A stretch of 45,232 nucleotides of DNA from contig NZ_JYKO02000002.1 of assembly GCF_000949385.2 (NCBI RefSeq), positions 1-45,232 of the forward strand, in the 5' to 3' direction. Shown here piece after piece: positions 1-45,232 of the stretch (the stretch's first letter is position 1; the number at the start of each line of letters is the position of its first letter). A model generated the notes under the pieces. It saw only the letters and a list, made by a program, of their open reading frames with translations. It searched no databases and was not told the DNA's origin. The translations under genes and the position numbers were made by a program. The DNA is from Pseudomonas sp. LFM046 (GTDB lineage: Bacteria > Pseudomonadota > Gammaproteobacteria > Pseudomonadales > Pseudomonadaceae).

Positions 1-7
1 GCAGGAT
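1..7. other. Left copy of GCAGGAT, candidate att core
   Basis: The first seven bases, GCAGGAT, are identical to the last seven (45226-45232). The copy lies within the int reading frame. Joining the ends through one copy closes int with a stop two codons later. Seven bases is short, so this could be coincidence or the way the window was cut, but placement next to int fits an att core. Confidence 0.45.
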
Positions 8-1245
8 GTTCCCGGCGCTTTTTCGTATGTGCTTGATTTAAAACGGATTAAATCGACTTCCGTTTCGTCCTGTACCAATTTCGTACCATTTGCGTGCGTT
101 TGCAGCTTCGCCAGCTCAGACCAGTCCGATGGCGAATTGATCCATTCGGCGTAAGTGCTCAGCAGGACTTCAACGGTGTGCCCCAGCTGGTTGGCGATGA
201 ACGCGAGGTTCGCACCGGCCATCAGCAGCATCGTCGCATAGGTGTGGCGCGTATCGTACTGCCGCCGCTTGCGGATGCCCAGCGCCTTCATGGCCGGCAC
301 CAGGTAATCGTTGGGCGCGTCCTCGCCCATCCAGGCCTTGCCCTGGGCCGGCGGGAAGACGTGTTCGGTGTCGACCTTTAGACGCTCGCGGATCGCCTTG
401 GCCCGCTCCAGGGCATGCCAAGCGCGGTCGTTCAGGAGCACCTTGCGGCGCTTCTTGTTCTTCACCCGCTCGACCACCCCGCCGTCGGCGATGATGCGGC
501 AGACATGGGCGGTGCGTTGCTGCTCGTCGATCTCGCCCCAGAGCAGCGCGCGCTGCTCGCCGGGGCGCATGCCGGTGTAGAAGGCAAACTCGAAGTAGGC
601 GGCGTAGATCTCCACGCGGCGACCGCCGAGCTGGCCATATAGATGCGCGATGATCCGGTCGGCCTCTTCCTGGGTGAAGGGGTCGATGGTGCGCCTGTGC
701 TTGCGTGGCAGGTCGACGGGCAGGGCGGGGTTCCTGGCCAGGTAACCGTCATTCACGGCGCTGCGCAGCACCACCCGAAGGCGAACCAGCGCCGTGCGCT
801 TGGCCGTCGGGGACGCCCAGGACGTCTCGTTGGCGATCCGGCGGATGTCGAAGGCGCTGACCTGGGTGACCGGGACCGGCGCCAGGTAGGGCATCCAGTG
901 CCGGTTCAGGGTGCTCTTGTAGTTGTCCCGGGTGCCCTTGACCACCTCCCGGCTATCCAGCCAGACCTGGCAGTACTCGCCGAAGGTCGGGACTCGCTTG
1001 GTCGCGGCGTAGCTCGAGTTGGGAAACAGCTCGGCGTACCGCTCATCGGTCATCACGCCGAGCTTGATCAGCCGAACTACGTCAGCACGTAGCTCGGTGG
1101 CAGCTTGGACCCCCTTGGCCGTTTGCGGATGGGCGAGGGTTTCGCAGCGGCGCGGCGGGTTGGCCCCTGGCCAGGTGAAGCGGATGCGGATGGCGCGCCC
1201 AGCAAACTCAACTCCGGTGGGCAAATCCAGGTGCTTTCGAGCCAT
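1..1245 (-). CDS. int: Tyrosine integrase, open at window edge
   Basis: Tyrosine recombinase that would integrate and excise the phage. The frame opens at ATG 1245 (start MARKHLDLPTGVEF) and stays open to base 1, giving 415 codons without a stop. The N-terminal part resembles the arm-binding domain (DUF3596 type), followed by a SAM-like core-binding domain. The catalytic set is visible: R227 (YTGMRPGEQ), R333 in DTRHTYAT, H356 in LGHT and nucleophile Y365 in LLSTYAEW. The residue three before R333 is Tyr rather than His, which to my knowledge is common in this subfamily. If the two window ends are joined through their shared GCAGGAT, the frame closes at once with Asp and TAG, so the 3' end of int probably overlaps the attachment core. 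It is the last gene of the leftward operon. Function is secure; the true C-terminus is not visible. Confidence 0.93.
   Translation of the reverse strand, partial: MARKHLDLPTGVEFAGRAIRIRFTWPGANPPRRCETLAHPQTAKGVQAATELRADVVRLIKLGVMTDERYAELFPNSSYAATKRVPTFGEYCQVWLDSREVVKGTRDNYKSTLNRHWMPYLAPVPVTQVSAFDIRRIANETSWASPTAKRTALVRLRVVLRSAVNDGYLARNPALPVDLPRKHRRTIDPFTQEEADRIIAHLYGQLGGRRVEIYAAYFEFAFYTGMRPGEQRALLWGEIDEQQRTAHVCRIIADGGVVERVKNKKRRKVLLNDRAWHALERAKAIRERLKVDTEHVFPPAQGKAWMGEDAPNDYLVPAMKALGIRKRRQYDTRHTYATMLLMAGANLAFIANQLGHTVEVLLSTYAEWINSPSDWSELAKLQTHANGTKLVQDETEVDLIRFKSSTYEKAPGTSC
72..88. repeat. GTACCA direct-repeat pair, left
   Basis: GTACCAATTTCGTACCA holds two GTACCA units 11 bp apart, inside the 3' end of int. 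A near-identical pair with 12 bp spacing lies at 45115-45132 near the other end. Paired repeats on both sides of the presumed att core are what arm-type integrase sites would look like. The role is inferred. Confidence 0.45.
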
Positions 1246-1430
1246 GCGTCGTACCTTTTAACGCTGTAAATCACGTCGCCGTTGATCTTGTTCCAGACGC
1301 CATGGGGAATCTTTCCCTTCAGGCGCCGGGTCTGCAATGCCCGGAAGGTGATGCCCAGTCGGGCCGCCATGTCCACCTCGCTGAGCTTGTCGCGGTCGGG
1401 CTCGAGTGTGAGGTCTTCTGCCGCACTCAT
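1077..1430 (-). CDS. Excisionase-like DNA-binding protein
   Basis: A 117-residue protein whose first 75 residues look like a small winged-helix or excisionase (DUF1233/PF06806-like) fold: DMAARLGITFRALQTRRLKG, then WNKINGDVIYSVKRYDAWLE. Such proteins bend att DNA and bias the integrase towards excision. The basic, Pro/Ser-rich tail (from about residue 78) overlaps the first 169 bases of int in another frame. The overlap is long for a phage, so the stop at 1077 depends on this reading. It sits directly upstream of int and 18 bases after the preceding gene, as expected for an xis. Family assignment is by motif resemblance only. Confidence 0.68.
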   Translation of the reverse strand: MSAAEDLTLEPDRDKLSEVDMAARLGITFRALQTRRLKGKIPHGVWNKINGDVIYSVKRYDAWLESTWICPPELSLLGAPSASASPGQGPTRRAAAKPSPIRKRPRGSKLPPSYVLT

Positions 1431-1448
1431 CGTCTCTTCCCTCCTTCC

Positions 1449-1919
1449 TTATGCCGATTTCGAGGCGGTCGGCCACGCGCCGACAGCGTCGAAGATGCGA
1501 TCCGCCTGCGACTCCTCCAGCGAAACGCTGTCCGGGATCGCGATCCAGGCCATGCCCTGCAGGTGCCTGGGGTTGCAACCGTCCCGCAACTCGACACTGT
1601 AGGTCTCGATGACCCGTTCTAGGTCCTTGGCGAGATAGACGCCCTGGGGCGCCACCTCGACGGCCTTCATGTAGCGCTTGCCGGTGTGGTCCCGGCAGAG
1701 TGCGGCCAGGTAGATGCACCACTGATGCGGGATATCGCACACCGCATCGACAATGGCAGTGCGGCTGTTGGAGGTGATCAGGGCCGCGCTCTGCCAGTTG
1801 ATCAACGTCTGGACCTCGCTGACCTCGGCATCGACCACCGCCACGTGGTTGGTGCGCAGCATGGCTCTGAGGTAGGCCTGGAGTCTGGCGCGGTGGTTGT
1901 ACGGCTTACGACGCTTCAT
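1449..1919 (-). CDS. Hypothetical phage protein
   Basis: A 156-residue protein starting MKRRKPYNHRARLQAYL. I do not recognise a domain. It has a basic N-terminus (about residues 1-22), a central region with CDIPHQWCIYLAALC, and no signal peptide or membrane segment. The start codon overlaps the stop of the methyltransferase by 4 bases (ATGA), so the two are translationally coupled. It lies between the methyltransferase and the excisionase-like gene in the leftward operon. The in-frame sequence upstream of this ATG is out-of-frame methyltransferase DNA, so the short start is preferred. Confidence 0.72.
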   Translation of the reverse strand: MKRRKPYNHRARLQAYLRAMLRTNHVAVVDAEVSEVQTLINWQSAALITSNSRTAIVDAVCDIPHQWCIYLAALCRDHTGKRYMKAVEVAPQGVYLAKDLERVIETYSVELRDGCNPRHLQGMAWIAIPDSVSLEESQADRIFDAVGAWPTASKSA

Positions 1920-3733
1920 GCGGCCATCCTCTGATACAGGTCGATGATGTCGGCCGCGTTGGCGGCAATGAGGTCTTCGGCTTCGTCTGGGCAGACGCTG
2001 TTGCCGATCAGCTTGATCTGGTCGGTGACCTTGATCACCCTCCACTCCAGGGCGCCGGTCTCCGGGTCCTCGAATAGTCCGCGGTCGATGATGTAGTCCG
2101 GGTCGAAGCCCTGGGCGAGCTTCAGCTCCTGCGGCTTGAGCATGCGCAGGGTGAAGTCCACCAGCACGTAGTCGCCCAGCAGCACCAGATCGACCAGCTG
2201 AGGGAAGTGCTCCGGCAGGTACTTGTGCGTGAAGGCGGCGCACTTCCTGGCCTTCTCCAGCAGCTCCGGCGGCAGGTTCAGCGCCGGCACCTGGACCACT
2301 GTCACCAGGGCCATCCGATCCTTGGTCGTGGCGGTGCTGCTGGGTTCGGTCAGCGACCGGGTGTTGTCGCCGGTGCTGAAGTACTTCACCAGGTAGGCGC
2401 TGGCCAGGCGCTGGTTGCTCTTGCCACAAATGGTGCTGGTCGGGTCGTTGGCCGAGCGGCCGTCTCCGGTGTAGAAGCCCCCATTGGCCTGCTCGAAGTG
2501 GCAGGCGGCCAGCGCGTGATGCCCCGAGTTGGTGGTGATGGCGTTCAGCGGCTGGGGCAGGGCATTGCCGACGGAACCCTTGCGCAGGGTGACCATGGCG
2601 GCTGTCACCAAGGCCTGCTCGCCACGGTTCGCGCCCGTGATGGTCCGGGTCGACTCGGTCACTGGATAGCCGCTGCGGTCCCCGTGGTGCGTCAGGTGGG
2701 TGAGGTGGGCCGCCGACAGGGCAAAGTGCCCGCCCTTCACCTGGGCGACCTGGGTGCGGAGCGGGTCATGGGCGCTGAAGGTGCGTTGGGTGCTGGCGTT
2801 GGCGAACTCCGTCAGGTTCACGGCGGCCAGCGCCTCATCGCTGAGCGGGACAAGGAACGGGTTGTCGCTCATGACGGTGTGGCGCCAGAAGCCCTTGGCC
2901 ACACGGCGGTTGGTGTTGGCCACCAGACGCTCGTCGATGATCGACTTGCCCAGGTCGCTGAAGTCGATGCATTCGGCGGCCGAGCGCCATGGCAACTGGC
3001 CCTTTTTTGGCTTCTCGTGGCGCTTCGGTTGGGTCCAGATGATCGGCCGCCCGTCGGTGCGGCCGACCATGAAGAGGCGCTTGCGGATGGTCGGGGCGCC
3101 GGCATTGGACGCCCGGCGCTCGCGCCATTCCACGTTCGCACCCAGGCCTCGCACCAGGGCGGCCTTGGGTACCCACTGACCGATGGCGTCAAGGATCTCG
3201 GGCAAGTCGGGGTGGGCAGGGTCGAGGCCGGTGGACAGGCAGGCGATGAAGGCCTTGAACGTGCGGCCGGCCAGCGCCTTGATCGGCTTGCCGTTGTCAT
3301 CCAGCGGGCCCCAGTCCTGGAACTCCTCGACGTTCTCCAGGAAGAACAGGCGCGGCTTGGTGGCATGCACCCAGCGCACGACCACCCACGCCAACGAGCG
3401 GACGCGGCGGCTGCGGGGTGCGGCGCCCTTGGCCTTGCTGAAGTGGCGGCAGTCCGGGGATGCCCAGAGGATGCCGACGGGTTGCCCGCCAGTAGCTTCC
3501 AGCGGATCGACTTCGAACACGTCGGTGATGTAGTGCCGGGTGTTCTTGTGATTCGCCCGGTGAACCGCGATGGCGATGGGATTGTGGTTGATGGCGATGT
3601 CCGGGTCACGGTAGACCCTGGCGCCGCCGCTACTTGCGCCGCCGGCACCCGCGAAGAGGTCGACGTACAACTCATGGACGAACGGCAGTGCCTGCTGAGT
3701 TGCCGGGGGAAGATGACGGTTGAAGGAGGTCAT
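1916..3733 (-). CDS. C5-cytosine DNA methyltransferase
   Basis: A 605-residue S-adenosylmethionine-dependent cytosine-5 DNA methyltransferase. Visible motifs: motif I DLFAGAGGASSG (about 25-36); motif IV SPDCRHFSKAKG with the presumed catalytic C95, where a PDC replaces the usual PC; motif VI FLENVEEF (ENV 133-135); motif VIII IRKRLF (216-221); and near the C-terminus LIGNSVCPDEAEDL, matching motif X. The region between VIII and X is longer than in small type II enzymes and would hold target recognition. No restriction endonuclease is adjacent, so it is an orphan, most simply protecting phage DNA from host restriction. It overlaps the reverse transcriptase stop by 4 bases (ATGA), placing it in the DGR transcription unit. 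Sequence specificity cannot be read. Confidence 0.9.
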   Translation of the reverse strand: MTSFNRHLPPATQQALPFVHELYVDLFAGAGGASSGGARVYRDPDIAINHNPIAIAVHRANHKNTRHYITDVFEVDPLEATGGQPVGILWASPDCRHFSKAKGAAPRSRRVRSLAWVVVRWVHATKPRLFFLENVEEFQDWGPLDDNGKPIKALAGRTFKAFIACLSTGLDPAHPDLPEILDAIGQWVPKAALVRGLGANVEWRERRASNAGAPTIRKRLFMVGRTDGRPIIWTQPKRHEKPKKGQLPWRSAAECIDFSDLGKSIIDERLVANTNRRVAKGFWRHTVMSDNPFLVPLSDEALAAVNLTEFANASTQRTFSAHDPLRTQVAQVKGGHFALSAAHLTHLTHHGDRSGYPVTESTRTITGANRGEQALVTAAMVTLRKGSVGNALPQPLNAITTNSGHHALAACHFEQANGGFYTGDGRSANDPTSTICGKSNQRLASAYLVKYFSTGDNTRSLTEPSSTATTKDRMALVTVVQVPALNLPPELLEKARKCAAFTHKYLPEHFPQLVDLVLLGDYVLVDFTLRMLKPQELKLAQGFDPDYIIDRGLFEDPETGALEWRVIKVTDQIKLIGNSVCPDEAEDLIAANAADIIDLYQRMAA

Positions 3734-4863
3734 GCGGCCCCCTTGTAGGTCTTGGTCATGCCGGCGTTCACCGCCTTGCCACGCAGCAGCACGGCCTTGG
3801 CCAGGCGCCGGCGGTCGGTGTGGCTGTGGCTGGCCTGGGTGAGTAGGCCGAAGTAGCTGTTGGCGGTTTCCCGCAGGCTGGTGGTCGGCGCGCTGGCGAC
3901 CTGCCGGAGGGCGTGTTCGACCGTGCGGCGGCGGGTGGTACGGCGCCAAGGTTTGATCACTTGACCGACGAAGTCGACGCCGCGGTCGATGGACTGCAAG
4001 ATGGTCTTGGTCGGGTTGAGGCGGACGCCCAGCCGTTCCGGCAGGAAGGCCTCGATCTCGGCCAGCCAGGCATTGAGCTGCTGGGGCGACTGGTGCAGCA
4101 GCACGAAGTCGTCGACGTAGCGGATGTAGTGCCGCGCGCCCAGGCGGTGCTTGACGAACTGGTCCAGGGCGTCGAGGTAGACGTTGGCGAAGAACTGGCT
4201 GCTGAGGTTGCCGATCGGCAAGCCGCGATAGCTCGGCTGGCTGTTCAGGCGCTTATGTTGCGGCACGCGGTTGAGCAGGCGGGCCGGGCTATGCAGCTGG
4301 TAATTCTCCCGTGGGTCGTGCAGCAGGATCTGCAGTGCCAGGGCTTGCCAGTCCGGTTCCGGGATACGGGCGACCAGCTGGTCGGCGAGGATGCGTTTGT
4401 CGATGCTGACGAAGAAGTTGGCCAGGTCGCACTTGAGGTAGTGCGCCGGGCGGCTCCAGTTCTGGGTTTGGCTGCGGACCTTGGCCTCCAGGCGCTGGGC
4501 AGCATAGAGGGTGCCGCGTCCAGGAATGCAGGCGCAGCTGTCGGCGATGAAGCTGCGCTCGATGCGCGGGCCGATGTGGTTGTACAGCAGGTGATGCACG
4601 ATGCGATCGCGGAAGTCGGCCGCCCAGACCTCCCTCGGCTTCGGGTGGGTGACCACGAAGCAGATGGAAGCGCCGGGCTGGTAGGTGCGGTTGACCAGCT
4701 CGGAATGCAGTTGCATGAGGTTGCGCTCCAGGTTGAGCTCGAAGGCCAGTGCGCTCCGGCTGCTGCGCTTGTTGCGCCGGCAGTCCAGGTAGGCCTGCAC
4801 CAGGGCCTCGAAAGAAAATTCAGCACGGCCCGCTGCGGCAGCGGGTGTATCTGCGGACGGCAC
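3730..4863 (-). CDS. DGR reverse transcriptase
   Basis: Reverse transcriptase of a diversity-generating retroelement: it copies the template RNA into cDNA with adenine-specific errors for transfer into the variable repeats. Counting from GTG 4863 (377 aa), the first catalytic Asp is in YLKCDLANFF (D146), the DGR-diagnostic GLPIGNLSSQ is at 214-223 (SQ where retroviral enzymes have SP), and the YVDD catalytic box is at 249-252. The length fits compact DGR enzymes, and there is no maturase or endonuclease domain as in group II introns. The start is uncertain. The frame is open through the whole template repeat up to 5148. GTG 4863 or the ATG pair at 4911/4908 lie inside the repeat, and GTG further down would cut into the conserved FEALVQAY segment. 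Stop is coupled to the methyltransferase. Confidence 0.95.
   Translation of the reverse strand: MPSADTPAAAAGRAEFSFEALVQAYLDCRRNKRSSRSALAFELNLERNLMQLHSELVNRTYQPGASICFVVTHPKPREVWAADFRDRIVHHLLYNHIGPRIERSFIADSCACIPGRGTLYAAQRLEAKVRSQTQNWSRPAHYLKCDLANFFVSIDKRILADQLVARIPEPDWQALALQILLHDPRENYQLHSPARLLNRVPQHKRLNSQPSYRGLPIGNLSSQFFANVYLDALDQFVKHRLGARHYIRYVDDFVLLHQSPQQLNAWLAEIEAFLPERLGVRLNPTKTILQSIDRGVDFVGQVIKPWRRTTRRRTVEHALRQVASAPTTSLRETANSYFGLLTQASHSHTDRRRLAKAVLLRGKAVNAGMTKTYKGAA
4829..4845. repeat. Hairpin beside the DGR template repeat
   Basis: Perfect 7-bp inverted repeat CCCGCTG / CAGCGGG with a 3-nt loop, 5 bases beyond the 3' end of TR and inside the 5' part of the RT frame. The VR hairpins sit 36-37 bases away instead, so this one may belong to the template RNA fold. 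Function is inferred. Confidence 0.55.
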
Positions 4864-4950
4864 GAGCCCGGTAGTCGTTGTCCTTGTGGTCGTTGTTCTG
4901 GTTGCCATCATCGAAGTTCTGGATCCACGCGTTGTTCGGGCTGTACTGCG
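4851..4950 (-). repeat. DGR template repeat (TR)
   Basis: A 100-base repeat matched without gaps by three variable repeats (5559-5658, 6240-6339, 6915-7014). In the leftward sense it contains 30 adenines. Read in the frame of the target proteins it encodes many AAC and GAC codons (NNAWIQNFDDGNQNNDHKDN). It differs from VR1 at 15, VR2 at 9 and VR3 at 12 positions, and all 36 differences are at TR adenines; 21 of the 30 adenines differ in at least one copy. The 24 bases at its 3' end are invariant and correspond to the initiation-of-mutagenic-homing region. It lies between avd and the RT core, the usual place for the DGR template RNA. Confidence 0.96.
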
Positions 4951-5122
4951 CCAAGTCGTGCGATCTACGTCGCCGCGCCGAAGGCCGGAGCCGATCAGCG
5001 GGGTAACTGCGCAGGGCCTGTCCGACACGGGGCCGGTGGTCCCCTGGATGCGCATGGCGGTGGCCGGGTAGGCCAGCGGCACGACCAGATTCAAAATCGC
5101 GCAGGCAAGAGCGCCTTGACGC

Positions 5123-5485
5123 TCAAGCAGCGGGCGACGTTGCGGCATGTTTCTTCCACCCTGTGGCTTGCCGACCCAGCGGGTCAGTAATCTCGATCGC
5201 CCGGGCGTATTGCCGGGTGCTGATCAGGCGCTTGTCGACGGCCAGGCGCAGCATCAGCTCGATCACCTGGAGGTGCTCCAGCAGCTTGCTGATGTGGGTG
5301 GCGCGGTCGGCGCCACTGGCCACGTTGGCCCTGAAGATCAGGGTCACGACCTCGAAGCACTCCATCAGCACCTTCTCGCCCAGGGTCCGCTTGAAGTCGC
5401 GCGGCATGTTCTTGGCGAGGTCGGCCGCCAGGCTGGCAAGGTCGCTGGCCAGTTTGTAGATCGGCAGTTGGTGGTGTAGGGCCAT
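5123..5485 (-). CDS. avd: DGR accessory variability protein Avd
   Basis: A 120-residue, mostly helical, basic protein (MALHHQLPIYKLASDL to the C-terminal KKHAATSPAA) of the Avd/23S-rRNA-IVP four-helix-bundle type. LPIYKLASDLASLAADLAKNMPRDFKRTLGEKV is the typical first helix pair (only in outline here). Avd proteins form a pentameric barrel that binds nucleic acid and the DGR reverse transcriptase and is needed for retrohoming. Its place, directly upstream of the template repeat and downstream of the target genes, is that of avd in Bordetella phage BPP-1. ATG 5485 is used; 18 bases separate it from the VR1 hairpin. The fit of size, composition and context makes the call strong. Confidence 0.92.
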   Translation of the reverse strand: MALHHQLPIYKLASDLASLAADLAKNMPRDFKRTLGEKVLMECFEVVTLIFRANVASGADRATHISKLLEHLQVIELMLRLAVDKRLISTRQYARAIEITDPLGRQATGWKKHAATSPAA

Positions 5486-5503
5486 GCTGAAAAACTCGCC
5501 GAA

Positions 5504-5522
5504 GCGCGGGCTCCGCCCGCGC
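5504..5522. repeat. GC hairpin 3' of VR1
   Basis: Perfect 8-bp inverted repeat GCGCGGGC / GCCCGCGC with a TCC loop, in the gap between the stop of target gene 1 and the start of avd. It is 36 bases from the 3' end of VR1, nearly the same spacing as at VR2 and VR3. In BPP-1 a GC-rich hairpin or cruciform just after VR is needed for target recognition, so the same role is inferred. Confidence 0.75.
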
Positions 5523-5542
5523 CCCGTTAAGGGTTGAAGGGG

Positions 5543-6160
5543 TTAAGGGTTAACGACTCTGCGGACGGCACGAGCCCGGTAGTCGCTGCCCTTGCGGTCG
5601 CCGTACTGGCCGCCATCACCGAAGCCCTGGACCCACGCGGTGCCCGGGCTGTACTGCGTGCTGCTCCAGTGCCAGCGCTCCTCGAACAGCTCGCGGACGT
5701 TGGCGTAGCAGAGGGCCAGTTCGAAGCGGGACGGCAGGTAGAGGTCGCGGTGTCCCTCGATCTCCAGCCCGGCGGCCCACTGCGCGGCGGGGTGCTCGTG
5801 TTCGGCGTCGCAGAGTGCACGGGTATTGGCCAGGCCATCGCGGGCATGGGTGGCGCCGTGTTCACTTTCCCCAGCGGCACCCCAGGGGATTTCCTTCGCT
5901 GTGGCGGCCTCGGCAGTCGGCACCACCAGGTGGTAATCCGGCTGGCCGTCTTCGCCGCGCACCAGACCGGCATACACGCCGCCCTGGCCGGACCAGTACT
6001 GGCCGATGGCGGGCGGCTCCAGGGAAATGCGCACGGTCAGCTCGCCCATCACGCTCTGGGCGGCCGTGATGCCGGCGGCCTGCTCGAGCACCTGACGGGC
6101 CAGCAGGGCGTTCGGGGTTTCCAGACGGGTGCTGCCGACTTCAATGGTGATCAGATTCAT
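5543..6160 (-). CDS. DGR variable target protein 1
   Basis: A 205-residue protein of the DUF1566/C-type-lectin-like kind used by many DGRs. Its N-terminal third (about 1-100) is unlike the other two targets. From DGLANTRAL onward it has the shared core, with LYLPSRFELALCY and WHWSSTQYSPGTAWVQ, ending in YRARAVRRVVNP. The last 40 residues are the diversified ligand-binding face encoded by VR1. No signal peptide or membrane segment is visible. ATG 6160 follows a GAGGA ribosome site 8 bases away; the in-frame TTG six bases earlier is less likely. Residues at variable positions relative to the template include N to G, T, G, Y and G. Its ligand is unknown. Confidence 0.92.
   Translation of the reverse strand: MNLITIEVGSTRLETPNALLARQVLEQAAGITAAQSVMGELTVRISLEPPAIGQYWSGQGGVYAGLVRGEDGQPDYHLVVPTAEAATAKEIPWGAAGESEHGATHARDGLANTRALCDAEHEHPAAQWAAGLEIEGHRDLYLPSRFELALCYANVRELFEERWHWSSTQYSPGTAWVQGFGDGGQYGDRKGSDYRARAVRRVVNP
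5559..5658 (-). repeat. DGR variable repeat 1 (VR1)
   Basis: 100-base gapless match to the template repeat with 15 differences, every one at a template adenine (mostly A to G, with one A to C and one A to T in the coding sense). It forms the 3' end of target gene 1, ending 13 bases before the stop codon. It is the most diverged of the three repeats. Confidence 0.95.
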
Positions 6161-6187
6161 GGTCAAGTCCTCAAAAATTCGCGGCGA

Positions 6188-6202
6188 CCGCGCTGCGCGC
6201 GG
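6188..6202. repeat. GC hairpin 3' of VR2
   Basis: Inverted repeat CCGCGC-TGC-GCGCGG (6-bp stem, 3-nt loop) between the stop of target gene 2 and the start of target gene 1, 37 bases from the 3' end of VR2. The same hairpin and nearly the same flanks recur after VR3, which suggests the gene-plus-spacer unit was duplicated. Confidence 0.72.
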
Positions 6203-6220
6203 CGGAGAGGGATGAAGTGA

Positions 6221-6835
6221 TCAAGGGGTGACCTTGAATCTGCGGACGGCACGAGCCCGGTAGCCGTCGCCCTTGTGGTCGCTGGTCTGGGTGCCATCAT
6301 CGAAGTCCTGGATCCACGCGTGGCTCGGGCTGTACTGCGTACTCGCCCAATGCCAGGTAGGCTCGAAGGCCTGCTCGCCGTCGGCGCGGAAGGCTTCGGC
6401 GCTGGTCTGCGCGGGGCTCTCGGCGGTGTAGGGGTAGCCGACCGGCAGGCTGCTGGGGTTGTCGCCGTCGCGGAAGCTGGCCCAGTTGTCCTGGGTGGTG
6501 GGCTTCAGGTGGCGGTAGCAGAGTTCCAGTTCGTCGCGGCTGGGCAGGTACCAGTCGGTGAAACCGTTGATGTCGAGGGCGAGCATCCAGCGGGCGAGGT
6601 CGCTGCCGGCCCCGGCCATGGCTTGGGTGTTGGCCAGGCCGTCGTTGCAGCTGCGGGCGTCGGTCAGGTTTTCGCCGTACTTGCCCAAGCTGGCTTCGTC
6701 CAGTTCGCCCTGGGCCTTGGGCGAGACGATCAGGGCGTATTCGGCGCCGTCGAGCTGGAGGCGGCCGACATAGAATCCGCCTTCGAACGGGGTGCCGGCG
6801 GTGGTGGGCAGGGCGTTGTGAGTCAGTGCGTTCAT
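6221..6835 (-). CDS. DGR variable target protein 2
   Basis: A 204-residue DUF1566-like target protein. It opens MNALTHNALPTTAGTPFEGG, shares GTPFEGGFYV and the DWYLPSR core with target 3, and ends WASTQYSPSHAWIQDF then YRARAVRRFKVTP. The conserved DGLANT and WYLPSRDELELCY motifs mark the lectin-like fold; the final 40 residues are the VR-coded variable surface. Compared with target 3 it has about 37 extra residues, mainly an insertion between the YLPSR motif and the WHWASTQ motif. No secretion signal is seen. ATG 6835 follows a GAGGA site; the in-frame TTG upstream is rejected. Its VR is closest to the template (9 changes), so it may have been rewritten most recently. Confidence 0.92.
   Translation of the reverse strand: MNALTHNALPTTAGTPFEGGFYVGRLQLDGAEYALIVSPKAQGELDEASLGKYGENLTDARSCNDGLANTQAMAGAGSDLARWMLALDINGFTDWYLPSRDELELCYRHLKPTTQDNWASFRDGDNPSSLPVGYPYTAESPAQTSAEAFRADGEQAFEPTWHWASTQYSPSHAWIQDFDDGTQTSDHKGDGYRARAVRRFKVTP
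6240..6339 (-). repeat. DGR variable repeat 2 (VR2)
   Basis: 100-base gapless match to the template repeat with 9 differences, all at template adenines. It forms the 3' end of target gene 2. The invariant 24-base block at its 3' side is identical in all four copies. Confidence 0.95.
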
Positions 6836-6862
6836 GGTCAAGTCCTCAAAAATTCGTGTTGA

Positions 6863-6877
6863 CCGCGCTGCGCGCGG
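6863..6877. repeat. GC hairpin 3' of VR3
   Basis: Same CCGCGC-TGC-GCGCGG hairpin as after VR2, between the stop of target gene 3 and the start of target gene 2, again 37 bases from the VR end. The conserved spacing supports a role in marking the repeat as a homing target; it could also fold in the mRNA leader of the next gene. Confidence 0.72.
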
Positions 6878-6895
6878 CGGAAAGGGTTGAAGGGG

Positions 6896-7399
6896 TTAAG
6901 GGGTGACCTTGAATCTGCGGACGGCACGAGCCCGGTAGCCGCTGCCCTTGTGGCCGCTGTTCTGGTAGCCACCAGCGAAGTGCTGGACCCACGCGTAGTG
7001 CGGGCTGTACTGCGTGCTGCTCCAGTACCAGCGCGGGGCGAAGGTGTTGGTCTGTTCGGCCTGATAGCCGTCGGCGTCCAGCAGGCTGAAGTACTGCAGG
7101 GCCTGCTCCTGGCGGCTGGGCAGGTACCAGTCGCCGAAGCCGTTGAGCTCCATGGCCAGTGCCTTCCGGGCCAACTCGCTGCCGGCTTCGGCCATGGCGC
7201 GGGTGTTGGCCAGGCCATCGCTGGTGGTGGTCGCCACGTCCTGGCCGTACTCGCCCCAGCTGCCGCGCAACTCGCCGGCGGCCCCGGCATCGATCAGGAC
7301 GAACTCTTCGCGCTCGACGAAGTAGCGGGCCACGTAGAAGCCGCCCTCGAAAGGCGTGCCAGGGATGGTCGGGATGGCGATCTTGTTCAGTGCATTCAT
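6896..7399 (-). CDS. DGR variable target protein 3
   Basis: A 167-residue DUF1566-like protein, the shortest of the three targets and the first in the operon. It starts MNALNKIAIPTIPGTPFEGG, contains DGLANTRAMAEAGSELARKA and GDWYLPSRQEQALQYF, then WYWSSTQYSPHYAWVQHF and YRARAVRRFKVTP. The ends match target 2 almost exactly, so the pair probably arose by duplication. No signal peptide or membrane span is present. ATG 7399 is preceded by a GAGGA-type site; the TTG at 7405 is rejected. The VR-coded tail gives aromatic and His residues (H, Y, H, Y) at template Asn positions, as expected for a diversified binding face. Confidence 0.92.
   Translation of the reverse strand: MNALNKIAIPTIPGTPFEGGFYVARYFVEREEFVLIDAGAAGELRGSWGEYGQDVATTTSDGLANTRAMAEAGSELARKALAMELNGFGDWYLPSRQEQALQYFSLLDADGYQAEQTNTFAPRWYWSSTQYSPHYAWVQHFAGGYQNSGHKGSGYRARAVRRFKVTP
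6915..7014 (-). repeat. DGR variable repeat 3 (VR3)
   Basis: 100-base gapless match to the template repeat with 12 differences, all at template adenines, including several transversions (A to T and A to C in the coding sense). It forms the 3' end of target gene 3. Confidence 0.95.
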
Positions 7400-7426
7400 G
7401 GTCAAATCCTCGAATTCGGTCCGGGG

Positions 7427-7972
7427 TCAGGCGGCGCGGGCGCGGTGGGTGGTGGCCAGCAGTTCCATCAAGCGGTGGAAGTAGTGCTGGCGGGCCTCCG
7501 TGGGGCTCCACTGAGCAATGCGGGCGGCGTGCGGTGTGATGCCGTGCAGGCAGGGCCAGTCCACCGGATGGGCTGGCATCAGGTCGCGCTTCTCGGTGGC
7601 CAGGGCCACCAGGTCGGCGTGCTTGACCTCGGGCGCCAGTACCTCGGGGAGGTCGAAGCGCTCGGCCACGGCCAGCCAGATGCGCCGCTCGACGTACTGG
7701 TACTCCGGCATCAGCTCCTTCAGTGGGCGCACCATGTCGCCGATGTAGGCTTCGGTGGCGTCGTGGAGCAGGGCCTGCAGCTTTAGCTCGGGCGTTTCCA
7801 CCAGGTCGCAAACCAGCAGGCTGTGCTGCGCCACGCTGTAGTGGTGCTTCACGTGGCCGTTGAAGCGGCAGGTGTGCGCCAGTGCGTGGGCCAGATCGGC
7901 CGGCTCGATCATTTCGCCGGTGGGCATCAGCAGGTCGAAGACCTTGCCGCTGTTGGTGAGGATCCAGCTCAT
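7427..7972 (-). CDS. HD-domain phosphohydrolase
   Basis: A 181-residue metal-dependent phosphohydrolase of the HD/YfbR-like (5'-deoxynucleotidase) type. The HD signature is complete: HHYSVAQHSLLV near residues 43-54, ALLHDATEAYIGD at 68-79 (H70-D71), and a later D in the EVKHADLVAL helix. Family members hydrolyse nucleotide monophosphates or related phosphates, so this one may adjust the nucleotide pool during infection. Its start overlaps the stop of the DHH gene (ATGA), so the two are coupled. It lies directly upstream of the DGR targets, separated by 27 bases. The exact substrate cannot be read. Confidence 0.87.
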   Translation of the reverse strand: MSWILTNSGKVFDLLMPTGEMIEPADLAHALAHTCRFNGHVKHHYSVAQHSLLVCDLVETPELKLQALLHDATEAYIGDMVRPLKELMPEYQYVERRIWLAVAERFDLPEVLAPEVKHADLVALATEKRDLMPAHPVDWPCLHGITPHAARIAQWSPTEARQHYFHRLMELLATTHRARAA

Positions 7973-9144
7973 GGCTGCACCTCGCCGCTGGCAATGAGCC
8001 CAGATGTGTCGCGCAGGGCACTGATGGCTGTGATCATCAGGGCTTTCTCGGCGGCCGGCATCGGTACCAACTGCAGCCCTGCTTCCAGCTGGGCAAGCCC
8101 CTGCGGAGTGGACTCGCCCACCAGGCCGGCAAGGGCAGAGTGCAGCCGCGCAAGCGCCAGCTCGGCAGCGCGCATCGGGTGCTTGGTGCAAGTGCGGATA
8201 TGGTCCGTCAGAACCTGGTGGCCAGCCGATGGCATGTGCTGCGGGTACTCGTGGCTGCAGTAGACGCAGGTCAGGACCCGGGCGGTGGGGAAACCAGCCA
8301 GCTCATGGTCGAACGGCACCTTGAAGCCGGCCGCATTGCGGTGGCCACCGCCGCCGTACTGCTTGGCGATCTCGCCCACATCCAGGCCATCGCCGCTGCT
8401 GCGCAGGGAGAAGTAGCGGTGGTCGGTGGTGTCCTGGTAGCAGGCAGCAAAAGGCTCGCCCTGGGCCATCAGGTGGCCTGCGTCGCTGGAGTGGATGTAG
8501 GGAAGGTTCGCTACGGGGACGTCGTGGCCGCCGATGAGCATGCGGCGTTTGCTGCCGGCCACCAACTCGGCCACGTCTTTGTGATGCTTGCGCTCGATGG
8601 CGGACCCGGCGGCGATGGCGTCGCCGATTGGCTGCTGCATCAGCGAATCCCACACCTCGAAGTCGTAGGGGTAGCTGAACAGGTTGGCCTGAATCTCGCG
8701 GGTGCCTTCCAGCGCGAAGCGCCAGAGGTCACGGTCCTCGATGTGGTTGATCAGGGGCGGACGTGGGCTGTGGGGAAAGAAGAAGTCCCAGGTGAGCCCA
8801 GCGCCGCTGCGGTTCATGTCGAACAGGGCGCTGAGCTTGGGCAGGGTATCTGCCCAGGCGTAGTAATCCGTGGGCGCTGGCTCCAGCGCGGCCAGGGCCT
8901 CGGCGGCTGTCTTGTGGTGGTCGATCACCAGCACGGAGCGGGCCTGCTGGGCCATCGACTGGAGCGCTTCCAGGGGGAACGAGAAGTCGACGATGACCAC
9001 GACACGGTTGGCCACGTCCGGTGCGGGCATGCCGTAGCGGCCGGCTAGGAACTCGACGTTTTCCGCGCCGATACCCTGACGCACAGCCCATGCAGCCCCG
9101 AATCCGTCAGCGCAATTGCCGTGATAGATGCAGAGAGCTTTCAT
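7969..9144 (-). CDS. DHH/DHHA1 phosphoesterase
   Basis: A 391-residue DHH-superfamily phosphoesterase. Metal-binding motifs are GNCADGFGAAWA (10-20), VIVDFSF (about 50-56) and the namesake VIDHHKTA (DHH 75-77). The DHHA1 substrate motif GGGGHRNAAGF lies near residue 270. The family includes RecJ-like nucleases and nano-RNA or cyclic-dinucleotide phosphodiesterases; the size and lack of an OB domain favour an oligonucleotide or dinucleotide substrate over RecJ. After the DHHA1 domain there is an extra C-terminal part (about 290-391) with CVYCSHEY and a helical tail, possibly zinc-binding. Start and stop both overlap neighbours by 4 bases. A role in clearing cyclic-nucleotide defence signals is possible but only inferred. 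Confidence 0.88.
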   Translation of the reverse strand: MKALCIYHGNCADGFGAAWAVRQGIGAENVEFLAGRYGMPAPDVANRVVVIVDFSFPLEALQSMAQQARSVLVIDHHKTAAEALAALEPAPTDYYAWADTLPKLSALFDMNRSGAGLTWDFFFPHSPRPPLINHIEDRDLWRFALEGTREIQANLFSYPYDFEVWDSLMQQPIGDAIAAGSAIERKHHKDVAELVAGSKRRMLIGGHDVPVANLPYIHSSDAGHLMAQGEPFAACYQDTTDHRYFSLRSSGDGLDVGEIAKQYGGGGHRNAAGFKVPFDHELAGFPTARVLTCVYCSHEYPQHMPSAGHQVLTDHIRTCTKHPMRAAELALARLHSALAGLVGESTPQGLAQLEAGLQLVPMPAAEKALMITAISALRDTSGLIASGEVQP

Positions 9145-9899
9145 GCTGCCACCTCTGCGCGCTTGGCTTCGACCAGTTGCATGGCTTTCTCGAAGCTCAG
9201 GGCGAGGCTGCCGAATTTGGTGAATGGGCCGTCGCTGTAAGTCAGCACTAGGGTATTGAGAGGCGGGAAGGGCGTGCCCGGGTACCAGTCGTCGAGGATC
9301 TCAGACAGGCCGAGGGCGTCCGCGATGGCGCGGGCGTTGCGGGTCTTGCCGCAGCCTTGTGGGCCATAGACCAGGTGGCTTCTCACGGCTGCCGGGGTGC
9401 CCTTGATCGACCGGTGTCGGGTAGCGGGCAGTTCGGCGTTCTGGTTCGACAGCACTTCCTGCAGGCGGGCGTGCAAATCGCGGGTGCTGGTCAACTGGTT
9501 GGCTGCCTCGGCCTGCTTGTCCAGGGCCTGTAGGCCGGCGAAGGTATTGCGGGCCAACTCCAGGGTCTTCACGGTGGTGGCCAGCGCGGCCAGGTCCTGC
9601 TCAGTGAAGGGATTGGCGCGGCGGGCGTAAGCGGCGATGCGCCGATCGGCGTCCTGCAGGAGCTCTTCGCGATCCTGCTGGTGTCGCGCCTGGTCGTTCG
9701 CGCGCTTGTTGGCCAGTTTGCAGAGGTCCGCGTTGAGCAGGCCGATGCGTTCCTGGGCTGCACTGCGGGCGATCTCGTGGCCTTCGTCGTAGCCGGCAGC
9801 GCGTGCGCTGCGGGCCGTGCGGAAGGCGAGTACGGTCCAGCCGATGTTCACGATCACGAGCAGTGCGACGAGCAGCTGGAGGGTGGTGGTCTGTTGCAT
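9141..9899 (-). CDS. Membrane-anchored coiled-coil P-loop protein
   Basis: A 252-residue protein of unusual build. Residues 6-26 form one transmembrane helix (LQLLVALLVIVNIGWTVLAF). A long charged coiled-coil-like helix follows to about 170. A Walker A motif, YGPQGCGKTRNA, is then followed by about 70 residues with LDDWYPGTPFPP. No clear Walker B or sensor motif is seen, so it may bind nucleotide without being a full ATPase. I do not recognise the family. It may be a fusion of a separate small P-loop protein to a membrane/coil part. A good AGGAG site precedes ATG 9899. It couples to the DHH gene by a 4-base overlap. Confidence 0.78.
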   Translation of the reverse strand: MQQTTTLQLLVALLVIVNIGWTVLAFRTARSARAAGYDEGHEIARSAAQERIGLLNADLCKLANKRANDQARHQQDREELLQDADRRIAAYARRANPFTEQDLAALATTVKTLELARNTFAGLQALDKQAEAANQLTSTRDLHARLQEVLSNQNAELPATRHRSIKGTPAAVRSHLVYGPQGCGKTRNARAIADALGLSEILDDWYPGTPFPPLNTLVLTYSDGPFTKFGSLALSFEKAMQLVEAKRAEVAA

Positions 9900-9920
9900 G
9901 TGCTGTGTCTCCTTTCGTTA

Positions 9921-9959
9921 TGCCGCCTGCCCGCTGATGTGGAGGGCAGGCAGGCGGCA
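9921..9959. terminator. Strong hairpin between early genes
   Basis: Perfect 11-bp inverted repeat TGCCGCCTGCC / GGCAGGCGGCA with a 17-base loop, in the 66-base gap upstream of the P-loop gene. There is no T-run on either side, so it is not a typical intrinsic terminator. It may stabilise or process the leftward mRNA. Confidence 0.4.
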
Positions 9960-9965
9960 GTGGCA

Positions 9966-10778
9966 TCAATTGCCGGGGTTGAAGCTGCCCAGGTACAGGG
10001 TCGCGGACTCACCGAGCTTGTCGGACAGCACGCGCTTGAATTCCTGGGCGATCTCTTCGCGCTGGATCTCCTCGCCTGCCCAGCGAGCCTTCAGCGCCGG
10101 CTTGTCGCCGCCGGTGAGGATGGACAGACGCAGGGTGAAGGTGCGCTGGCCAAGGCCCTCGTAGGGCACCAGGGCGAAGTGCAGGGCGTCCGGCAGCTTG
10201 TCCTGACTTTCTGCCTCGATGCGGTCCATGGCGCTGCGGGAGGCGTTGAAGTTGCCCTCCTGGTGAGTGCGCTCGGAGGCGGCCTTGATGGTGATGTTGC
10301 GGACCGCTGCAATGGCCTGGACCAGCCCCATGGAGGCTTCGCCGTCGGTGGCGGTCAGGAACTGCGCCCAATCCTCCATCCATTCGGCCAGGTCTTTCTG
10401 GGTGAGGGTGGAGCCAGCGATGGCCAGCAGTGTCTTGTAGGCGGCGGTAGGCTTGAGCTTCAGGTTGGCGGTGTCATCGGCGTGGCCGGGGTGGTCGAGG
10501 TCGCCCAGGTTGAAGAACACCTTGCAGGACATGGCGTCCTGGTCGACGTAGCCCTGGGTGCCGGCAACTTCGCGCTGCAGGACGTAGCCGCAGAAGTCCT
10601 CCAGGGAAGCGGTGCTCAGCGCGCCACGGAAGCGCGAGCGGCCGGGCATGTATTCCTCGAGGTTTACGACCTGGGTGCTCTGGGGAACCAGGGCCACCGG
10701 AGTATCGGTGCCCAGTTCCTTGCCGGAGGCGGCCAGGGCTTGGTCGAGGATCAATTGCAGTGCGTCTTTGTTGAGCAT
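9966..10778 (-). CDS. DUF2303 family protein (YfdQ-like)
   Basis: A 270-residue member of the DUF2303/YfdQ family, common in the early regions of Pseudomonas and enteric prophages. Typical features: MLNKDALQLILDQAL at the N-terminus, SRFRGALSTASLEDFCGYV, a central ADDTANLKLKPTAAYKTLL, and a C-terminal region with FALVPYEGLGQRTFTLRLS. It is soluble with no membrane segments. Its role is unknown; it regularly occurs next to small genes such as the one that follows. In the leftward operon it lies 50 bases after that gene. The assignment rests on overall pattern recognition. Confidence 0.82.
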   Translation of the reverse strand: MLNKDALQLILDQALAASGKELGTDTPVALVPQSTQVVNLEEYMPGRSRFRGALSTASLEDFCGYVLQREVAGTQGYVDQDAMSCKVFFNLGDLDHPGHADDTANLKLKPTAAYKTLLAIAGSTLTQKDLAEWMEDWAQFLTATDGEASMGLVQAIAAVRNITIKAASERTHQEGNFNASRSAMDRIEAESQDKLPDALHFALVPYEGLGQRTFTLRLSILTGGDKPALKARWAGEEIQREEIAQEFKRVLSDKLGESATLYLGSFNPGN

Positions 10779-10828
10779 GTGGTGCGTCCTTCTTCAGGTG
10801 CTGTGGGTTTTCAGATCGTGGAGGGGGA

Positions 10829-11173
10829 TCAGGTGCGTGCCGTTACCGGCGTGTCGTCGCGGCTGAACATCTGTGCCGTCGGGTCGGTCTGGAACAGCTC
10901 CAGGCCCTTGGGCGTGACGTACATCGGGGTATCGAGGGCGGTGTCCTCGCGGCGGCTGCCGCGCTTGGTGGGCACCTGGTAGTCGAGCTTGTGGTTGATC
11001 TTCACCTGGTTGGATTCGCCGATCTGGCTGAGCTCCAGGGTGATGACCACCTTGCCCTTCTTGCCGTGGTCGACCACGCCGCCGCCGACTTCGGACAGGG
11101 CGGCGCCGACTTGCTGGGCGAATACGCCGGCATTCAATGAGCCGAAGAAATCGGCGATATCGGTAGGTTTCAT
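10829..11173 (-). CDS. Hypothetical early phage protein
   Basis: A 114-residue protein (MKPTDIADFFGSLNAGVFAQ). The middle part VVITLELSQIGESNQVKINHKLDYQVPT looks like a beta sheet, and the C-terminal part has YVTPKGLELF and ends RDDTPVTART. It occurs next to DUF2303 genes in related prophages, as far as I recall, but no function is known to me. Soluble, no motifs for enzymes. It sits in the leftward operon between the DUF2303 and PrtN-like genes. Confidence 0.75.
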   Translation of the reverse strand: MKPTDIADFFGSLNAGVFAQQVGAALSEVGGGVVDHGKKGKVVITLELSQIGESNQVKINHKLDYQVPTKRGSRREDTALDTPMYVTPKGLELFQTDPTAQMFSRDDTPVTART

Positions 11174-11220
11174 CGTGCTGTACTCCCGTGAGGGTGGTGT
11201 TATGCCGCGTGGGCGGCGGG

Positions 11221-11460
11221 CTAGGTTTCGGCCAGTGCCTGCGCGTCGAGGTAGTCCGCCAGGTCATGGAGGTACACCACGCGCTTGGCCCGGGCTGAGT
11301 TGTGCAGGCGGTTCACCTTGAGGGCGACCTTCCCGCTGTTGATCAGCCGCAGCAGGTGCTTGTCCGTGCGGATGTGGCTGAAGTAGCGCTCGCGGATGGC
11401 TGTCAAGGTGGGGCAGGGTGACGGCCATTCCTGGCGGAGTTGCTCCAGGGTCTGGTTCAC
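11221..11460 (-). CDS. PrtN-like (pyocin activator) regulator
   Basis: A 79-residue protein starting at GTG 11460. Residues from PTLTAIRERYFSHI through LLRLINSGKVALKV to VYLHDLADYLDAQ match the pyocin-activator PrtN family: a small domain with a helix that inserts in DNA and a conserved HL.DLA.Y.D end. PrtN activates pyocin genes in Pseudomonas; phage copies may act on phage promoters or host pyocins. The GTG start overlaps the preceding stop by 4 bases (GTGA), which fixes the start. Longer in-frame readings upstream are shadow sequence. Confidence 0.8.
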   Translation of the reverse strand: MNQTLEQLRQEWPSPCPTLTAIRERYFSHIRTDKHLLRLINSGKVALKVNRLHNSARAKRVVYLHDLADYLDAQALAET

Positions 11461-11822
11461 GCCGCTGCCTCCCCGCGCCCCACCGGGAGGCGTGCGCGAA
11501 TGAGGTGGACGAGGCCTTCGATGGTCTTGCCGGTATCGCGGGCGGCGATGTTGCCCGCCTCGTCGGTGATCACCGCGCCGTAGGGCCGCACGGGGTCCTC
11601 GGTGAGGGTCACGTGAGGCAGCCAGCCTGCGGGCGTCAGCTTGAACAGGCGGTGGAACAGGTCCACCAGTTCCAGGGCGCGCGGATCGATGGCTTCGAGG
11701 CGCTCGATGCACTCCAGCGATGCCTCGTGAACGGTTTCCGCGCCGACTGCGGTGGGATTGTGGAAGTGCATGTCGGCCAGCTTGAGCACGCCAATGGCGT
11801 CGGTGATGGGGTTCGGTTTCAT
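11457..11822 (-). CDS. Hypothetical protein
   Basis: A 121-residue protein (MKPNPITDAIGVLKLADMHF). It has a helical first half (DAIGVLKLADMHFHNPT, TVHEASLECIERLEAI) and a beta-rich C-terminal half ending ARLPVGRGEAAA. I do not recognise a family. It overlaps both neighbours by 4 bases, so it is translated as part of the PrtN-like/KilAC cluster. Its real status rests on this tight packing and on codon use like its neighbours. Confidence 0.72.
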   Translation of the reverse strand: MKPNPITDAIGVLKLADMHFHNPTAVGAETVHEASLECIERLEAIDPRALELVDLFHRLFKLTPAGWLPHVTLTEDPVRPYGAVITDEAGNIAARDTGKTIEGLVHLIRARLPVGRGEAAA

Positions 11823-12100
11823 GCCGCTGCGTCCTTGTTCGATTGGGTCACGGTGATGCCGAGTTGGTTGGCCAGCCAGCCGATACCCTGTTCCGTCACC
11901 ATCACTACGCCGTAGTAGCTGTAGCCCTTGATGGAGGCGTTCCAGCGCTGGCGGGTATCGATGTAGAGGTGCCCTTTGTCGCGGTACTTACACGCCAGCT
12001 CGCCCAGTTGGGTGAGGATTCCGATGGCGCGAAGGCGTTGGCGGAAGGCGCGGGGCTTCTGCCCCAGCACCGCGGCGGCCTGGTCCAGGGTTCGGTTCAT
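11819..12100 (-). CDS. KilAC-domain (antirepressor C-terminal) protein
   Basis: A 93-residue protein that is a stand-alone antirepressor KilAC domain (PF03374 type): AAVLGQKPRAFRQRLRAIGIL is the winged-helix start, then YRDKGHLYIDTRQRWN and a C-terminal VVMVTEQGIGWLANQLGI matching the family's V.VT.KG...I end. In full antirepressors this domain follows a BRO/AntA/Rha N-terminus, which is absent here, so DNA binding or modulation of the repressor is inferred. It overlaps the next gene by 4 bases and lies 4 bases after the Lar/DUF3310 gene. Confidence 0.82.
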   Translation of the reverse strand: MNRTLDQAAAVLGQKPRAFRQRLRAIGILTQLGELACKYRDKGHLYIDTRQRWNASIKGYSYYGVVMVTEQGIGWLANQLGITVTQSNKDAAA

Positions 12101-12104
12101 GGCG

Positions 12105-13001
12105 TCAGCCTCGGGCGGCGCTGGCTTCTACGCGGCGGACGCGTTCCAGCTCACGCTGCAGCAGCTCGACGCATGCCTCGTAACCCCCGCACTGCGGTTC
12201 CCCGGCGATGATCAGCATTGCGGCGCCGACGGGATGCGGTTCGTGGGTGGCGATCAGGCCAAGGTCCCAGCGAACGTCATCGGGGAGCTTGCCGGGCCAG
12301 TCGATCCAGCGCTCTGCGTGGCGATTCACATACCAGATCGCCTTCTCGATGTTTTCGCTGGCGGCGTTCTTGGCGTTCCGGCGGAACAGGTACTTGAAGG
12401 CATTGCCCAGGCAGAACGGCAGGTGCTCCGCGACCTGGATGCATTCAATGCCCGAAGGATGTCCCGTGTAGTGCGGCGGATGGTTGACGAGGTCGAGGGC
12501 TTTCTCGCCAAGGTCAGACGGCTGACTGGCTTCGGTTTGTTGGCGGTTCCAGGCAGCGCAGGCGGCGGCTTCGTTGGGAAAATCCTGCAGGCGTTGGCAG
12601 TGGTTGTGGCGGCACTGCACGCCGAACAGCCAGACCGTGGTGCTGTCGGGGGCCATATAGGTGTAGGAGATGGCCTCCCCGGCACAGACGTGGCAGGGGC
12701 ACAGCGCTGGGCCGAAACCGCGTGGCGCGTCCGAGGCGGTTTCCGCTGTGCCGTTGGCGATGGACTCGATGTACTCCGCCAGATGCTGGGCGTTCGCGCT
12801 ATCGCCAGCCTGCAGGGCAATGCTGTTGGAGGTGCCGCCCAGGCTGATGGCGACCTCCAGGCGCTCGCCGGCGGGCTCGATGACGATACTTGACTTCAGC
12901 TCATTGGCCGGGCGCTCAAGCTGCAAGAGTCCGGCGCCGCCGGACACTACCAGGGAGCTGAGGACTTGCAGGGAGCCTGCGGTCAGGGTGTAGCCGTTCA
13001 T
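12105..13001 (-). CDS. Lar-like / DUF3310 fusion protein
   Basis: A 298-residue protein with three parts. Residues 1-95 are unrecognised. Residues about 98-155 look like a Lar restriction-alleviation zinc domain (CPCHVCAGEA..., then CRHNHCQ, ending NEAAACAAWNRQ). Residues about 172-225 are a DUF3310 domain (VNHPPHYTGHPSGIECIQV, FCLGNAFKYLFRRNAKN, ENIEKAIWYVNRH), known from phage nucleotide-kinase-like proteins. Lar-type proteins reduce type I restriction. The combination in one chain is noteworthy. The C-terminal 70 residues carry a CGGYEACVELLQRELERVRR helix. Coupled by a 4-base overlap to the 68-residue gene upstream. Confidence 0.8.
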   Translation of the reverse strand: MNGYTLTAGSLQVLSSLVVSGGAGLLQLERPANELKSSIVIEPAGERLEVAISLGGTSNSIALQAGDSANAQHLAEYIESIANGTAETASDAPRGFGPALCPCHVCAGEAISYTYMAPDSTTVWLFGVQCRHNHCQRLQDFPNEAAACAAWNRQQTEASQPSDLGEKALDLVNHPPHYTGHPSGIECIQVAEHLPFCLGNAFKYLFRRNAKNAASENIEKAIWYVNRHAERWIDWPGKLPDDVRWDLGLIATHEPHPVGAAMLIIAGEPQCGGYEACVELLQRELERVRRVEASAARG

Positions 13002-13204
13002 GCCGCACCTCCGTCGAAGCCGCTGAAGTCTTCGAAGGCGGGCAGCACGTGGCGCTGCTGCAAGAGGGCTTTGCCGTCGATGATGGATACCACCTTATTG
13101 GTGGCGTCCTCGACGCGACGGACGTTTTCAGGGCTGGTCGCAACTGCAGGGTGCAGATAGATCAGGCAGAGCCGGGTACGGCGGTGGGGTGCTGTGCTGT
13201 GCAT
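12998..13204 (-). CDS. First gene of leftward operon, hypothetical
   Basis: A 68-residue protein (MHSTAPHRRTRLCLIYLHPA) with a middle segment SPENVRRVEDATNKVVSIIDG. Function unknown. It is the first gene after the leftward promoter, and its GAGG ribosome site lies in the 3' arm of a 10-bp hairpin (13211-13237), which may limit translation. The stop overlaps the next start by 4 bases. Confidence 0.7.
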   Translation of the reverse strand: MHSTAPHRRTRLCLIYLHPAVATSPENVRRVEDATNKVVSIIDGKALLQQRHVLPAFEDFSGFDGGAA

Positions 13205-13210
13205 GATGTC

Positions 13211-13237
13211 GCCTCATACCGTGGAGGGGTATGAGGC
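13211..13237 (-). promoter_or_regulatory. Leader hairpin masking a ribosome site
   Basis: Perfect 10-bp inverted repeat GCCTCATACC / GGTATGAGGC with a 7-base loop. In the leftward transcript the GAGG of the first gene's ribosome site is in the downstream arm, 7 bases before ATG 13204. It could be a translational switch, a nut-like site, or an operator. Confidence 0.55.
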
Positions 13238-13239
13238 AA

Positions 13240-13268
13240 ACATTAGAGTCACTGCTTGAATAAGTCAA
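13240..13268 (-). promoter_or_regulatory. Leftward early promoter (PL)
   Basis: On the minus strand: -35 TTGACT (13268-13263), 17-base spacer, -10 TAATGT (13245-13240). The -35 matches consensus at five of six bases; the -10 is weaker. It points at the whole leftward operon (13204 to int). An inverted repeat overlaps the -35, as expected for repressor control. Confidence 0.62.
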
Positions 13269-13304
13269 CAGTGAAACTTATACATATCATCGGTAACACT
13301 GTTG
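13266..13304. promoter_or_regulatory. Candidate repressor operator at PL
   Basis: Inverted arms CAACAGTG (13266-13273) and CACTGTTG (13297-13304), 23 bases apart, overlapping the PL -35. The core ACTGTT recurs at 14136-14141 on the PRM -35, so ACTGTT may be the half-site read by the phage repressor or Cro. Confidence 0.5.
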
Positions 13305-13329
13305 GTGATCAGTCTGACTGCTCGGGTGA

Positions 13330-14091
13330 TCAGATCGCTCCGCCGCGCCAGACGACTCGCCCAATGATCTGGATGGAGCGGAGGCCTTCTTCGGTGATTG
13401 GGAGGTCTGGGTAGCGGGCCTTATCCGGGTTGTCCGAGCGAATGAGCCAGGTGCCAGTGAGTTCGCGAATCAGGCGTTTGACGATGGTTTCGCTGTCCTG
13501 GTCAAGGATCGCGAACATCTTGCCGTTTCGCGGCTCAGTCTGGCTTTCATCGATCAACAGCACCTCGCCGTCATCTAGTGTTGGCCAGTTGCTCTGCCCA
13601 TGGTTGTAAATCACCTTGAGGGTTTCTGGCTTCAGGCTCATGCGGGCCAGCCAGGCGCGTTTGAAAGCAAGGGTACCGTTTACCTCAACGTGCTCATTGA
13701 GGTAGCCGCTACCGGAAGAACCTTTAGCCGTGTACTGCGGGATCAAGGCGTAATCATCCTGATGTGGGGCGCTGCGGTCATCCTTGGTGCCCGTGGGGTT
13801 GTCCTCCCCTTCACTGGTCATCTGCTGTTGTGCAATGGCCAGGTTTTCCGCTAGGCGCGGGCTTACCTCGGCAGGCGAAAACTGGAGTGCCTTACTGAGT
13901 TTTATCAGAGCTTCCAGGTTCAGCGGTATGGTTCCGCGGAGGTATTGGCTCACGGCGCTCTGGGTGGACCAGCCGCACTCGTGAGCCACGCGTAACTGGC
14001 TCAGAGACTTATCGTCTGCCTTGCGTGCTGTGTATATCGCAGATAGGCGCGCGGCTTCTTCTGCGACGTAGGCGGGTTTTTCTCTGTTCAT
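13330..14091 (-). CDS. CI-type S24 phage repressor
   Basis: A 253-residue lysogeny repressor. The N-terminal helix-turn-helix is at about 30-55 (SQLRVAHECGWSTQSAVSQY), followed by a linker and a LexA/CI peptidase S24 domain: HGQSNWPTLDDGEVLLIDE with presumed nucleophile S167, and IVKRLI with K205. Usual repressors have SMWPT or SMEPT; here Asn follows the Ser. I see no Ala-Gly or Cys-Gly cleavage pair in the linker (90-135), so RecA-stimulated self-cleavage is uncertain. ATG 14091 is chosen because a good -10 (14116-14121) would start transcription near 14109, excluding the in-frame ATG at 14124 and TTG at 14127. It faces cro across a 118-base control region. Confidence 0.9.
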   Translation of the reverse strand: MNREKPAYVAEEAARLSAIYTARKADDKSLSQLRVAHECGWSTQSAVSQYLRGTIPLNLEALIKLSKALQFSPAEVSPRLAENLAIAQQQMTSEGEDNPTGTKDDRSAPHQDDYALIPQYTAKGSSGSGYLNEHVEVNGTLAFKRAWLARMSLKPETLKVIYNHGQSNWPTLDDGEVLLIDESQTEPRNGKMFAILDQDSETIVKRLIRELTGTWLIRSDNPDKARYPDLPITEEGLRSIQIIGRVVWRGGAI

Positions 14092-14115
14092 GCGCTCAGC
14101 GTATAAGCAAGGCTT

Positions 14116-14143
14116 ATTATTCATCAACGAGCAATACTGTTAA
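14116..14143 (-). promoter_or_regulatory. Repressor promoter (PRM)
   Basis: On the minus strand: -35 TTAACA (14143-14138), 16-base spacer, -10 AATAAT (14121-14116), each one base from consensus. Transcription would begin near 14109 and read into the repressor at ATG 14091. An ACTGTT motif overlaps the -35. Confidence 0.62.
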
Positions 14144-14149
14144 ATGTGC

Positions 14150-14178
14150 TTGCCAGTCCGTATAAGTGTCACTACTAT
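14150..14178 (+). promoter_or_regulatory. Rightward early promoter (PR)
   Basis: -35 TTGCCA (14150-14155), 17-base spacer, -10 TACTAT (14173-14178). It would start transcription about 25 bases before cro ATG 14210. Its position back to back with PRM is the classic lambdoid switch layout. Confidence 0.68.
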
Positions 14179-14209
14179 CGTGTTGCGAGCATTTCGCGAG
14201 GACAAAGAG

Positions 14210-14416
14210 ATGACTGATGACATTGGCGTGCCCTTAAAGGAGTTCGCCAAGGGCAGGACACAGCCGGAGATGGCTGCAGCGCTGGGAGTGACGCAGAGTG
14301 CGGTATCGCAGATGGTCCATTCCAACCGTGACATCCGTGTACGTGAAACAACGAAGGGACGTTACGAGGCGTTTGAGATCCGGCCCATAGGCAGTCGCCG
14401 GAAGAAGGCAGGTTAA
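14210..14416 (+). CDS. Cro-like repressor
   Basis: A 68-residue DNA-binding protein (MTDDIGVPLKEFAKGRTQ). A helix-turn-helix is clear at about 18-42 (TQPEMAAALGVTQSAVSQMV), with a basic C-terminus ending SRRKKAG. Size and place, directly after PR and opposite the CI-type gene, identify it as the Cro of the switch. The start at 14210 follows AGGACAAAGAG; the frame is open upstream to 14144 but that part overlaps the promoter. Confidence 0.87.
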   Translation: MTDDIGVPLKEFAKGRTQPEMAAALGVTQSAVSQMVHSNRDIRVRETTKGRYEAFEIRPIGSRRKKAG

Positions 14417-14422
14417 GAAGGC

Positions 14423-14459
14423 GCCGGCGGGCTCACCCTCCACGGTTTACACCGCCGGC
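14423..14459 (+). terminator. Hairpin after cro
   Basis: Inverted arms GCCGGCGG (14423-14430) and CCGCCGGC (14452-14459) with a 21-base loop, just after the cro stop. No T-run follows. It sits where lambda has nutR and tR1, so it may be an antitermination or attenuation site. A short palindrome, GGACAGTGTCC, lies further on at 14507-14517. Confidence 0.4.
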
Positions 14460-14553
14460 TCGACGCAATACCACAGCACGTGCACCACGTCTTGAGCCCA
14501 ATACTAGGACAGTGTCCCGGCGTTGGCTATGGCGTGGCAGGAGTTTTAACGCC

Positions 14554-15039
14554 ATGCGAATCGATCCGACCAGGGACACTGGTCCCACGCGCACCCTTGA
14601 ACAAGCCATTGACCGTGACTGCCGCGACTTCCGTGGCGGGTTAAAGGCGGTCTGCGCCATCCTTGATGAGCCGTACGACGGCTTCCAGAAGCGCCTCTCT
14701 GTTTCCTATCCCGAGCACCGCCTTCACGTGGACGACTTTGCCCGCGTGGTGGAGTTGACCCAGGGTGATGCGTCACGCCTGTGGTTTGAGCAGGTGTTCA
14801 GCGTGGTGTGCTACCGGCCGACAGCGGTGGCCGCCACGAAGGAGGCGCTAGTCGCCCTGGCCGAGTTGCTGTCTCGCGAGAGCGCCTTCGTGCTCAGCCT
14901 GCATGAGGGGGCCGACGATTCGCGATGGGAGCCTCACGAAGTGGCTGACTTGGAATTCCACGGCAACCGGGTTATCGAGGCGGTGCTGGGCATCATGGCC
15001 GGGGCCCGTCAGGCGACGGAGGGCAAGGCGAATGGTTGA
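14554..15039 (+). CDS. CII-like phage regulatory protein
   Basis: A 161-residue protein resembling the phage CII/CP76 (PF06892) regulators. LEQAIDRDCRDFRGGLKAVC, FQKRLSVSYPEHRLHVDDFARVVEL is the usual helix-turn-helix arrangement in which a grid of repeats is judged by an early-region activator (seen here at residues 15-70). The rest, from KEALVALAELLSRESAF, is helical. In other phages such proteins help to establish lysogeny. ATG 14554 is preceded by GGAG about 10 bases upstream. It overlaps the following zinc-finger gene by 8 bases. Confidence 0.75.
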   Translation: MRIDPTRDTGPTRTLEQAIDRDCRDFRGGLKAVCAILDEPYDGFQKRLSVSYPEHRLHVDDFARVVELTQGDASRLWFEQVFSVVCYRPTAVAATKEALVALAELLSRESAFVLSLHEGADDSRWEPHEVADLEFHGNRVIEAVLGIMAGARQATEGKANG

Positions 15040-15244
15040 TCTCGTGGATATGGCCAATGAAGTGGCTGAGCTGCGCCTGAATGAAGCGCTGGAGCGTCAG
15101 CGCCGGGAAGGCAACGTGTCGGCAGTGAGCGCCGAGTTCTGCGAAGACTGCGATGACGCCATCCCCGAGCCACGTCGTCTGGCGCTGCCCGGGGTGCAGA
15201 CCTGCGTCGAGTGCCAGGGGCTGCGGGAGGTGCGTCGTGCATGA
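15032..15244 (+). CDS. TraR/DksA-type zinc-finger protein
   Basis: A 70-residue protein with an N-terminal helix (MANEVAELRLNEALERQRRE) and a C4 zinc finger: CEDCDDAIPEPRR ... CVECQ, matching the DksA/TraR C-terminal finger. TraR binds the RNA polymerase secondary channel and mimics DksA plus ppGpp. Phage copies are common here, after CII. Conserved EFCEDCDDAIPE-type sequence is strong evidence. Start and stop overlap the neighbours, showing one transcription unit with the replication gene. Confidence 0.9.
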   Translation: MVDLVDMANEVAELRLNEALERQRREGNVSAVSAEFCEDCDDAIPEPRRLALPGVQTCVECQGLREVRRA

Positions 15245-17978
15245 CCACATTCCACTGGCGCTTTCTGACCTACACCTGCTGCTGAGCTATATCCCGGCCA
15301 CCGATCGCGAGACGTGGTTACAGGTCGGCATGGGCATCAAGGCTGAGTTTGGCCAGAACGGTTTCGACGCATGGGACACCTGGAGCCAGACCGGTACCGG
15401 CTATAACCTGCGGGATGCGAAAACGGTGTGGCGCAGCTTCAAGAAGGGTGGCGTGGGCCTGGGCACGGTGATCAAGCTGGCTCAGGGCAACGGCTGGAAG
15501 CCCGAGCGCACGGAGATGACCCGCGAGGACCGCCAGCGTCTGGCCGAGCAGCATGAATCCCGGCGCAAGGCGCGCCAGGCTGAAGTCGAGGCCGACGAGG
15601 CTAAGGCGGCAACGATGCGCGCTGCAGTGGCCGACGCCTGTTCGATCATCTGGCAGCAGCATGTACAAGCCGATGGAGCTAGCGCCTACCTGGCTCGCAA
15701 GGGCGTAGGCGCCCATGGCGTCGGCTTCCTGCGTCGTACCGTGGTGCTGGAGATCGACGACCAGTCCGAGCGTTGCCAGATATGGGCCGGCACCGACGCC
15801 CAGACCTACCTCAGAAACCTACCAAAGCCCCGCCCGGCACACCTATCGATGCTGGTGATGCGTCGCGGCGACCTAGTAATTCCATTGCGCGATGCCAGTG
15901 GCGCCCTGCATGCCCTCCAGCATATCGGTGGCAACGGCACCAAGCTGTTTCCCAAGTACGGCCGCAAGAGCGGTTGCTTCCATGTGCTGACGGAGCTGGA
16001 TGGCGCTGAGGTGATCGGTCTGGCCGAGGGCTATGCCACGGCCGCCAGCTGCGTTGAGGCGTCCGGCTGGCCGGTGGTAATGGCGGTCGACTCCGGAAAC
16101 CTGCCGGCGGTGGCCAGGGCGCTGCGCGAGCAGTTCCCCGTCGCGCGCCTGGTTTTGTGTGGCGATGATGACCCAGCGAAGCCCGGCAACCCGGGGCGCA
16201 GCAAGGCCGAAGCGGCTGCGCTGGAGGTGAGCGGCGTGGCGGTGTTTCCGACCGGCGCCGACGGCAAGGATTGGAATGACCTGCACCAGGCTGCGGGGCG
16301 CGATGTGGTGCGCGAGCAGCTGCTGGCGGCGTTGGCCTTGCAGCCCGTCGTGCGGTCGGCGTTGGACAGCGTAGGCGACGATCTTCCCCCGACCCCATCT
16401 GGTGATGCCGCCGAGGCGGCCGCTCCAACAGAGGGGGGCGGGGGGAGTGCGGTTGACCCGCTGGAGCGGCTGATTGGGCGCTATGCCCTGGTGGAGGGCG
16501 ACACCAAGGTGTTCGACCTGCATGGGCGCGTGGTGATGAAGAAGTCCGCCTTCGAATTGCTGGTCACGCGGCCCCTGGCCAAGCGCTGGTATGACTTCGA
16601 AGATAAGAAGTGCATCTCGCCGGATTTGGCAAGGCGCATGGCCGAGCAGGCTGTGATGGATGCCAAGGGCAAGCGGGGTCGAGAAAAGGCCGGGGCGAAG
16701 GCCGTGGCGCCGACCGAGCGTTACGTTTACATCGATGGCACCCAGGACATCTGGGACGATGCCAAGCGTCGGCGCATCCCGGTAGCGGCCCTGCGCGTGG
16801 CCCTGGGCGATGCCTTCTCGCTGTGGCTGAACAGTGACGAGCGGCGGGTGGTGGATCAGGAGCACCTGGTGTTCGACCCGCGCATGGAGAAGGACCCGAG
16901 CATCTACATCAATACCTTTGACGGCCTGCCGATGGTGCCCGGTACTGATTTCAGCAAGTGCACGGCGATCCTGCAAATGGTGAACTTCCTCTGTAACGAC
17001 GATGAGGCTGCTGTGCGCTGGTTGCTCTGCTGGCTGGCCCTGCCGCTACAGAAGGTCGGCTCCAAGATGGCGACGGCGGTGCTGATGCACTCGACCATGG
17101 AAGGCTCCGGCAAGAGCCTGTTGCTGTCGGACATCATGCGGGAGATCTACGGCGCCTATGGGGCGACCGTGGGGCAGACCCAGCTGGAGTCGCAGTGGTC
17201 GGCCTGGCAGTCGAACAAGCTGTTTGGCGTGTTCGAGGAAGTGGTCAGTCGCGACCAGCGCTACAACCAGGTCGGCAAGATCAAGCACATGGTCACCGGC
17301 AAGACCATGCGCATCGAGTCGAAGTTCATCAGTGGTTGGGAAGAGACCAACTACATGAACGCCGTGTTCCTCTCCAACGAAATCATCCCTTGGCCCATCG
17401 CCCCTGACGATCGGCGGCTGCTCGTGATCTGGCCCGAGCTCACCCTGCAGGGCGAATTGCTCGAGCGCGTGATTGCCGAAATCAAGGACGGCGGAATACA
17501 GGCGCTGTACGGCTACCTGTTGCAACACGACGTGGGCGACTTCCACGCCCATACCCGGCCGCCGAAGACGGCAGCGCGGCAGCGCCTGGTCGACCTCTCG
17601 CTGGCCAGCTGGCAGACGTTCCTGGCCGAATGGCGCGCCGGCTACCTGGGCGACCTGTTCAAGCCCTGCGTGAGCAGCGACCTGTACTGCCTGTTCCTCG
17701 AGTGGTGTTCACGGAACAAGGAGCACACGCTGAGCCACACGAAGTTCAGCGGCTTCATCGGCACCCAGGTGCCCAAGGAGAAGGGCGTGCCCTGGTACGA
17801 CGGCAAGCGGCGGGCCTTCGGGACGTTCTTCTTCCCCTGCAACACGGTCGATCCTTCCCCGCCCCCATCCCTGGAGAGCAAGGCGCTTGGCCAGTCGGTC
17901 GAGGCGTGGCGCGCTTCGGCGCGCCTGGCTGGCTGGCACGTCGACAACTGGGACCACATGAAGAAGGAGGCCGCATGA
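15237..17978 (+). CDS. Primase-helicase replication protein
   Basis: A 913-residue replication protein starting at GTG 15237, where it overlaps the zinc-finger gene by 8 bases. Domains in order: a PriCT-2 type region (about 12-75: YIPATDRETWLQVGMGIKAEF, FDAWDTWS); a charged helix; a Toprim primase domain (about 260-350: GLAEGYATA, then LVLCGDDD); and a D5/DUF5906-like superfamily 3 helicase with Walker A MEGSGKS (G625-K626-S627). It would make primers and unwind DNA at the phage origin, replacing separate O/P or DnaB-loader proteins. The repeat array directly downstream is a likely partner site. Near-terminal residues DHMKKEAA end the chain. Confidence 0.92.
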   Translation: MHDHIPLALSDLHLLLSYIPATDRETWLQVGMGIKAEFGQNGFDAWDTWSQTGTGYNLRDAKTVWRSFKKGGVGLGTVIKLAQGNGWKPERTEMTREDRQRLAEQHESRRKARQAEVEADEAKAATMRAAVADACSIIWQQHVQADGASAYLARKGVGAHGVGFLRRTVVLEIDDQSERCQIWAGTDAQTYLRNLPKPRPAHLSMLVMRRGDLVIPLRDASGALHALQHIGGNGTKLFPKYGRKSGCFHVLTELDGAEVIGLAEGYATAASCVEASGWPVVMAVDSGNLPAVARALREQFPVARLVLCGDDDPAKPGNPGRSKAEAAALEVSGVAVFPTGADGKDWNDLHQAAGRDVVREQLLAALALQPVVRSALDSVGDDLPPTPSGDAAEAAAPTEGGGGSAVDPLERLIGRYALVEGDTKVFDLHGRVVMKKSAFELLVTRPLAKRWYDFEDKKCISPDLARRMAEQAVMDAKGKRGREKAGAKAVAPTERYVYIDGTQDIWDDAKRRRIPVAALRVALGDAFSLWLNSDERRVVDQEHLVFDPRMEKDPSIYINTFDGLPMVPGTDFSKCTAILQMVNFLCNDDEAAVRWLLCWLALPLQKVGSKMATAVLMHSTMEGSGKSLLLSDIMREIYGAYGATVGQTQLESQWSAWQSNKLFGVFEEVVSRDQRYNQVGKIKHMVTGKTMRIESKFISGWEETNYMNAVFLSNEIIPWPIAPDDRRLLVIWPELTLQGELLERVIAEIKDGGIQALYGYLLQHDVGDFHAHTRPPKTAARQRLVDLSLASWQTFLAEWRAGYLGDLFKPCVSSDLYCLFLEWCSRNKEHTLSHTKFSGFIGTQVPKEKGVPWYDGKRRAFGTFFFPCNTVDPSPPPSLESKALGQSVEAWRASARLAGWHVDNWDHMKKEAA

Positions 17979-18151
17979 CGCCCGTAAGTGTGTCAGGTGT
18001 GTCAGGTGTGTTTCAGGTCGATTTCCGGGACCTGACACAGCGTAAACCCGCGCCGTCTTTGACCTGCGGGGCGGGTGTGTCGGGTGTGTCAGGTTTAACG
18101 CGGGCGCGTGCGTGCGTGCGCATTTTTCTATCGGATGATGAATACCCCTGA
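17975..18151 (+). CDS. Possible small protein over the iterons
   Basis: A 58-codon frame (MTPVSVSGVSGVFQ) whose ATG overlaps the primase stop by 4 bases. The VSG repeats come simply from the in-register 9-bp repeats (GTG TCA GGT), so the frame may be an accident of the array. Not recognised. Confidence 0.28.
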   Translation: MTPVSVSGVSGVFQVDFRDLTQRKPAPSLTCGAGVSGVSGLTRARACVRIFLSDDEYP

Positions 18152-18289
18152 CGAGAAGAAATTTTTCCTTTACGCGAGAAACAACCCAACACACCTGACA
18201 CACCTAACACACCATTAGTTAATCAATTGATTTGTAAGGATTTTGAGTGTGTCAGGTGTGAGTCAGGTTTGGCGAAAAGTGTGTCAGGT
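17990..18289. repeat. 9-bp iteron array, candidate origin
   Basis: About a dozen copies of GTGTCAGGT or close variants in both directions. Direct copies: 17990-17998, 17999-18007, 18077-18085 (one change), 18086-18094, 18249-18257, 18260-18268 (variant), 18281-18289. Inverted copies: 18030-18038, and three in a row at 18184-18210. Many abut in exact 9-bp register. They flank an AT-rich stretch (18211-18244) in otherwise GC-rich DNA. Together with the primase-helicase next to it, this looks like a phage replication origin with initiator-binding iterons and a melting site. The role is inferred. Confidence 0.7.
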
Positions 18290-18313
18290 CGAATTTCAGG
18301 GGGGGCGAGCAGG

Positions 18314-18784
18314 ATGATCAAGAAGATTGAAGAGGTGCTTCAGCACTGGGGAGAGAAATGCCGTCGGGCGGGTGTTGGCGGCGGGCTGGGCAGCACGCTC
18401 GGCGCAGTGATGCAGTGGCAGGGTACGCCGCCCCGTACCGGCTATGGGTCAAAGACGTTGCTGGGCGGTGGCGGGGTAGACCTGGCTGCCAGCGAGGTGG
18501 ACGCGGTCCTGGCTGAGCTGGGTCGCCAGGGAGAGCGCCAGGATCAGCGCCTGGCACAGGCGTGGGCCGCCGCCGGGCGAAGCGGGAGGCCGCCGTTCTG
18601 CCTGGACACGCAACTGGTTCTGCTGGCCAAGGTGCGTTACCTCACCGACCCCATGCCGCTGGTGGAGCAGCAGATGCGGAGGGTGAAGATCGATGGACGG
18701 CGCACCTATGACCTGCGCGTGCACCAGCTGCATGAGCGCATCCGCGATGGGCTGAAGGCGCGTGCCGAGGCTCGCGCAGCATGA
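18314..18784 (+). CDS. Hypothetical protein in late-regulator position
   Basis: A 156-residue protein (MIKKIEEVLQHWGEKCRRAG). It has a helical N-terminus, a Gly-rich patch (GVGGGLGS), and a C-terminal part with LVLLAKVRYLTDPMPLVEQQM and RTYDLRVHQLHERI, which could be a helix-turn-helix. No certain family. It is the last early gene before a 300-base gap with two terminators and the late genes, the place of an antiterminator Q in lambdoid phages, so a role in late-gene control is proposed from position only. An AGGA site precedes ATG 18314. Confidence 0.65.
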   Translation: MIKKIEEVLQHWGEKCRRAGVGGGLGSTLGAVMQWQGTPPRTGYGSKTLLGGGGVDLAASEVDAVLAELGRQGERQDQRLAQAWAAAGRSGRPPFCLDTQLVLLAKVRYLTDPMPLVEQQMRRVKIDGRRTYDLRVHQLHERIRDGLKARAEARAA

Positions 18785-18986
18785 CCGCTCGTCGGCGCAA
18801 AAGTGTCCAAGTGGTGTCGAGTGGCGCCGATGAGGTGCCGAGCGGCGTCGGCGTTTTTCACCCGTTGTCGCCATTGCGTTCCGGCTGTAGAAAGTCCCCA
18901 TGATTTCATAAATGCGCCTAGCGCCCACAGAGCACGTGCTGTGCACCACGAGGCAAGCCGCTCCACCGGCTCCCGCCTCATCCCCA

Positions 18987-19010
18987 AGCCCCGCCCTCGG
19001 CGGGGCTTTT
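18987..19010 (+). terminator. Intrinsic terminator, tR'-like
   Basis: 9-bp stem AGCCCCGCC / GGCGGGGCT with a 3-base loop, followed by TTTT. It lies in the leader before the holin gene. Confidence 0.82.
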
Positions 19011-19048
19011 CTTTTCCGCCTAGGGCCAGCGAACGCCCGAAGCGCTTC

Positions 19049-19070
19049 GCCCGCGGGCTGCGGGCTTTTT
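19049..19070 (+). terminator. Second leader terminator
   Basis: Stem GCCCGC / GCGGGC, 5-base loop, then five T. It lies just before the holin start, so late expression probably needs readthrough or antitermination. Confidence 0.75.
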
Positions 19071-19085
19071 ATTGAGAGCCGAACG

Positions 19086-19460
19086 ATGACCGAGAAGGAC
19101 CCGAGCCTGTGGGGGATTGTCCTTGCCTGGCTGCTCGAACCATCGCCGGCGCTGCAGGGGTTTCTTATGGCTCTGCTTATCGCTGTGTTGCGGCTGATCT
19201 ACGACCGCAAAGAGAAGGCCTGGCAACGCATTGCCCTGGAAGGGCTGCTGTGTGGCCTGCTGACGGTTGCTGGAACATCCATCACCGCCCTGGCGCTGAG
19301 CTTCTGGTGGCCAACCTTCCAGGCTCCTGTGGCGCAGATCGCCATCGGTGTCGGCGGCACGGTGGGTTTCTTCGGTGTCGAAGCGGTACGACGAGCAGCT
19401 ATCCGCCTGTTGGGTTCACAGCTCCGGCAGGTTGCCCCGGGCGATAGCGAGCAGCAGTAG
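19086..19460 (+). CDS. Lambda-family holin
   Basis: A 124-residue inner-membrane protein with about three hydrophobic segments: LQGFLMALLIAVLRLIY (23-39), LEGLLCGLLTVAGTSITALAL (about 51-71), and APVAQIAIGVGGTVGFFGVEAV (about 79-100). MTEKDPSLWGIVLAWL and the GVGGTVGFFGVE loop are typical of the lambda holin S / Phage_holin_3_1 group. It would form the membrane lesion that times lysis. It lies at the start of the late region, 23 kb away from the endolysin, so the lysis genes are split. Confidence 0.87.
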   Translation: MTEKDPSLWGIVLAWLLEPSPALQGFLMALLIAVLRLIYDRKEKAWQRIALEGLLCGLLTVAGTSITALALSFWWPTFQAPVAQIAIGVGGTVGFFGVEAVRRAAIRLLGSQLRQVAPGDSEQQ

Positions 19461-19468
19461 GTGGCGCG

Positions 19469-20206
19469 ATGTTCAAGGTTTCGTCGGTGGGTCTCTCCAA
19501 TCAGCTAGCCATGCTGATTGACCTGGAAGAGCGGCACATCCCGGTGGCCACCGTGTTGGCGTTGAACCAGACGGCCTACGACCTGAGGGAGCGTCTGCAG
19601 CAGGAAATGGAATCGGTCTTCGACCGTCCGACCCGTTACACATTGAACAGCCTCAAGGTATTCCCCGCGACCCGGCAACGGCTCGAAGCGCGTGTGTGGA
19701 TGAAGGATGAGTCGGTCAAGGCTGAACCCGCGACGCGATGGTTGTCCCCGGAGATCTTCGGCGGCGATCGGCGCAACACGCGCATCGAGCGGCAGCTGCG
19801 CGAGCGGGGCATCCTGCCGGAAGGCAAGTTCATCGTGCCGGGTGCAGGCGCCAAGCTCGACCGTTTCGGCAACATCAGCCGTGGGCAGGTGACGAAGGCG
19901 GTGTCGGGGGTTCGTGGCTTTACCGAGCAGGGCTACAACGCGAACGCCACTTACAGTGTGCGCAGTCAGCGCAAAGGCTACGGCCGCAAATACTTCGTAA
20001 TGCGTCGGGGTTTCGAGTTCATCGGCATTGCCGAGCGGACCGGCCGGGGGCGGGACAAGGTGCAGATGATTCTGGCCTTTGTCAGCAAACCTTCATACCA
20101 GAAGGCGCTGCACTTCTTCGAGGTGTCCGATGAGTTCGTGGCTCAGCGGCTGCCGCAGCGATTCGCGGAAGCCCTCGCGAAGGAGCTGCGGTACGGTCGC
20201 CGATAG
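19469..20206 (+). CDS. Minor tail protein Z-like
   Basis: A 245-residue protein (MFKVSSVGLSNQLAMLIDLE). The N-terminal region IPVATVLALNQTAYDLRERLQQEM and the middle FDRPTRYTLNSLKV resemble the minor-tail-Z family, which sits at the head-tail end of siphophage tails. The C-terminal part is basic. It is placed before the terminase genes rather than among the tail genes, which is unusual for lambda but seen in other Pseudomonas prophages, as far as I recall. Could also be a structural protein of another kind. Confidence 0.55.
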   Translation: MFKVSSVGLSNQLAMLIDLEERHIPVATVLALNQTAYDLRERLQQEMESVFDRPTRYTLNSLKVFPATRQRLEARVWMKDESVKAEPATRWLSPEIFGGDRRNTRIERQLRERGILPEGKFIVPGAGAKLDRFGNISRGQVTKAVSGVRGFTEQGYNANATYSVRSQRKGYGRKYFVMRRGFEFIGIAERTGRGRDKVQMILAFVSKPSYQKALHFFEVSDEFVAQRLPQRFAEALAKELRYGRR

Positions 20207-20322
20207 GCTGGACCTATCGGGCGGGTCCTCCCCGGAGGGGCGCCCCTATACGGGTAATTCGAGCCACGTTTTCTCTCTAGCTGAAATTCGGACAGGGATG
20301 TCCGTCTTTCCTGAGGTTGGAC
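20207..20322 (+). other. Candidate cos region
   Basis: A 116-base gap just before the small terminase gene, where lambda-type phages carry cos. It holds the palindrome GGGGCGCCCC (20237-20246), GC-rich flanks, a GGACA/TGTCC inverted pair near 20290-20303, and an AT-richer part in between. The cut site cannot be read from sequence alone. Confidence 0.45.
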
Positions 20323-20850
20323 ATGGGTAAGCAAGTCACCAAGGCAGAGCTGAGCGAAATCGTCGGCCGCGACGAGCGCACCTTGAGTCGCTGGCAAAAC
20401 GACGGCATGCCCGTCGCCGAGTACGGCATGGGTCGCGGCAACGAGAACCAGTACGACACCGAACAGGTGATCGGCTGGCTGATCCAGATCGCGGCGCTCA
20501 ACGGCAAGAAGGAGAGCGCCCGCGACCGGCTCGACCGAATCCGGGCGGACCGTGAAGAGGTGGCCTTGGCCAAGGACCTCGACGAGGTTGTGGTGGCGGA
20601 GGAAATGATCGAGCGCTTCGAGGCCATGATCACCGCCGCCAAGCTGGAGCTGCTGAACACCTTCCCCGAGAACCTGGCCGCCGACCTGTCGGCCCGCTAC
20701 GGCATCGACGTGGATGTCGAACTGATCCGCGAACCCATCGCGGGAATCCTCACGGAGCTTTCCAACTATGACCCTGATGACGATGACCCGTCTGACGGGG
20801 ACTTTGACGAGCCGGACGATCCGGAGACAGCTGAGGAAGACGGCGAATAA
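20323..20850 (+). CDS. Terminase small subunit (Nu1-like)
   Basis: A 175-residue DNA-packaging protein of the Nu1 kind. The N-terminal winged helix binds cos: QVTKAELSEIVGRDERTLSRWQNDGMPVA is visible in residues 3-33, and NQYDTEQVIGWLIQ follows. A helical middle (RDRLDRIRADREEVALAKDL) precedes a very acidic tail (DPDDDDPSDGDFDEPDDPE), which would contact the large subunit. ATG 20323 has a GAGG site 7 bases upstream; an in-frame TTG lies 6 bases earlier. The end overlaps the large-subunit start by 83 bases. Confidence 0.9.
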   Translation: MGKQVTKAELSEIVGRDERTLSRWQNDGMPVAEYGMGRGNENQYDTEQVIGWLIQIAALNGKKESARDRLDRIRADREEVALAKDLDEVVVAEEMIERFEAMITAAKLELLNTFPENLAADLSARYGIDVDVELIREPIAGILTELSNYDPDDDDPSDGDFDEPDDPETAEEDGE

Positions 20851-22780
20851 GGGCGTTCGTCGCTCCGCCAAAAAATGGGCACCGCCACCCCGGATGTCGA
20901 TTATCGAGTGGGCGGCAAAGTACCGGTACCTGTCTTCGGAGGAAGCGGGTCGCCCCGGCAAGTACCGTTTCCACGTCACGCCGCACCTGGTGTGGCCCGG
21001 TGGTCCGTTGGAGGCCCTGGAAGATCCGAAAGTCAGCGAGATCGTCTGCCGCAAGTCCGCCCAGGTAGCCTGGACCTCCGGCGTCCTGGGCAACGCCCTC
21101 GGCAAGTGGATCGACATCGACCCGTCCCCGATCCTGGTCCTGTTCCCGAAGGCCGAGGCCGCCAAGCAGTACGTGGCGGAGAAACTGGAGCCGATGATCG
21201 AGGCCACGCCTCGGCTGAAGAAGAAGGTCGACCTGCGCAGCCGCAAGCTGCAGCAGCGCCAGGACTTCAAGAAGTTTCCTGGTGGCTTCCTCAAGCTGGT
21301 GGGCTCCAACAGCCCGTCCAGCGTGAAATCGACCCCGGTGCCTCGGGTGGCGGTGGAGGAGCCAGACGATTGCAACCTGAACCTGCGGGGGCAGGGTGAC
21401 AGCATCAAGCTGGCGAAGGAGCGTCTGAAGACCTTCCGTCGCTCCAAGATCATCATCGGCGGCACGCCGACTATCGAGGGTCTGTCGGCCATCGACGCCG
21501 AGCTGGAGCTGTCGGACAAGCGCATTGGCCTGGTGCCTTGCCACGAATGCGGCGAAGAGCACGCACTCAGCTTCGACCACCTGATGTGCCCGGATGACCC
21601 GGACTACACCCACGAGGTGTATGGCCACAAGCGCCCAGAGTCGGCCTACTACGCTTGTCCGCATTGCGGCTGCAGCTGGGATGACAACCAGAAGAACGCG
21701 AACCTGCAGCATGGACGCTGGCTGGCCACCGCTGAGTTTCGCGGGATCGCCGGCTACATCCTCAACGAGCTGTATGCCACGTTCCACGGCTCGCGCTTCG
21801 CCGTGCTGCTGGAGAAGAAGCTCCAGGCCGAGTACGCCGCCGCGCGCGGCAACATCGGCCCGATGATCGCCTACGTGAACAGCTCCATGGGCGTGAGCTA
21901 TGCGTACAAGAGCGACGCGCCTAAGACCGACGAGCTGGAGAACCGCGCCGAGGCCTACGCCGAGCTGACCGCGCCCCGGGGCGTGCTGCTGGTGACGGCG
22001 GGTGTCGACGTTCAGGGCGACCGCTTGGCTGTGACAATTGTTGGTTGGGGGCGGGGTGAGGAGTCCTGGCGGTTGTACTGGGGCGAGTTGCCCGGCAACC
22101 CCATCGACCCCGGCGATGCGGTGTGGACTGCACTGGATAAGCTGCTGGCACAGCCGATCCCCAGCGAGGCCGGCTACACCCTGGCCATCTCCGGCATGAG
22201 CATCGACAGCTCGGACGGCAACACCAACCACGCGGTGTACACCTACGTCCGTGATCGCAAGCAGTTCAACATCATGGCGATCAAGGGCGCCTCGGTGGAC
22301 AACCGCGACAAGGAAATCTTCACCAAGCCGCCCGCCACGGCTGACACCACGCAGGACAACACCAAGGCGTCGAAGTACGGCCTGCGGGTTTACATCGTGG
22401 GCACGCACAAGGCCAAGACCCTGATCGATGGGCGCCTGCGCTTGAAGGGCTCGGGACCTGGGCGGATGCACTGGTACAGCGAGATCCGCGCGGACTACTA
22501 CGAGCAGATCACCAATGAGGTGCTGGCACCGCATCCGCGTACCCCCAGCAAGATGGTCTGGCAGAAGAAAGCTGGCCGGCGCAACGAGGCGCTCGACTGC
22601 GAGGTGTATGCCTTGCACGCCGCCCGCAGCCTGAAAACTCACCTGCTACGTGACAACGAATGGGACCAGCTGGAGCGGCAACTGCTCCAGCCCACGCTGT
22701 TCGCGGGCGATCAACCCACCGCTCCGGTGCCGGCCCGCGCGGTCGGTCGCCGTGGCACCCGCAGCCGCGCAGGCCGATAG
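20768..22780 (+). CDS. Terminase large subunit (GpA family)
   Basis: A 670-residue packaging ATPase/nuclease of the lambda gpA type (PF05876). Seen: the WAAKYRYLSSEEAGRPGKYRF start of the ATPase domain, VCRKSAQVAWTSGVLG in place of a classical P-loop as usual in this family, and VAVEEPDDC as the Walker B-like site. A zinc-ribbon-like pair, CHECGEEH and CPHCGCSW, follows, and the C-terminal nuclease part has VTAGVDVQGDRL. It cuts concatemers at cos and pumps DNA into the prohead. It starts inside the small-subunit gene. The start could be one of several ATGs at 20768-20783. Confidence 0.95.
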   Translation: MTLMTMTRLTGTLTSRTIRRQLRKTANKGVRRSAKKWAPPPRMSIIEWAAKYRYLSSEEAGRPGKYRFHVTPHLVWPGGPLEALEDPKVSEIVCRKSAQVAWTSGVLGNALGKWIDIDPSPILVLFPKAEAAKQYVAEKLEPMIEATPRLKKKVDLRSRKLQQRQDFKKFPGGFLKLVGSNSPSSVKSTPVPRVAVEEPDDCNLNLRGQGDSIKLAKERLKTFRRSKIIIGGTPTIEGLSAIDAELELSDKRIGLVPCHECGEEHALSFDHLMCPDDPDYTHEVYGHKRPESAYYACPHCGCSWDDNQKNANLQHGRWLATAEFRGIAGYILNELYATFHGSRFAVLLEKKLQAEYAAARGNIGPMIAYVNSSMGVSYAYKSDAPKTDELENRAEAYAELTAPRGVLLVTAGVDVQGDRLAVTIVGWGRGEESWRLYWGELPGNPIDPGDAVWTALDKLLAQPIPSEAGYTLAISGMSIDSSDGNTNHAVYTYVRDRKQFNIMAIKGASVDNRDKEIFTKPPATADTTQDNTKASKYGLRVYIVGTHKAKTLIDGRLRLKGSGPGRMHWYSEIRADYYEQITNEVLAPHPRTPSKMVWQKKAGRRNEALDCEVYALHAARSLKTHLLRDNEWDQLERQLLQPTLFAGDQPTAPVPARAVGRRGTRSRAGR

Positions 22781-22789
22781 AGGTACACC

Positions 22790-23005
22790 ATGACAGAAGC
22801 AGAGCAGCGCGTGGCGCGCATCCAGGCCTCCATCGACGACGTGCTGACCAAGGGCCAGCGGTTCCGCAAGGGTGACCGCCAGCTGGACCGCGCCGAACTG
22901 GCGAGTCTGCGCATGCTGCTGACCCAGGCTCAGGAAGAAGTCGACCGCGAGAAGGCGGCACAGGCCGGCAAGGGCCGCAACCGCATCAACTACGCCAGGA
23001 TCTGA
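22790..23005 (+). CDS. Head-tail joining protein gpW-like
   Basis: A 71-residue protein (MTEAEQRVARIQASIDDVLT) with two helices and GDRQLDRAELASLRMLL, ending GRNRINYARI. This is the size, charge and place (between terminase and portal) of lambda gpW, which stabilises packaged DNA and forms the site for tail joining. Conservation of the basic NRINYARI-type end supports the call. The portal starts 3 bases after the stop. Confidence 0.85.
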   Translation: MTEAEQRVARIQASIDDVLTKGQRFRKGDRQLDRAELASLRMLLTQAQEEVDREKAAQAGKGRNRINYARI

Positions 23006-23007
23006 CC

Positions 23008-24618
23008 ATGGGCCTGTTCAAGAAGAACCCCGCTGAGCTGCTCATGCGGGAAGCGCTGCGTCTGGCGAAGGCCACCGCAGCGCCGGGCCAGGTCGTCGCG
23101 CAGGGCGGCGGTGGTGGTGTCGAGACCCGCTGGCGGGGTGCCTCCCGGGTGCTGCGCAGCATGGCCAGCTGGATTCCCGGTCTCGGCAGTCCCCGTCGTG
23201 ACCTGCCCAGCAACGAGCGCCGCATGCTGATCGCGCGCTCGCACGATGCCATGCGCAACCACCTGCTGGCCCGTGGCGTAATCTCCCGGCTGCGCACCAA
23301 CGTCGTGGGCACCGGCCTGGTCTGTCGGGCGCAGGTCGACCAGGTGGCGCTCGGGATCAGCGAGGCCGAAGCCGAACGGCTCAACGCCTTGCTGGATTGG
23401 GTGTGGAACCTCTACGCCGACAACCCGATGGAGTGTGATGCCGAGGGTCAGCTCAACCACTACCAGCTCCAGGCTCTGGCGTTGGTCTCTTCCATGGTCA
23501 GTGGCGATCTGCTGGTGGCCACCCCGGACGAGGAACGTCCAGGGTGCGTGTTCAGCACCCGTCTGCAGCTGATCGAGGGCGACCGCGTGGCCAACCCGAA
23601 TTTCGCCCCGGATCGCGAAGGGCTGGTGGATGGGGTGGAGTTCGACCGGCTCGGTGCTCCGGTCGCCTTCCATGTCTGCCGTGGCTACCCCGGCGACCTG
23701 ACGGCGGGTAGCTCGATGGCCTGGGACCGGCTCCCGGTGTTCGGCGCGGCTACTGGCCGGCGCCGCGTCCTGCATGTGATGGCCGACAAATCTCGGCCCG
23801 GGCAGAAGCGCGGCGCACCCTACTTGGCGCCGATCCTGGAGCCGCTGCAGAAGCTGGAGCGCTACAGCAGCGCCGAGCTGATGGCGGCGGTGGTGTCGGC
23901 GATGTTCACGGTGTTCATCAAGAAAACCGGAGATTTCCAGGCCGGCAACCTGCCTTTGTCGGCCCTGGTCAACGAGGGCGCCGGGGCCAGCACTGATGAC
24001 GTGGGCTCCGGTGAGATCGAACTGGGCGAGGGCGCCATCGTTGACCTGGGGCAAGGTGAAGAGCCGATCATCGCCAACCCGGCGCGACCCAACGCGCAGT
24101 TCGACCCGTTCTTCCTCTCCATCGTCACCCAGATCGGTGCGGCGCTGGAGTTGCCGCGCGACGAACTGTTGCTGCTCTACAACACCAGCTACAGCGCCGC
24201 TCGTGCCGCCATGCTGCAGGCCTGGCGCTTCTACAGTCTGCGCCGCTGGTGGCTGACCTGCGACTTCTGCCAGCCCGGCCGCGAGCTGGTGATCGACGAG
24301 GCGGTGGCCCGGGGAATGATCGAGCTGCCGGGGTACGGTGATCCGGCCAAGCGTCGGGCGTACCTTCAGGCGCTCTGGATCGGTCCTGCCCGTGGCGCCA
24401 TCGACGAACTGAAGGAAGCCAACGCGGCGGGCAAGCGCATCGAGATCGGCGTCAGCAACGAGCACCTGGAGACGGCGGCAATGACAGGCGAGCCCTGGCA
24501 GGTCGTGTTCCGCCAGCGCGCCCGCGAGGTCGAACAACGGCGCCAGGCCGGTCTGTACACCCCGCCCAAGGGCGCCGAGTCGGCGCCCCCTGAGCCGAAA
24601 CAACCCGACGAGGAATAA
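23008..24618 (+). CDS. Portal protein, lambda family
   Basis: A 536-residue portal of the lambda gpB family. Typical stretches: NHLLARGVISRLRTNVVGTGL near residue 85-105, SGDLLVATPDE, SRPGQKRGAPYLAPILEPLQKLERYS around 260-285, and IGAALELPRDELLLLYNTSYSAARAAML near 380-405. It forms the dodecameric ring through which DNA passes. It has the normal length for the family. It starts 3 bases after the gpW-like gene and ends 3 bases before the protease gene. Confidence 0.95.
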   Translation: MGLFKKNPAELLMREALRLAKATAAPGQVVAQGGGGGVETRWRGASRVLRSMASWIPGLGSPRRDLPSNERRMLIARSHDAMRNHLLARGVISRLRTNVVGTGLVCRAQVDQVALGISEAEAERLNALLDWVWNLYADNPMECDAEGQLNHYQLQALALVSSMVSGDLLVATPDEERPGCVFSTRLQLIEGDRVANPNFAPDREGLVDGVEFDRLGAPVAFHVCRGYPGDLTAGSSMAWDRLPVFGAATGRRRVLHVMADKSRPGQKRGAPYLAPILEPLQKLERYSSAELMAAVVSAMFTVFIKKTGDFQAGNLPLSALVNEGAGASTDDVGSGEIELGEGAIVDLGQGEEPIIANPARPNAQFDPFFLSIVTQIGAALELPRDELLLLYNTSYSAARAAMLQAWRFYSLRRWWLTCDFCQPGRELVIDEAVARGMIELPGYGDPAKRRAYLQALWIGPARGAIDELKEANAAGKRIEIGVSNEHLETAAMTGEPWQVVFRQRAREVEQRRQAGLYTPPKGAESAPPEPKQPDEE

Positions 24619-24620
24619 CC

Positions 24621-25850
24621 ATGCCCCGCGCATTCGAGCTGGCTGCCTCGCAGCCCTGGCTGATGCTGCCCCACGCCCTGGATAACCTGCTGGCCATCGC
24701 TGATCGCATGGGAGATCCGGCCGCACTGGTGACCAAGCAGGGGCAGCGACTGGAGACAGCCCGTACCGTGACCGTCCGCGATGGTGTGGCCATCGTCCCG
24801 GTGGTCGGGCCGATCTTCCGTTACGCCAACCTGTTCACCGAGATCAGCGGCGCCACCAGCACCCAGGTGCTGGCCACCGATATCCGCGCCGCCCTGGATG
24901 ACCCGAACATCAAGGCCATCATCCTCAACGTCGACAGTCCGGGCGGCATCGCCTCCGGCATCAACGAGCTGGCCGAGATGATCTACGAAGGCCGGGCGCG
25001 CAAGCGCATCGTGGCCTACGGCGGCGGCACGGTGGCCAGTGCGGCCTACTGGATCGCCTCGGCCGCCAGCGAAATCGTGCTCGATGCCACGGCGGTCGCC
25101 GGCAGCATCGGCACGGTCATCGATGCGGTAGTGGAGGGCGAGGATGCTGGCGGGCGCAGGCGCTACCAGATCGTCAGCCGCAACGCCCCGAACAAACGCC
25201 CCGACCTCAGCACCGAAGAAGGCCGCGCCAAGGTGGCCGAAACGGTGGACGCCCTGTCCGATGTGTTCGAGGCCAAGGTGGCCCGCAACCTCGGCGTGCA
25301 AGTCACCAAGCTCCCCGAGATGGGCGACAAGGGCGGCCTGCGGGTCGGCGCTGCTGCCGTTGAGCACGGCCTGGCGCACCGGCTCGGCTCGCTCGATTCC
25401 CTGATCACCGAACTGGCCAAACCGGCCGCAACCACCCTGAGGAAACCCAGCATGACCACCGTCACCACCACGGCGGAGTTGCGTGCCGCCATCGCTGCCG
25501 GCACCGATCCCAACGTCATCGAGATCGCGGCTCAGCCGAATCTGGACGAGATCCGCACTGAGGCCCGCACCGAGGGCGCGAAGAGCGAGCGCGAGCGCCT
25601 GAAGGGCATCAACGCCCTGGCCTCCAAGGGCTTCGAGAAGGAAATCGAGGCCGCCATCGACAGCGGCGCCACCGTCGAAGCGACCGCCCTGCAGCTGTTC
25701 AGGGCGGCCGGCGAGCGCGGCATCACCCTGGCCGGAATCAAGCTGGACAGCACCAGCGCCACCACCACCACCCCGCCGGCCGGTGACAAGGCCGAGCAAG
25801 AACACAAAGCCGCCGTCAACTACATCGTGGCCGGCGCCAACGCCCGCTGA
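24621..25850 (+). CDS. S49 head maturation protease/scaffold
   Basis: A 409-residue fusion like lambda gpC. Residues about 55-270 are a ClpP/SppA-like S49 peptidase: NVDSPGGIASG (oxyanion loop) and GGGTVASAAYWIASAA with the presumed catalytic Ser, then AGSIGTV. The C-terminal 130 residues are charged and helical (KSERERLKGINALASKGF) as in a scaffold. The protease would cut scaffold and head proteins during assembly. A second start for the scaffold part is visible inside (25452). Neighbours are portal and decoration protein, as in lambda B-C-Nu3-D-E. Confidence 0.93.
   Translation: MPRAFELAASQPWLMLPHALDNLLAIADRMGDPAALVTKQGQRLETARTVTVRDGVAIVPVVGPIFRYANLFTEISGATSTQVLATDIRAALDDPNIKAIILNVDSPGGIASGINELAEMIYEGRARKRIVAYGGGTVASAAYWIASAASEIVLDATAVAGSIGTVIDAVVEGEDAGGRRRYQIVSRNAPNKRPDLSTEEGRAKVAETVDALSDVFEAKVARNLGVQVTKLPEMGDKGGLRVGAAAVEHGLAHRLGSLDSLITELAKPAATTLRKPSMTTVTTTAELRAAIAAGTDPNVIEIAAQPNLDEIRTEARTEGAKSERERLKGINALASKGFEKEIEAAIDSGATVEATALQLFRAAGERGITLAGIKLDSTSATTTTPPAGDKAEQEHKAAVNYIVAGANAR
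25452..25850 (+). CDS. Nested scaffold protein (Nu3-like)
   Basis: In-frame internal start of the protease gene. ATG 25452 (MTTVTTTAELRAAIAAGTDP) follows a GAGGA ribosome site about 8 bases upstream. It would give a 132-residue protein made only of the charged helical scaffold region, as lambda Nu3 is made from the 3' end of gene C. The product is inferred. Confidence 0.72.
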   Translation: MTTVTTTAELRAAIAAGTDPNVIEIAAQPNLDEIRTEARTEGAKSERERLKGINALASKGFEKEIEAAIDSGATVEATALQLFRAAGERGITLAGIKLDSTSATTTTPPAGDKAEQEHKAAVNYIVAGANAR

Positions 25851-25861
25851 GGAGAACCGTG

Positions 25862-26212
25862 ATGCCGAACCCCGAACGCAACACCTACACGCCGGACCAA
25901 CTGATGGCCGGTGACTTCCCCGCCGTGAAGCGCTCCGGCGTGATCGCCGCCGGTCAGCAGCTTTCCCGGGGTGCCGTCCTGGGCGAAGTCACCGCTTCCG
26001 GCGAATTCAAACTCTCGGCTAGCGCCGCCAGCGACGGCTCGCAAACCCCGTCCGTGGTGCTCGACGAGGACATCGACACCACGGGTGGTGCGGCTCCGGC
26101 CCCGCTGCTGCTGACCGGTGAGGTACTGGGCTCGGTCCTGACCCTCGGCGCCGGCCACACCCTGGCAGCTGTCCGCAAGGCGCTGCGCCCCCTGTCCATC
26201 TTCGTGCGCTGA
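25862..26212 (+). CDS. Head decoration protein (gpD-like)
   Basis: A 116-residue capsid-stabilising protein like lambda gpD (PF02924). MPNPERNTYTPDQLMAGDFP at the N-terminus, GVIAAGQQLSRGAVLGEVT in the middle and a C-terminal VRKALRPLSIFVR fit the family. Trimers would cap the expanded head. ATG 25862 is used; a GTG directly before it is also possible, with AGGAG just upstream. Confidence 0.92.
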   Translation: MPNPERNTYTPDQLMAGDFPAVKRSGVIAAGQQLSRGAVLGEVTASGEFKLSASAASDGSQTPSVVLDEDIDTTGGAAPAPLLLTGEVLGSVLTLGAGHTLAAVRKALRPLSIFVR

Positions 26213-26227
26213 TAGGAGCGACTCTCT

Positions 26228-27259
26228 ATGGATCTGTTCGATACCCGCACCATGCTCGACGCCGTTGAGCAGATGAAGCCGGCGCGCCGCTTCCTGCTCA
26301 ACACCTTCTTCAACGGCGCCAACCCGCGCACCTTTGCCACCACCACCGTCGACATCGACATCGTGAAGGGCAAGCGCAAGATGGCCCCCTTCGTCCACCC
26401 GCGCCTGCCGGGCAGCGTGTCCCTGCGTGAAGGTTTTCGCGCGGACACCTACAAACCGCCGTATATCCAGCCCAAGCGCGAGACCACCGCCGAGTTGGTG
26501 CTGAAGCGCTCGGCTGGAGAGAACCCCTTCGCCACCAAAACTCCGCAGCAGCGCGCAGGTGCGATCCTGGGCAAGGATCTGGCCGACCTCGACGATGAGA
26601 TCACCCGTCGCGAAGAGTGGATGTGCGCCCAGGCGCTGACCACCGGTCTCGTGCGGGTGCTTGGCGAGGGGGTGGATGACACCATCGACTTCCTGATGGA
26701 CGCCAGCCACAAGATCACCCTGACCACCGACAAGTGGGATGCCGCAGGCTCCGACCCCATCGGCAACCTGCGCCAGTGGAAGCGCGGCCGGATCGCCAAG
26801 GATTCTGGCCGCACGGCCAACGTAGCGGTGCTGAGCGGTGAGGCGGTGGACGCCTTCCAGAAAAACGATCTGGTGATGAAGCAGCTCAACACCCGCCGCG
26901 TTGACCTGGGCATCATCAAGCCGGAAGAACTGCCGGACGGTGTCACCTACCTCGGCTACCTCAACGACCCGGGCGTCGACCTGTACAGCTACGACGAGTG
27001 GTACCTGGACGATGCCGGCGCCGAGCAACCGATGATCCCGGCGGGTGGCCTGATCCTCGGTTCCACCAACACCCAGAACGCCATGCTCTATGCTGCGATC
27101 CAGGACCTGGAAGCTATCGAGAGCGGTCTGGTGGAGGCGCGCCGCTTCCCGAAGTCCTGGGTCACCAAGGAGCCGAGCGCGCGCTGGCTAAAACTGCAGG
27201 CCGCTGCCCTGGCCGGCTTCCTCGAGCCCGACGCATTCGTCTACGCGAAGGTGGTGTGA
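26228..27259 (+). CDS. Major capsid protein (gpE family)
   Basis: A 343-residue major head protein of the lambda gpE family (PF03864). Seen: LFDTRTMLDAVEQMKPARRFL near the start, TVDIDIVKGKRKMAPFVHPR, and a C-terminal SGLVEARRFPKSWVTKEPSAR. It has the HK97 fold in this family and normal length. The gene has an unusually regular codon use, as is common for a highly expressed protein. It lies between the decoration protein and a small FI-position gene. Confidence 0.95.
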   Translation: MDLFDTRTMLDAVEQMKPARRFLLNTFFNGANPRTFATTTVDIDIVKGKRKMAPFVHPRLPGSVSLREGFRADTYKPPYIQPKRETTAELVLKRSAGENPFATKTPQQRAGAILGKDLADLDDEITRREEWMCAQALTTGLVRVLGEGVDDTIDFLMDASHKITLTTDKWDAAGSDPIGNLRQWKRGRIAKDSGRTANVAVLSGEAVDAFQKNDLVMKQLNTRRVDLGIIKPEELPDGVTYLGYLNDPGVDLYSYDEWYLDDAGAEQPMIPAGGLILGSTNTQNAMLYAAIQDLEAIESGLVEARRFPKSWVTKEPSARWLKLQAAALAGFLEPDAFVYAKVV

Positions 27260-27260
27260 C

Positions 27261-27587
27261 ATGGCCAAGAAAGGCGAATTCATCGTCATCGACGGCTGCA
27301 TCCAGGAAGGTCGCGAGACCTTCCTCCCTGGCTCGGTCTACACCCCTCCGACCACCAAGCTCCGCGACGAACTGCTGGAGGCCGGTGTGATCGCTCCCGT
27401 GAAGGATCCGGTGGCGCAGGCGGCCATCCGCGCCGCGGAAGGCCGCAAGCCCCAGACCCCTTCCGCCCCGGATCTGCTCACGCCTCCAGCAAGTGACGAT
27501 AACGCGGGCGGTACTGGTGACGAGGGTGGTGATGGCGCTGATGGTGGCAGTGAAGATGCGGGTGGCGACGGCGTGACCGGTGACTGA
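27261..27587 (+). CDS. FI-position packaging-assist protein
   Basis: A 108-residue protein (MAKKGEFIVIDGCIQEGRET). The first 55 residues form a small beta/alpha part. The rest is a low-complexity acidic Gly/Asp tail (about 75-108, GGTGDEGGDGADGGSEDAGG). It occupies the position of lambda gene FI, between capsid and connector genes. No sequence family is recognised with certainty. The acidic tail may be flexible and bind a packaging partner, which is inferred. Confidence 0.7.
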   Translation: MAKKGEFIVIDGCIQEGRETFLPGSVYTPPTTKLRDELLEAGVIAPVKDPVAQAAIRAAEGRKPQTPSAPDLLTPPASDDNAGGTGDEGGDGADGGSEDAGGDGVTGD

Positions 27588-27589
27588 CT

Positions 27590-27910
27590 ATGGTCTCCTT
27601 CGCCGACCAGATCGAGGAGGTGGACTCCATCCTCCTCGACACCTTCCGCGATGGTTGCGGCGATTACCAAGACGCAAATGGCCAGCTACTGATCAAGGGA
27701 ATCCCCTTGATCATTGATCGCAATTTGGAGCACTCGGGCCCCGACGGGATCTTCATGACGCAGGCGGCTGGTTTGACCTGGCGGCATGCTGATCTGGAGT
27801 GTGCCGAGCAGGGTGGCCTGTTTGTGGTTGAAGGTATCCGCTTCATCGTCGAAGACATCATTGCCGACGACGGCCACATGGTCACAGCAGTCTGCCAGGT
27901 GCAACTATGA
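27590..27910 (+). CDS. Head-tail connector, FII-like position
   Basis: A 106-residue protein (MVSFADQIEEVDSILLDTFR). It looks beta-rich after residue 30 (IKGIPLIIDRN, LFVVEGIRFIVEDII). Lambda gpFII is about this size and at this position: it seals the head and takes the tail. It overlaps the next gene by 4 bases (ATGA). Confidence 0.68.
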   Translation: MVSFADQIEEVDSILLDTFRDGCGDYQDANGQLLIKGIPLIIDRNLEHSGPDGIFMTQAAGLTWRHADLECAEQGGLFVVEGIRFIVEDIIADDGHMVTAVCQVQL

Positions 27911-28365
27911 CTCAGAACCCTCTGACTGAGGGCCGGGAGGCTCTGCTGTCCCGGCTTGCCACGATCAATGTGGCGGGTGGTTACCTCACCAATGTCGGTG
28001 CAAATGTGCATTCGGGCTGGTTGAGTGAGGTGATCAAGGCCAAGGCAGTGTCGTATCCGCTGCTGGTGGTGCAGCCGAGCCGTGGGCAGCCTCCGGCTGC
28101 TGCCCCAGGAGCGATCAAGCTGCAGTCCGGATTTCGCGTCGTCGGCGCAGTGGAGGCCGGGATCAGCTATGAGTCGGCGCTCGAAGACCTCCAGCTGGAT
28201 GTGATGCGCTGCCTCATGCCTGGGCACACGAAATTTCTCGAGTGGCTGCCGGTCGGCGTGTTGGGAATTCAGTTTGGTACGCCCGATTCGTTCCCTCCCG
28301 GTGATGGGCTTAGCTGCGCGACTTTTCTCCTGCCGGTTTACCTTACCGTCGTGATCCAGCAGTAA
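27907..28365 (+). CDS. Minor tail protein U-like (tail terminator)
   Basis: A 152-residue protein (MTQNPLTEGREALLSRLATI). YPLLVVQPSRGQP, FRVVGAVEAGISYESALEDLQLDVMRCL and the end SCATFLLPVYLTVV have the pattern of tail terminator proteins (gpU type), which form a ring at the head-proximal end of the tail. It lies between the connector and the tail tube gene, as expected. A terminator-like hairpin follows. Confidence 0.7.
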   Translation: MTQNPLTEGREALLSRLATINVAGGYLTNVGANVHSGWLSEVIKAKAVSYPLLVVQPSRGQPPAAAPGAIKLQSGFRVVGAVEAGISYESALEDLQLDVMRCLMPGHTKFLEWLPVGVLGIQFGTPDSFPPGDGLSCATFLLPVYLTVVIQQ

Positions 28366-28381
28366 ATATTCCAACCCTACG

Positions 28382-28405
28382 AGCCCGGCCCAGTGCCGGG
28401 CTTTC
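28382..28405 (+). terminator. Hairpin before tail tube gene
   Basis: 8-bp stem AGCCCGGC / GCCGGGCT with a 5-base loop, followed by TTTCGCATTT. A weak or partial terminator that may lower readthrough, or an mRNA-end signal. Confidence 0.65.
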
Positions 28406-28424
28406 GCATTTCAGGAGGCCAACA

Positions 28425-29204
28425 ATGGCTCGTACCGTAGAAACCTTTGTAGTCGGCGGCGTCGTCAAGATGCGCAAGGCTCGCACCGGCTTGCCGTTCA
28501 CCGACGTTGGCCTTGTCAGCACGTACCAGCAGACGCACGAGACCAACCAGCTTCGTCTGGAGAACACTCGCACCCCGCTGGGTGGCACCTTCGACAAGCT
28601 CGACAAGGTGACCTCCATGAACCTGGCTATCTTCTTCCGCGAGTTCAATTCGGTGAACCTGGCCAACCTGCTGTGGGCGGATGTCACCTCGGTGCCGTCG
28701 GCTGCCGTTGCTGACGAGGTGGTTATTGTTCAGGTCGGCAAGACCAGCGCCCTGGCCAAGATGCCGCTCACCATCACCAGCGTGAAGGACGACGCCACCG
28801 GCCTGGTCGAGTTCGACGAAGACAACGATTTCAAGATGACCGGTGCTGGCATCGAGGTCCTGGAAGGCAGCGCCCTGGCCACGGCCATCGGCTCCGATGA
28901 CGACTACAAGGTCAAGGTGACCTACACCTGTGCAGCCTACGACGAAATTCAGGCTCTCACCAACAGCGGTGAAGAGTGGGAAATCCTCTTCGAAGGTGCC
29001 AACGCCGTGGGCACCAAGTCGCGCGTCAACAACCGCTACTTCCGCTGCAAGTTCGGCGTTGCCGAAAGCCTGGACTGGATCAGCGTCGAAGACTTTATGG
29101 GCATGCAGTCCACCTGCGAAGTGCTTGCCGATGACACCCGCATCGGCGCCGGTCTATCGCAGTACATGAAGATCCAGAAGGAAACCCCGATTCCGACTCC
29201 GTGA
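28425..29204 (+). CDS. Major tail tube protein
   Basis: A 259-residue tail tube protein. LPFTDVGLVSTYQQTHETNQL, LGGTFDKLDKVTSMNLAIFFREF and a later VNNRYFRCKFGVAESLDWIS are typical of the phage tail tube family from Pseudomonas siphophages. It would stack as hexamers around the tape measure. It has a good AGGAGG ribosome site 6 bases before ATG 28425. Moderate Asn/Asp content, no membrane segment. Confidence 0.83.
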   Translation: MARTVETFVVGGVVKMRKARTGLPFTDVGLVSTYQQTHETNQLRLENTRTPLGGTFDKLDKVTSMNLAIFFREFNSVNLANLLWADVTSVPSAAVADEVVIVQVGKTSALAKMPLTITSVKDDATGLVEFDEDNDFKMTGAGIEVLEGSALATAIGSDDDYKVKVTYTCAAYDEIQALTNSGEEWEILFEGANAVGTKSRVNNRYFRCKFGVAESLDWISVEDFMGMQSTCEVLADDTRIGAGLSQYMKIQKETPIPTP

Positions 29205-29230
29205 CCGGTGGGCGACTGATGGGCTACATT

Positions 29231-29254
29231 CCCTCCCATTCTTTCGTGGGAGGG
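29231..29254 (+). promoter_or_regulatory. Hairpin sequestering a ribosome site
   Basis: Perfect 8-bp stem CCCTCCCA / TGGGAGGG with an 8-base loop. The downstream arm contains the GGGAGGG ribosome site of the gene at 29263, so translation is expected only when the stem opens. It may keep this gene low in the late transcript. Confidence 0.65.
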
Positions 29255-29262
29255 AAACCCTG

Positions 29263-29577
29263 ATGCAGTGCAATGTTTGCCAATATGAATTTACCCTGAA
29301 CGAGATCCAGTCCGGCGCCGAGTGCCCGAAGTGTGCAGAGGCCCAACGGCTGGAGCGGCGCGCGGCCGAAATTGTGGCCGAGAAAGCGCAGCCAAAGGCG
29401 TATGTGAAGCCCCAGGAAGTTGTCGTTGTGGACTTCCAGATGAGCTTCAACTCCATGGTCTGGCTCATGGTTAAGGCCGCGCTAGCGTCCATCCCAGCTT
29501 TCATTATTTTGTTCTTAATCGGGGCAGCCTTGACCTTCTTTTTTGGCGCATTTTTCGGCGCCCTCACAAAGATCTAA
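29263..29577 (+). CDS. Zinc-ribbon membrane protein (moron)
   Basis: A 104-residue protein with an N-terminal zinc ribbon (C3-x2-C6 and C21-x2-C24, CNVCQYEF and CPKCAEAQ), a charged middle, and one or two membrane segments at about 66-100 (VWLMVKAALASIPAFIILFLIGAALTFFF). Not recognised in any tail gene. It is placed between the tail tube and chaperone genes, with its own ribosome-site hairpin before and a strong terminator after, the form of a moron. Superinfection exclusion or change of the host envelope is plausible but not shown. Confidence 0.75.
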   Translation: MQCNVCQYEFTLNEIQSGAECPKCAEAQRLERRAAEIVAEKAQPKAYVKPQEVVVVDFQMSFNSMVWLMVKAALASIPAFIILFLIGAALTFFFGAFFGALTKI

Positions 29578-29594
29578 GGCTGTTAGCACCCATG

Positions 29595-29617
29595 AAACCC
29601 GCTTCGGCGGGTTTTTT
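29595..29617 (+). terminator. Strong intrinsic terminator
   Basis: 8-bp stem AAACCCGC / GCGGGTTT with a TTCG tetraloop, and six T (29612-29617). It follows the zinc-ribbon gene and separates it from the tail chaperone. Confidence 0.88.
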
Positions 29618-29633
29618 ATTGTCTGGAGAATTT

Positions 29634-29933
29634 ATGAGCGTCCCTGCAGCCAGCATCGTCAAGAAGGTGGGCGAGCGAGAGGTGATAGTTCGCGAACTCT
29701 GTGTCGCGGATGCTCGTGCCATGTTCGCTTCTGTAAGCGATGGTGATGTTTTCGATGACCTGTTGTTCGTTGATTGCCGCATTGATGACCTGGTGCGCAT
29801 GACCAGCCTGAGCCGAGAGGATGTCGACGACCTGAGACCTAGCGAGGTGCGTGAGGTTATCGCCGCCTGCAAGGAGCAGAACCCGGATTTTTTCGATCTG
29901 CAGGCCCGTCTCAGGTCGTGGGCCAAGGGCTGA
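29634..29933 (+). CDS. Tail assembly chaperone (gpG-like)
   Basis: A 99-residue protein (MSVPAASIVKKVGEREVIVR). It precedes the tape-measure gene, the fixed place of tail assembly chaperones, and has the usual helical, acidic build (VADARAMFASVSDGD, DLRPSEVREVIAACKEQNPDFF). It would bind the tape measure during tail assembly. A slippery heptamer near the end (29888-29894) can divert ribosomes to the next frame, see the frameshift product. ATG 29634 has a GGAG site upstream. Confidence 0.82.
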   Translation: MSVPAASIVKKVGEREVIVRELCVADARAMFASVSDGDVFDDLLFVDCRIDDLVRMTSLSREDVDDLRPSEVREVIAACKEQNPDFFDLQARLRSWAKG

Positions 29934-30031
29934 AGCAGCTGGATTCAGCCATTTGCACCTTAGTGAAAGCCGGGCATCGCGATGTGATGAGTTACCCCTG
30001 GCCCCTTTTTTTGCGCGCTCTGAAAGGTTGA
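29634..30031 (+). CDS. Tail chaperone -1 frameshift product (gpGT-like)
   Basis: Joining 29634-29894 with the -1 frame from 29894 to 30031 gives a 132-residue fusion. The slippery heptamer is T TTT TTC (29888-29894) in the correct phase. After it the -1 frame reads FFRSAGPSQVVGQG then LKQLDSAICTLVKAGHRDVM and ends RALKG with a stop just 4 bases before the tape-measure ATG. This copies the G/GT arrangement of lambda. Frequency is unknown. Confidence 0.78.
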
Positions 30032-30035
30032 ATCC

Positions 30036-32846
30036 ATGAATCCAGAAGTTCAACTGAGGCTGACGGCAGACCTCGAGGATGCAGCGCGTGAGGTTGCGGG
30101 TTTCCGGAAGGAATATGGCCGCCTGGTTCAGGAGGTAGAGAAACCCCTTCGCCAGGCCAACACCTTCCGAGAAGTCAGCCAGAGCCTCGAGGGGACTCAG
30201 CGCCAGATCGGCAAAGCCAAGGATCGCCTTCGTGAACTGCGTGACGAGCTCGCTCGCTCTGGGCAGCCGACCAAAGAACTTCAGGCGGACTATCGAAATG
30301 CCACGAATGAACTGAGGCGCCTGGAACGTCAGGAGTCCTCCCAGATTGGACAGCTGCGCAGCGTCCGATCGGAGCTCCAAGGTGCTGGCGTTGATGTTGG
30401 CAACCTTGTCGCTGAGCAGCGGCGCCTGAGCGCTGAGTTCAATCGCCGCTTTGAAGCTGGCCGGTCAGACGCCGCACTTCAGGCCGCTCGGGAGGCGCTG
30501 GGTGTTGGCGAGATCGAATCGGCCCAGCGCAAGCTGGTTGAGCTGCGGCAGCAGTACCAACTGGTTACCCGGGACGGAAGCCTTTCTGCGCGAGAGCGTT
30601 CCGAGGCTGAGGCAACTTATCACCGGAACGTCTCCGACACTCTGGCGCGACTGCGTGACCTTCGGGCTCAGACAGTAAAGCAAGCCAGCGAAGAGGACCG
30701 GGAGGCAGCTGCCCAGGTTAGACGGGTTGCCCAGGCCAAGCAGGGCATTGCCCAGGTTGCAGCCGCGCAGCGGCAGGCCGCTATTGAGGCCCGACGCACT
30801 GCGGCCGAAAGAGCTCGGGATAGCCTCGGGGTGAATCAGGCGCGTGCTGCCGAACAGGAGATTGCAAATCTCCGCCAGCAGTACGAGCTGCTTCGCCGGT
30901 CGGGCACGCTGACTTCCAGAGAACTGGCGATTGCGCAACGTCAGCTGAAGCAACGGATTGCCGATACCAAGGCGGAACTCAAGGGCTTGTCCGCTGGCGG
31001 CGGCGATTCCGCTATCTCGGGCGCTGCCAGTGAGATTCCAGGTATCTCTCGGTTTTCCGGTGGAGGGCGTGCCGCTGTAGCTGCCGCTGGCGTGGCTGCC
31101 ATTGGGGCTGGCGCCATGCAGGTCGCCCAGGGTTCCGATGAGGTCGGCCGCCTTGATTCACGCCTTCGGCTGGCGACTCGCTCCCAACATGAATTCAATG
31201 CTGCCCAGCTGGAGCTGGACCGGATCGCGGACGTTACTCAGGGCGATGTGGCTGACCTTGTCGGCCTGTATTCCAGACTGCAGCGCCCCATGCGGGACGC
31301 TGGTCTGGACCAAAAGGCGACCCTTGAGACCATTGAGGCCGTATCGCTCGGGCTCAAGATTGGCGGTGCTTCGGCAGAAGAGTCGGCTTCGGTCATCCAG
31401 CAGTTTTCCCAAGCCATCAGTAGTGGCGTGCTTCGTGGCGAGGAATTCAACGCCGTCCTGGAAGGCTCTGACCGGATCGCTGGCGCGCTGGCTGACTCGC
31501 TTGGGGTGACCATCGGCCAGTTACGAGAGATGGCGTCGGAAGGTCAGTTGACCGCCGAGCAGGTCACCAATGCGCTCCGGAAGGAATTGCCGAAGCTGCG
31601 ACAGGAGATGGACTCCTTCGCTCCAGAAATCGGTGCCGGGTTCAGTCGTATCTTCAAGGAGACCAAACGTTACTGGGGGCGCTACGCCAAGGAATCGGGC
31701 GCAACAGATGCCGTTGCGAATGTCCTGAACAACATTGCCAAGAGCGTCAACGGTGCTCACAACCTGCTCAAGAAAGCCGATTCGGACCTGACCAAGTCGC
31801 AGAGGGAAGAGTCGGCGGCCAGGCAGGAAATCCTGAAGCAGGAGAAGGCGAACGTAGAGCAAGGCCGAAAGGAAGCGCTTAGCGACCTGAAGGAGACTAT
31901 GGCTCAGCAGCGGACCTTGCTGGCCAAGGCCAATGCTGAATTATTGGCGGCGAGGAAGCAGCAGGAGAGTATTGCCGCTGAGTTCAAGGCGGCATCCGCG
32001 GAATTCGCTGGCGGTGCCGGTCCGAATGACGATGCCAGTTTTGGCGATGTCACGGCAGCCACGGTTTCGGCACGCGAGAAGCTTCGGCAGGGTGACGCCC
32101 AGGGCGCCATCAGTGAGGCCAGGCGCGCAATGGAACTGCTGCGCCAGCTTCGCGCTGCCGGTGAGAGCGAATTCGGCTTCGCAGGAGTGGCGAAAGAGCT
32201 CGAGGCGATTGCCAACCAGGCGGCCAAGGTTGATGCCGAGACGGCGAAGGTGAAGGAAGGTCTGGCCAAGATGGAGCTGGAAAACCTCTCCAATCAGGCA
32301 CGTTTTCTGGAGAACATCACGATTCGTTTCGGCTTGGACGCGAGCAGCGTGGAGACGGTCAAGCAGCAGATGTCCGACTTGGCCAAGGGGTTGTCGGAGC
32401 AGATGACCATCCAGGTCAAGGTCGTTCCTCCGCCGGAAATGGGGGCTCCTGGTGTGCCTACGGCAGCAGGGGTTGAGTTCCCCGCCTTCGCTGAGGGTGG
32501 GCTGCTGCGTGGTCCTGGAACTGGTACGAGCGACAGCATCCTCATGCGCGGATCCGCCGGTGAGTACATGGTGCGCGCCGCGGCAGTTCGCCATTACGGC
32601 CCCGCCTTGCTTGATCAGTTGAACGCCATGCGGCTGCCTCGTTTCGCCGAAGGAGGCCTGTTTGGTGGGAGATCGCTGCCGTCTATCCCGGCGCCGTCGC
32701 CATCTCTGCTGGCGCCTGCCCAGCAGTCCGGCGGGGGGAACACCGTTGTCCTGAAGCTTGGCGGAAACACCTACACCTTGCAGGCAGACAACGACAACTA
32801 CTCGGCCATTGTGCACAACGAGTCTCGTAAGCATGGGAGAAGGTAA
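30036..32846 (+). CDS. Tape measure protein
   Basis: A 936-residue tape measure. The first 330 residues are mainly coiled coil (LEDAAREVAGFRKEYGRLVQ and many QR/AE repeats). A hydrophobic Ala/Gly stretch (about 343-365) may insert in the host membrane. Then comes the tape-measure N-terminal type domain (LRLATRSQHEFNAAQLELDR, QFSQAISSGVLRGEEFNAVL). The C-terminus has FAEGGLLRGPGTGTSDSI, common in tape measures. By the usual rule of about 1.5 angstrom per residue the tail would be near 140 nm. Starts 4 bases after the -1 frame stop. Confidence 0.93.
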   Translation: MNPEVQLRLTADLEDAAREVAGFRKEYGRLVQEVEKPLRQANTFREVSQSLEGTQRQIGKAKDRLRELRDELARSGQPTKELQADYRNATNELRRLERQESSQIGQLRSVRSELQGAGVDVGNLVAEQRRLSAEFNRRFEAGRSDAALQAAREALGVGEIESAQRKLVELRQQYQLVTRDGSLSARERSEAEATYHRNVSDTLARLRDLRAQTVKQASEEDREAAAQVRRVAQAKQGIAQVAAAQRQAAIEARRTAAERARDSLGVNQARAAEQEIANLRQQYELLRRSGTLTSRELAIAQRQLKQRIADTKAELKGLSAGGGDSAISGAASEIPGISRFSGGGRAAVAAAGVAAIGAGAMQVAQGSDEVGRLDSRLRLATRSQHEFNAAQLELDRIADVTQGDVADLVGLYSRLQRPMRDAGLDQKATLETIEAVSLGLKIGGASAEESASVIQQFSQAISSGVLRGEEFNAVLEGSDRIAGALADSLGVTIGQLREMASEGQLTAEQVTNALRKELPKLRQEMDSFAPEIGAGFSRIFKETKRYWGRYAKESGATDAVANVLNNIAKSVNGAHNLLKKADSDLTKSQREESAARQEILKQEKANVEQGRKEALSDLKETMAQQRTLLAKANAELLAARKQQESIAAEFKAASAEFAGGAGPNDDASFGDVTAATVSAREKLRQGDAQGAISEARRAMELLRQLRAAGESEFGFAGVAKELEAIANQAAKVDAETAKVKEGLAKMELENLSNQARFLENITIRFGLDASSVETVKQQMSDLAKGLSEQMTIQVKVVPPPEMGAPGVPTAAGVEFPAFAEGGLLRGPGTGTSDSILMRGSAGEYMVRAAAVRHYGPALLDQLNAMRLPRFAEGGLFGGRSLPSIPAPSPSLLAPAQQSGGGNTVVLKLGGNTYTLQADNDNYSAIVHNESRKHGRR

Positions 32847-33350
32847 ATGGCTGAGGTGATGCTTGGGGGCATCCCCATCCGCCTGCACAGCGGTCCAGTG
32901 GTCCAGGAGTATTCGCCCATCGGCGGCGTCACCGTGGCCCGCCGTTCGGGTGGTGCTGCGGTGAAGATGCAGCACTGGCGCAAGACGGCGATCACCATCC
33001 GGGGAACAGGCTGGATGGGGCCGGGCTTCTCCGGATTGGACTTCAGCCAGCCTCTGGAGCTGCGCTGCACCAAGCAGCAGTCGCTGACCGCCACATCGCT
33101 CACCGGCACCTTGCCGGGCACGCCCCGCCCAGATGTCGCCCCGTGGGCCCTAGCCTATGTGGGCGGCGACTGGGTGGAAACACCTGTGGCCATGGCTGGT
33201 AGCGACTTCACCATCACTGCCGTGGCGGGCGCCCTGCAGTACCAGGTCTGCTGGATGCCGAAGTTCATGGTGTTCTGTGAGCCGCCACCTGAGTCTCTGG
33301 ACCCGTCCACGAACACCCACGACTGGACCATCACTGCCGAGGAAATCTGA
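32847..33350 (+). CDS. Distal tail protein, unassigned
   Basis: A 167-residue protein (MAEVMLGGIPIRLHSGPVVQ) that begins directly after the tape-measure stop. The segment WRKTAITIRGTGWMGPGFSGLDFS and the late FMVFCEPPPESLDPSTNTHDW look beta-rich. Its place after the tape measure corresponds to lambda gpM/L or a distal tail protein, but I see no match to those families. It shares 1 base with the next gene. A structural role in the tail tip is inferred. Confidence 0.65.
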   Translation: MAEVMLGGIPIRLHSGPVVQEYSPIGGVTVARRSGGAAVKMQHWRKTAITIRGTGWMGPGFSGLDFSQPLELRCTKQQSLTATSLTGTLPGTPRPDVAPWALAYVGGDWVETPVAMAGSDFTITAVAGALQYQVCWMPKFMVFCEPPPESLDPSTNTHDWTITAEEI

Positions 33351-35128
33351 TGCTGCTGAATGGCGCAGGGCTGAACGGTGCCGAGTTGAACGGCGCTTCG
33401 GCCGGCGGGAGTGTGCCCGTCGATCCGGTCACCATCGTGCCGGTGGTATCGGTGATCTGGACCGCCCGGCTGCTGCTGAATGGGGTGGATGTCACGGACC
33501 TGCTGACGGGTGGTGTCAGGATCGAACGGGAGGAGGGTGCCCGTTGCCTGGCGGACTTCAACCTGCTGCTTGATGCCGGGCCGGTGAACCCTGCCGAGTA
33601 CACCGGGCAAAGCGTGGAGCTTTACTACCGCGATTGGGTGGGCGGGGCCTGGCGGGAGGAGCTGTGTTTCAAGGGCTGGGTGATCAAGCCGGACTTCACC
33701 CTGCAGACGAGCGTCCTGGCCTGCGAGTGCAGCGACCGGCAGCAGGAAGTTGTGGAAGCCATGGATGTCGCAGCCATCGATGCTCAGGTGGCCGGGCTGT
33801 GGTCGGCTGATGTGTTCGAACCGGTCGAAGGCCGCTCCCGCTGGGACTACGCCATGGAGCGGATGAGCACCCGCCCGGCGAGTCTGCAATGCAGCGTGGA
33901 TGGCGCCTTGCAGGTGACGCCCTGGGCAGCTAGCGCGCCAGCCTTTGTGATTCCTGCTGGAGCGGTGCTTGATGGCAGCCTGGAGTGGGTGCCGGTGGAA
34001 CTCAATGACCGCATCAACGTGGTCGAGGTAGCCGCCGACTACCGCTTCATCCGCCTGCGCGAGCGCCACCAGGACTTCTTCTGGGAGCACCCGGCCGTCG
34101 CTGGCGTCACCATCATCGACGGTTTCTGCCTGACCTGGGGCCGCGAGGACAACACTGAGGTGCCGGATATTGGCATGGTGGAGCGCGGCAGCAGTGATGC
34201 CGGTTACCAGGCCATCCTGAGCTCCGCGAACTGGGGGAGGGTGCCCGAGACTGGCAGCGGTGCACTGTGCGCTCCGCCGTTCGGCTGGACCAACCCGTAC
34301 CCGGACCTGCTGTTGAGTGCCAGCTGGACCAGTGCCATGCGCTGGAGCCAGCGGGTAACCGAGCAGTACACCCTGCGGGTGGAGGCGCCAGCTAGCGTGG
34401 CCCAGGCCGGGGAGGTGATCAGCCGCGAGCGCATCGCGCTGGAGACCGAGAGCGACCGGGAAGCGGAGTTCGAGGGGGCGGAGTTCACCGAGCCGGAGTC
34501 CGACGCTGTCGAAGACGCCCTGGGCGACTGGGTGGTAGACCTGCGGGAGAATGACCGGCGCGCTGCCGCGTTGTCCTGCGGCCTGGCCATGGCCACCACT
34601 TCCATCCTGGGGGCGCACCGCGGCAACCGCTTTGCCTTCCAGCTGCCGACCTCGGACACCTTCGGCATCCGCCTGGAGCATACCCTGCATGTGCAGGATG
34701 AGATTCTCGGCCGTTCGGTGCAGTGCCGGGCCAAGGTATTCAGCATCATCCATGAGTGGGACTTCGACAGCGGTTCGGCCTTGACCAGCATCCAGCTGGC
34801 CGTGAGCCAGGGCGGTGGCACCGTCACCGACCCGCTCACCCTGCCGGCCATTCCACCGAGCACGCCGCCCGGTTCGCCGCCGTCACTGATCATCCTGGAG
34901 ACCCAGCTGGGGTCGAGAAACAGCAGTCCGCTCTATGACGACGTTCTCGACGGGTTCGCCGGCAACTACACGGTCAACGACCTGGACATCAACCCGTCCC
35001 TCGAGGAGTTCCCGCGCCGCTTCGACCTGACCGCGCCGGAGATTCCCGAGGATCACCGCGACGAGTACACGGTCAGCCAGGCTCGGACCTACCAACTGGC
35101 CATCCCGAACGACCTGCTGGAGCTTTGA
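33350..35128 (+). CDS. Tail-tip/baseplate hub-like protein
   Basis: A 592-residue protein. It opens with the repeat LLNGAGLNGAELNGAS, a pattern I know from tail proteins of Pseudomonas phages. Residues 35-150 (VIWTARLLLNGVDVTDLLTGG, FKGWVIKPDF) resemble hub domains. The C-terminus is Pro-rich followed by a helical/extended tail (ILETQLGSRNSSPLYDDVLDG). Probably the tail hub in place of lambda gpJ, which is absent. The assignment is by size and position. Confidence 0.62.
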   Translation: MLLNGAGLNGAELNGASAGGSVPVDPVTIVPVVSVIWTARLLLNGVDVTDLLTGGVRIEREEGARCLADFNLLLDAGPVNPAEYTGQSVELYYRDWVGGAWREELCFKGWVIKPDFTLQTSVLACECSDRQQEVVEAMDVAAIDAQVAGLWSADVFEPVEGRSRWDYAMERMSTRPASLQCSVDGALQVTPWAASAPAFVIPAGAVLDGSLEWVPVELNDRINVVEVAADYRFIRLRERHQDFFWEHPAVAGVTIIDGFCLTWGREDNTEVPDIGMVERGSSDAGYQAILSSANWGRVPETGSGALCAPPFGWTNPYPDLLLSASWTSAMRWSQRVTEQYTLRVEAPASVAQAGEVISRERIALETESDREAEFEGAEFTEPESDAVEDALGDWVVDLRENDRRAAALSCGLAMATTSILGAHRGNRFAFQLPTSDTFGIRLEHTLHVQDEILGRSVQCRAKVFSIIHEWDFDSGSALTSIQLAVSQGGGTVTDPLTLPAIPPSTPPGSPPSLIILETQLGSRNSSPLYDDVLDGFAGNYTVNDLDINPSLEEFPRRFDLTAPEIPEDHRDEYTVSQARTYQLAIPNDLLEL

Positions 35129-35129
35129 C

Positions 35130-35507
35130 ATGACCTTGGCACAAGAGCGCGCCGGGATTAAGGCGGGGATTTCGGCTGCCCGGTCGAGCACCACCCGGCG
35201 TGACCTGAACTCCTTGGAGACCAAGCGTCGCCAGATTCGGGAGCTAGTCACCCTCGAGCGCCGCGGCCTGCGCCCGGCAACGAAGGGGCGCGGAACTTGG
35301 GACCCCAACACTCCGAAGATTGGGGGCGGTGGTGGCGGTGTCGCCTGGCCGCTAACCGAGCCGTCATTCGCCGCGCGTGAGTACTGGCCAACGGGCCTGT
35401 GGAGCAGTGACGGCATTCTCATGATCCCTGCGCCAAAGACGATCCATCTGGTAGACGCCGACGGCACCGAGGGGGCGCTCAACCTGGCCAACCCGGTGGC
35501 GCCATGA
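35130..35507 (+). CDS. Small tail-module protein, hypothetical
   Basis: A 125-residue protein (MTLAQERAGIKAGISAARSS) with a basic helical N-terminus (1-50), a Gly-rich hinge (IGGGGGGVAWPL), and a C-terminal beta part. No family recognised. It is 1 base after the hub gene and overlaps the next by 4 bases, so it belongs to the tail-tip operon. Confidence 0.68.
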   Translation: MTLAQERAGIKAGISAARSSTTRRDLNSLETKRRQIRELVTLERRGLRPATKGRGTWDPNTPKIGGGGGGVAWPLTEPSFAAREYWPTGLWSSDGILMIPAPKTIHLVDADGTEGALNLANPVAP

Positions 35508-37183
35508 CGGCGCCAGTCTGGGGGTGCCCCTGGCACGGCCGGGTGGAGGCCGGCCAACTGACCCTGCCGAACGGCGATGACCGGACCTGGCCGCAGCCCG
35601 ACGGCACCCGCCGCGATTTGTATCCGACCAACCGCGCCATGTGGTTGACGAACAATGCTGGGGCCACGCACCTGGTGCAGATGCCGGGTGTGCCGGCTGT
35701 GGAGCGCTCGGCGGAGGAGTTGGCGGGCGATGCCGCTGCCGGTCGGACGTGGCTGAACAAGGCCCTGCTGGCCGGAGCCAGTGACACCGCCACGGCCAAA
35801 ACCTACCTGCACAGCAAGCCGGTTGATGGCTGGATCTACGCTGCGCCCGACGGTAGCCGCTGGATGGCCTGTGCGCTGGGTGAGTATCCATGGACCAGCG
35901 CAGACGGGCTGACGATCCCCCTGGTCATGCGGCGCTTTGGGGTATTCGGCGTCCCGGCGGCCAGCCATAGCCACCACCGCACGATCAGCACGGCCGCCAT
36001 GGGCCAGCCCAGCTGGGCGTCGAGCGAAGAACGGCGGGGCAAGGTCGAGGCGATCAAACCGGATGGCTCCCAGGCCATTGTCCGGCTCTACCTGGATGCC
36101 GCACAGGAGGGCACCAAGGGCTTTCTGCTGCTTACTCTGAGCGGCACGCCCGGCGTAGATTTTTCGGCCAGCCTGACGGCCTTGCGCTCGGCGGCGCAAA
36201 CCAACGGCACCTTGGTGGTCAACAACGCGGCCAGCGTCAGCTATGTCGAGCTGGAGGTGTCGACCAGTGAATCGACCGAGGATACCCGGGCTGGCTCGCC
36301 GCCGAGCTGTACCGGCCACCTGGATACCATCACCACCTTCTCCACCGATTTGGTTCCGGCGCCAGAAGGCACCGGGTACACGGTTATCAGCGGTACCAAT
36401 GCGCTGACCCTGACCGGTCGCATCATGGCGATGTGGTTCAACGCGACCGGGGTGATCGAAGAGGCGCTGCTGGACATCGAGAAGAGCTGCACCGCCAGCG
36501 CCCCGGAACCGACGATCGAGTACAGCGGCCGGGATGTGTTCCGGCAGGCCAACCTCAATGGGGACGGTGTGTGCGTCTTGGGCGCCTCCGCCATGATCGA
36601 GCAGCACGCGGTGACCCGCTCGCGCTCCTCTTCGCAGACGATTTCGGCGCTGTTCCGGCTTCGCGTCGGTACGCGCCAGGTTGAAGTCTCCGGGTCGCAG
36701 TCGACCTCCATTGAAGCGAGTTATTCCGCGACCGGTCTTCCGGGCAGCCGGATAGAGGTGAGCGATAAAACAACTGATGCCAGCGGCACCACGTTCGGCT
36801 GGTTTACCGAACAACACACCAGCCTCTCGGGAGGCGAGGGTACCGGGGCGGTGGACATCACCACCTACAGCGCCGCCGATGCGGACTTCACCCTGAACTA
36901 CGTGCCCGTGGGGACGGGGGGCTACAACGTCGCCTTCAAGCGCTGGGCGAACAACCTGGTCGGGCTCATGACGCGGCGCCCAGCCGGCGTTGGAGTGGCC
37001 GTCGGCACTATGAATTTCAGTGAGGCGATTTCGCCCGCGGCGGACCTGGTGCCCGGGGTGTCGGAAACCAGCGCTGGGGTCGACAGCACCCTGCCTTGGT
37101 GGACCTACCGGCCGTTTGGCTCGTTCAACCCTCTGACGGACGAGGCAGTCATTGCCTCGGTCGACCCCATCAGCTGGACCTGA
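35504..37183 (+). CDS. Large tail-tip protein, hypothetical
   Basis: A 559-residue protein (MTAPVWGCPWHGRVEAGQLT). Mostly beta-type sequence: SKPVDGWIYAAPDGSRWMACALG in the first third and Ser/Thr-rich stretches (TRSRSSSQTISALFRLRVG) later. No signal peptide or enzyme motif. It overlaps the 125-residue gene by 4 bases and precedes the Asp-box protein, so it is likely a tail structural protein. Not recognised beyond that. Confidence 0.68.
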   Translation: MTAPVWGCPWHGRVEAGQLTLPNGDDRTWPQPDGTRRDLYPTNRAMWLTNNAGATHLVQMPGVPAVERSAEELAGDAAAGRTWLNKALLAGASDTATAKTYLHSKPVDGWIYAAPDGSRWMACALGEYPWTSADGLTIPLVMRRFGVFGVPAASHSHHRTISTAAMGQPSWASSEERRGKVEAIKPDGSQAIVRLYLDAAQEGTKGFLLLTLSGTPGVDFSASLTALRSAAQTNGTLVVNNAASVSYVELEVSTSESTEDTRAGSPPSCTGHLDTITTFSTDLVPAPEGTGYTVISGTNALTLTGRIMAMWFNATGVIEEALLDIEKSCTASAPEPTIEYSGRDVFRQANLNGDGVCVLGASAMIEQHAVTRSRSSSQTISALFRLRVGTRQVEVSGSQSTSIEASYSATGLPGSRIEVSDKTTDASGTTFGWFTEQHTSLSGGEGTGAVDITTYSAADADFTLNYVPVGTGGYNVAFKRWANNLVGLMTRRPAGVGVAVGTMNFSEAISPAADLVPGVSETSAGVDSTLPWWTYRPFGSFNPLTDEAVIASVDPISWT

Positions 37184-37232
37184 CCACAGACCTTCATCAG
37201 CCTGGCGGCCTGCCGCCGGGTAGGGAGCTTTC

Positions 37233-39419
37233 ATGCTGAAATTTTTGAACAACTGGTCGGCGACCTTGCTCGCGCCCCTCACGGCGGAGGCGCTGTCGAT
37301 GTCGGTCGATGCCGGCGAAGCGGCCAAGCTGACGGGGCTGGGGTCTGGCGACCATTACCTGCTGACCCTCAGCGAGGCGGATTCCACTGGCCAGGAGATC
37401 GACTGGGAGATCGTCAAGGTCACGGCCAACGTCGGTGGAACGCTGACCATCGAGCGCAACCAGGAAAGCAGCGGGGCGCGCCCCTGGCCCACGGATACCC
37501 CCGTGAGCATCCGCCTGACGGCCGGCGGGCTAGTCGGACTGGGGCAGTCCACCGGCGGCAGCGACCAGGTCGGCGATTGGCTGACGTCATCTGCCACCCC
37601 AGGGGCCGGCTGGCTGGCGGCCGACGGTAGCGCGAAGGCGAAGAGCACGTATCCGGCCCTGCATGCCGTGCTGGGAGACCGCCTGGCCCGCTTGCGCCGT
37701 TCCGCCGTGCTGCGGTCGCAGGCAACCGGCACGCCGGGGCCTATCAGCAAAGGCGGCGGCGTCTATCTGCTGAGCTTCCCTGGCACGAACCAGCTGATGC
37801 GCAGTGCCGACGGTGGCACGACCTGGTCGGCGGTCGCGCTGGTCGACGGCTCCGGTACCAGCGTTCTGGTCAACGGCCTGACCTACGGCGCCGGGGTATT
37901 CGTGGCGGTGGGCAGCTCCGGGCGGATCGGCTACAGCGCCGATGGCCGGACCTGGACCCTGGCTACCTCGCCGTTCTCCTCCACGGTGGTGCGTGGCGTG
38001 ACCTTTGCGGCTGGGTTGTTCGTCGCGGTCGCGGACTCCGGCAAGCTGGCCACCAGCCCTGACGGTGCCAACTGGACCCTGCGCACCAGCCAGTTCGGTA
38101 CCAGTGCGGTCCTGGGTGTTGCGTACAGCGTCGGCCGATTCGTCATTGTTGGCGCCGCGGGCAAGGTCGCCTACAGCGCCGATGGCGAGACTTGGACCCT
38201 GGGCACCTCCGGCAGCAGTAGCACGCTCAACGCGGTTGGGGCGGTGGCCGGCGGCTTTGTCACCTATGACTCGTCGCTGGCGTACACCAGCAGCGACGGT
38301 AATACCTGGACCAGCAACACTCCGGGAATCGGGGCCCACGACGCCTTCGTCGCCAGCGGCGGGCGCGTGCTGCTTTCCGGCTCCACCGTGCTGGAAACGA
38401 CCGATGGCGTGACCTGGACGCCGTTCAGCAACCCGCTCCCCGGCGGCATCGATGTCCTGGCCTTCTTTGATGACGGCGTTCTGGAGATAGTGGGCGGCGG
38501 CAATGCCACGTACTTCTTTCGTCCTGCGGGCGGCGCCTGGGCGCGGCGGTTCAACCTGGCCGGCACGTCGGATATCAGCGCCATCGCCCATGGCGCGGGC
38601 AAGTACGTGGCGATCTCCACGAGCGGTGACCTGGTCGTCAGCACCGACGCCGTGACCTGGACGCGAGTCGAAACGACGGCCACCGTGGCGGCGGTCTCCG
38701 CCGTCTACGGTAATGGCCTGTTCGTGGTGGGGTGTACCTCCGGCCGCATCATGACCAGTGCCGACGCCGAGACCTGGACCGTAACCACCCTCAGCGGTGT
38801 GACCGGCTCGGCCGGCGTGACCGCATTCGGGGGCGGGCGCTTCGCCATCATTTTCGGCAACACCTGTGCCAGCAGTGCGGATGGGGCGACCTGGACCCTG
38901 GCAACGGTAACCGGTGGTGGGACCGCCCTGCTGGCCTATGGTGCTGGGCGCTGGGTGCTGACCACGAACAGCTCCATCGTCATGACCAGCCCGGATGCGA
39001 TCACCTGGACCACGCACTTCGACGTGATGGGTCGCCCCACGGCGCTGGCCTTCGGCAATGGCTGGTTTGTCGCGGTCGACTCCGCGCGAGTGCACATCTC
39101 TCGCGAGGGGTTGTCCTGGGAAGTGGTGGGTCCGGCGCCGCCGGAGGCATTGCATTTGGCCTTTGGGGATGGCGTCTTTGTCCTCGTCTGCGCGCACCCC
39201 AAGGTCTACACGTCCGAGGATGGCGAGCGCTGGGAAGGTCTCTTGTGGTCCTTCCCCAGCGAGGACGCGCCGGCTCCCAAGCGGGTGTTGGCCGCCGGGG
39301 GCCGAGCCCTGATCGCGGGCACTGGTGGCTACCTGGCCACCTACACCCCGGACTTCAACATGAGCACGCACTTCGTCCTGCCGCTCGGCGGGCGTCGCGA
39401 CTTCATCAAAGCCCTGTAA
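37233..39419 (+). CDS. Asp-box tail protein, probable receptor binding
   Basis: A 728-residue tail protein. The first 125 residues (LNNWSATLLAPLTAEALSMS, GDHYLLTLSEAD) are a common virion-attachment domain. From about residue 180 on it has about a dozen repeats of the Asp-box kind: SADGRTWT, SPDGANWT, SADGETWT, SSDGNTWT, TTDGVTWT, STDAVTWT, SADAETWT, SADGATWT, SPDAITWT, SEDGERWE. These recur about every 35-50 residues, as in beta-propellers of sialidase or BNR type. No catalytic sialidase motif is seen, so binding to a surface glycan or other receptor is the better guess. Forms a tail spike or adhesin. Confidence 0.8.
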   Translation: MLKFLNNWSATLLAPLTAEALSMSVDAGEAAKLTGLGSGDHYLLTLSEADSTGQEIDWEIVKVTANVGGTLTIERNQESSGARPWPTDTPVSIRLTAGGLVGLGQSTGGSDQVGDWLTSSATPGAGWLAADGSAKAKSTYPALHAVLGDRLARLRRSAVLRSQATGTPGPISKGGGVYLLSFPGTNQLMRSADGGTTWSAVALVDGSGTSVLVNGLTYGAGVFVAVGSSGRIGYSADGRTWTLATSPFSSTVVRGVTFAAGLFVAVADSGKLATSPDGANWTLRTSQFGTSAVLGVAYSVGRFVIVGAAGKVAYSADGETWTLGTSGSSSTLNAVGAVAGGFVTYDSSLAYTSSDGNTWTSNTPGIGAHDAFVASGGRVLLSGSTVLETTDGVTWTPFSNPLPGGIDVLAFFDDGVLEIVGGGNATYFFRPAGGAWARRFNLAGTSDISAIAHGAGKYVAISTSGDLVVSTDAVTWTRVETTATVAAVSAVYGNGLFVVGCTSGRIMTSADAETWTVTTLSGVTGSAGVTAFGGGRFAIIFGNTCASSADGATWTLATVTGGGTALLAYGAGRWVLTTNSSIVMTSPDAITWTTHFDVMGRPTALAFGNGWFVAVDSARVHISREGLSWEVVGPAPPEALHLAFGDGVFVLVCAHPKVYTSEDGERWEGLLWSFPSEDAPAPKRVLAAGGRALIAGTGGYLATYTPDFNMSTHFVLPLGGRRDFIKAL

Positions 39420-39449
39420 CGCCTCTCTGACCTCAAGGAGCAGCCAGCC

Positions 39450-42188
39450 ATGCAGCCGGCCCGCCTAGACCTGCCCGTTATTCAGGGTGCGACCTTCCGC
39501 CAGATCCTGCGCATCATGCAGCCGGAGCTGGCGTACCGTCCGATTACCGCCATCGCCAGCACCTCGCCTGTGCGCCTGTCCGTCGACCACGACCTGCCGA
39601 CCGACTGGCCGGTGTGGGTGCGCGGCGTGCAGGGCATGCCCGACCTCAACCGTGAAGTGACGCGGCAGCGCCCGCACCTGGCCCGGGTGGTGGATGCCCA
39701 GCACCTGGACATCAACCTGTTGGCCGCCACCGGCCTGCTGCCCAAGGGCGGTGAGCTGAGCTACTACCTGCCGGTGGACCTGGCCGGCGCCACCGCGACC
39801 CTGAAGGTGCTGGACGCTGCCGGCGCCGAACTGCTCAGCCTGGTGCCGACCGTCCATGCCGGCGGCTGGGTGGAGATCCTGCTCACCGACGAGGAGACCG
39901 CCGCCCTGGCCTGGAAGGAGGGCGCCTGGTTCCTCGATCTGGCATTCCCCAATGGGGAGAGTTACCGCGCAGCCACCGGCAAGGCCACGGTCTATCCGGC
40001 CGGCACGGTGCCGTCAGGCAACTGCGACAGCGCCTGGGTACTCACCGCCGGTGCCCAGGGCGTTCCGGGCGTTCCTGGCCCGATTGGCCCGGCCTTCAAG
40101 GTCGACGCATCGGGCCCGCTGGCCGATCGCGGGCTGTACGACGCCGAAGGCGAGGGCTTCTCTTTCCTGGCCACCGACACGGGCGACCTCTACCTGCGCG
40201 AGGGCGCGGCCGGCGGCTGGTCGGCGGGCGTGCCCTTCCAGGGCCCGGAGGGCGTGCCTGGGGATGACGGCCGCAGCATCATCAGCGTGGCGATCAATGG
40301 TGCCGGCCACCTGATCATCACCTATAGCGACGGCACCACCAGCGATGCCGGCGCTATGCCGACGGCGCCGACCGTATGGGGCACCATCGGCGGCACCCTG
40401 CTGGACCAGGATGACTTGGCCCTGGCTCTTTCCGGCAAAGCGACAGCTGCCCAGGGTGCCAAGGCTGACAGTGCGGTACAGCCTGCAGACCTGGCGCCGG
40501 TGGCCACCAGCGGCAGCTATGCCGACCTCAGCGGCAAGCCGTTCATCCCGAGTACGCCGGGCGACGTCGGCGCCGCCACCGCCGCGCAGGGGGCCAAGGC
40601 GGACACCGCCGTGCAGCCGGCTACCCTGACTGCTGGCCTGGCCGGCAAGGTGGACAAGGAAGCGGGCAAGGGCCTGTCGCAGGAGAACTTCACCAGCGCT
40701 GAAAAGGCCAAGCTGGCCAGCCTGGAGTCCACTCACTTCAAGGGCGCGTTCGCCAGCCTGGCCGCCTTGCAGGCTGCACTCCCTACTGCCGTGGCGGGCG
40801 ACTACGCCGACGTCGATGCGGGCGTGGGCAGCGACACCGTGCGCTATATCTGGGACGTCAGCGACAGCGCGTGGGTGCCGTCGGGCAGCGGCTCGCCGCT
40901 GACGGCTGCGCAGATCAAGACGCTGTACGAGTCCAACCCCGACACCAACCCCTTTACTGATGCGGAAGAGGCCAAGCTGGCCGGTATCGCCACCGAAGCG
41001 ACCAAAAACAGCAATACCGACGAACTGGCGGAAGGCGCGACCAACCAGTACTTCACTGCCGCCCGGGTTCGAGCCGTGGTGCTGACTGGCTTGAGCCTGG
41101 CAACTAGCGCCGCAATCGCGGCGACGGACACAGTGCTGGGCGCCCTGGGCAAGCTGCAGGCGCAGATCACCGCGCACTTCGGTTCCGGCGGGTCGGCCCA
41201 TGCTGATGCCACCACCAGCGCCTCGGGCTTCATGAGCGCATCGGACAAGACCAAGCTCAACGGTATCGCGGCGAACGCGACGGCCAACGATACCGACGCG
41301 AACCTGAAGAACCGGACCAACCACACCGGCACTCAATCGGCCAGCACCATCAGCGACTTCAGTGAAGCGGTGGATGACCGTGTGGCGGCGCTGCTCGTCC
41401 AGGGCAGCAACATCACCCTGACCTACGACGACGCGGCGGGCACACTCACTATCGCCGCTGCTGGCGGTGGGAGTGGCGGCGACCTGCTGGCGACCCTGGT
41501 CAATGCCGAGGTCGCCATCTCTGCCGCTACGACCTTGACCTCCGGGGCGTTTGGCAAGATGCACACCGTGACAGGCACCACGGCCGATTACGCCGTTGGC
41601 TTGCCGGCGGTTTCAGGGAACGGCGGGAAGCTCATCGGCCTACGCATGAGCTCGGCGCTCACCAAGTTCATCACGGTCGACGGCAACGCCAGCGAATTGA
41701 TTGACGGGGCGCTGACCCGGGTGATGTGGAAACACGAGGTGGCCATCCTGTATTGCGATGGCACCGCCTGGATCAAATTGGGTGGTAAGACCGTGCCGAT
41801 GGTGGCCGAGGCCACGCGCTCAACGGGCGATACGACCGGCATCGGCGTGACCAAGCTTATCGACCTCGACACCGCCAGTAACGACCCGGCGGGGCTGGTC
41901 GACCTGTCCGGCGACCGGATCAACATCAAACGCACCGGCAGCTACCTGACCACCTTCCAGTGCGTCTTTCCTAGCGGCGGCACCGCTTCGACGCGGCAGG
42001 CGCGCCTCGACCGCAACGGCGCGAATATCAACAGCTGCGGCCCCGACTCCGGCGGGCGCACGGCGCGCGGCTCACTGCCGGTGACGCATACGGCCGGTGA
42101 CTATATCCAGCTCAGCGCGTTCCAGAACAACGGCACCGAGTCGGTCGCCAGCAACATCCTCTCCATCGTCGAGGTGCCCACGTGGTGA
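39450..42188 (+). CDS. Collagen-like tail fibre protein
   Basis: A 912-residue fibre. After an N-terminal domain (1-200), a short collagen-like stretch GVPGVPGPIGPA begins a trimeric fibre. Then come repeats like KATAAQGAKADSAVQPADL and KADTAVQPATLTAGL (about 330-400), a shaft with ATSASGFMSASDKTKLNGIA, and a C-terminal part like a C1q/TNF head (TRSTGDTTGIGVTKLIDLD, ATRQARLDRNG-type) of about 135 residues. It would contact the host. Long Gly/Ala content and regular repeats fit a fibre. It precedes an assembly-type gene. Confidence 0.85.
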   Translation: MQPARLDLPVIQGATFRQILRIMQPELAYRPITAIASTSPVRLSVDHDLPTDWPVWVRGVQGMPDLNREVTRQRPHLARVVDAQHLDINLLAATGLLPKGGELSYYLPVDLAGATATLKVLDAAGAELLSLVPTVHAGGWVEILLTDEETAALAWKEGAWFLDLAFPNGESYRAATGKATVYPAGTVPSGNCDSAWVLTAGAQGVPGVPGPIGPAFKVDASGPLADRGLYDAEGEGFSFLATDTGDLYLREGAAGGWSAGVPFQGPEGVPGDDGRSIISVAINGAGHLIITYSDGTTSDAGAMPTAPTVWGTIGGTLLDQDDLALALSGKATAAQGAKADSAVQPADLAPVATSGSYADLSGKPFIPSTPGDVGAATAAQGAKADTAVQPATLTAGLAGKVDKEAGKGLSQENFTSAEKAKLASLESTHFKGAFASLAALQAALPTAVAGDYADVDAGVGSDTVRYIWDVSDSAWVPSGSGSPLTAAQIKTLYESNPDTNPFTDAEEAKLAGIATEATKNSNTDELAEGATNQYFTAARVRAVVLTGLSLATSAAIAATDTVLGALGKLQAQITAHFGSGGSAHADATTSASGFMSASDKTKLNGIAANATANDTDANLKNRTNHTGTQSASTISDFSEAVDDRVAALLVQGSNITLTYDDAAGTLTIAAAGGGSGGDLLATLVNAEVAISAATTLTSGAFGKMHTVTGTTADYAVGLPAVSGNGGKLIGLRMSSALTKFITVDGNASELIDGALTRVMWKHEVAILYCDGTAWIKLGGKTVPMVAEATRSTGDTTGIGVTKLIDLDTASNDPAGLVDLSGDRINIKRTGSYLTTFQCVFPSGGTASTRQARLDRNGANINSCGPDSGGRTARGSLPVTHTAGDYIQLSAFQNNGTESVASNILSIVEVPTW

Positions 42189-42679
42189 TTTACGAAGCTA
42201 TTGCCTACCTGCACCCGGAGCTTATGGTTCTGGAGGATTACGAGATCCGCGATAGCGGCAATGGGCCGGAACTGGTGCGCTGGCCGGAAGGCGTTCCATT
42301 TCCCTCTGACAGCGAGCAGCTGGCCGCCCTGTTCGTGGTCACCCGGCAGCGCAAGCTAGACGAGATCAACCGGCTGTATGAAGGCGAGTTCGCCGCAATC
42401 AAACGGCAATACCCGGATGCCGAGCGCGAATCTTGGCCGATTCAGTTGCGCGAGGCTGAGCTGCTACTGACGAACCCGCAGGCGGCCACGCCCTTCCTGG
42501 ACGCCCTGCTGATGGCGCGCGCCTTTGGCGAAAACAAGGTCGAGTTGGCGGATAAGGTGAGGGCGAAGAACGAGGCCTACGCGGGCCTCAGTGCCGCCCT
42601 GACTGGGAAGCGCCACAAGCTGGAGCGTCAGCTGGTGCTGGCCGAGACGCTGGAGCAGGTCCAGTCCGTCGTCTGGTAG
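42182..42679 (+). CDS. Tail-fibre-associated protein
   Basis: A 165-residue protein that starts with GTG 42182, overlapping the fibre stop by 7 bases. The first 60 residues (IAYLHPELMVLEDYEIRDSG) are mixed; the rest is helical and charged (RQRKLDEINRLYEGEFAAIK, YPDAERESWPIQLREAE). This build, after a fibre gene, is common for fibre-assembly or DUF4376-like proteins. A role in folding or attaching the fibre is inferred. Confidence 0.65.
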   Translation: MVIYEAIAYLHPELMVLEDYEIRDSGNGPELVRWPEGVPFPSDSEQLAALFVVTRQRKLDEINRLYEGEFAAIKRQYPDAERESWPIQLREAELLLTNPQAATPFLDALLMARAFGENKVELADKVRAKNEAYAGLSAALTGKRHKLERQLVLAETLEQVQSVVW

Positions 42680-42697
42680 CCGTCGCTGTTCCATCCC

Positions 42698-42720
42698 AAC
42701 CCCGCCCTGGCGGGGTTTTT
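42698..42720 (+). terminator. Intrinsic terminator after tail genes
   Basis: Stem AACCCCGC / GCGGGGTT closing a 4-base loop, then five T in all. It lies between the tail-fibre block and the endolysin gene and may reduce readthrough into lysis genes. Confidence 0.82.
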
Positions 42721-42736
42721 CATTTCTGGAGGACGC

Positions 42737-43306
42737 ATGGAGATCACCAAGGAGCAGCTGCTCCAGATCCTGCCGAACGCCGGCAGCAAGCGGGCGGCGC
42801 TGTTCGCGACCGCGATCAACGGGGCGGTGCGGCGCTGGGCGATCGATACGCCCAAGCGCATGGCGGCTTTCCTGGCCCAGGTCGGCCACGAGTCGGGGCA
42901 CCTGCAGTACGTGCGCGAGCTGGGCGGCACCGCCTACCTGGCCAAGTACGACACCGGCAAATTAGCCGAGCGGCTGGGAAACACCCCAGAGGCCGACGGC
43001 GATGGCCAGTTCTACCGTGGGCGCGGGCTGATCCAGATCACCGGACGGGCCAACTACCTGGCCTGCAGCTTGGCGCTGTTCAGTGACACCCGCTTGCTGG
43101 CTCAGCCCCAGCTGCTGGAGGAGCCTGATTGGGCGGTGCATTCGGCTGGGTGGTTCTGGAATAGCAAGGGCCTGAACCCCTTGGCCGATACCGGCGAGTT
43201 CCTGCGCATCACCCGCGTGATCAACGGTGGCACCAACGGCCTGGCTGAGCGCCGCGAGATCTGGGCGCGGGCGCGCCAGGTGCTGGGTGTGGGGGTGGCG
43301 GCATGA
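42737..43306 (+). CDS. GH19 endolysin
   Basis: A 189-residue glycoside hydrolase family 19 (chitinase-like) endolysin. MAAFLAQVGHESGHL has the catalytic E52, with a second Glu at E61 in YVRELGG. YRGRGLIQITGRANY is the hallmark substrate segment, and WFWNSKGLNPLADTGEF follows, then VINGGTNGLAERR. It cuts the glycan strands of peptidoglycan at the end of infection. No signal peptide is seen, so it needs the holin at 19086. Overlaps the next gene by 4 bases. Confidence 0.94.
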   Translation: MEITKEQLLQILPNAGSKRAALFATAINGAVRRWAIDTPKRMAAFLAQVGHESGHLQYVRELGGTAYLAKYDTGKLAERLGNTPEADGDGQFYRGRGLIQITGRANYLACSLALFSDTRLLAQPQLLEEPDWAVHSAGWFWNSKGLNPLADTGEFLRITRVINGGTNGLAERREIWARARQVLGVGVAA

Positions 43307-43659
43307 CGGGCTTCGTCCGATTGTCAGCAGTGCTCAAGCAGGGCCAGGCCGGCACCCTGTTTTTCCACTGCCCTGGATGCGATGGCTTGCACGGGGTGCG
43401 TATTGGCGTGGGCGCTGGTCCGCGTTGGGATTGGGACGGCAACGTCCACCGCCCGACCTTCTCTCCATCCGTCCTGGTGCGGACTGGCCGCGCGGTCGAT
43501 CCGTCATTCGTTCCAGAGCCTGGAGATCCGCCGGAGGTGTGTCATTCCTTCGTCCGTGGTGGGCAGATCCAGTTCCTGGATGACTGCACTCACGCCCTGG
43601 CCGGGAAGACGGTGGATCTGCCGGTGTTGCCGGAGGAGGGCGCCCGATGGGATGGGTGA
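43303..43659 (+). CDS. DUF6527 family protein
   Basis: A 118-residue protein (MTGFVRLSAVLKQGQAGTLF) with the pattern of the DUF6527 family, common in phage lysis regions: FFHCPGCDGLHGV, RPTFSPSVLV, then CHSFVRGGQIQFLDDCTHAL and AGKTVDLPVL. The Cys and His residues suggest a zinc site. The function is not known. It overlaps both neighbours (endolysin by 4, Rz-like gene by 13 bases). Confidence 0.8.
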   Translation: MTGFVRLSAVLKQGQAGTLFFHCPGCDGLHGVRIGVGAGPRWDWDGNVHRPTFSPSVLVRTGRAVDPSFVPEPGDPPEVCHSFVRGGQIQFLDDCTHALAGKTVDLPVLPEEGARWDG

Positions 43660-44192
43660 AAGTGTTGCCGTCCTGGTGCTGGTGGTTGGTTGCCCTGGCA
43701 CTGGTGGCCGGGTTGCAGCAACTGCGGTTCGCTGACCTGCAGATCGATGTCGCTAGCGCGACTGCCGGCAAGGTTGAGGCGGAAAAGGGGCTCAGCGACT
43801 ACCGCCTGGAGGTTGCCGAGCGCGACCGCCGGGTCGCAGCGCGGGCCCGAACTGAAGAGCAACGCCGCCAGAAGGCGATAGATGAGGTGGGGAATGAAGC
43901 GGAAGGGAAGCTGGAAGCGGCTCGGACCGATGCTACTCGGGCTGGCGATGCTCTACAGCGGCTGCAGCAGCGATTCGACGAAGCCGAGCGAAGGAGCCGC
44001 GCCTGCGGCAATTCCCTTACTGCCCAGCTCAGCCAGGCAGCCGAAGGTGAGGCCCGAATGCGAGCCGACGTGCTCGGCCGGCTTGGAGAGGCTGCTCGAC
44101 TCTATGCTTCTGAAGCCGACGAGCGGGGAGTAGCGGGGAGGGCTTGTGAGGTGGCCTATGAGCGTGTGAGGGAAGGGGGAGGCGGGGAATGA
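43647..44192 (+). CDS. Rz: Inner-membrane spanin (Rz-like, DUF2514)
   Basis: A 181-residue i-spanin. The N-terminal anchor is at about 8-24 (SWCWWLVALALVAGL), followed by a long periplasmic coiled coil (KVEAEKGLSDYRLEVAERDR, RARTEEQRRQKAIDEVGNEA) and a C-terminal end with CEVAYERVRE. It would pair with the nested lipoprotein to fuse the inner and outer membrane at lysis. Start ATG 43647 lies inside the DUF6527 gene. A strong terminator follows the stop. Confidence 0.87.
   Translation: MGWVKVLPSWCWWLVALALVAGLQQLRFADLQIDVASATAGKVEAEKGLSDYRLEVAERDRRVAARARTEEQRRQKAIDEVGNEAEGKLEAARTDATRAGDALQRLQQRFDEAERRSRACGNSLTAQLSQAAEGEARMRADVLGRLGEAARLYASEADERGVAGRACEVAYERVREGGGGE
43894..44133 (+). CDS. Rz1: Outer-membrane spanin lipoprotein (Rz1-like)
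   Basis: A 79-residue lipoprotein wholly nested in another frame of the Rz gene. It has a basic start (MKRKGSWKRL), a hydrophobic stretch (GPMLLGLAML) and a lipobox YSGC with C24, followed by a mature part with several prolines (SEGAAPAAIPLLPSS). GAGGTGGGG precedes ATG 43894; an in-frame ATG at 43882 is possible. Nested Rz/Rz1 pairs are the norm in phages of this kind, so the call is strong despite its being easily missed. Confidence 0.82.
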   Translation: MKRKGSWKRLGPMLLGLAMLYSGCSSDSTKPSEGAAPAAIPLLPSSARQPKVRPECEPTCSAGLERLLDSMLLKPTSGE

Positions 44193-44218
44193 AAAGCCCC
44201 GCAAATGCGGGGCTTTTT
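44192..44218. terminator. Bidirectional terminator
   Basis: Stem AAAAGCCCCGC / GCGGGGCTTTTT with an AAAT loop. T-runs are present on both strands, so it ends the late rightward genes and also the leftward gene 44231-44992. Confidence 0.9.
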
Positions 44219-44230
44219 AGATGCTTGGCA

Positions 44231-44992
44231 CTACTTCTGCTCAGCAGGCGGTGCCGCAAACATCTCCTGAAGGGCTGCTTGAAGCGCCATCTTTTCGTCA
44301 TCACTCCATTTGCGGCTGGGGTGGCCGGTGGGGGCGGACAGGGTGGGGCCATTCTGAAGTGCATGCAGCGCGTCAGCCATGCTGTCGCGAGCATCTTTTA
44401 GCGGAGTAACAATCCCAGTCGCAAGTTCCATAAGGCTTCCCCCCTCGTTGAGCATTCGCTCGGCGTCTTGCAGCGTAGCTTCGTCTTTAGTCAGATTGCT
44501 AATGCCGGAGTGTAGTTCCACATAGCGCGTCGTGCCCCCAGTAAAAGGGTCGCTTACTCCGGCTGTATCGATTGCCCGCATACTGCAGCCGTTCTTGGCG
44601 AAGCAGTCGCGAGCGAAAAACTTACCACTCCCCGAGAATCTGGCGCTATCGCCGTGAGTCACACAGTGGCCCCAGTCATAAAGAACACGACCAGCGGTAG
44701 TAATTAGGCAGATGTTCACATCTGTCCAGACTCCGGGGGCTACCTCACGTTCGGTTGGCGGCGGCGGGGTAACCATCGGAAGCGGCTGCTTGAACCAGGT
44801 CTTCCATAGGCTAATAAGCAGCCCGTCGCCCGCAAACACAATTGCACCATAGCGCGAAACTGAAATCTTCTCGAAGCCCGTATCGTCAATGAAAGCTACG
44901 TGGGTTGGATTGTTCGCGTTCGGCAGTGGTATCGACCAGCGCGAGTCACTCGTTACTTGCAGCTTTACCCTATCGATAGCGTTCGTAGTCAT
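44231..44992 (-). CDS. Opposite-strand cargo gene, unknown function
   Basis: A 253-residue protein (MTTNAIDRVKLQVTSDSRWS) that I do not recognise with certainty. The early part VAFIDDTGFEKISVSRYGAIVFAGDGLLISLW faintly recalls Ntn-hydrolase or proteasome-like proteins, but the evidence is weak; the only cysteines are C95, C110, C129 and C135. The C-terminal 60 residues are helical (KDARDSMADALHALQ, DDEKMALQAALQEMF). No signal peptide. The gene looks less GC-rich than its neighbours, is on the opposite strand, has its own promoter (45023-45050), and ends at the bidirectional terminator. This is the typical build of a lysogenic-conversion or defence gene next to the attachment site. Confidence 0.75.
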   Translation of the reverse strand: MTTNAIDRVKLQVTSDSRWSIPLPNANNPTHVAFIDDTGFEKISVSRYGAIVFAGDGLLISLWKTWFKQPLPMVTPPPPTEREVAPGVWTDVNICLITTAGRVLYDWGHCVTHGDSARFSGSGKFFARDCFAKNGCSMRAIDTAGVSDPFTGGTTRYVELHSGISNLTKDEATLQDAERMLNEGGSLMELATGIVTPLKDARDSMADALHALQNGPTLSAPTGHPSRKWSDDEKMALQAALQEMFAAPPAEQK

Positions 44993-45022
44993 CCATGGCA
45001 GCCTTGTTCTTGAGGTCGCGCA

Positions 45023-45050
45023 ATTATCCTGACCGTAATTGGTCAGTCAA
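45023..45050 (-). promoter_or_regulatory. Promoter of the opposite-strand cargo gene
   Basis: On the minus strand: -35 TTGACT (45050-45045), 16-base spacer, -10 GATAAT (45028-45023), each five of six to consensus. The spacer carries the inverted repeat TGACC-GTAATT-GGTCA, a possible operator. It would drive 44231-44992 in the lysogen independent of phage control. Confidence 0.72.
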
Positions 45051-45114
45051 TGGCAGTACGCCATTAATTTTTCATGGCTTCAGGGTCTGGGCGCCGAAAG
45101 TGGCCGACTGGTTC

Positions 45115-45132
45115 GTACCAATTTCCGTACCA
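45115..45132. repeat. GTACCA direct-repeat pair, right
   Basis: GTACCAATTTCCGTACCA, two GTACCA units with 12-bp spacing. It matches the left pair (72-88, 11-bp spacing) with one inserted base. Candidate arm-type integrase sites or part of a longer attachment region. Confidence 0.45.
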
Positions 45133-45225
45133 CTGCCGGCGTAAATGGGCGGAATTGAACGGAGCGGGGCGCTTTTGGTCTACGTGGTTCGCGGGTTCTA
45201 GTCGCCGTGACACGCGCCCCTAATC

Positions 45226-45232
45226 GCAGGAT
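45226..45232. other. Right copy of GCAGGAT, candidate att core
   Basis: The last seven bases repeat the first seven of the window. Together with the int frame that closes when the ends are joined, this suggests the window was bounded by the attachment core. It is too short to be certain. Confidence 0.45.

Follow-up and report, generated by a model that had tools for sequence, protein, structure and literature searches.

The window considered here, that is, the whole 45,232-nt stretch of DNA that was analysed, is a temperate siphophage prophage in which three adjacent genes share one template repeat (TR) with a reverse transcriptase (RT) whose reading frame runs through that repeat. This locus raises the question of how such a template is presented for copying, and of what use three diversified proteins might be to a temperate phage. 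Examination of the sequence confirmed that positions 3730-7399 of the minus strand hold a complete diversity-generating retroelement (DGR), in which avd, the TR and the RT accompany three targets with a lectin fold of Lcl type (Table 1). A first-pass annotation of this DNA had listed an RT, a TR, Avd and three adjacent targets ending in variable repeats (VRs), and all were found on the minus strand where it had placed them. The RT does contain the GLPIGNLSSQ and YVDD motifs to which the annotation had pointed, and the order targets-avd-TR-RT, which it had likened to that of known phage DGRs, is the same as in phage BPP-1. The RT scored 65.3 bits against the RVT_1 profile (cut-off 29.6), and its best PDB match was a reverse transcriptase, 8ub7 (E 5e-39), which we take to be that of BPP-1. 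Avd scored 49.4 bits against bAvd PF22296 (cut-off 40); a search of Avd against the PDB up to E 1 returned 52 matches, nearly all of them designed ankyrin-repeat proteins, which were taken as chance. DGRs of this kind are already known, and the new part would be the template RNA, which appears to be a mirrored form of the textbook phage version; we infer the activity of the element and the function of its targets. Very probably this is a temperate-phage DGR with all its working parts, whose template RNA consists of the structured RNA RT-15 followed by the TR, mirroring that of BPP-1.

Table 1. Features of the prophage and of its DGR cassette, with positions in the window
Feature	Position	Strand	Remarks
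Temperate siphophage prophage	1..45232	.	45.2 kb
Target T1	6896..7399	-	167 aa; Lcl_C domain, lectin-type fold; extra (third) target
VR1 core	6915..7012	-	12/12 mismatches at TR adenines
DNA hairpin 3' of VR1	6863..6877	-	6-bp stem, GCA loop
Target T2	6221..6835	-	204 aa; Lcl_C; corresponds to the distal target in most close relatives that have two targets
VR2 core	6240..6337	-	9/9 mismatches at TR adenines
DNA hairpin 3' of VR2	6188..6202	-	6-bp stem, GCA loop
Target T3	5543..6160	-	205 aa; Lcl_C-like, N-terminal extension of ~50 residues; matches proximal target
VR3 core	5559..5656	-	15/15 mismatches at TR adenines
DNA hairpin 3' of VR3	5504..5522	-	8-bp stem, GGA loop
avd	5123..5485	-	120 aa; DGR accessory protein, bAvd PF22296
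RT-15 structured RNA (Rfam RF03018)	4949..5139	-	174.1 bits; proposed 5' domain of template RNA
TR core	4851..4948	-	98 nt, 30 adenines, 7 AAC codons in VR frame
DGR reverse transcriptase	3730..~4911	-	RVT_1; GLPIGNLSSQ and YVDD

That one TR serves three tandem targets, as had been proposed, was borne out, each VR core being 98 nt long. The accompanying view that this set-up is uncommon holds for three targets in tandem, seen in 3 of 160 related loci (the best 80 viral records and the best 80 genome loci of longer lists, duplicates such as L005/L098 included), but not for multi-target DGRs generally, since these are well described (PMC3521204, PMC6642488, PMC10743442). Up to eight targets are given for multi-VR DGRs in a passage of PMC10743442, and PMC3521204 lists P. 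fluorescens WH6 with two VRs and also has a group in which the TR overlaps the RT ORF. In the multi-VR DGRs described in parts of PMC3521204 and PMC6642488, one TR serves several paralogous targets, as here; the passages on such DGRs in these two papers and in PMC10743442 make no mention of a structured RNA 5' of the TR. The related Pseudomonas/Burkholderia-type DGRs mostly have two tandem targets (123 of the 160 loci surveyed), to which the window adds a third, T1. Phages LPPA56, Magia, Cruim01 and Haboob, of the same type, likewise carry RT-15, avd, RT and two tandem target-like genes on the same side of the genome; the VR scan covered the 160 loci, which are other than these four phages. 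The nearest relatives of T1 in the survey are remote targets lying 3.5-3.9 kb upstream in loci L089 and L086. Recent tandem duplication of T2 was rejected as the origin of T1, which is 63% identical to the L089 target versus 48% to T2.

T1 and T2 scored 45.5 and 39.2 bits against Lcl_C (PF07603), above the cut-off of 34.9, whereas T3 fell under it at 24.1 bits. Structure models of T1 and T3 show a lectin fold, with the VR at the 3' end of each gene, and the nearest solved fold is the C-terminal domain of Legionella Lcl (PDB 8q4e). It is plausible from the fold that three putative binders are held simultaneously by one phage. Legionella Lcl is an adhesin, a larger protein of which this domain is one part, whereas T1 and T2 contain little besides it. 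One arm of the prophage carries int, xis, a cytosine methylase gene, the DGR and the repressor gene (13330-14091), and the other carries the primase, terminase, portal, capsid, tail and endolysin genes, so that the DGR lies on the repressor/integrase arm, apart from the tail genes. None of T1-T3 has a hydrophobic segment, and a homologue of T1 adjoins cI in phage D3. On the strength of this placement, the lack of a hydrophobic segment and the D3 homologue, we slightly favor a role of the targets inside the host cell or lysogen over one as tail fibers.

It is possible, if somewhat less probable, that all three targets serve the virion as receptor-binding proteins, like Mtd in BPP-1, and that the DGR shifts adsorption specificity. 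Known DGR receptor-binders have lectin-type folds, the nearest solved fold here comes from an adhesin, and the DGR targets of three phage clades treated in PMC8144416 were mostly annotated as tail proteins. However, mtd, the single target of BPP-1, adjoins tail genes, whereas the three targets in the window do not; integrase or repressor genes adjoin the targets in all 6 annotated phages that were inspected (for LPPA56, where almost no other gene has a name, on the evidence of a recombinase alone), and a near-bare lectin domain, as in T1 and T2, also argues against a virion protein. The same is true of the company kept by T1 homologues, which in jumbo phages are found among small unnamed genes; neither D3 nor the jumbo phages that carry these homologues figure among the 9 records whose RT match reached E <= 1e-60. 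This clade, whose two or three lectin-like proteins are diversified together and encoded away from the tail genes, offers a way to study what phage DGR targets do besides receptor binding.

The gap between avd and the TR is occupied by a match to Rfam RT-15 (174.1 bits against a cut-off of 82, E 2e-42, model positions 1-192), which overlaps the final 17 nt of avd and stops where the TR starts. RT-15 was present in 50 of 50 viral records searched (from 80) and in all 8 further sources, the genome loci scanned with Rfam being two of the 80 (L070 and L071). Among viral relatives in which a TR was called, the 3' end of RT-15 runs 2-3 nt into the start of the TR in every case (49 of 49). When loci were sought with the RNA model, independently of the RT, 12 of 12 (the window included) had a TR, VRs and RT motifs adjoining, with an overlap, taken from coordinates, of 1-3 nt. 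The RT-15 fold is supported by covariation, with 310 double-changed cells versus 95 +/- 9 after shuffling (40 of 56 pairs). The description given with the RF03018 match reads 'RT-15 RNA' and nothing more, and a literature search that did not take in the original description of the RT families found no paper naming RT-15 or RF03018. The RNA in the window matches the Rfam family in sequence and fold, and is here joined to a DGR template repeat; if our reading is true, a family known by number alone would gain a function. RT-15 also immediately precedes the RT frame, with possible RT starts inside it (5055) and inside the TR (4911), so that it might instead be a cis-acting leader regulating RT translation or transcription, outside the template RNP. 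This seems unlikely, as the 3' end of RT-15 coincides with the start of the TR in all 49 relatives, whereas the candidate RT starts vary among loci; moreover, without RT-15 no conserved structured RNA would remain for binding by RT-Avd, unlike in BPP-1.

A template RNA with RT-15 at its 5' end is also consistent with what lies on the other side of the TR. The RT frame is open through the TR up to 5148, with candidate ATG codons at 4911/4908, 5055 and 5148, and 122 of the 150 loci (of 161) covered by this count lack any usual start codon from the TR to the first RT motif. In an alignment of 55 sequences (54 loci and the window, picked from 98 non-redundant among 151 usable loci), the 5' side of the TR yielded 47 pairs at -54.9 kcal/mol with 282 covarying cells, and the 3' side, for structures conserved in position, which these tests address, yielded 4 pairs at -0.7 kcal/mol with 0 covarying cells. 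The RT-15 structure, the hairpins flanking the VRs and the RT frame through the TR are additions to the first-pass annotation. A structured spacer RNA of the BPP-1 type was not found 3' of the TR: Rfam Phage_DGR had no match in the window, nor, with the E limit relaxed to 5, in 4400-5300, and the BPP-1 control did match. Across 299 genomes of the same phylum Phage_DGR (RF03022) gave 0 matches, but as the controls also gave 0, this search carries no weight. Conservation of RT codons was raised only in the first 15, which touch the TR (computed from 108 of 152 loci), and a conserved 3' spacer RNA concealed in the start of the RT coding region was ruled out by this result, the Phage_DGR search of 4400-5300 and the structure alignment.

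BPP-1 (mtd-avd-TR-brt) shares the gene order of the window, and its Brt is 31% identical to the window RT over 308 aligned columns; the two Avd proteins gave no BLASTP alignment. In BPP-1 the TR abuts avd and a 144-nt TR-brt spacer holds the Phage_DGR structured RNA 3' of the TR, whereas in the window the structured RNA lies 5' of the TR and the RT frame overlaps the TR. How the copying of a DGR template starts and stops is known mainly from BPP-1 (cf. PMC12875486). We give an even chance to DGR template RNA existing in two opposite designs. In that of BPP-1, a domain 3' of the TR recruits RT-Avd and self-primes the cDNA; in the RT-15 design, the recruiting domain would lie 5', the RT would start within or before the template, and RT-15 would provide the stop. 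As the latter would have no structured 3' spacer, its cDNA would have to be primed differently, for example from the target, nicked at the hairpin. DGRs whose structured RNA is on the opposite side of the TR would allow a test of whether the BPP-1 mechanism is general or local.

All 36 mismatches between the TR and the three VR cores fall at TR adenines (12, 9 and 15), and each TR/VR pair has 0 mismatches at the 68 non-A sites. The adenine bias was significant for each VR tested separately (Fisher p = 1.1e-7 for VR1, 9.1e-6 for VR2 and 8.5e-10 for VR3), although these values are somewhat flattered because the block ends were set where gapless identity ends; the survey scanner's figure of 4040/4095 is likewise inflated, since it penalises non-A mismatches. 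The first-pass annotation had proposed a comparison of relatives for adenine-specific VR variation alongside a constant TR, and this pattern was mostly seen in the 30 closest pairs (the first 30 of 438, some sharing members). In the 23 non-identical pairs, 9-20 of 28-32 VR A-sites differ, against 0-2 of 70-73 VR non-A sites and 0-2 of 100-105 TR sites, and the rest of the target stretch differs by 3-20%. The other 7 are identical throughout, VRs included; 3 of these set a genome against a viral record and may represent one and the same genome, and 4 pair two viral records. Mutagenic homing in the clade is thus supported by comparison of sequences, and from these relatives we infer activity in the window's prophage. 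It is very unlikely that the cassette is a relic, complete yet now inactive, as L126 might suggest (its distal VR has one mismatch to the TR and 2 of 4 mismatches in its proximal VR lie off adenine), along with the 9 of 160 loci (best 80s of longer lists), some on short contigs, that gave no VR call, since no reading frame among the RT, avd and the targets is interrupted, the RT keeps its motifs, and TR/VR differences affect 12, 9 and 15 of 30 adenines in an otherwise unchanged core, where a long-dead cassette would be expected to accumulate non-A changes. The possibility of additional VRs in the rest of the host genome was rejected, as a DNA search with the three-target region found only the cassette and its TR (E <= 0.001). 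Among 18 congeneric genomes, 9 (its own included) matched the target DNA, mostly in pieces of <120 bases; one of them (G005) has a 446-base match at 65% and an RT-15 locus of its own.

In the mechanism that we propose, the avd-TR-RT transcript would supply the template RNA, with the RT-15 domain first and the TR after it. RT-15 would bind the RT-Avd complex and, being tightly folded at the 5' edge of the TR, may also fix the point at which cDNA synthesis stops. The RT would copy the TR with random bases placed opposite adenines, and the cDNA would replace one of the three VRs, giving three lectin-fold proteins whose binding faces are randomised independently. This would be the mirror image of BPP-1, where the structured, RT-recruiting part is 3' of the TR. 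The choice of a VR as recipient may depend on a shared 3' end together with a hairpin, the mark of a target, which is frequent at VRs and rare at the TRs of the clade. Such a hairpin is present behind all three VRs in the window, and in the clade behind 91 of 136 proximal VRs, 35 of 122 distal VRs and 2 of 138 TRs, with shuffle controls that preserve single-base content only. The rule is a tendency only, because the window's TR also has a perfect 7-bp hairpin 3' of it and 87 of 122 distal VRs (71%) have none by the strict definition. BPP-1 differs between TR and VR at adenines only, and its target has a lectin fold. It also has a hairpin 3' of its VR, as in the window (described in part of PMC3240598).

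The DGR (diversity-generating retroelement) of the window is a known kind of system, rightly spotted by the first-pass annotation. Its description as a complete element with one template repeat (TR) serving three tandem targets that carry variable repeats (VRs) was confirmed by the gene order, the reverse transcriptase (RT) motifs and the adenine-only TR/VR differences. In a 98-nt gapless core, the TR differs from the three VRs at 12, 9 and 15 positions, every one a TR adenine, and the 68 non-adenine positions are identical to the TR in all three. Read in the VR frame, the TR contains seven AAC codons, in which randomised adenines cannot generate stop codons. The RT has both GLPIGNLSSQ and YVDD, and its nearest solved structure is 8ub7, a reverse transcriptase that we take to be that of Bordetella phage BPP-1.

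Coordinates of the DGR and of related features (cassette genes in transcription order)
Feature	Sequence	Position	Strand
DGR cassette	window	3730-7399	minus
T1	window	6896-7399	minus
T2	window	6221-6835	minus
T3	window	5543-6160	minus
avd	window	5123-5485	minus
RT-15 RNA	window	5139-4949	minus
TR core	window	4851-4948	minus
RT	window	3730-~4911	minus
Candidate RT start ATGs	window	4911/4908, 5055, 5148	minus
Hairpin 3' of TR	window	4829-4845	
Prophage ends	chromosome contig C1 (L187)	954277-954960	
Distal VR	L126	4508-4609	
T1 homologue	Paride (L190)	5001-5444	
T1 homologue	PA5oct (L188)	5983-6474	
T1 homologue (orf68)	D3 (L189)	8986-9546	

The layout of the template mirrors that of BPP-1. There, the TR abuts avd directly and brt begins 144 nt past the TR, the spacer between them holding the Rfam family Phage_DGR; PMC12875486 describes this spacer as recruiting bRT-Avd, with an adenine within it priming cDNA. 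In contrast, the window and its relatives lack a BPP-1-type spacer 3' of the TR, and the only Rfam family in the window, RT-15 (RF03018, 174 bits), reaches from the close of avd to the base immediately before the TR core. The same analysis applied to both sides of the TR found 47 pairs, -54.9 kcal/mol and 282 covarying cells on the 5' side vs. 4 pairs, -0.7 kcal/mol and 0 covarying cells on the 3' side. A group with the TR overlapping the RT reading frame has already been described in PMC3521204; what is new here concerns the template RNA, with RT-15 joined to the 5' side of the TR, opposite to BPP-1. RT-15 likely belongs to the template RNP, and we infer that cDNA priming differs from that of BPP-1. 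That RT-15 and Phage_DGR have similar Rfam numbers allows a guess at a common origin.

The RT frame was open across the last 45 nt of the TR in all 150 loci examined (11 were skipped). No ATG, GTG or TTG lies between the TR and the first RT motif in 122 of them; therefore, barring a rarer start codon, the RT there starts within or before the TR. RT codon conservation was elevated in the first 15 codons only, which touch the TR in many loci.

RT-15 was present in 8/8 further sources tested and in all 50 viral relative records searched, overlapping the TR by 2-3 nt in all 49 for which a TR was called. A search with the RNA model alone, independent of the RT, gave matches in 3 of 398 phylum genomes and 9 of 198 family genomes (the window's source genome counted in both). 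At all 12 loci from this search, window included, the RT-15 end and the TR start overlapped by 1-3 nt, RT motifs were present, and two VRs whose mismatches favoured adenines lay within reach. One genome (G515) carries two RT-15 DGR loci, L199 and L206, with equal RT-15 scores and differing DNA. In a MAFFT alignment of 55 sequences, 91.6% of cells were paired in the Rfam fold, with two-sided changes at 40 of 56 pairs (310 cells vs. 95 in shuffles); sliding the partners one base lowered pairing to below 40%. Helix 7 was poorly conserved (58%). RNAalifold, unaided, returned a nearly identical fold. A search of a literature collection that did not include the probable source paper of the RT families found no papers naming RT-15.

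GC-rich hairpins with 3-4-nt loops, possible marks of the targets, occurred behind 91/136 proximal, 35/122 distal and 6/15 third VRs vs. 2/138 TRs (0.7% and 2.7% in shuffled sequence), with a median start ~30-34 nt past the VR. In the window, each of the three VRs is followed by such a hairpin, and so, exceptionally, is the TR, which has a perfect 7-bp stem capped by a CCG loop directly 3' of it. A hairpin is required in BPP-1, according to PMC3240598, but its loop is a GRNA tetraloop, whereas the loops here are often CTTG, GCA or GTA.

Signs of activity were sought in the closest 30 of 438 pairs of relatives. In the 23 that were not identical, the two TRs differed at 0-2 of their 100-105 positions; within the VRs, differences numbered 9-20 at the 28-32 adenine sites and 0-2 at the 70-73 others, with the remainder of the target stretch ~3-20% different. 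Adenine sites were thus more variable, and non-adenine sites less variable, than surrounding genes, as repeated mutagenic copying from the TR predicts. The expectation that VRs vary at adenines between related prophages while the TR stays constant therefore held for these pairs, but not for the other seven, which were identical throughout, VRs included, and give no sign of activity. Four of the seven pair two viral records; the other three pair a genome with a viral record, and each may be one genome entered twice. The distal VR of locus L126 has a single adenine mismatch to its TR, and is either a fresh near-error-free copy or part of an inactive element.

The 45,232-bp contig is a prophage, with GCAGGAT at both its start and end. 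Its first 342 and last 341 bases also occur on the chromosome contig, between genes that we take to be pepA and lptF (named by reading, not by search); there a single N joins the two ends, as would result from splitting the prophage off into its own contig. The leftward arm encodes int, xis, a cytosine methylase, the DGR, a nucleotide phosphatase, a DHH protein and a CI-like repressor, and the rightward arm primase, terminase, portal, capsid, tail, tape-measure, fibre and endolysin genes. In BPP-1, mtd adjoins a tail gene. Six annotated phages carrying a related RT were viewed (LPPA56, Magia, Haboob, Cruim01, phPA-G and QDWS); in all six the neighbours of the cassette are genes for integrase, repressor or recombination, and none is a named tail gene, although nearly all LPPA56 genes except the recombinase are unnamed.

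We also surveyed 80 genome and 80 viral loci, the best 80 by RT similarity from each of two longer lists, for TR partners. Two VRs were found in 127 of the 160, three in 15, four in 1, one in 8 and none in 9 (120, 14, 1, 4 and 3, respectively, among the 142 that extend 5.4 kb or more upstream). Four of the two-VR loci have one VR far off, leaving 123 tandem pairs, and 13 loci have three or four VRs including a remote one. Only L070, L071 and L076 have three in tandem, and the triple tandem is therefore rare within its clade. The suggestion that three targets on one template are uncommon holds for this tandem arrangement, but multi-target DGRs as such were known: they make up about a seventh of the DGRs in PMC3521204 and 28.6% of those in PMC6642488. 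Locus L049 has four VRs, two of them remote, with adenine-only mismatches in all four. The records of Shewanella phage QDWS (OK094664) and of "Hujiaoplasma phage zrk29-1" (OP650936) agree in length and in RT match values and are probably one phage, making the Tenericutes host label doubtful.

T2 and T3 are counterparts of the targets that close relatives usually carry in distal and proximal position, respectively. The nearest T1 relatives in the survey are the remote targets of L089 and L086 (the latter without a T3 counterpart). The third target thus represents a distinct recognisable lineage, in tandem here. T1 homologues also occur in the jumbo phages Paride, where the homologous frame runs antisense to the genes annotated in that region, and PA5oct; neither figures among the records that have a close DGR RT. 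In phage D3 the homologue, orf68, directly follows cI among the annotated genes and is read in the same direction, a position that makes expression in the lysogen likely.
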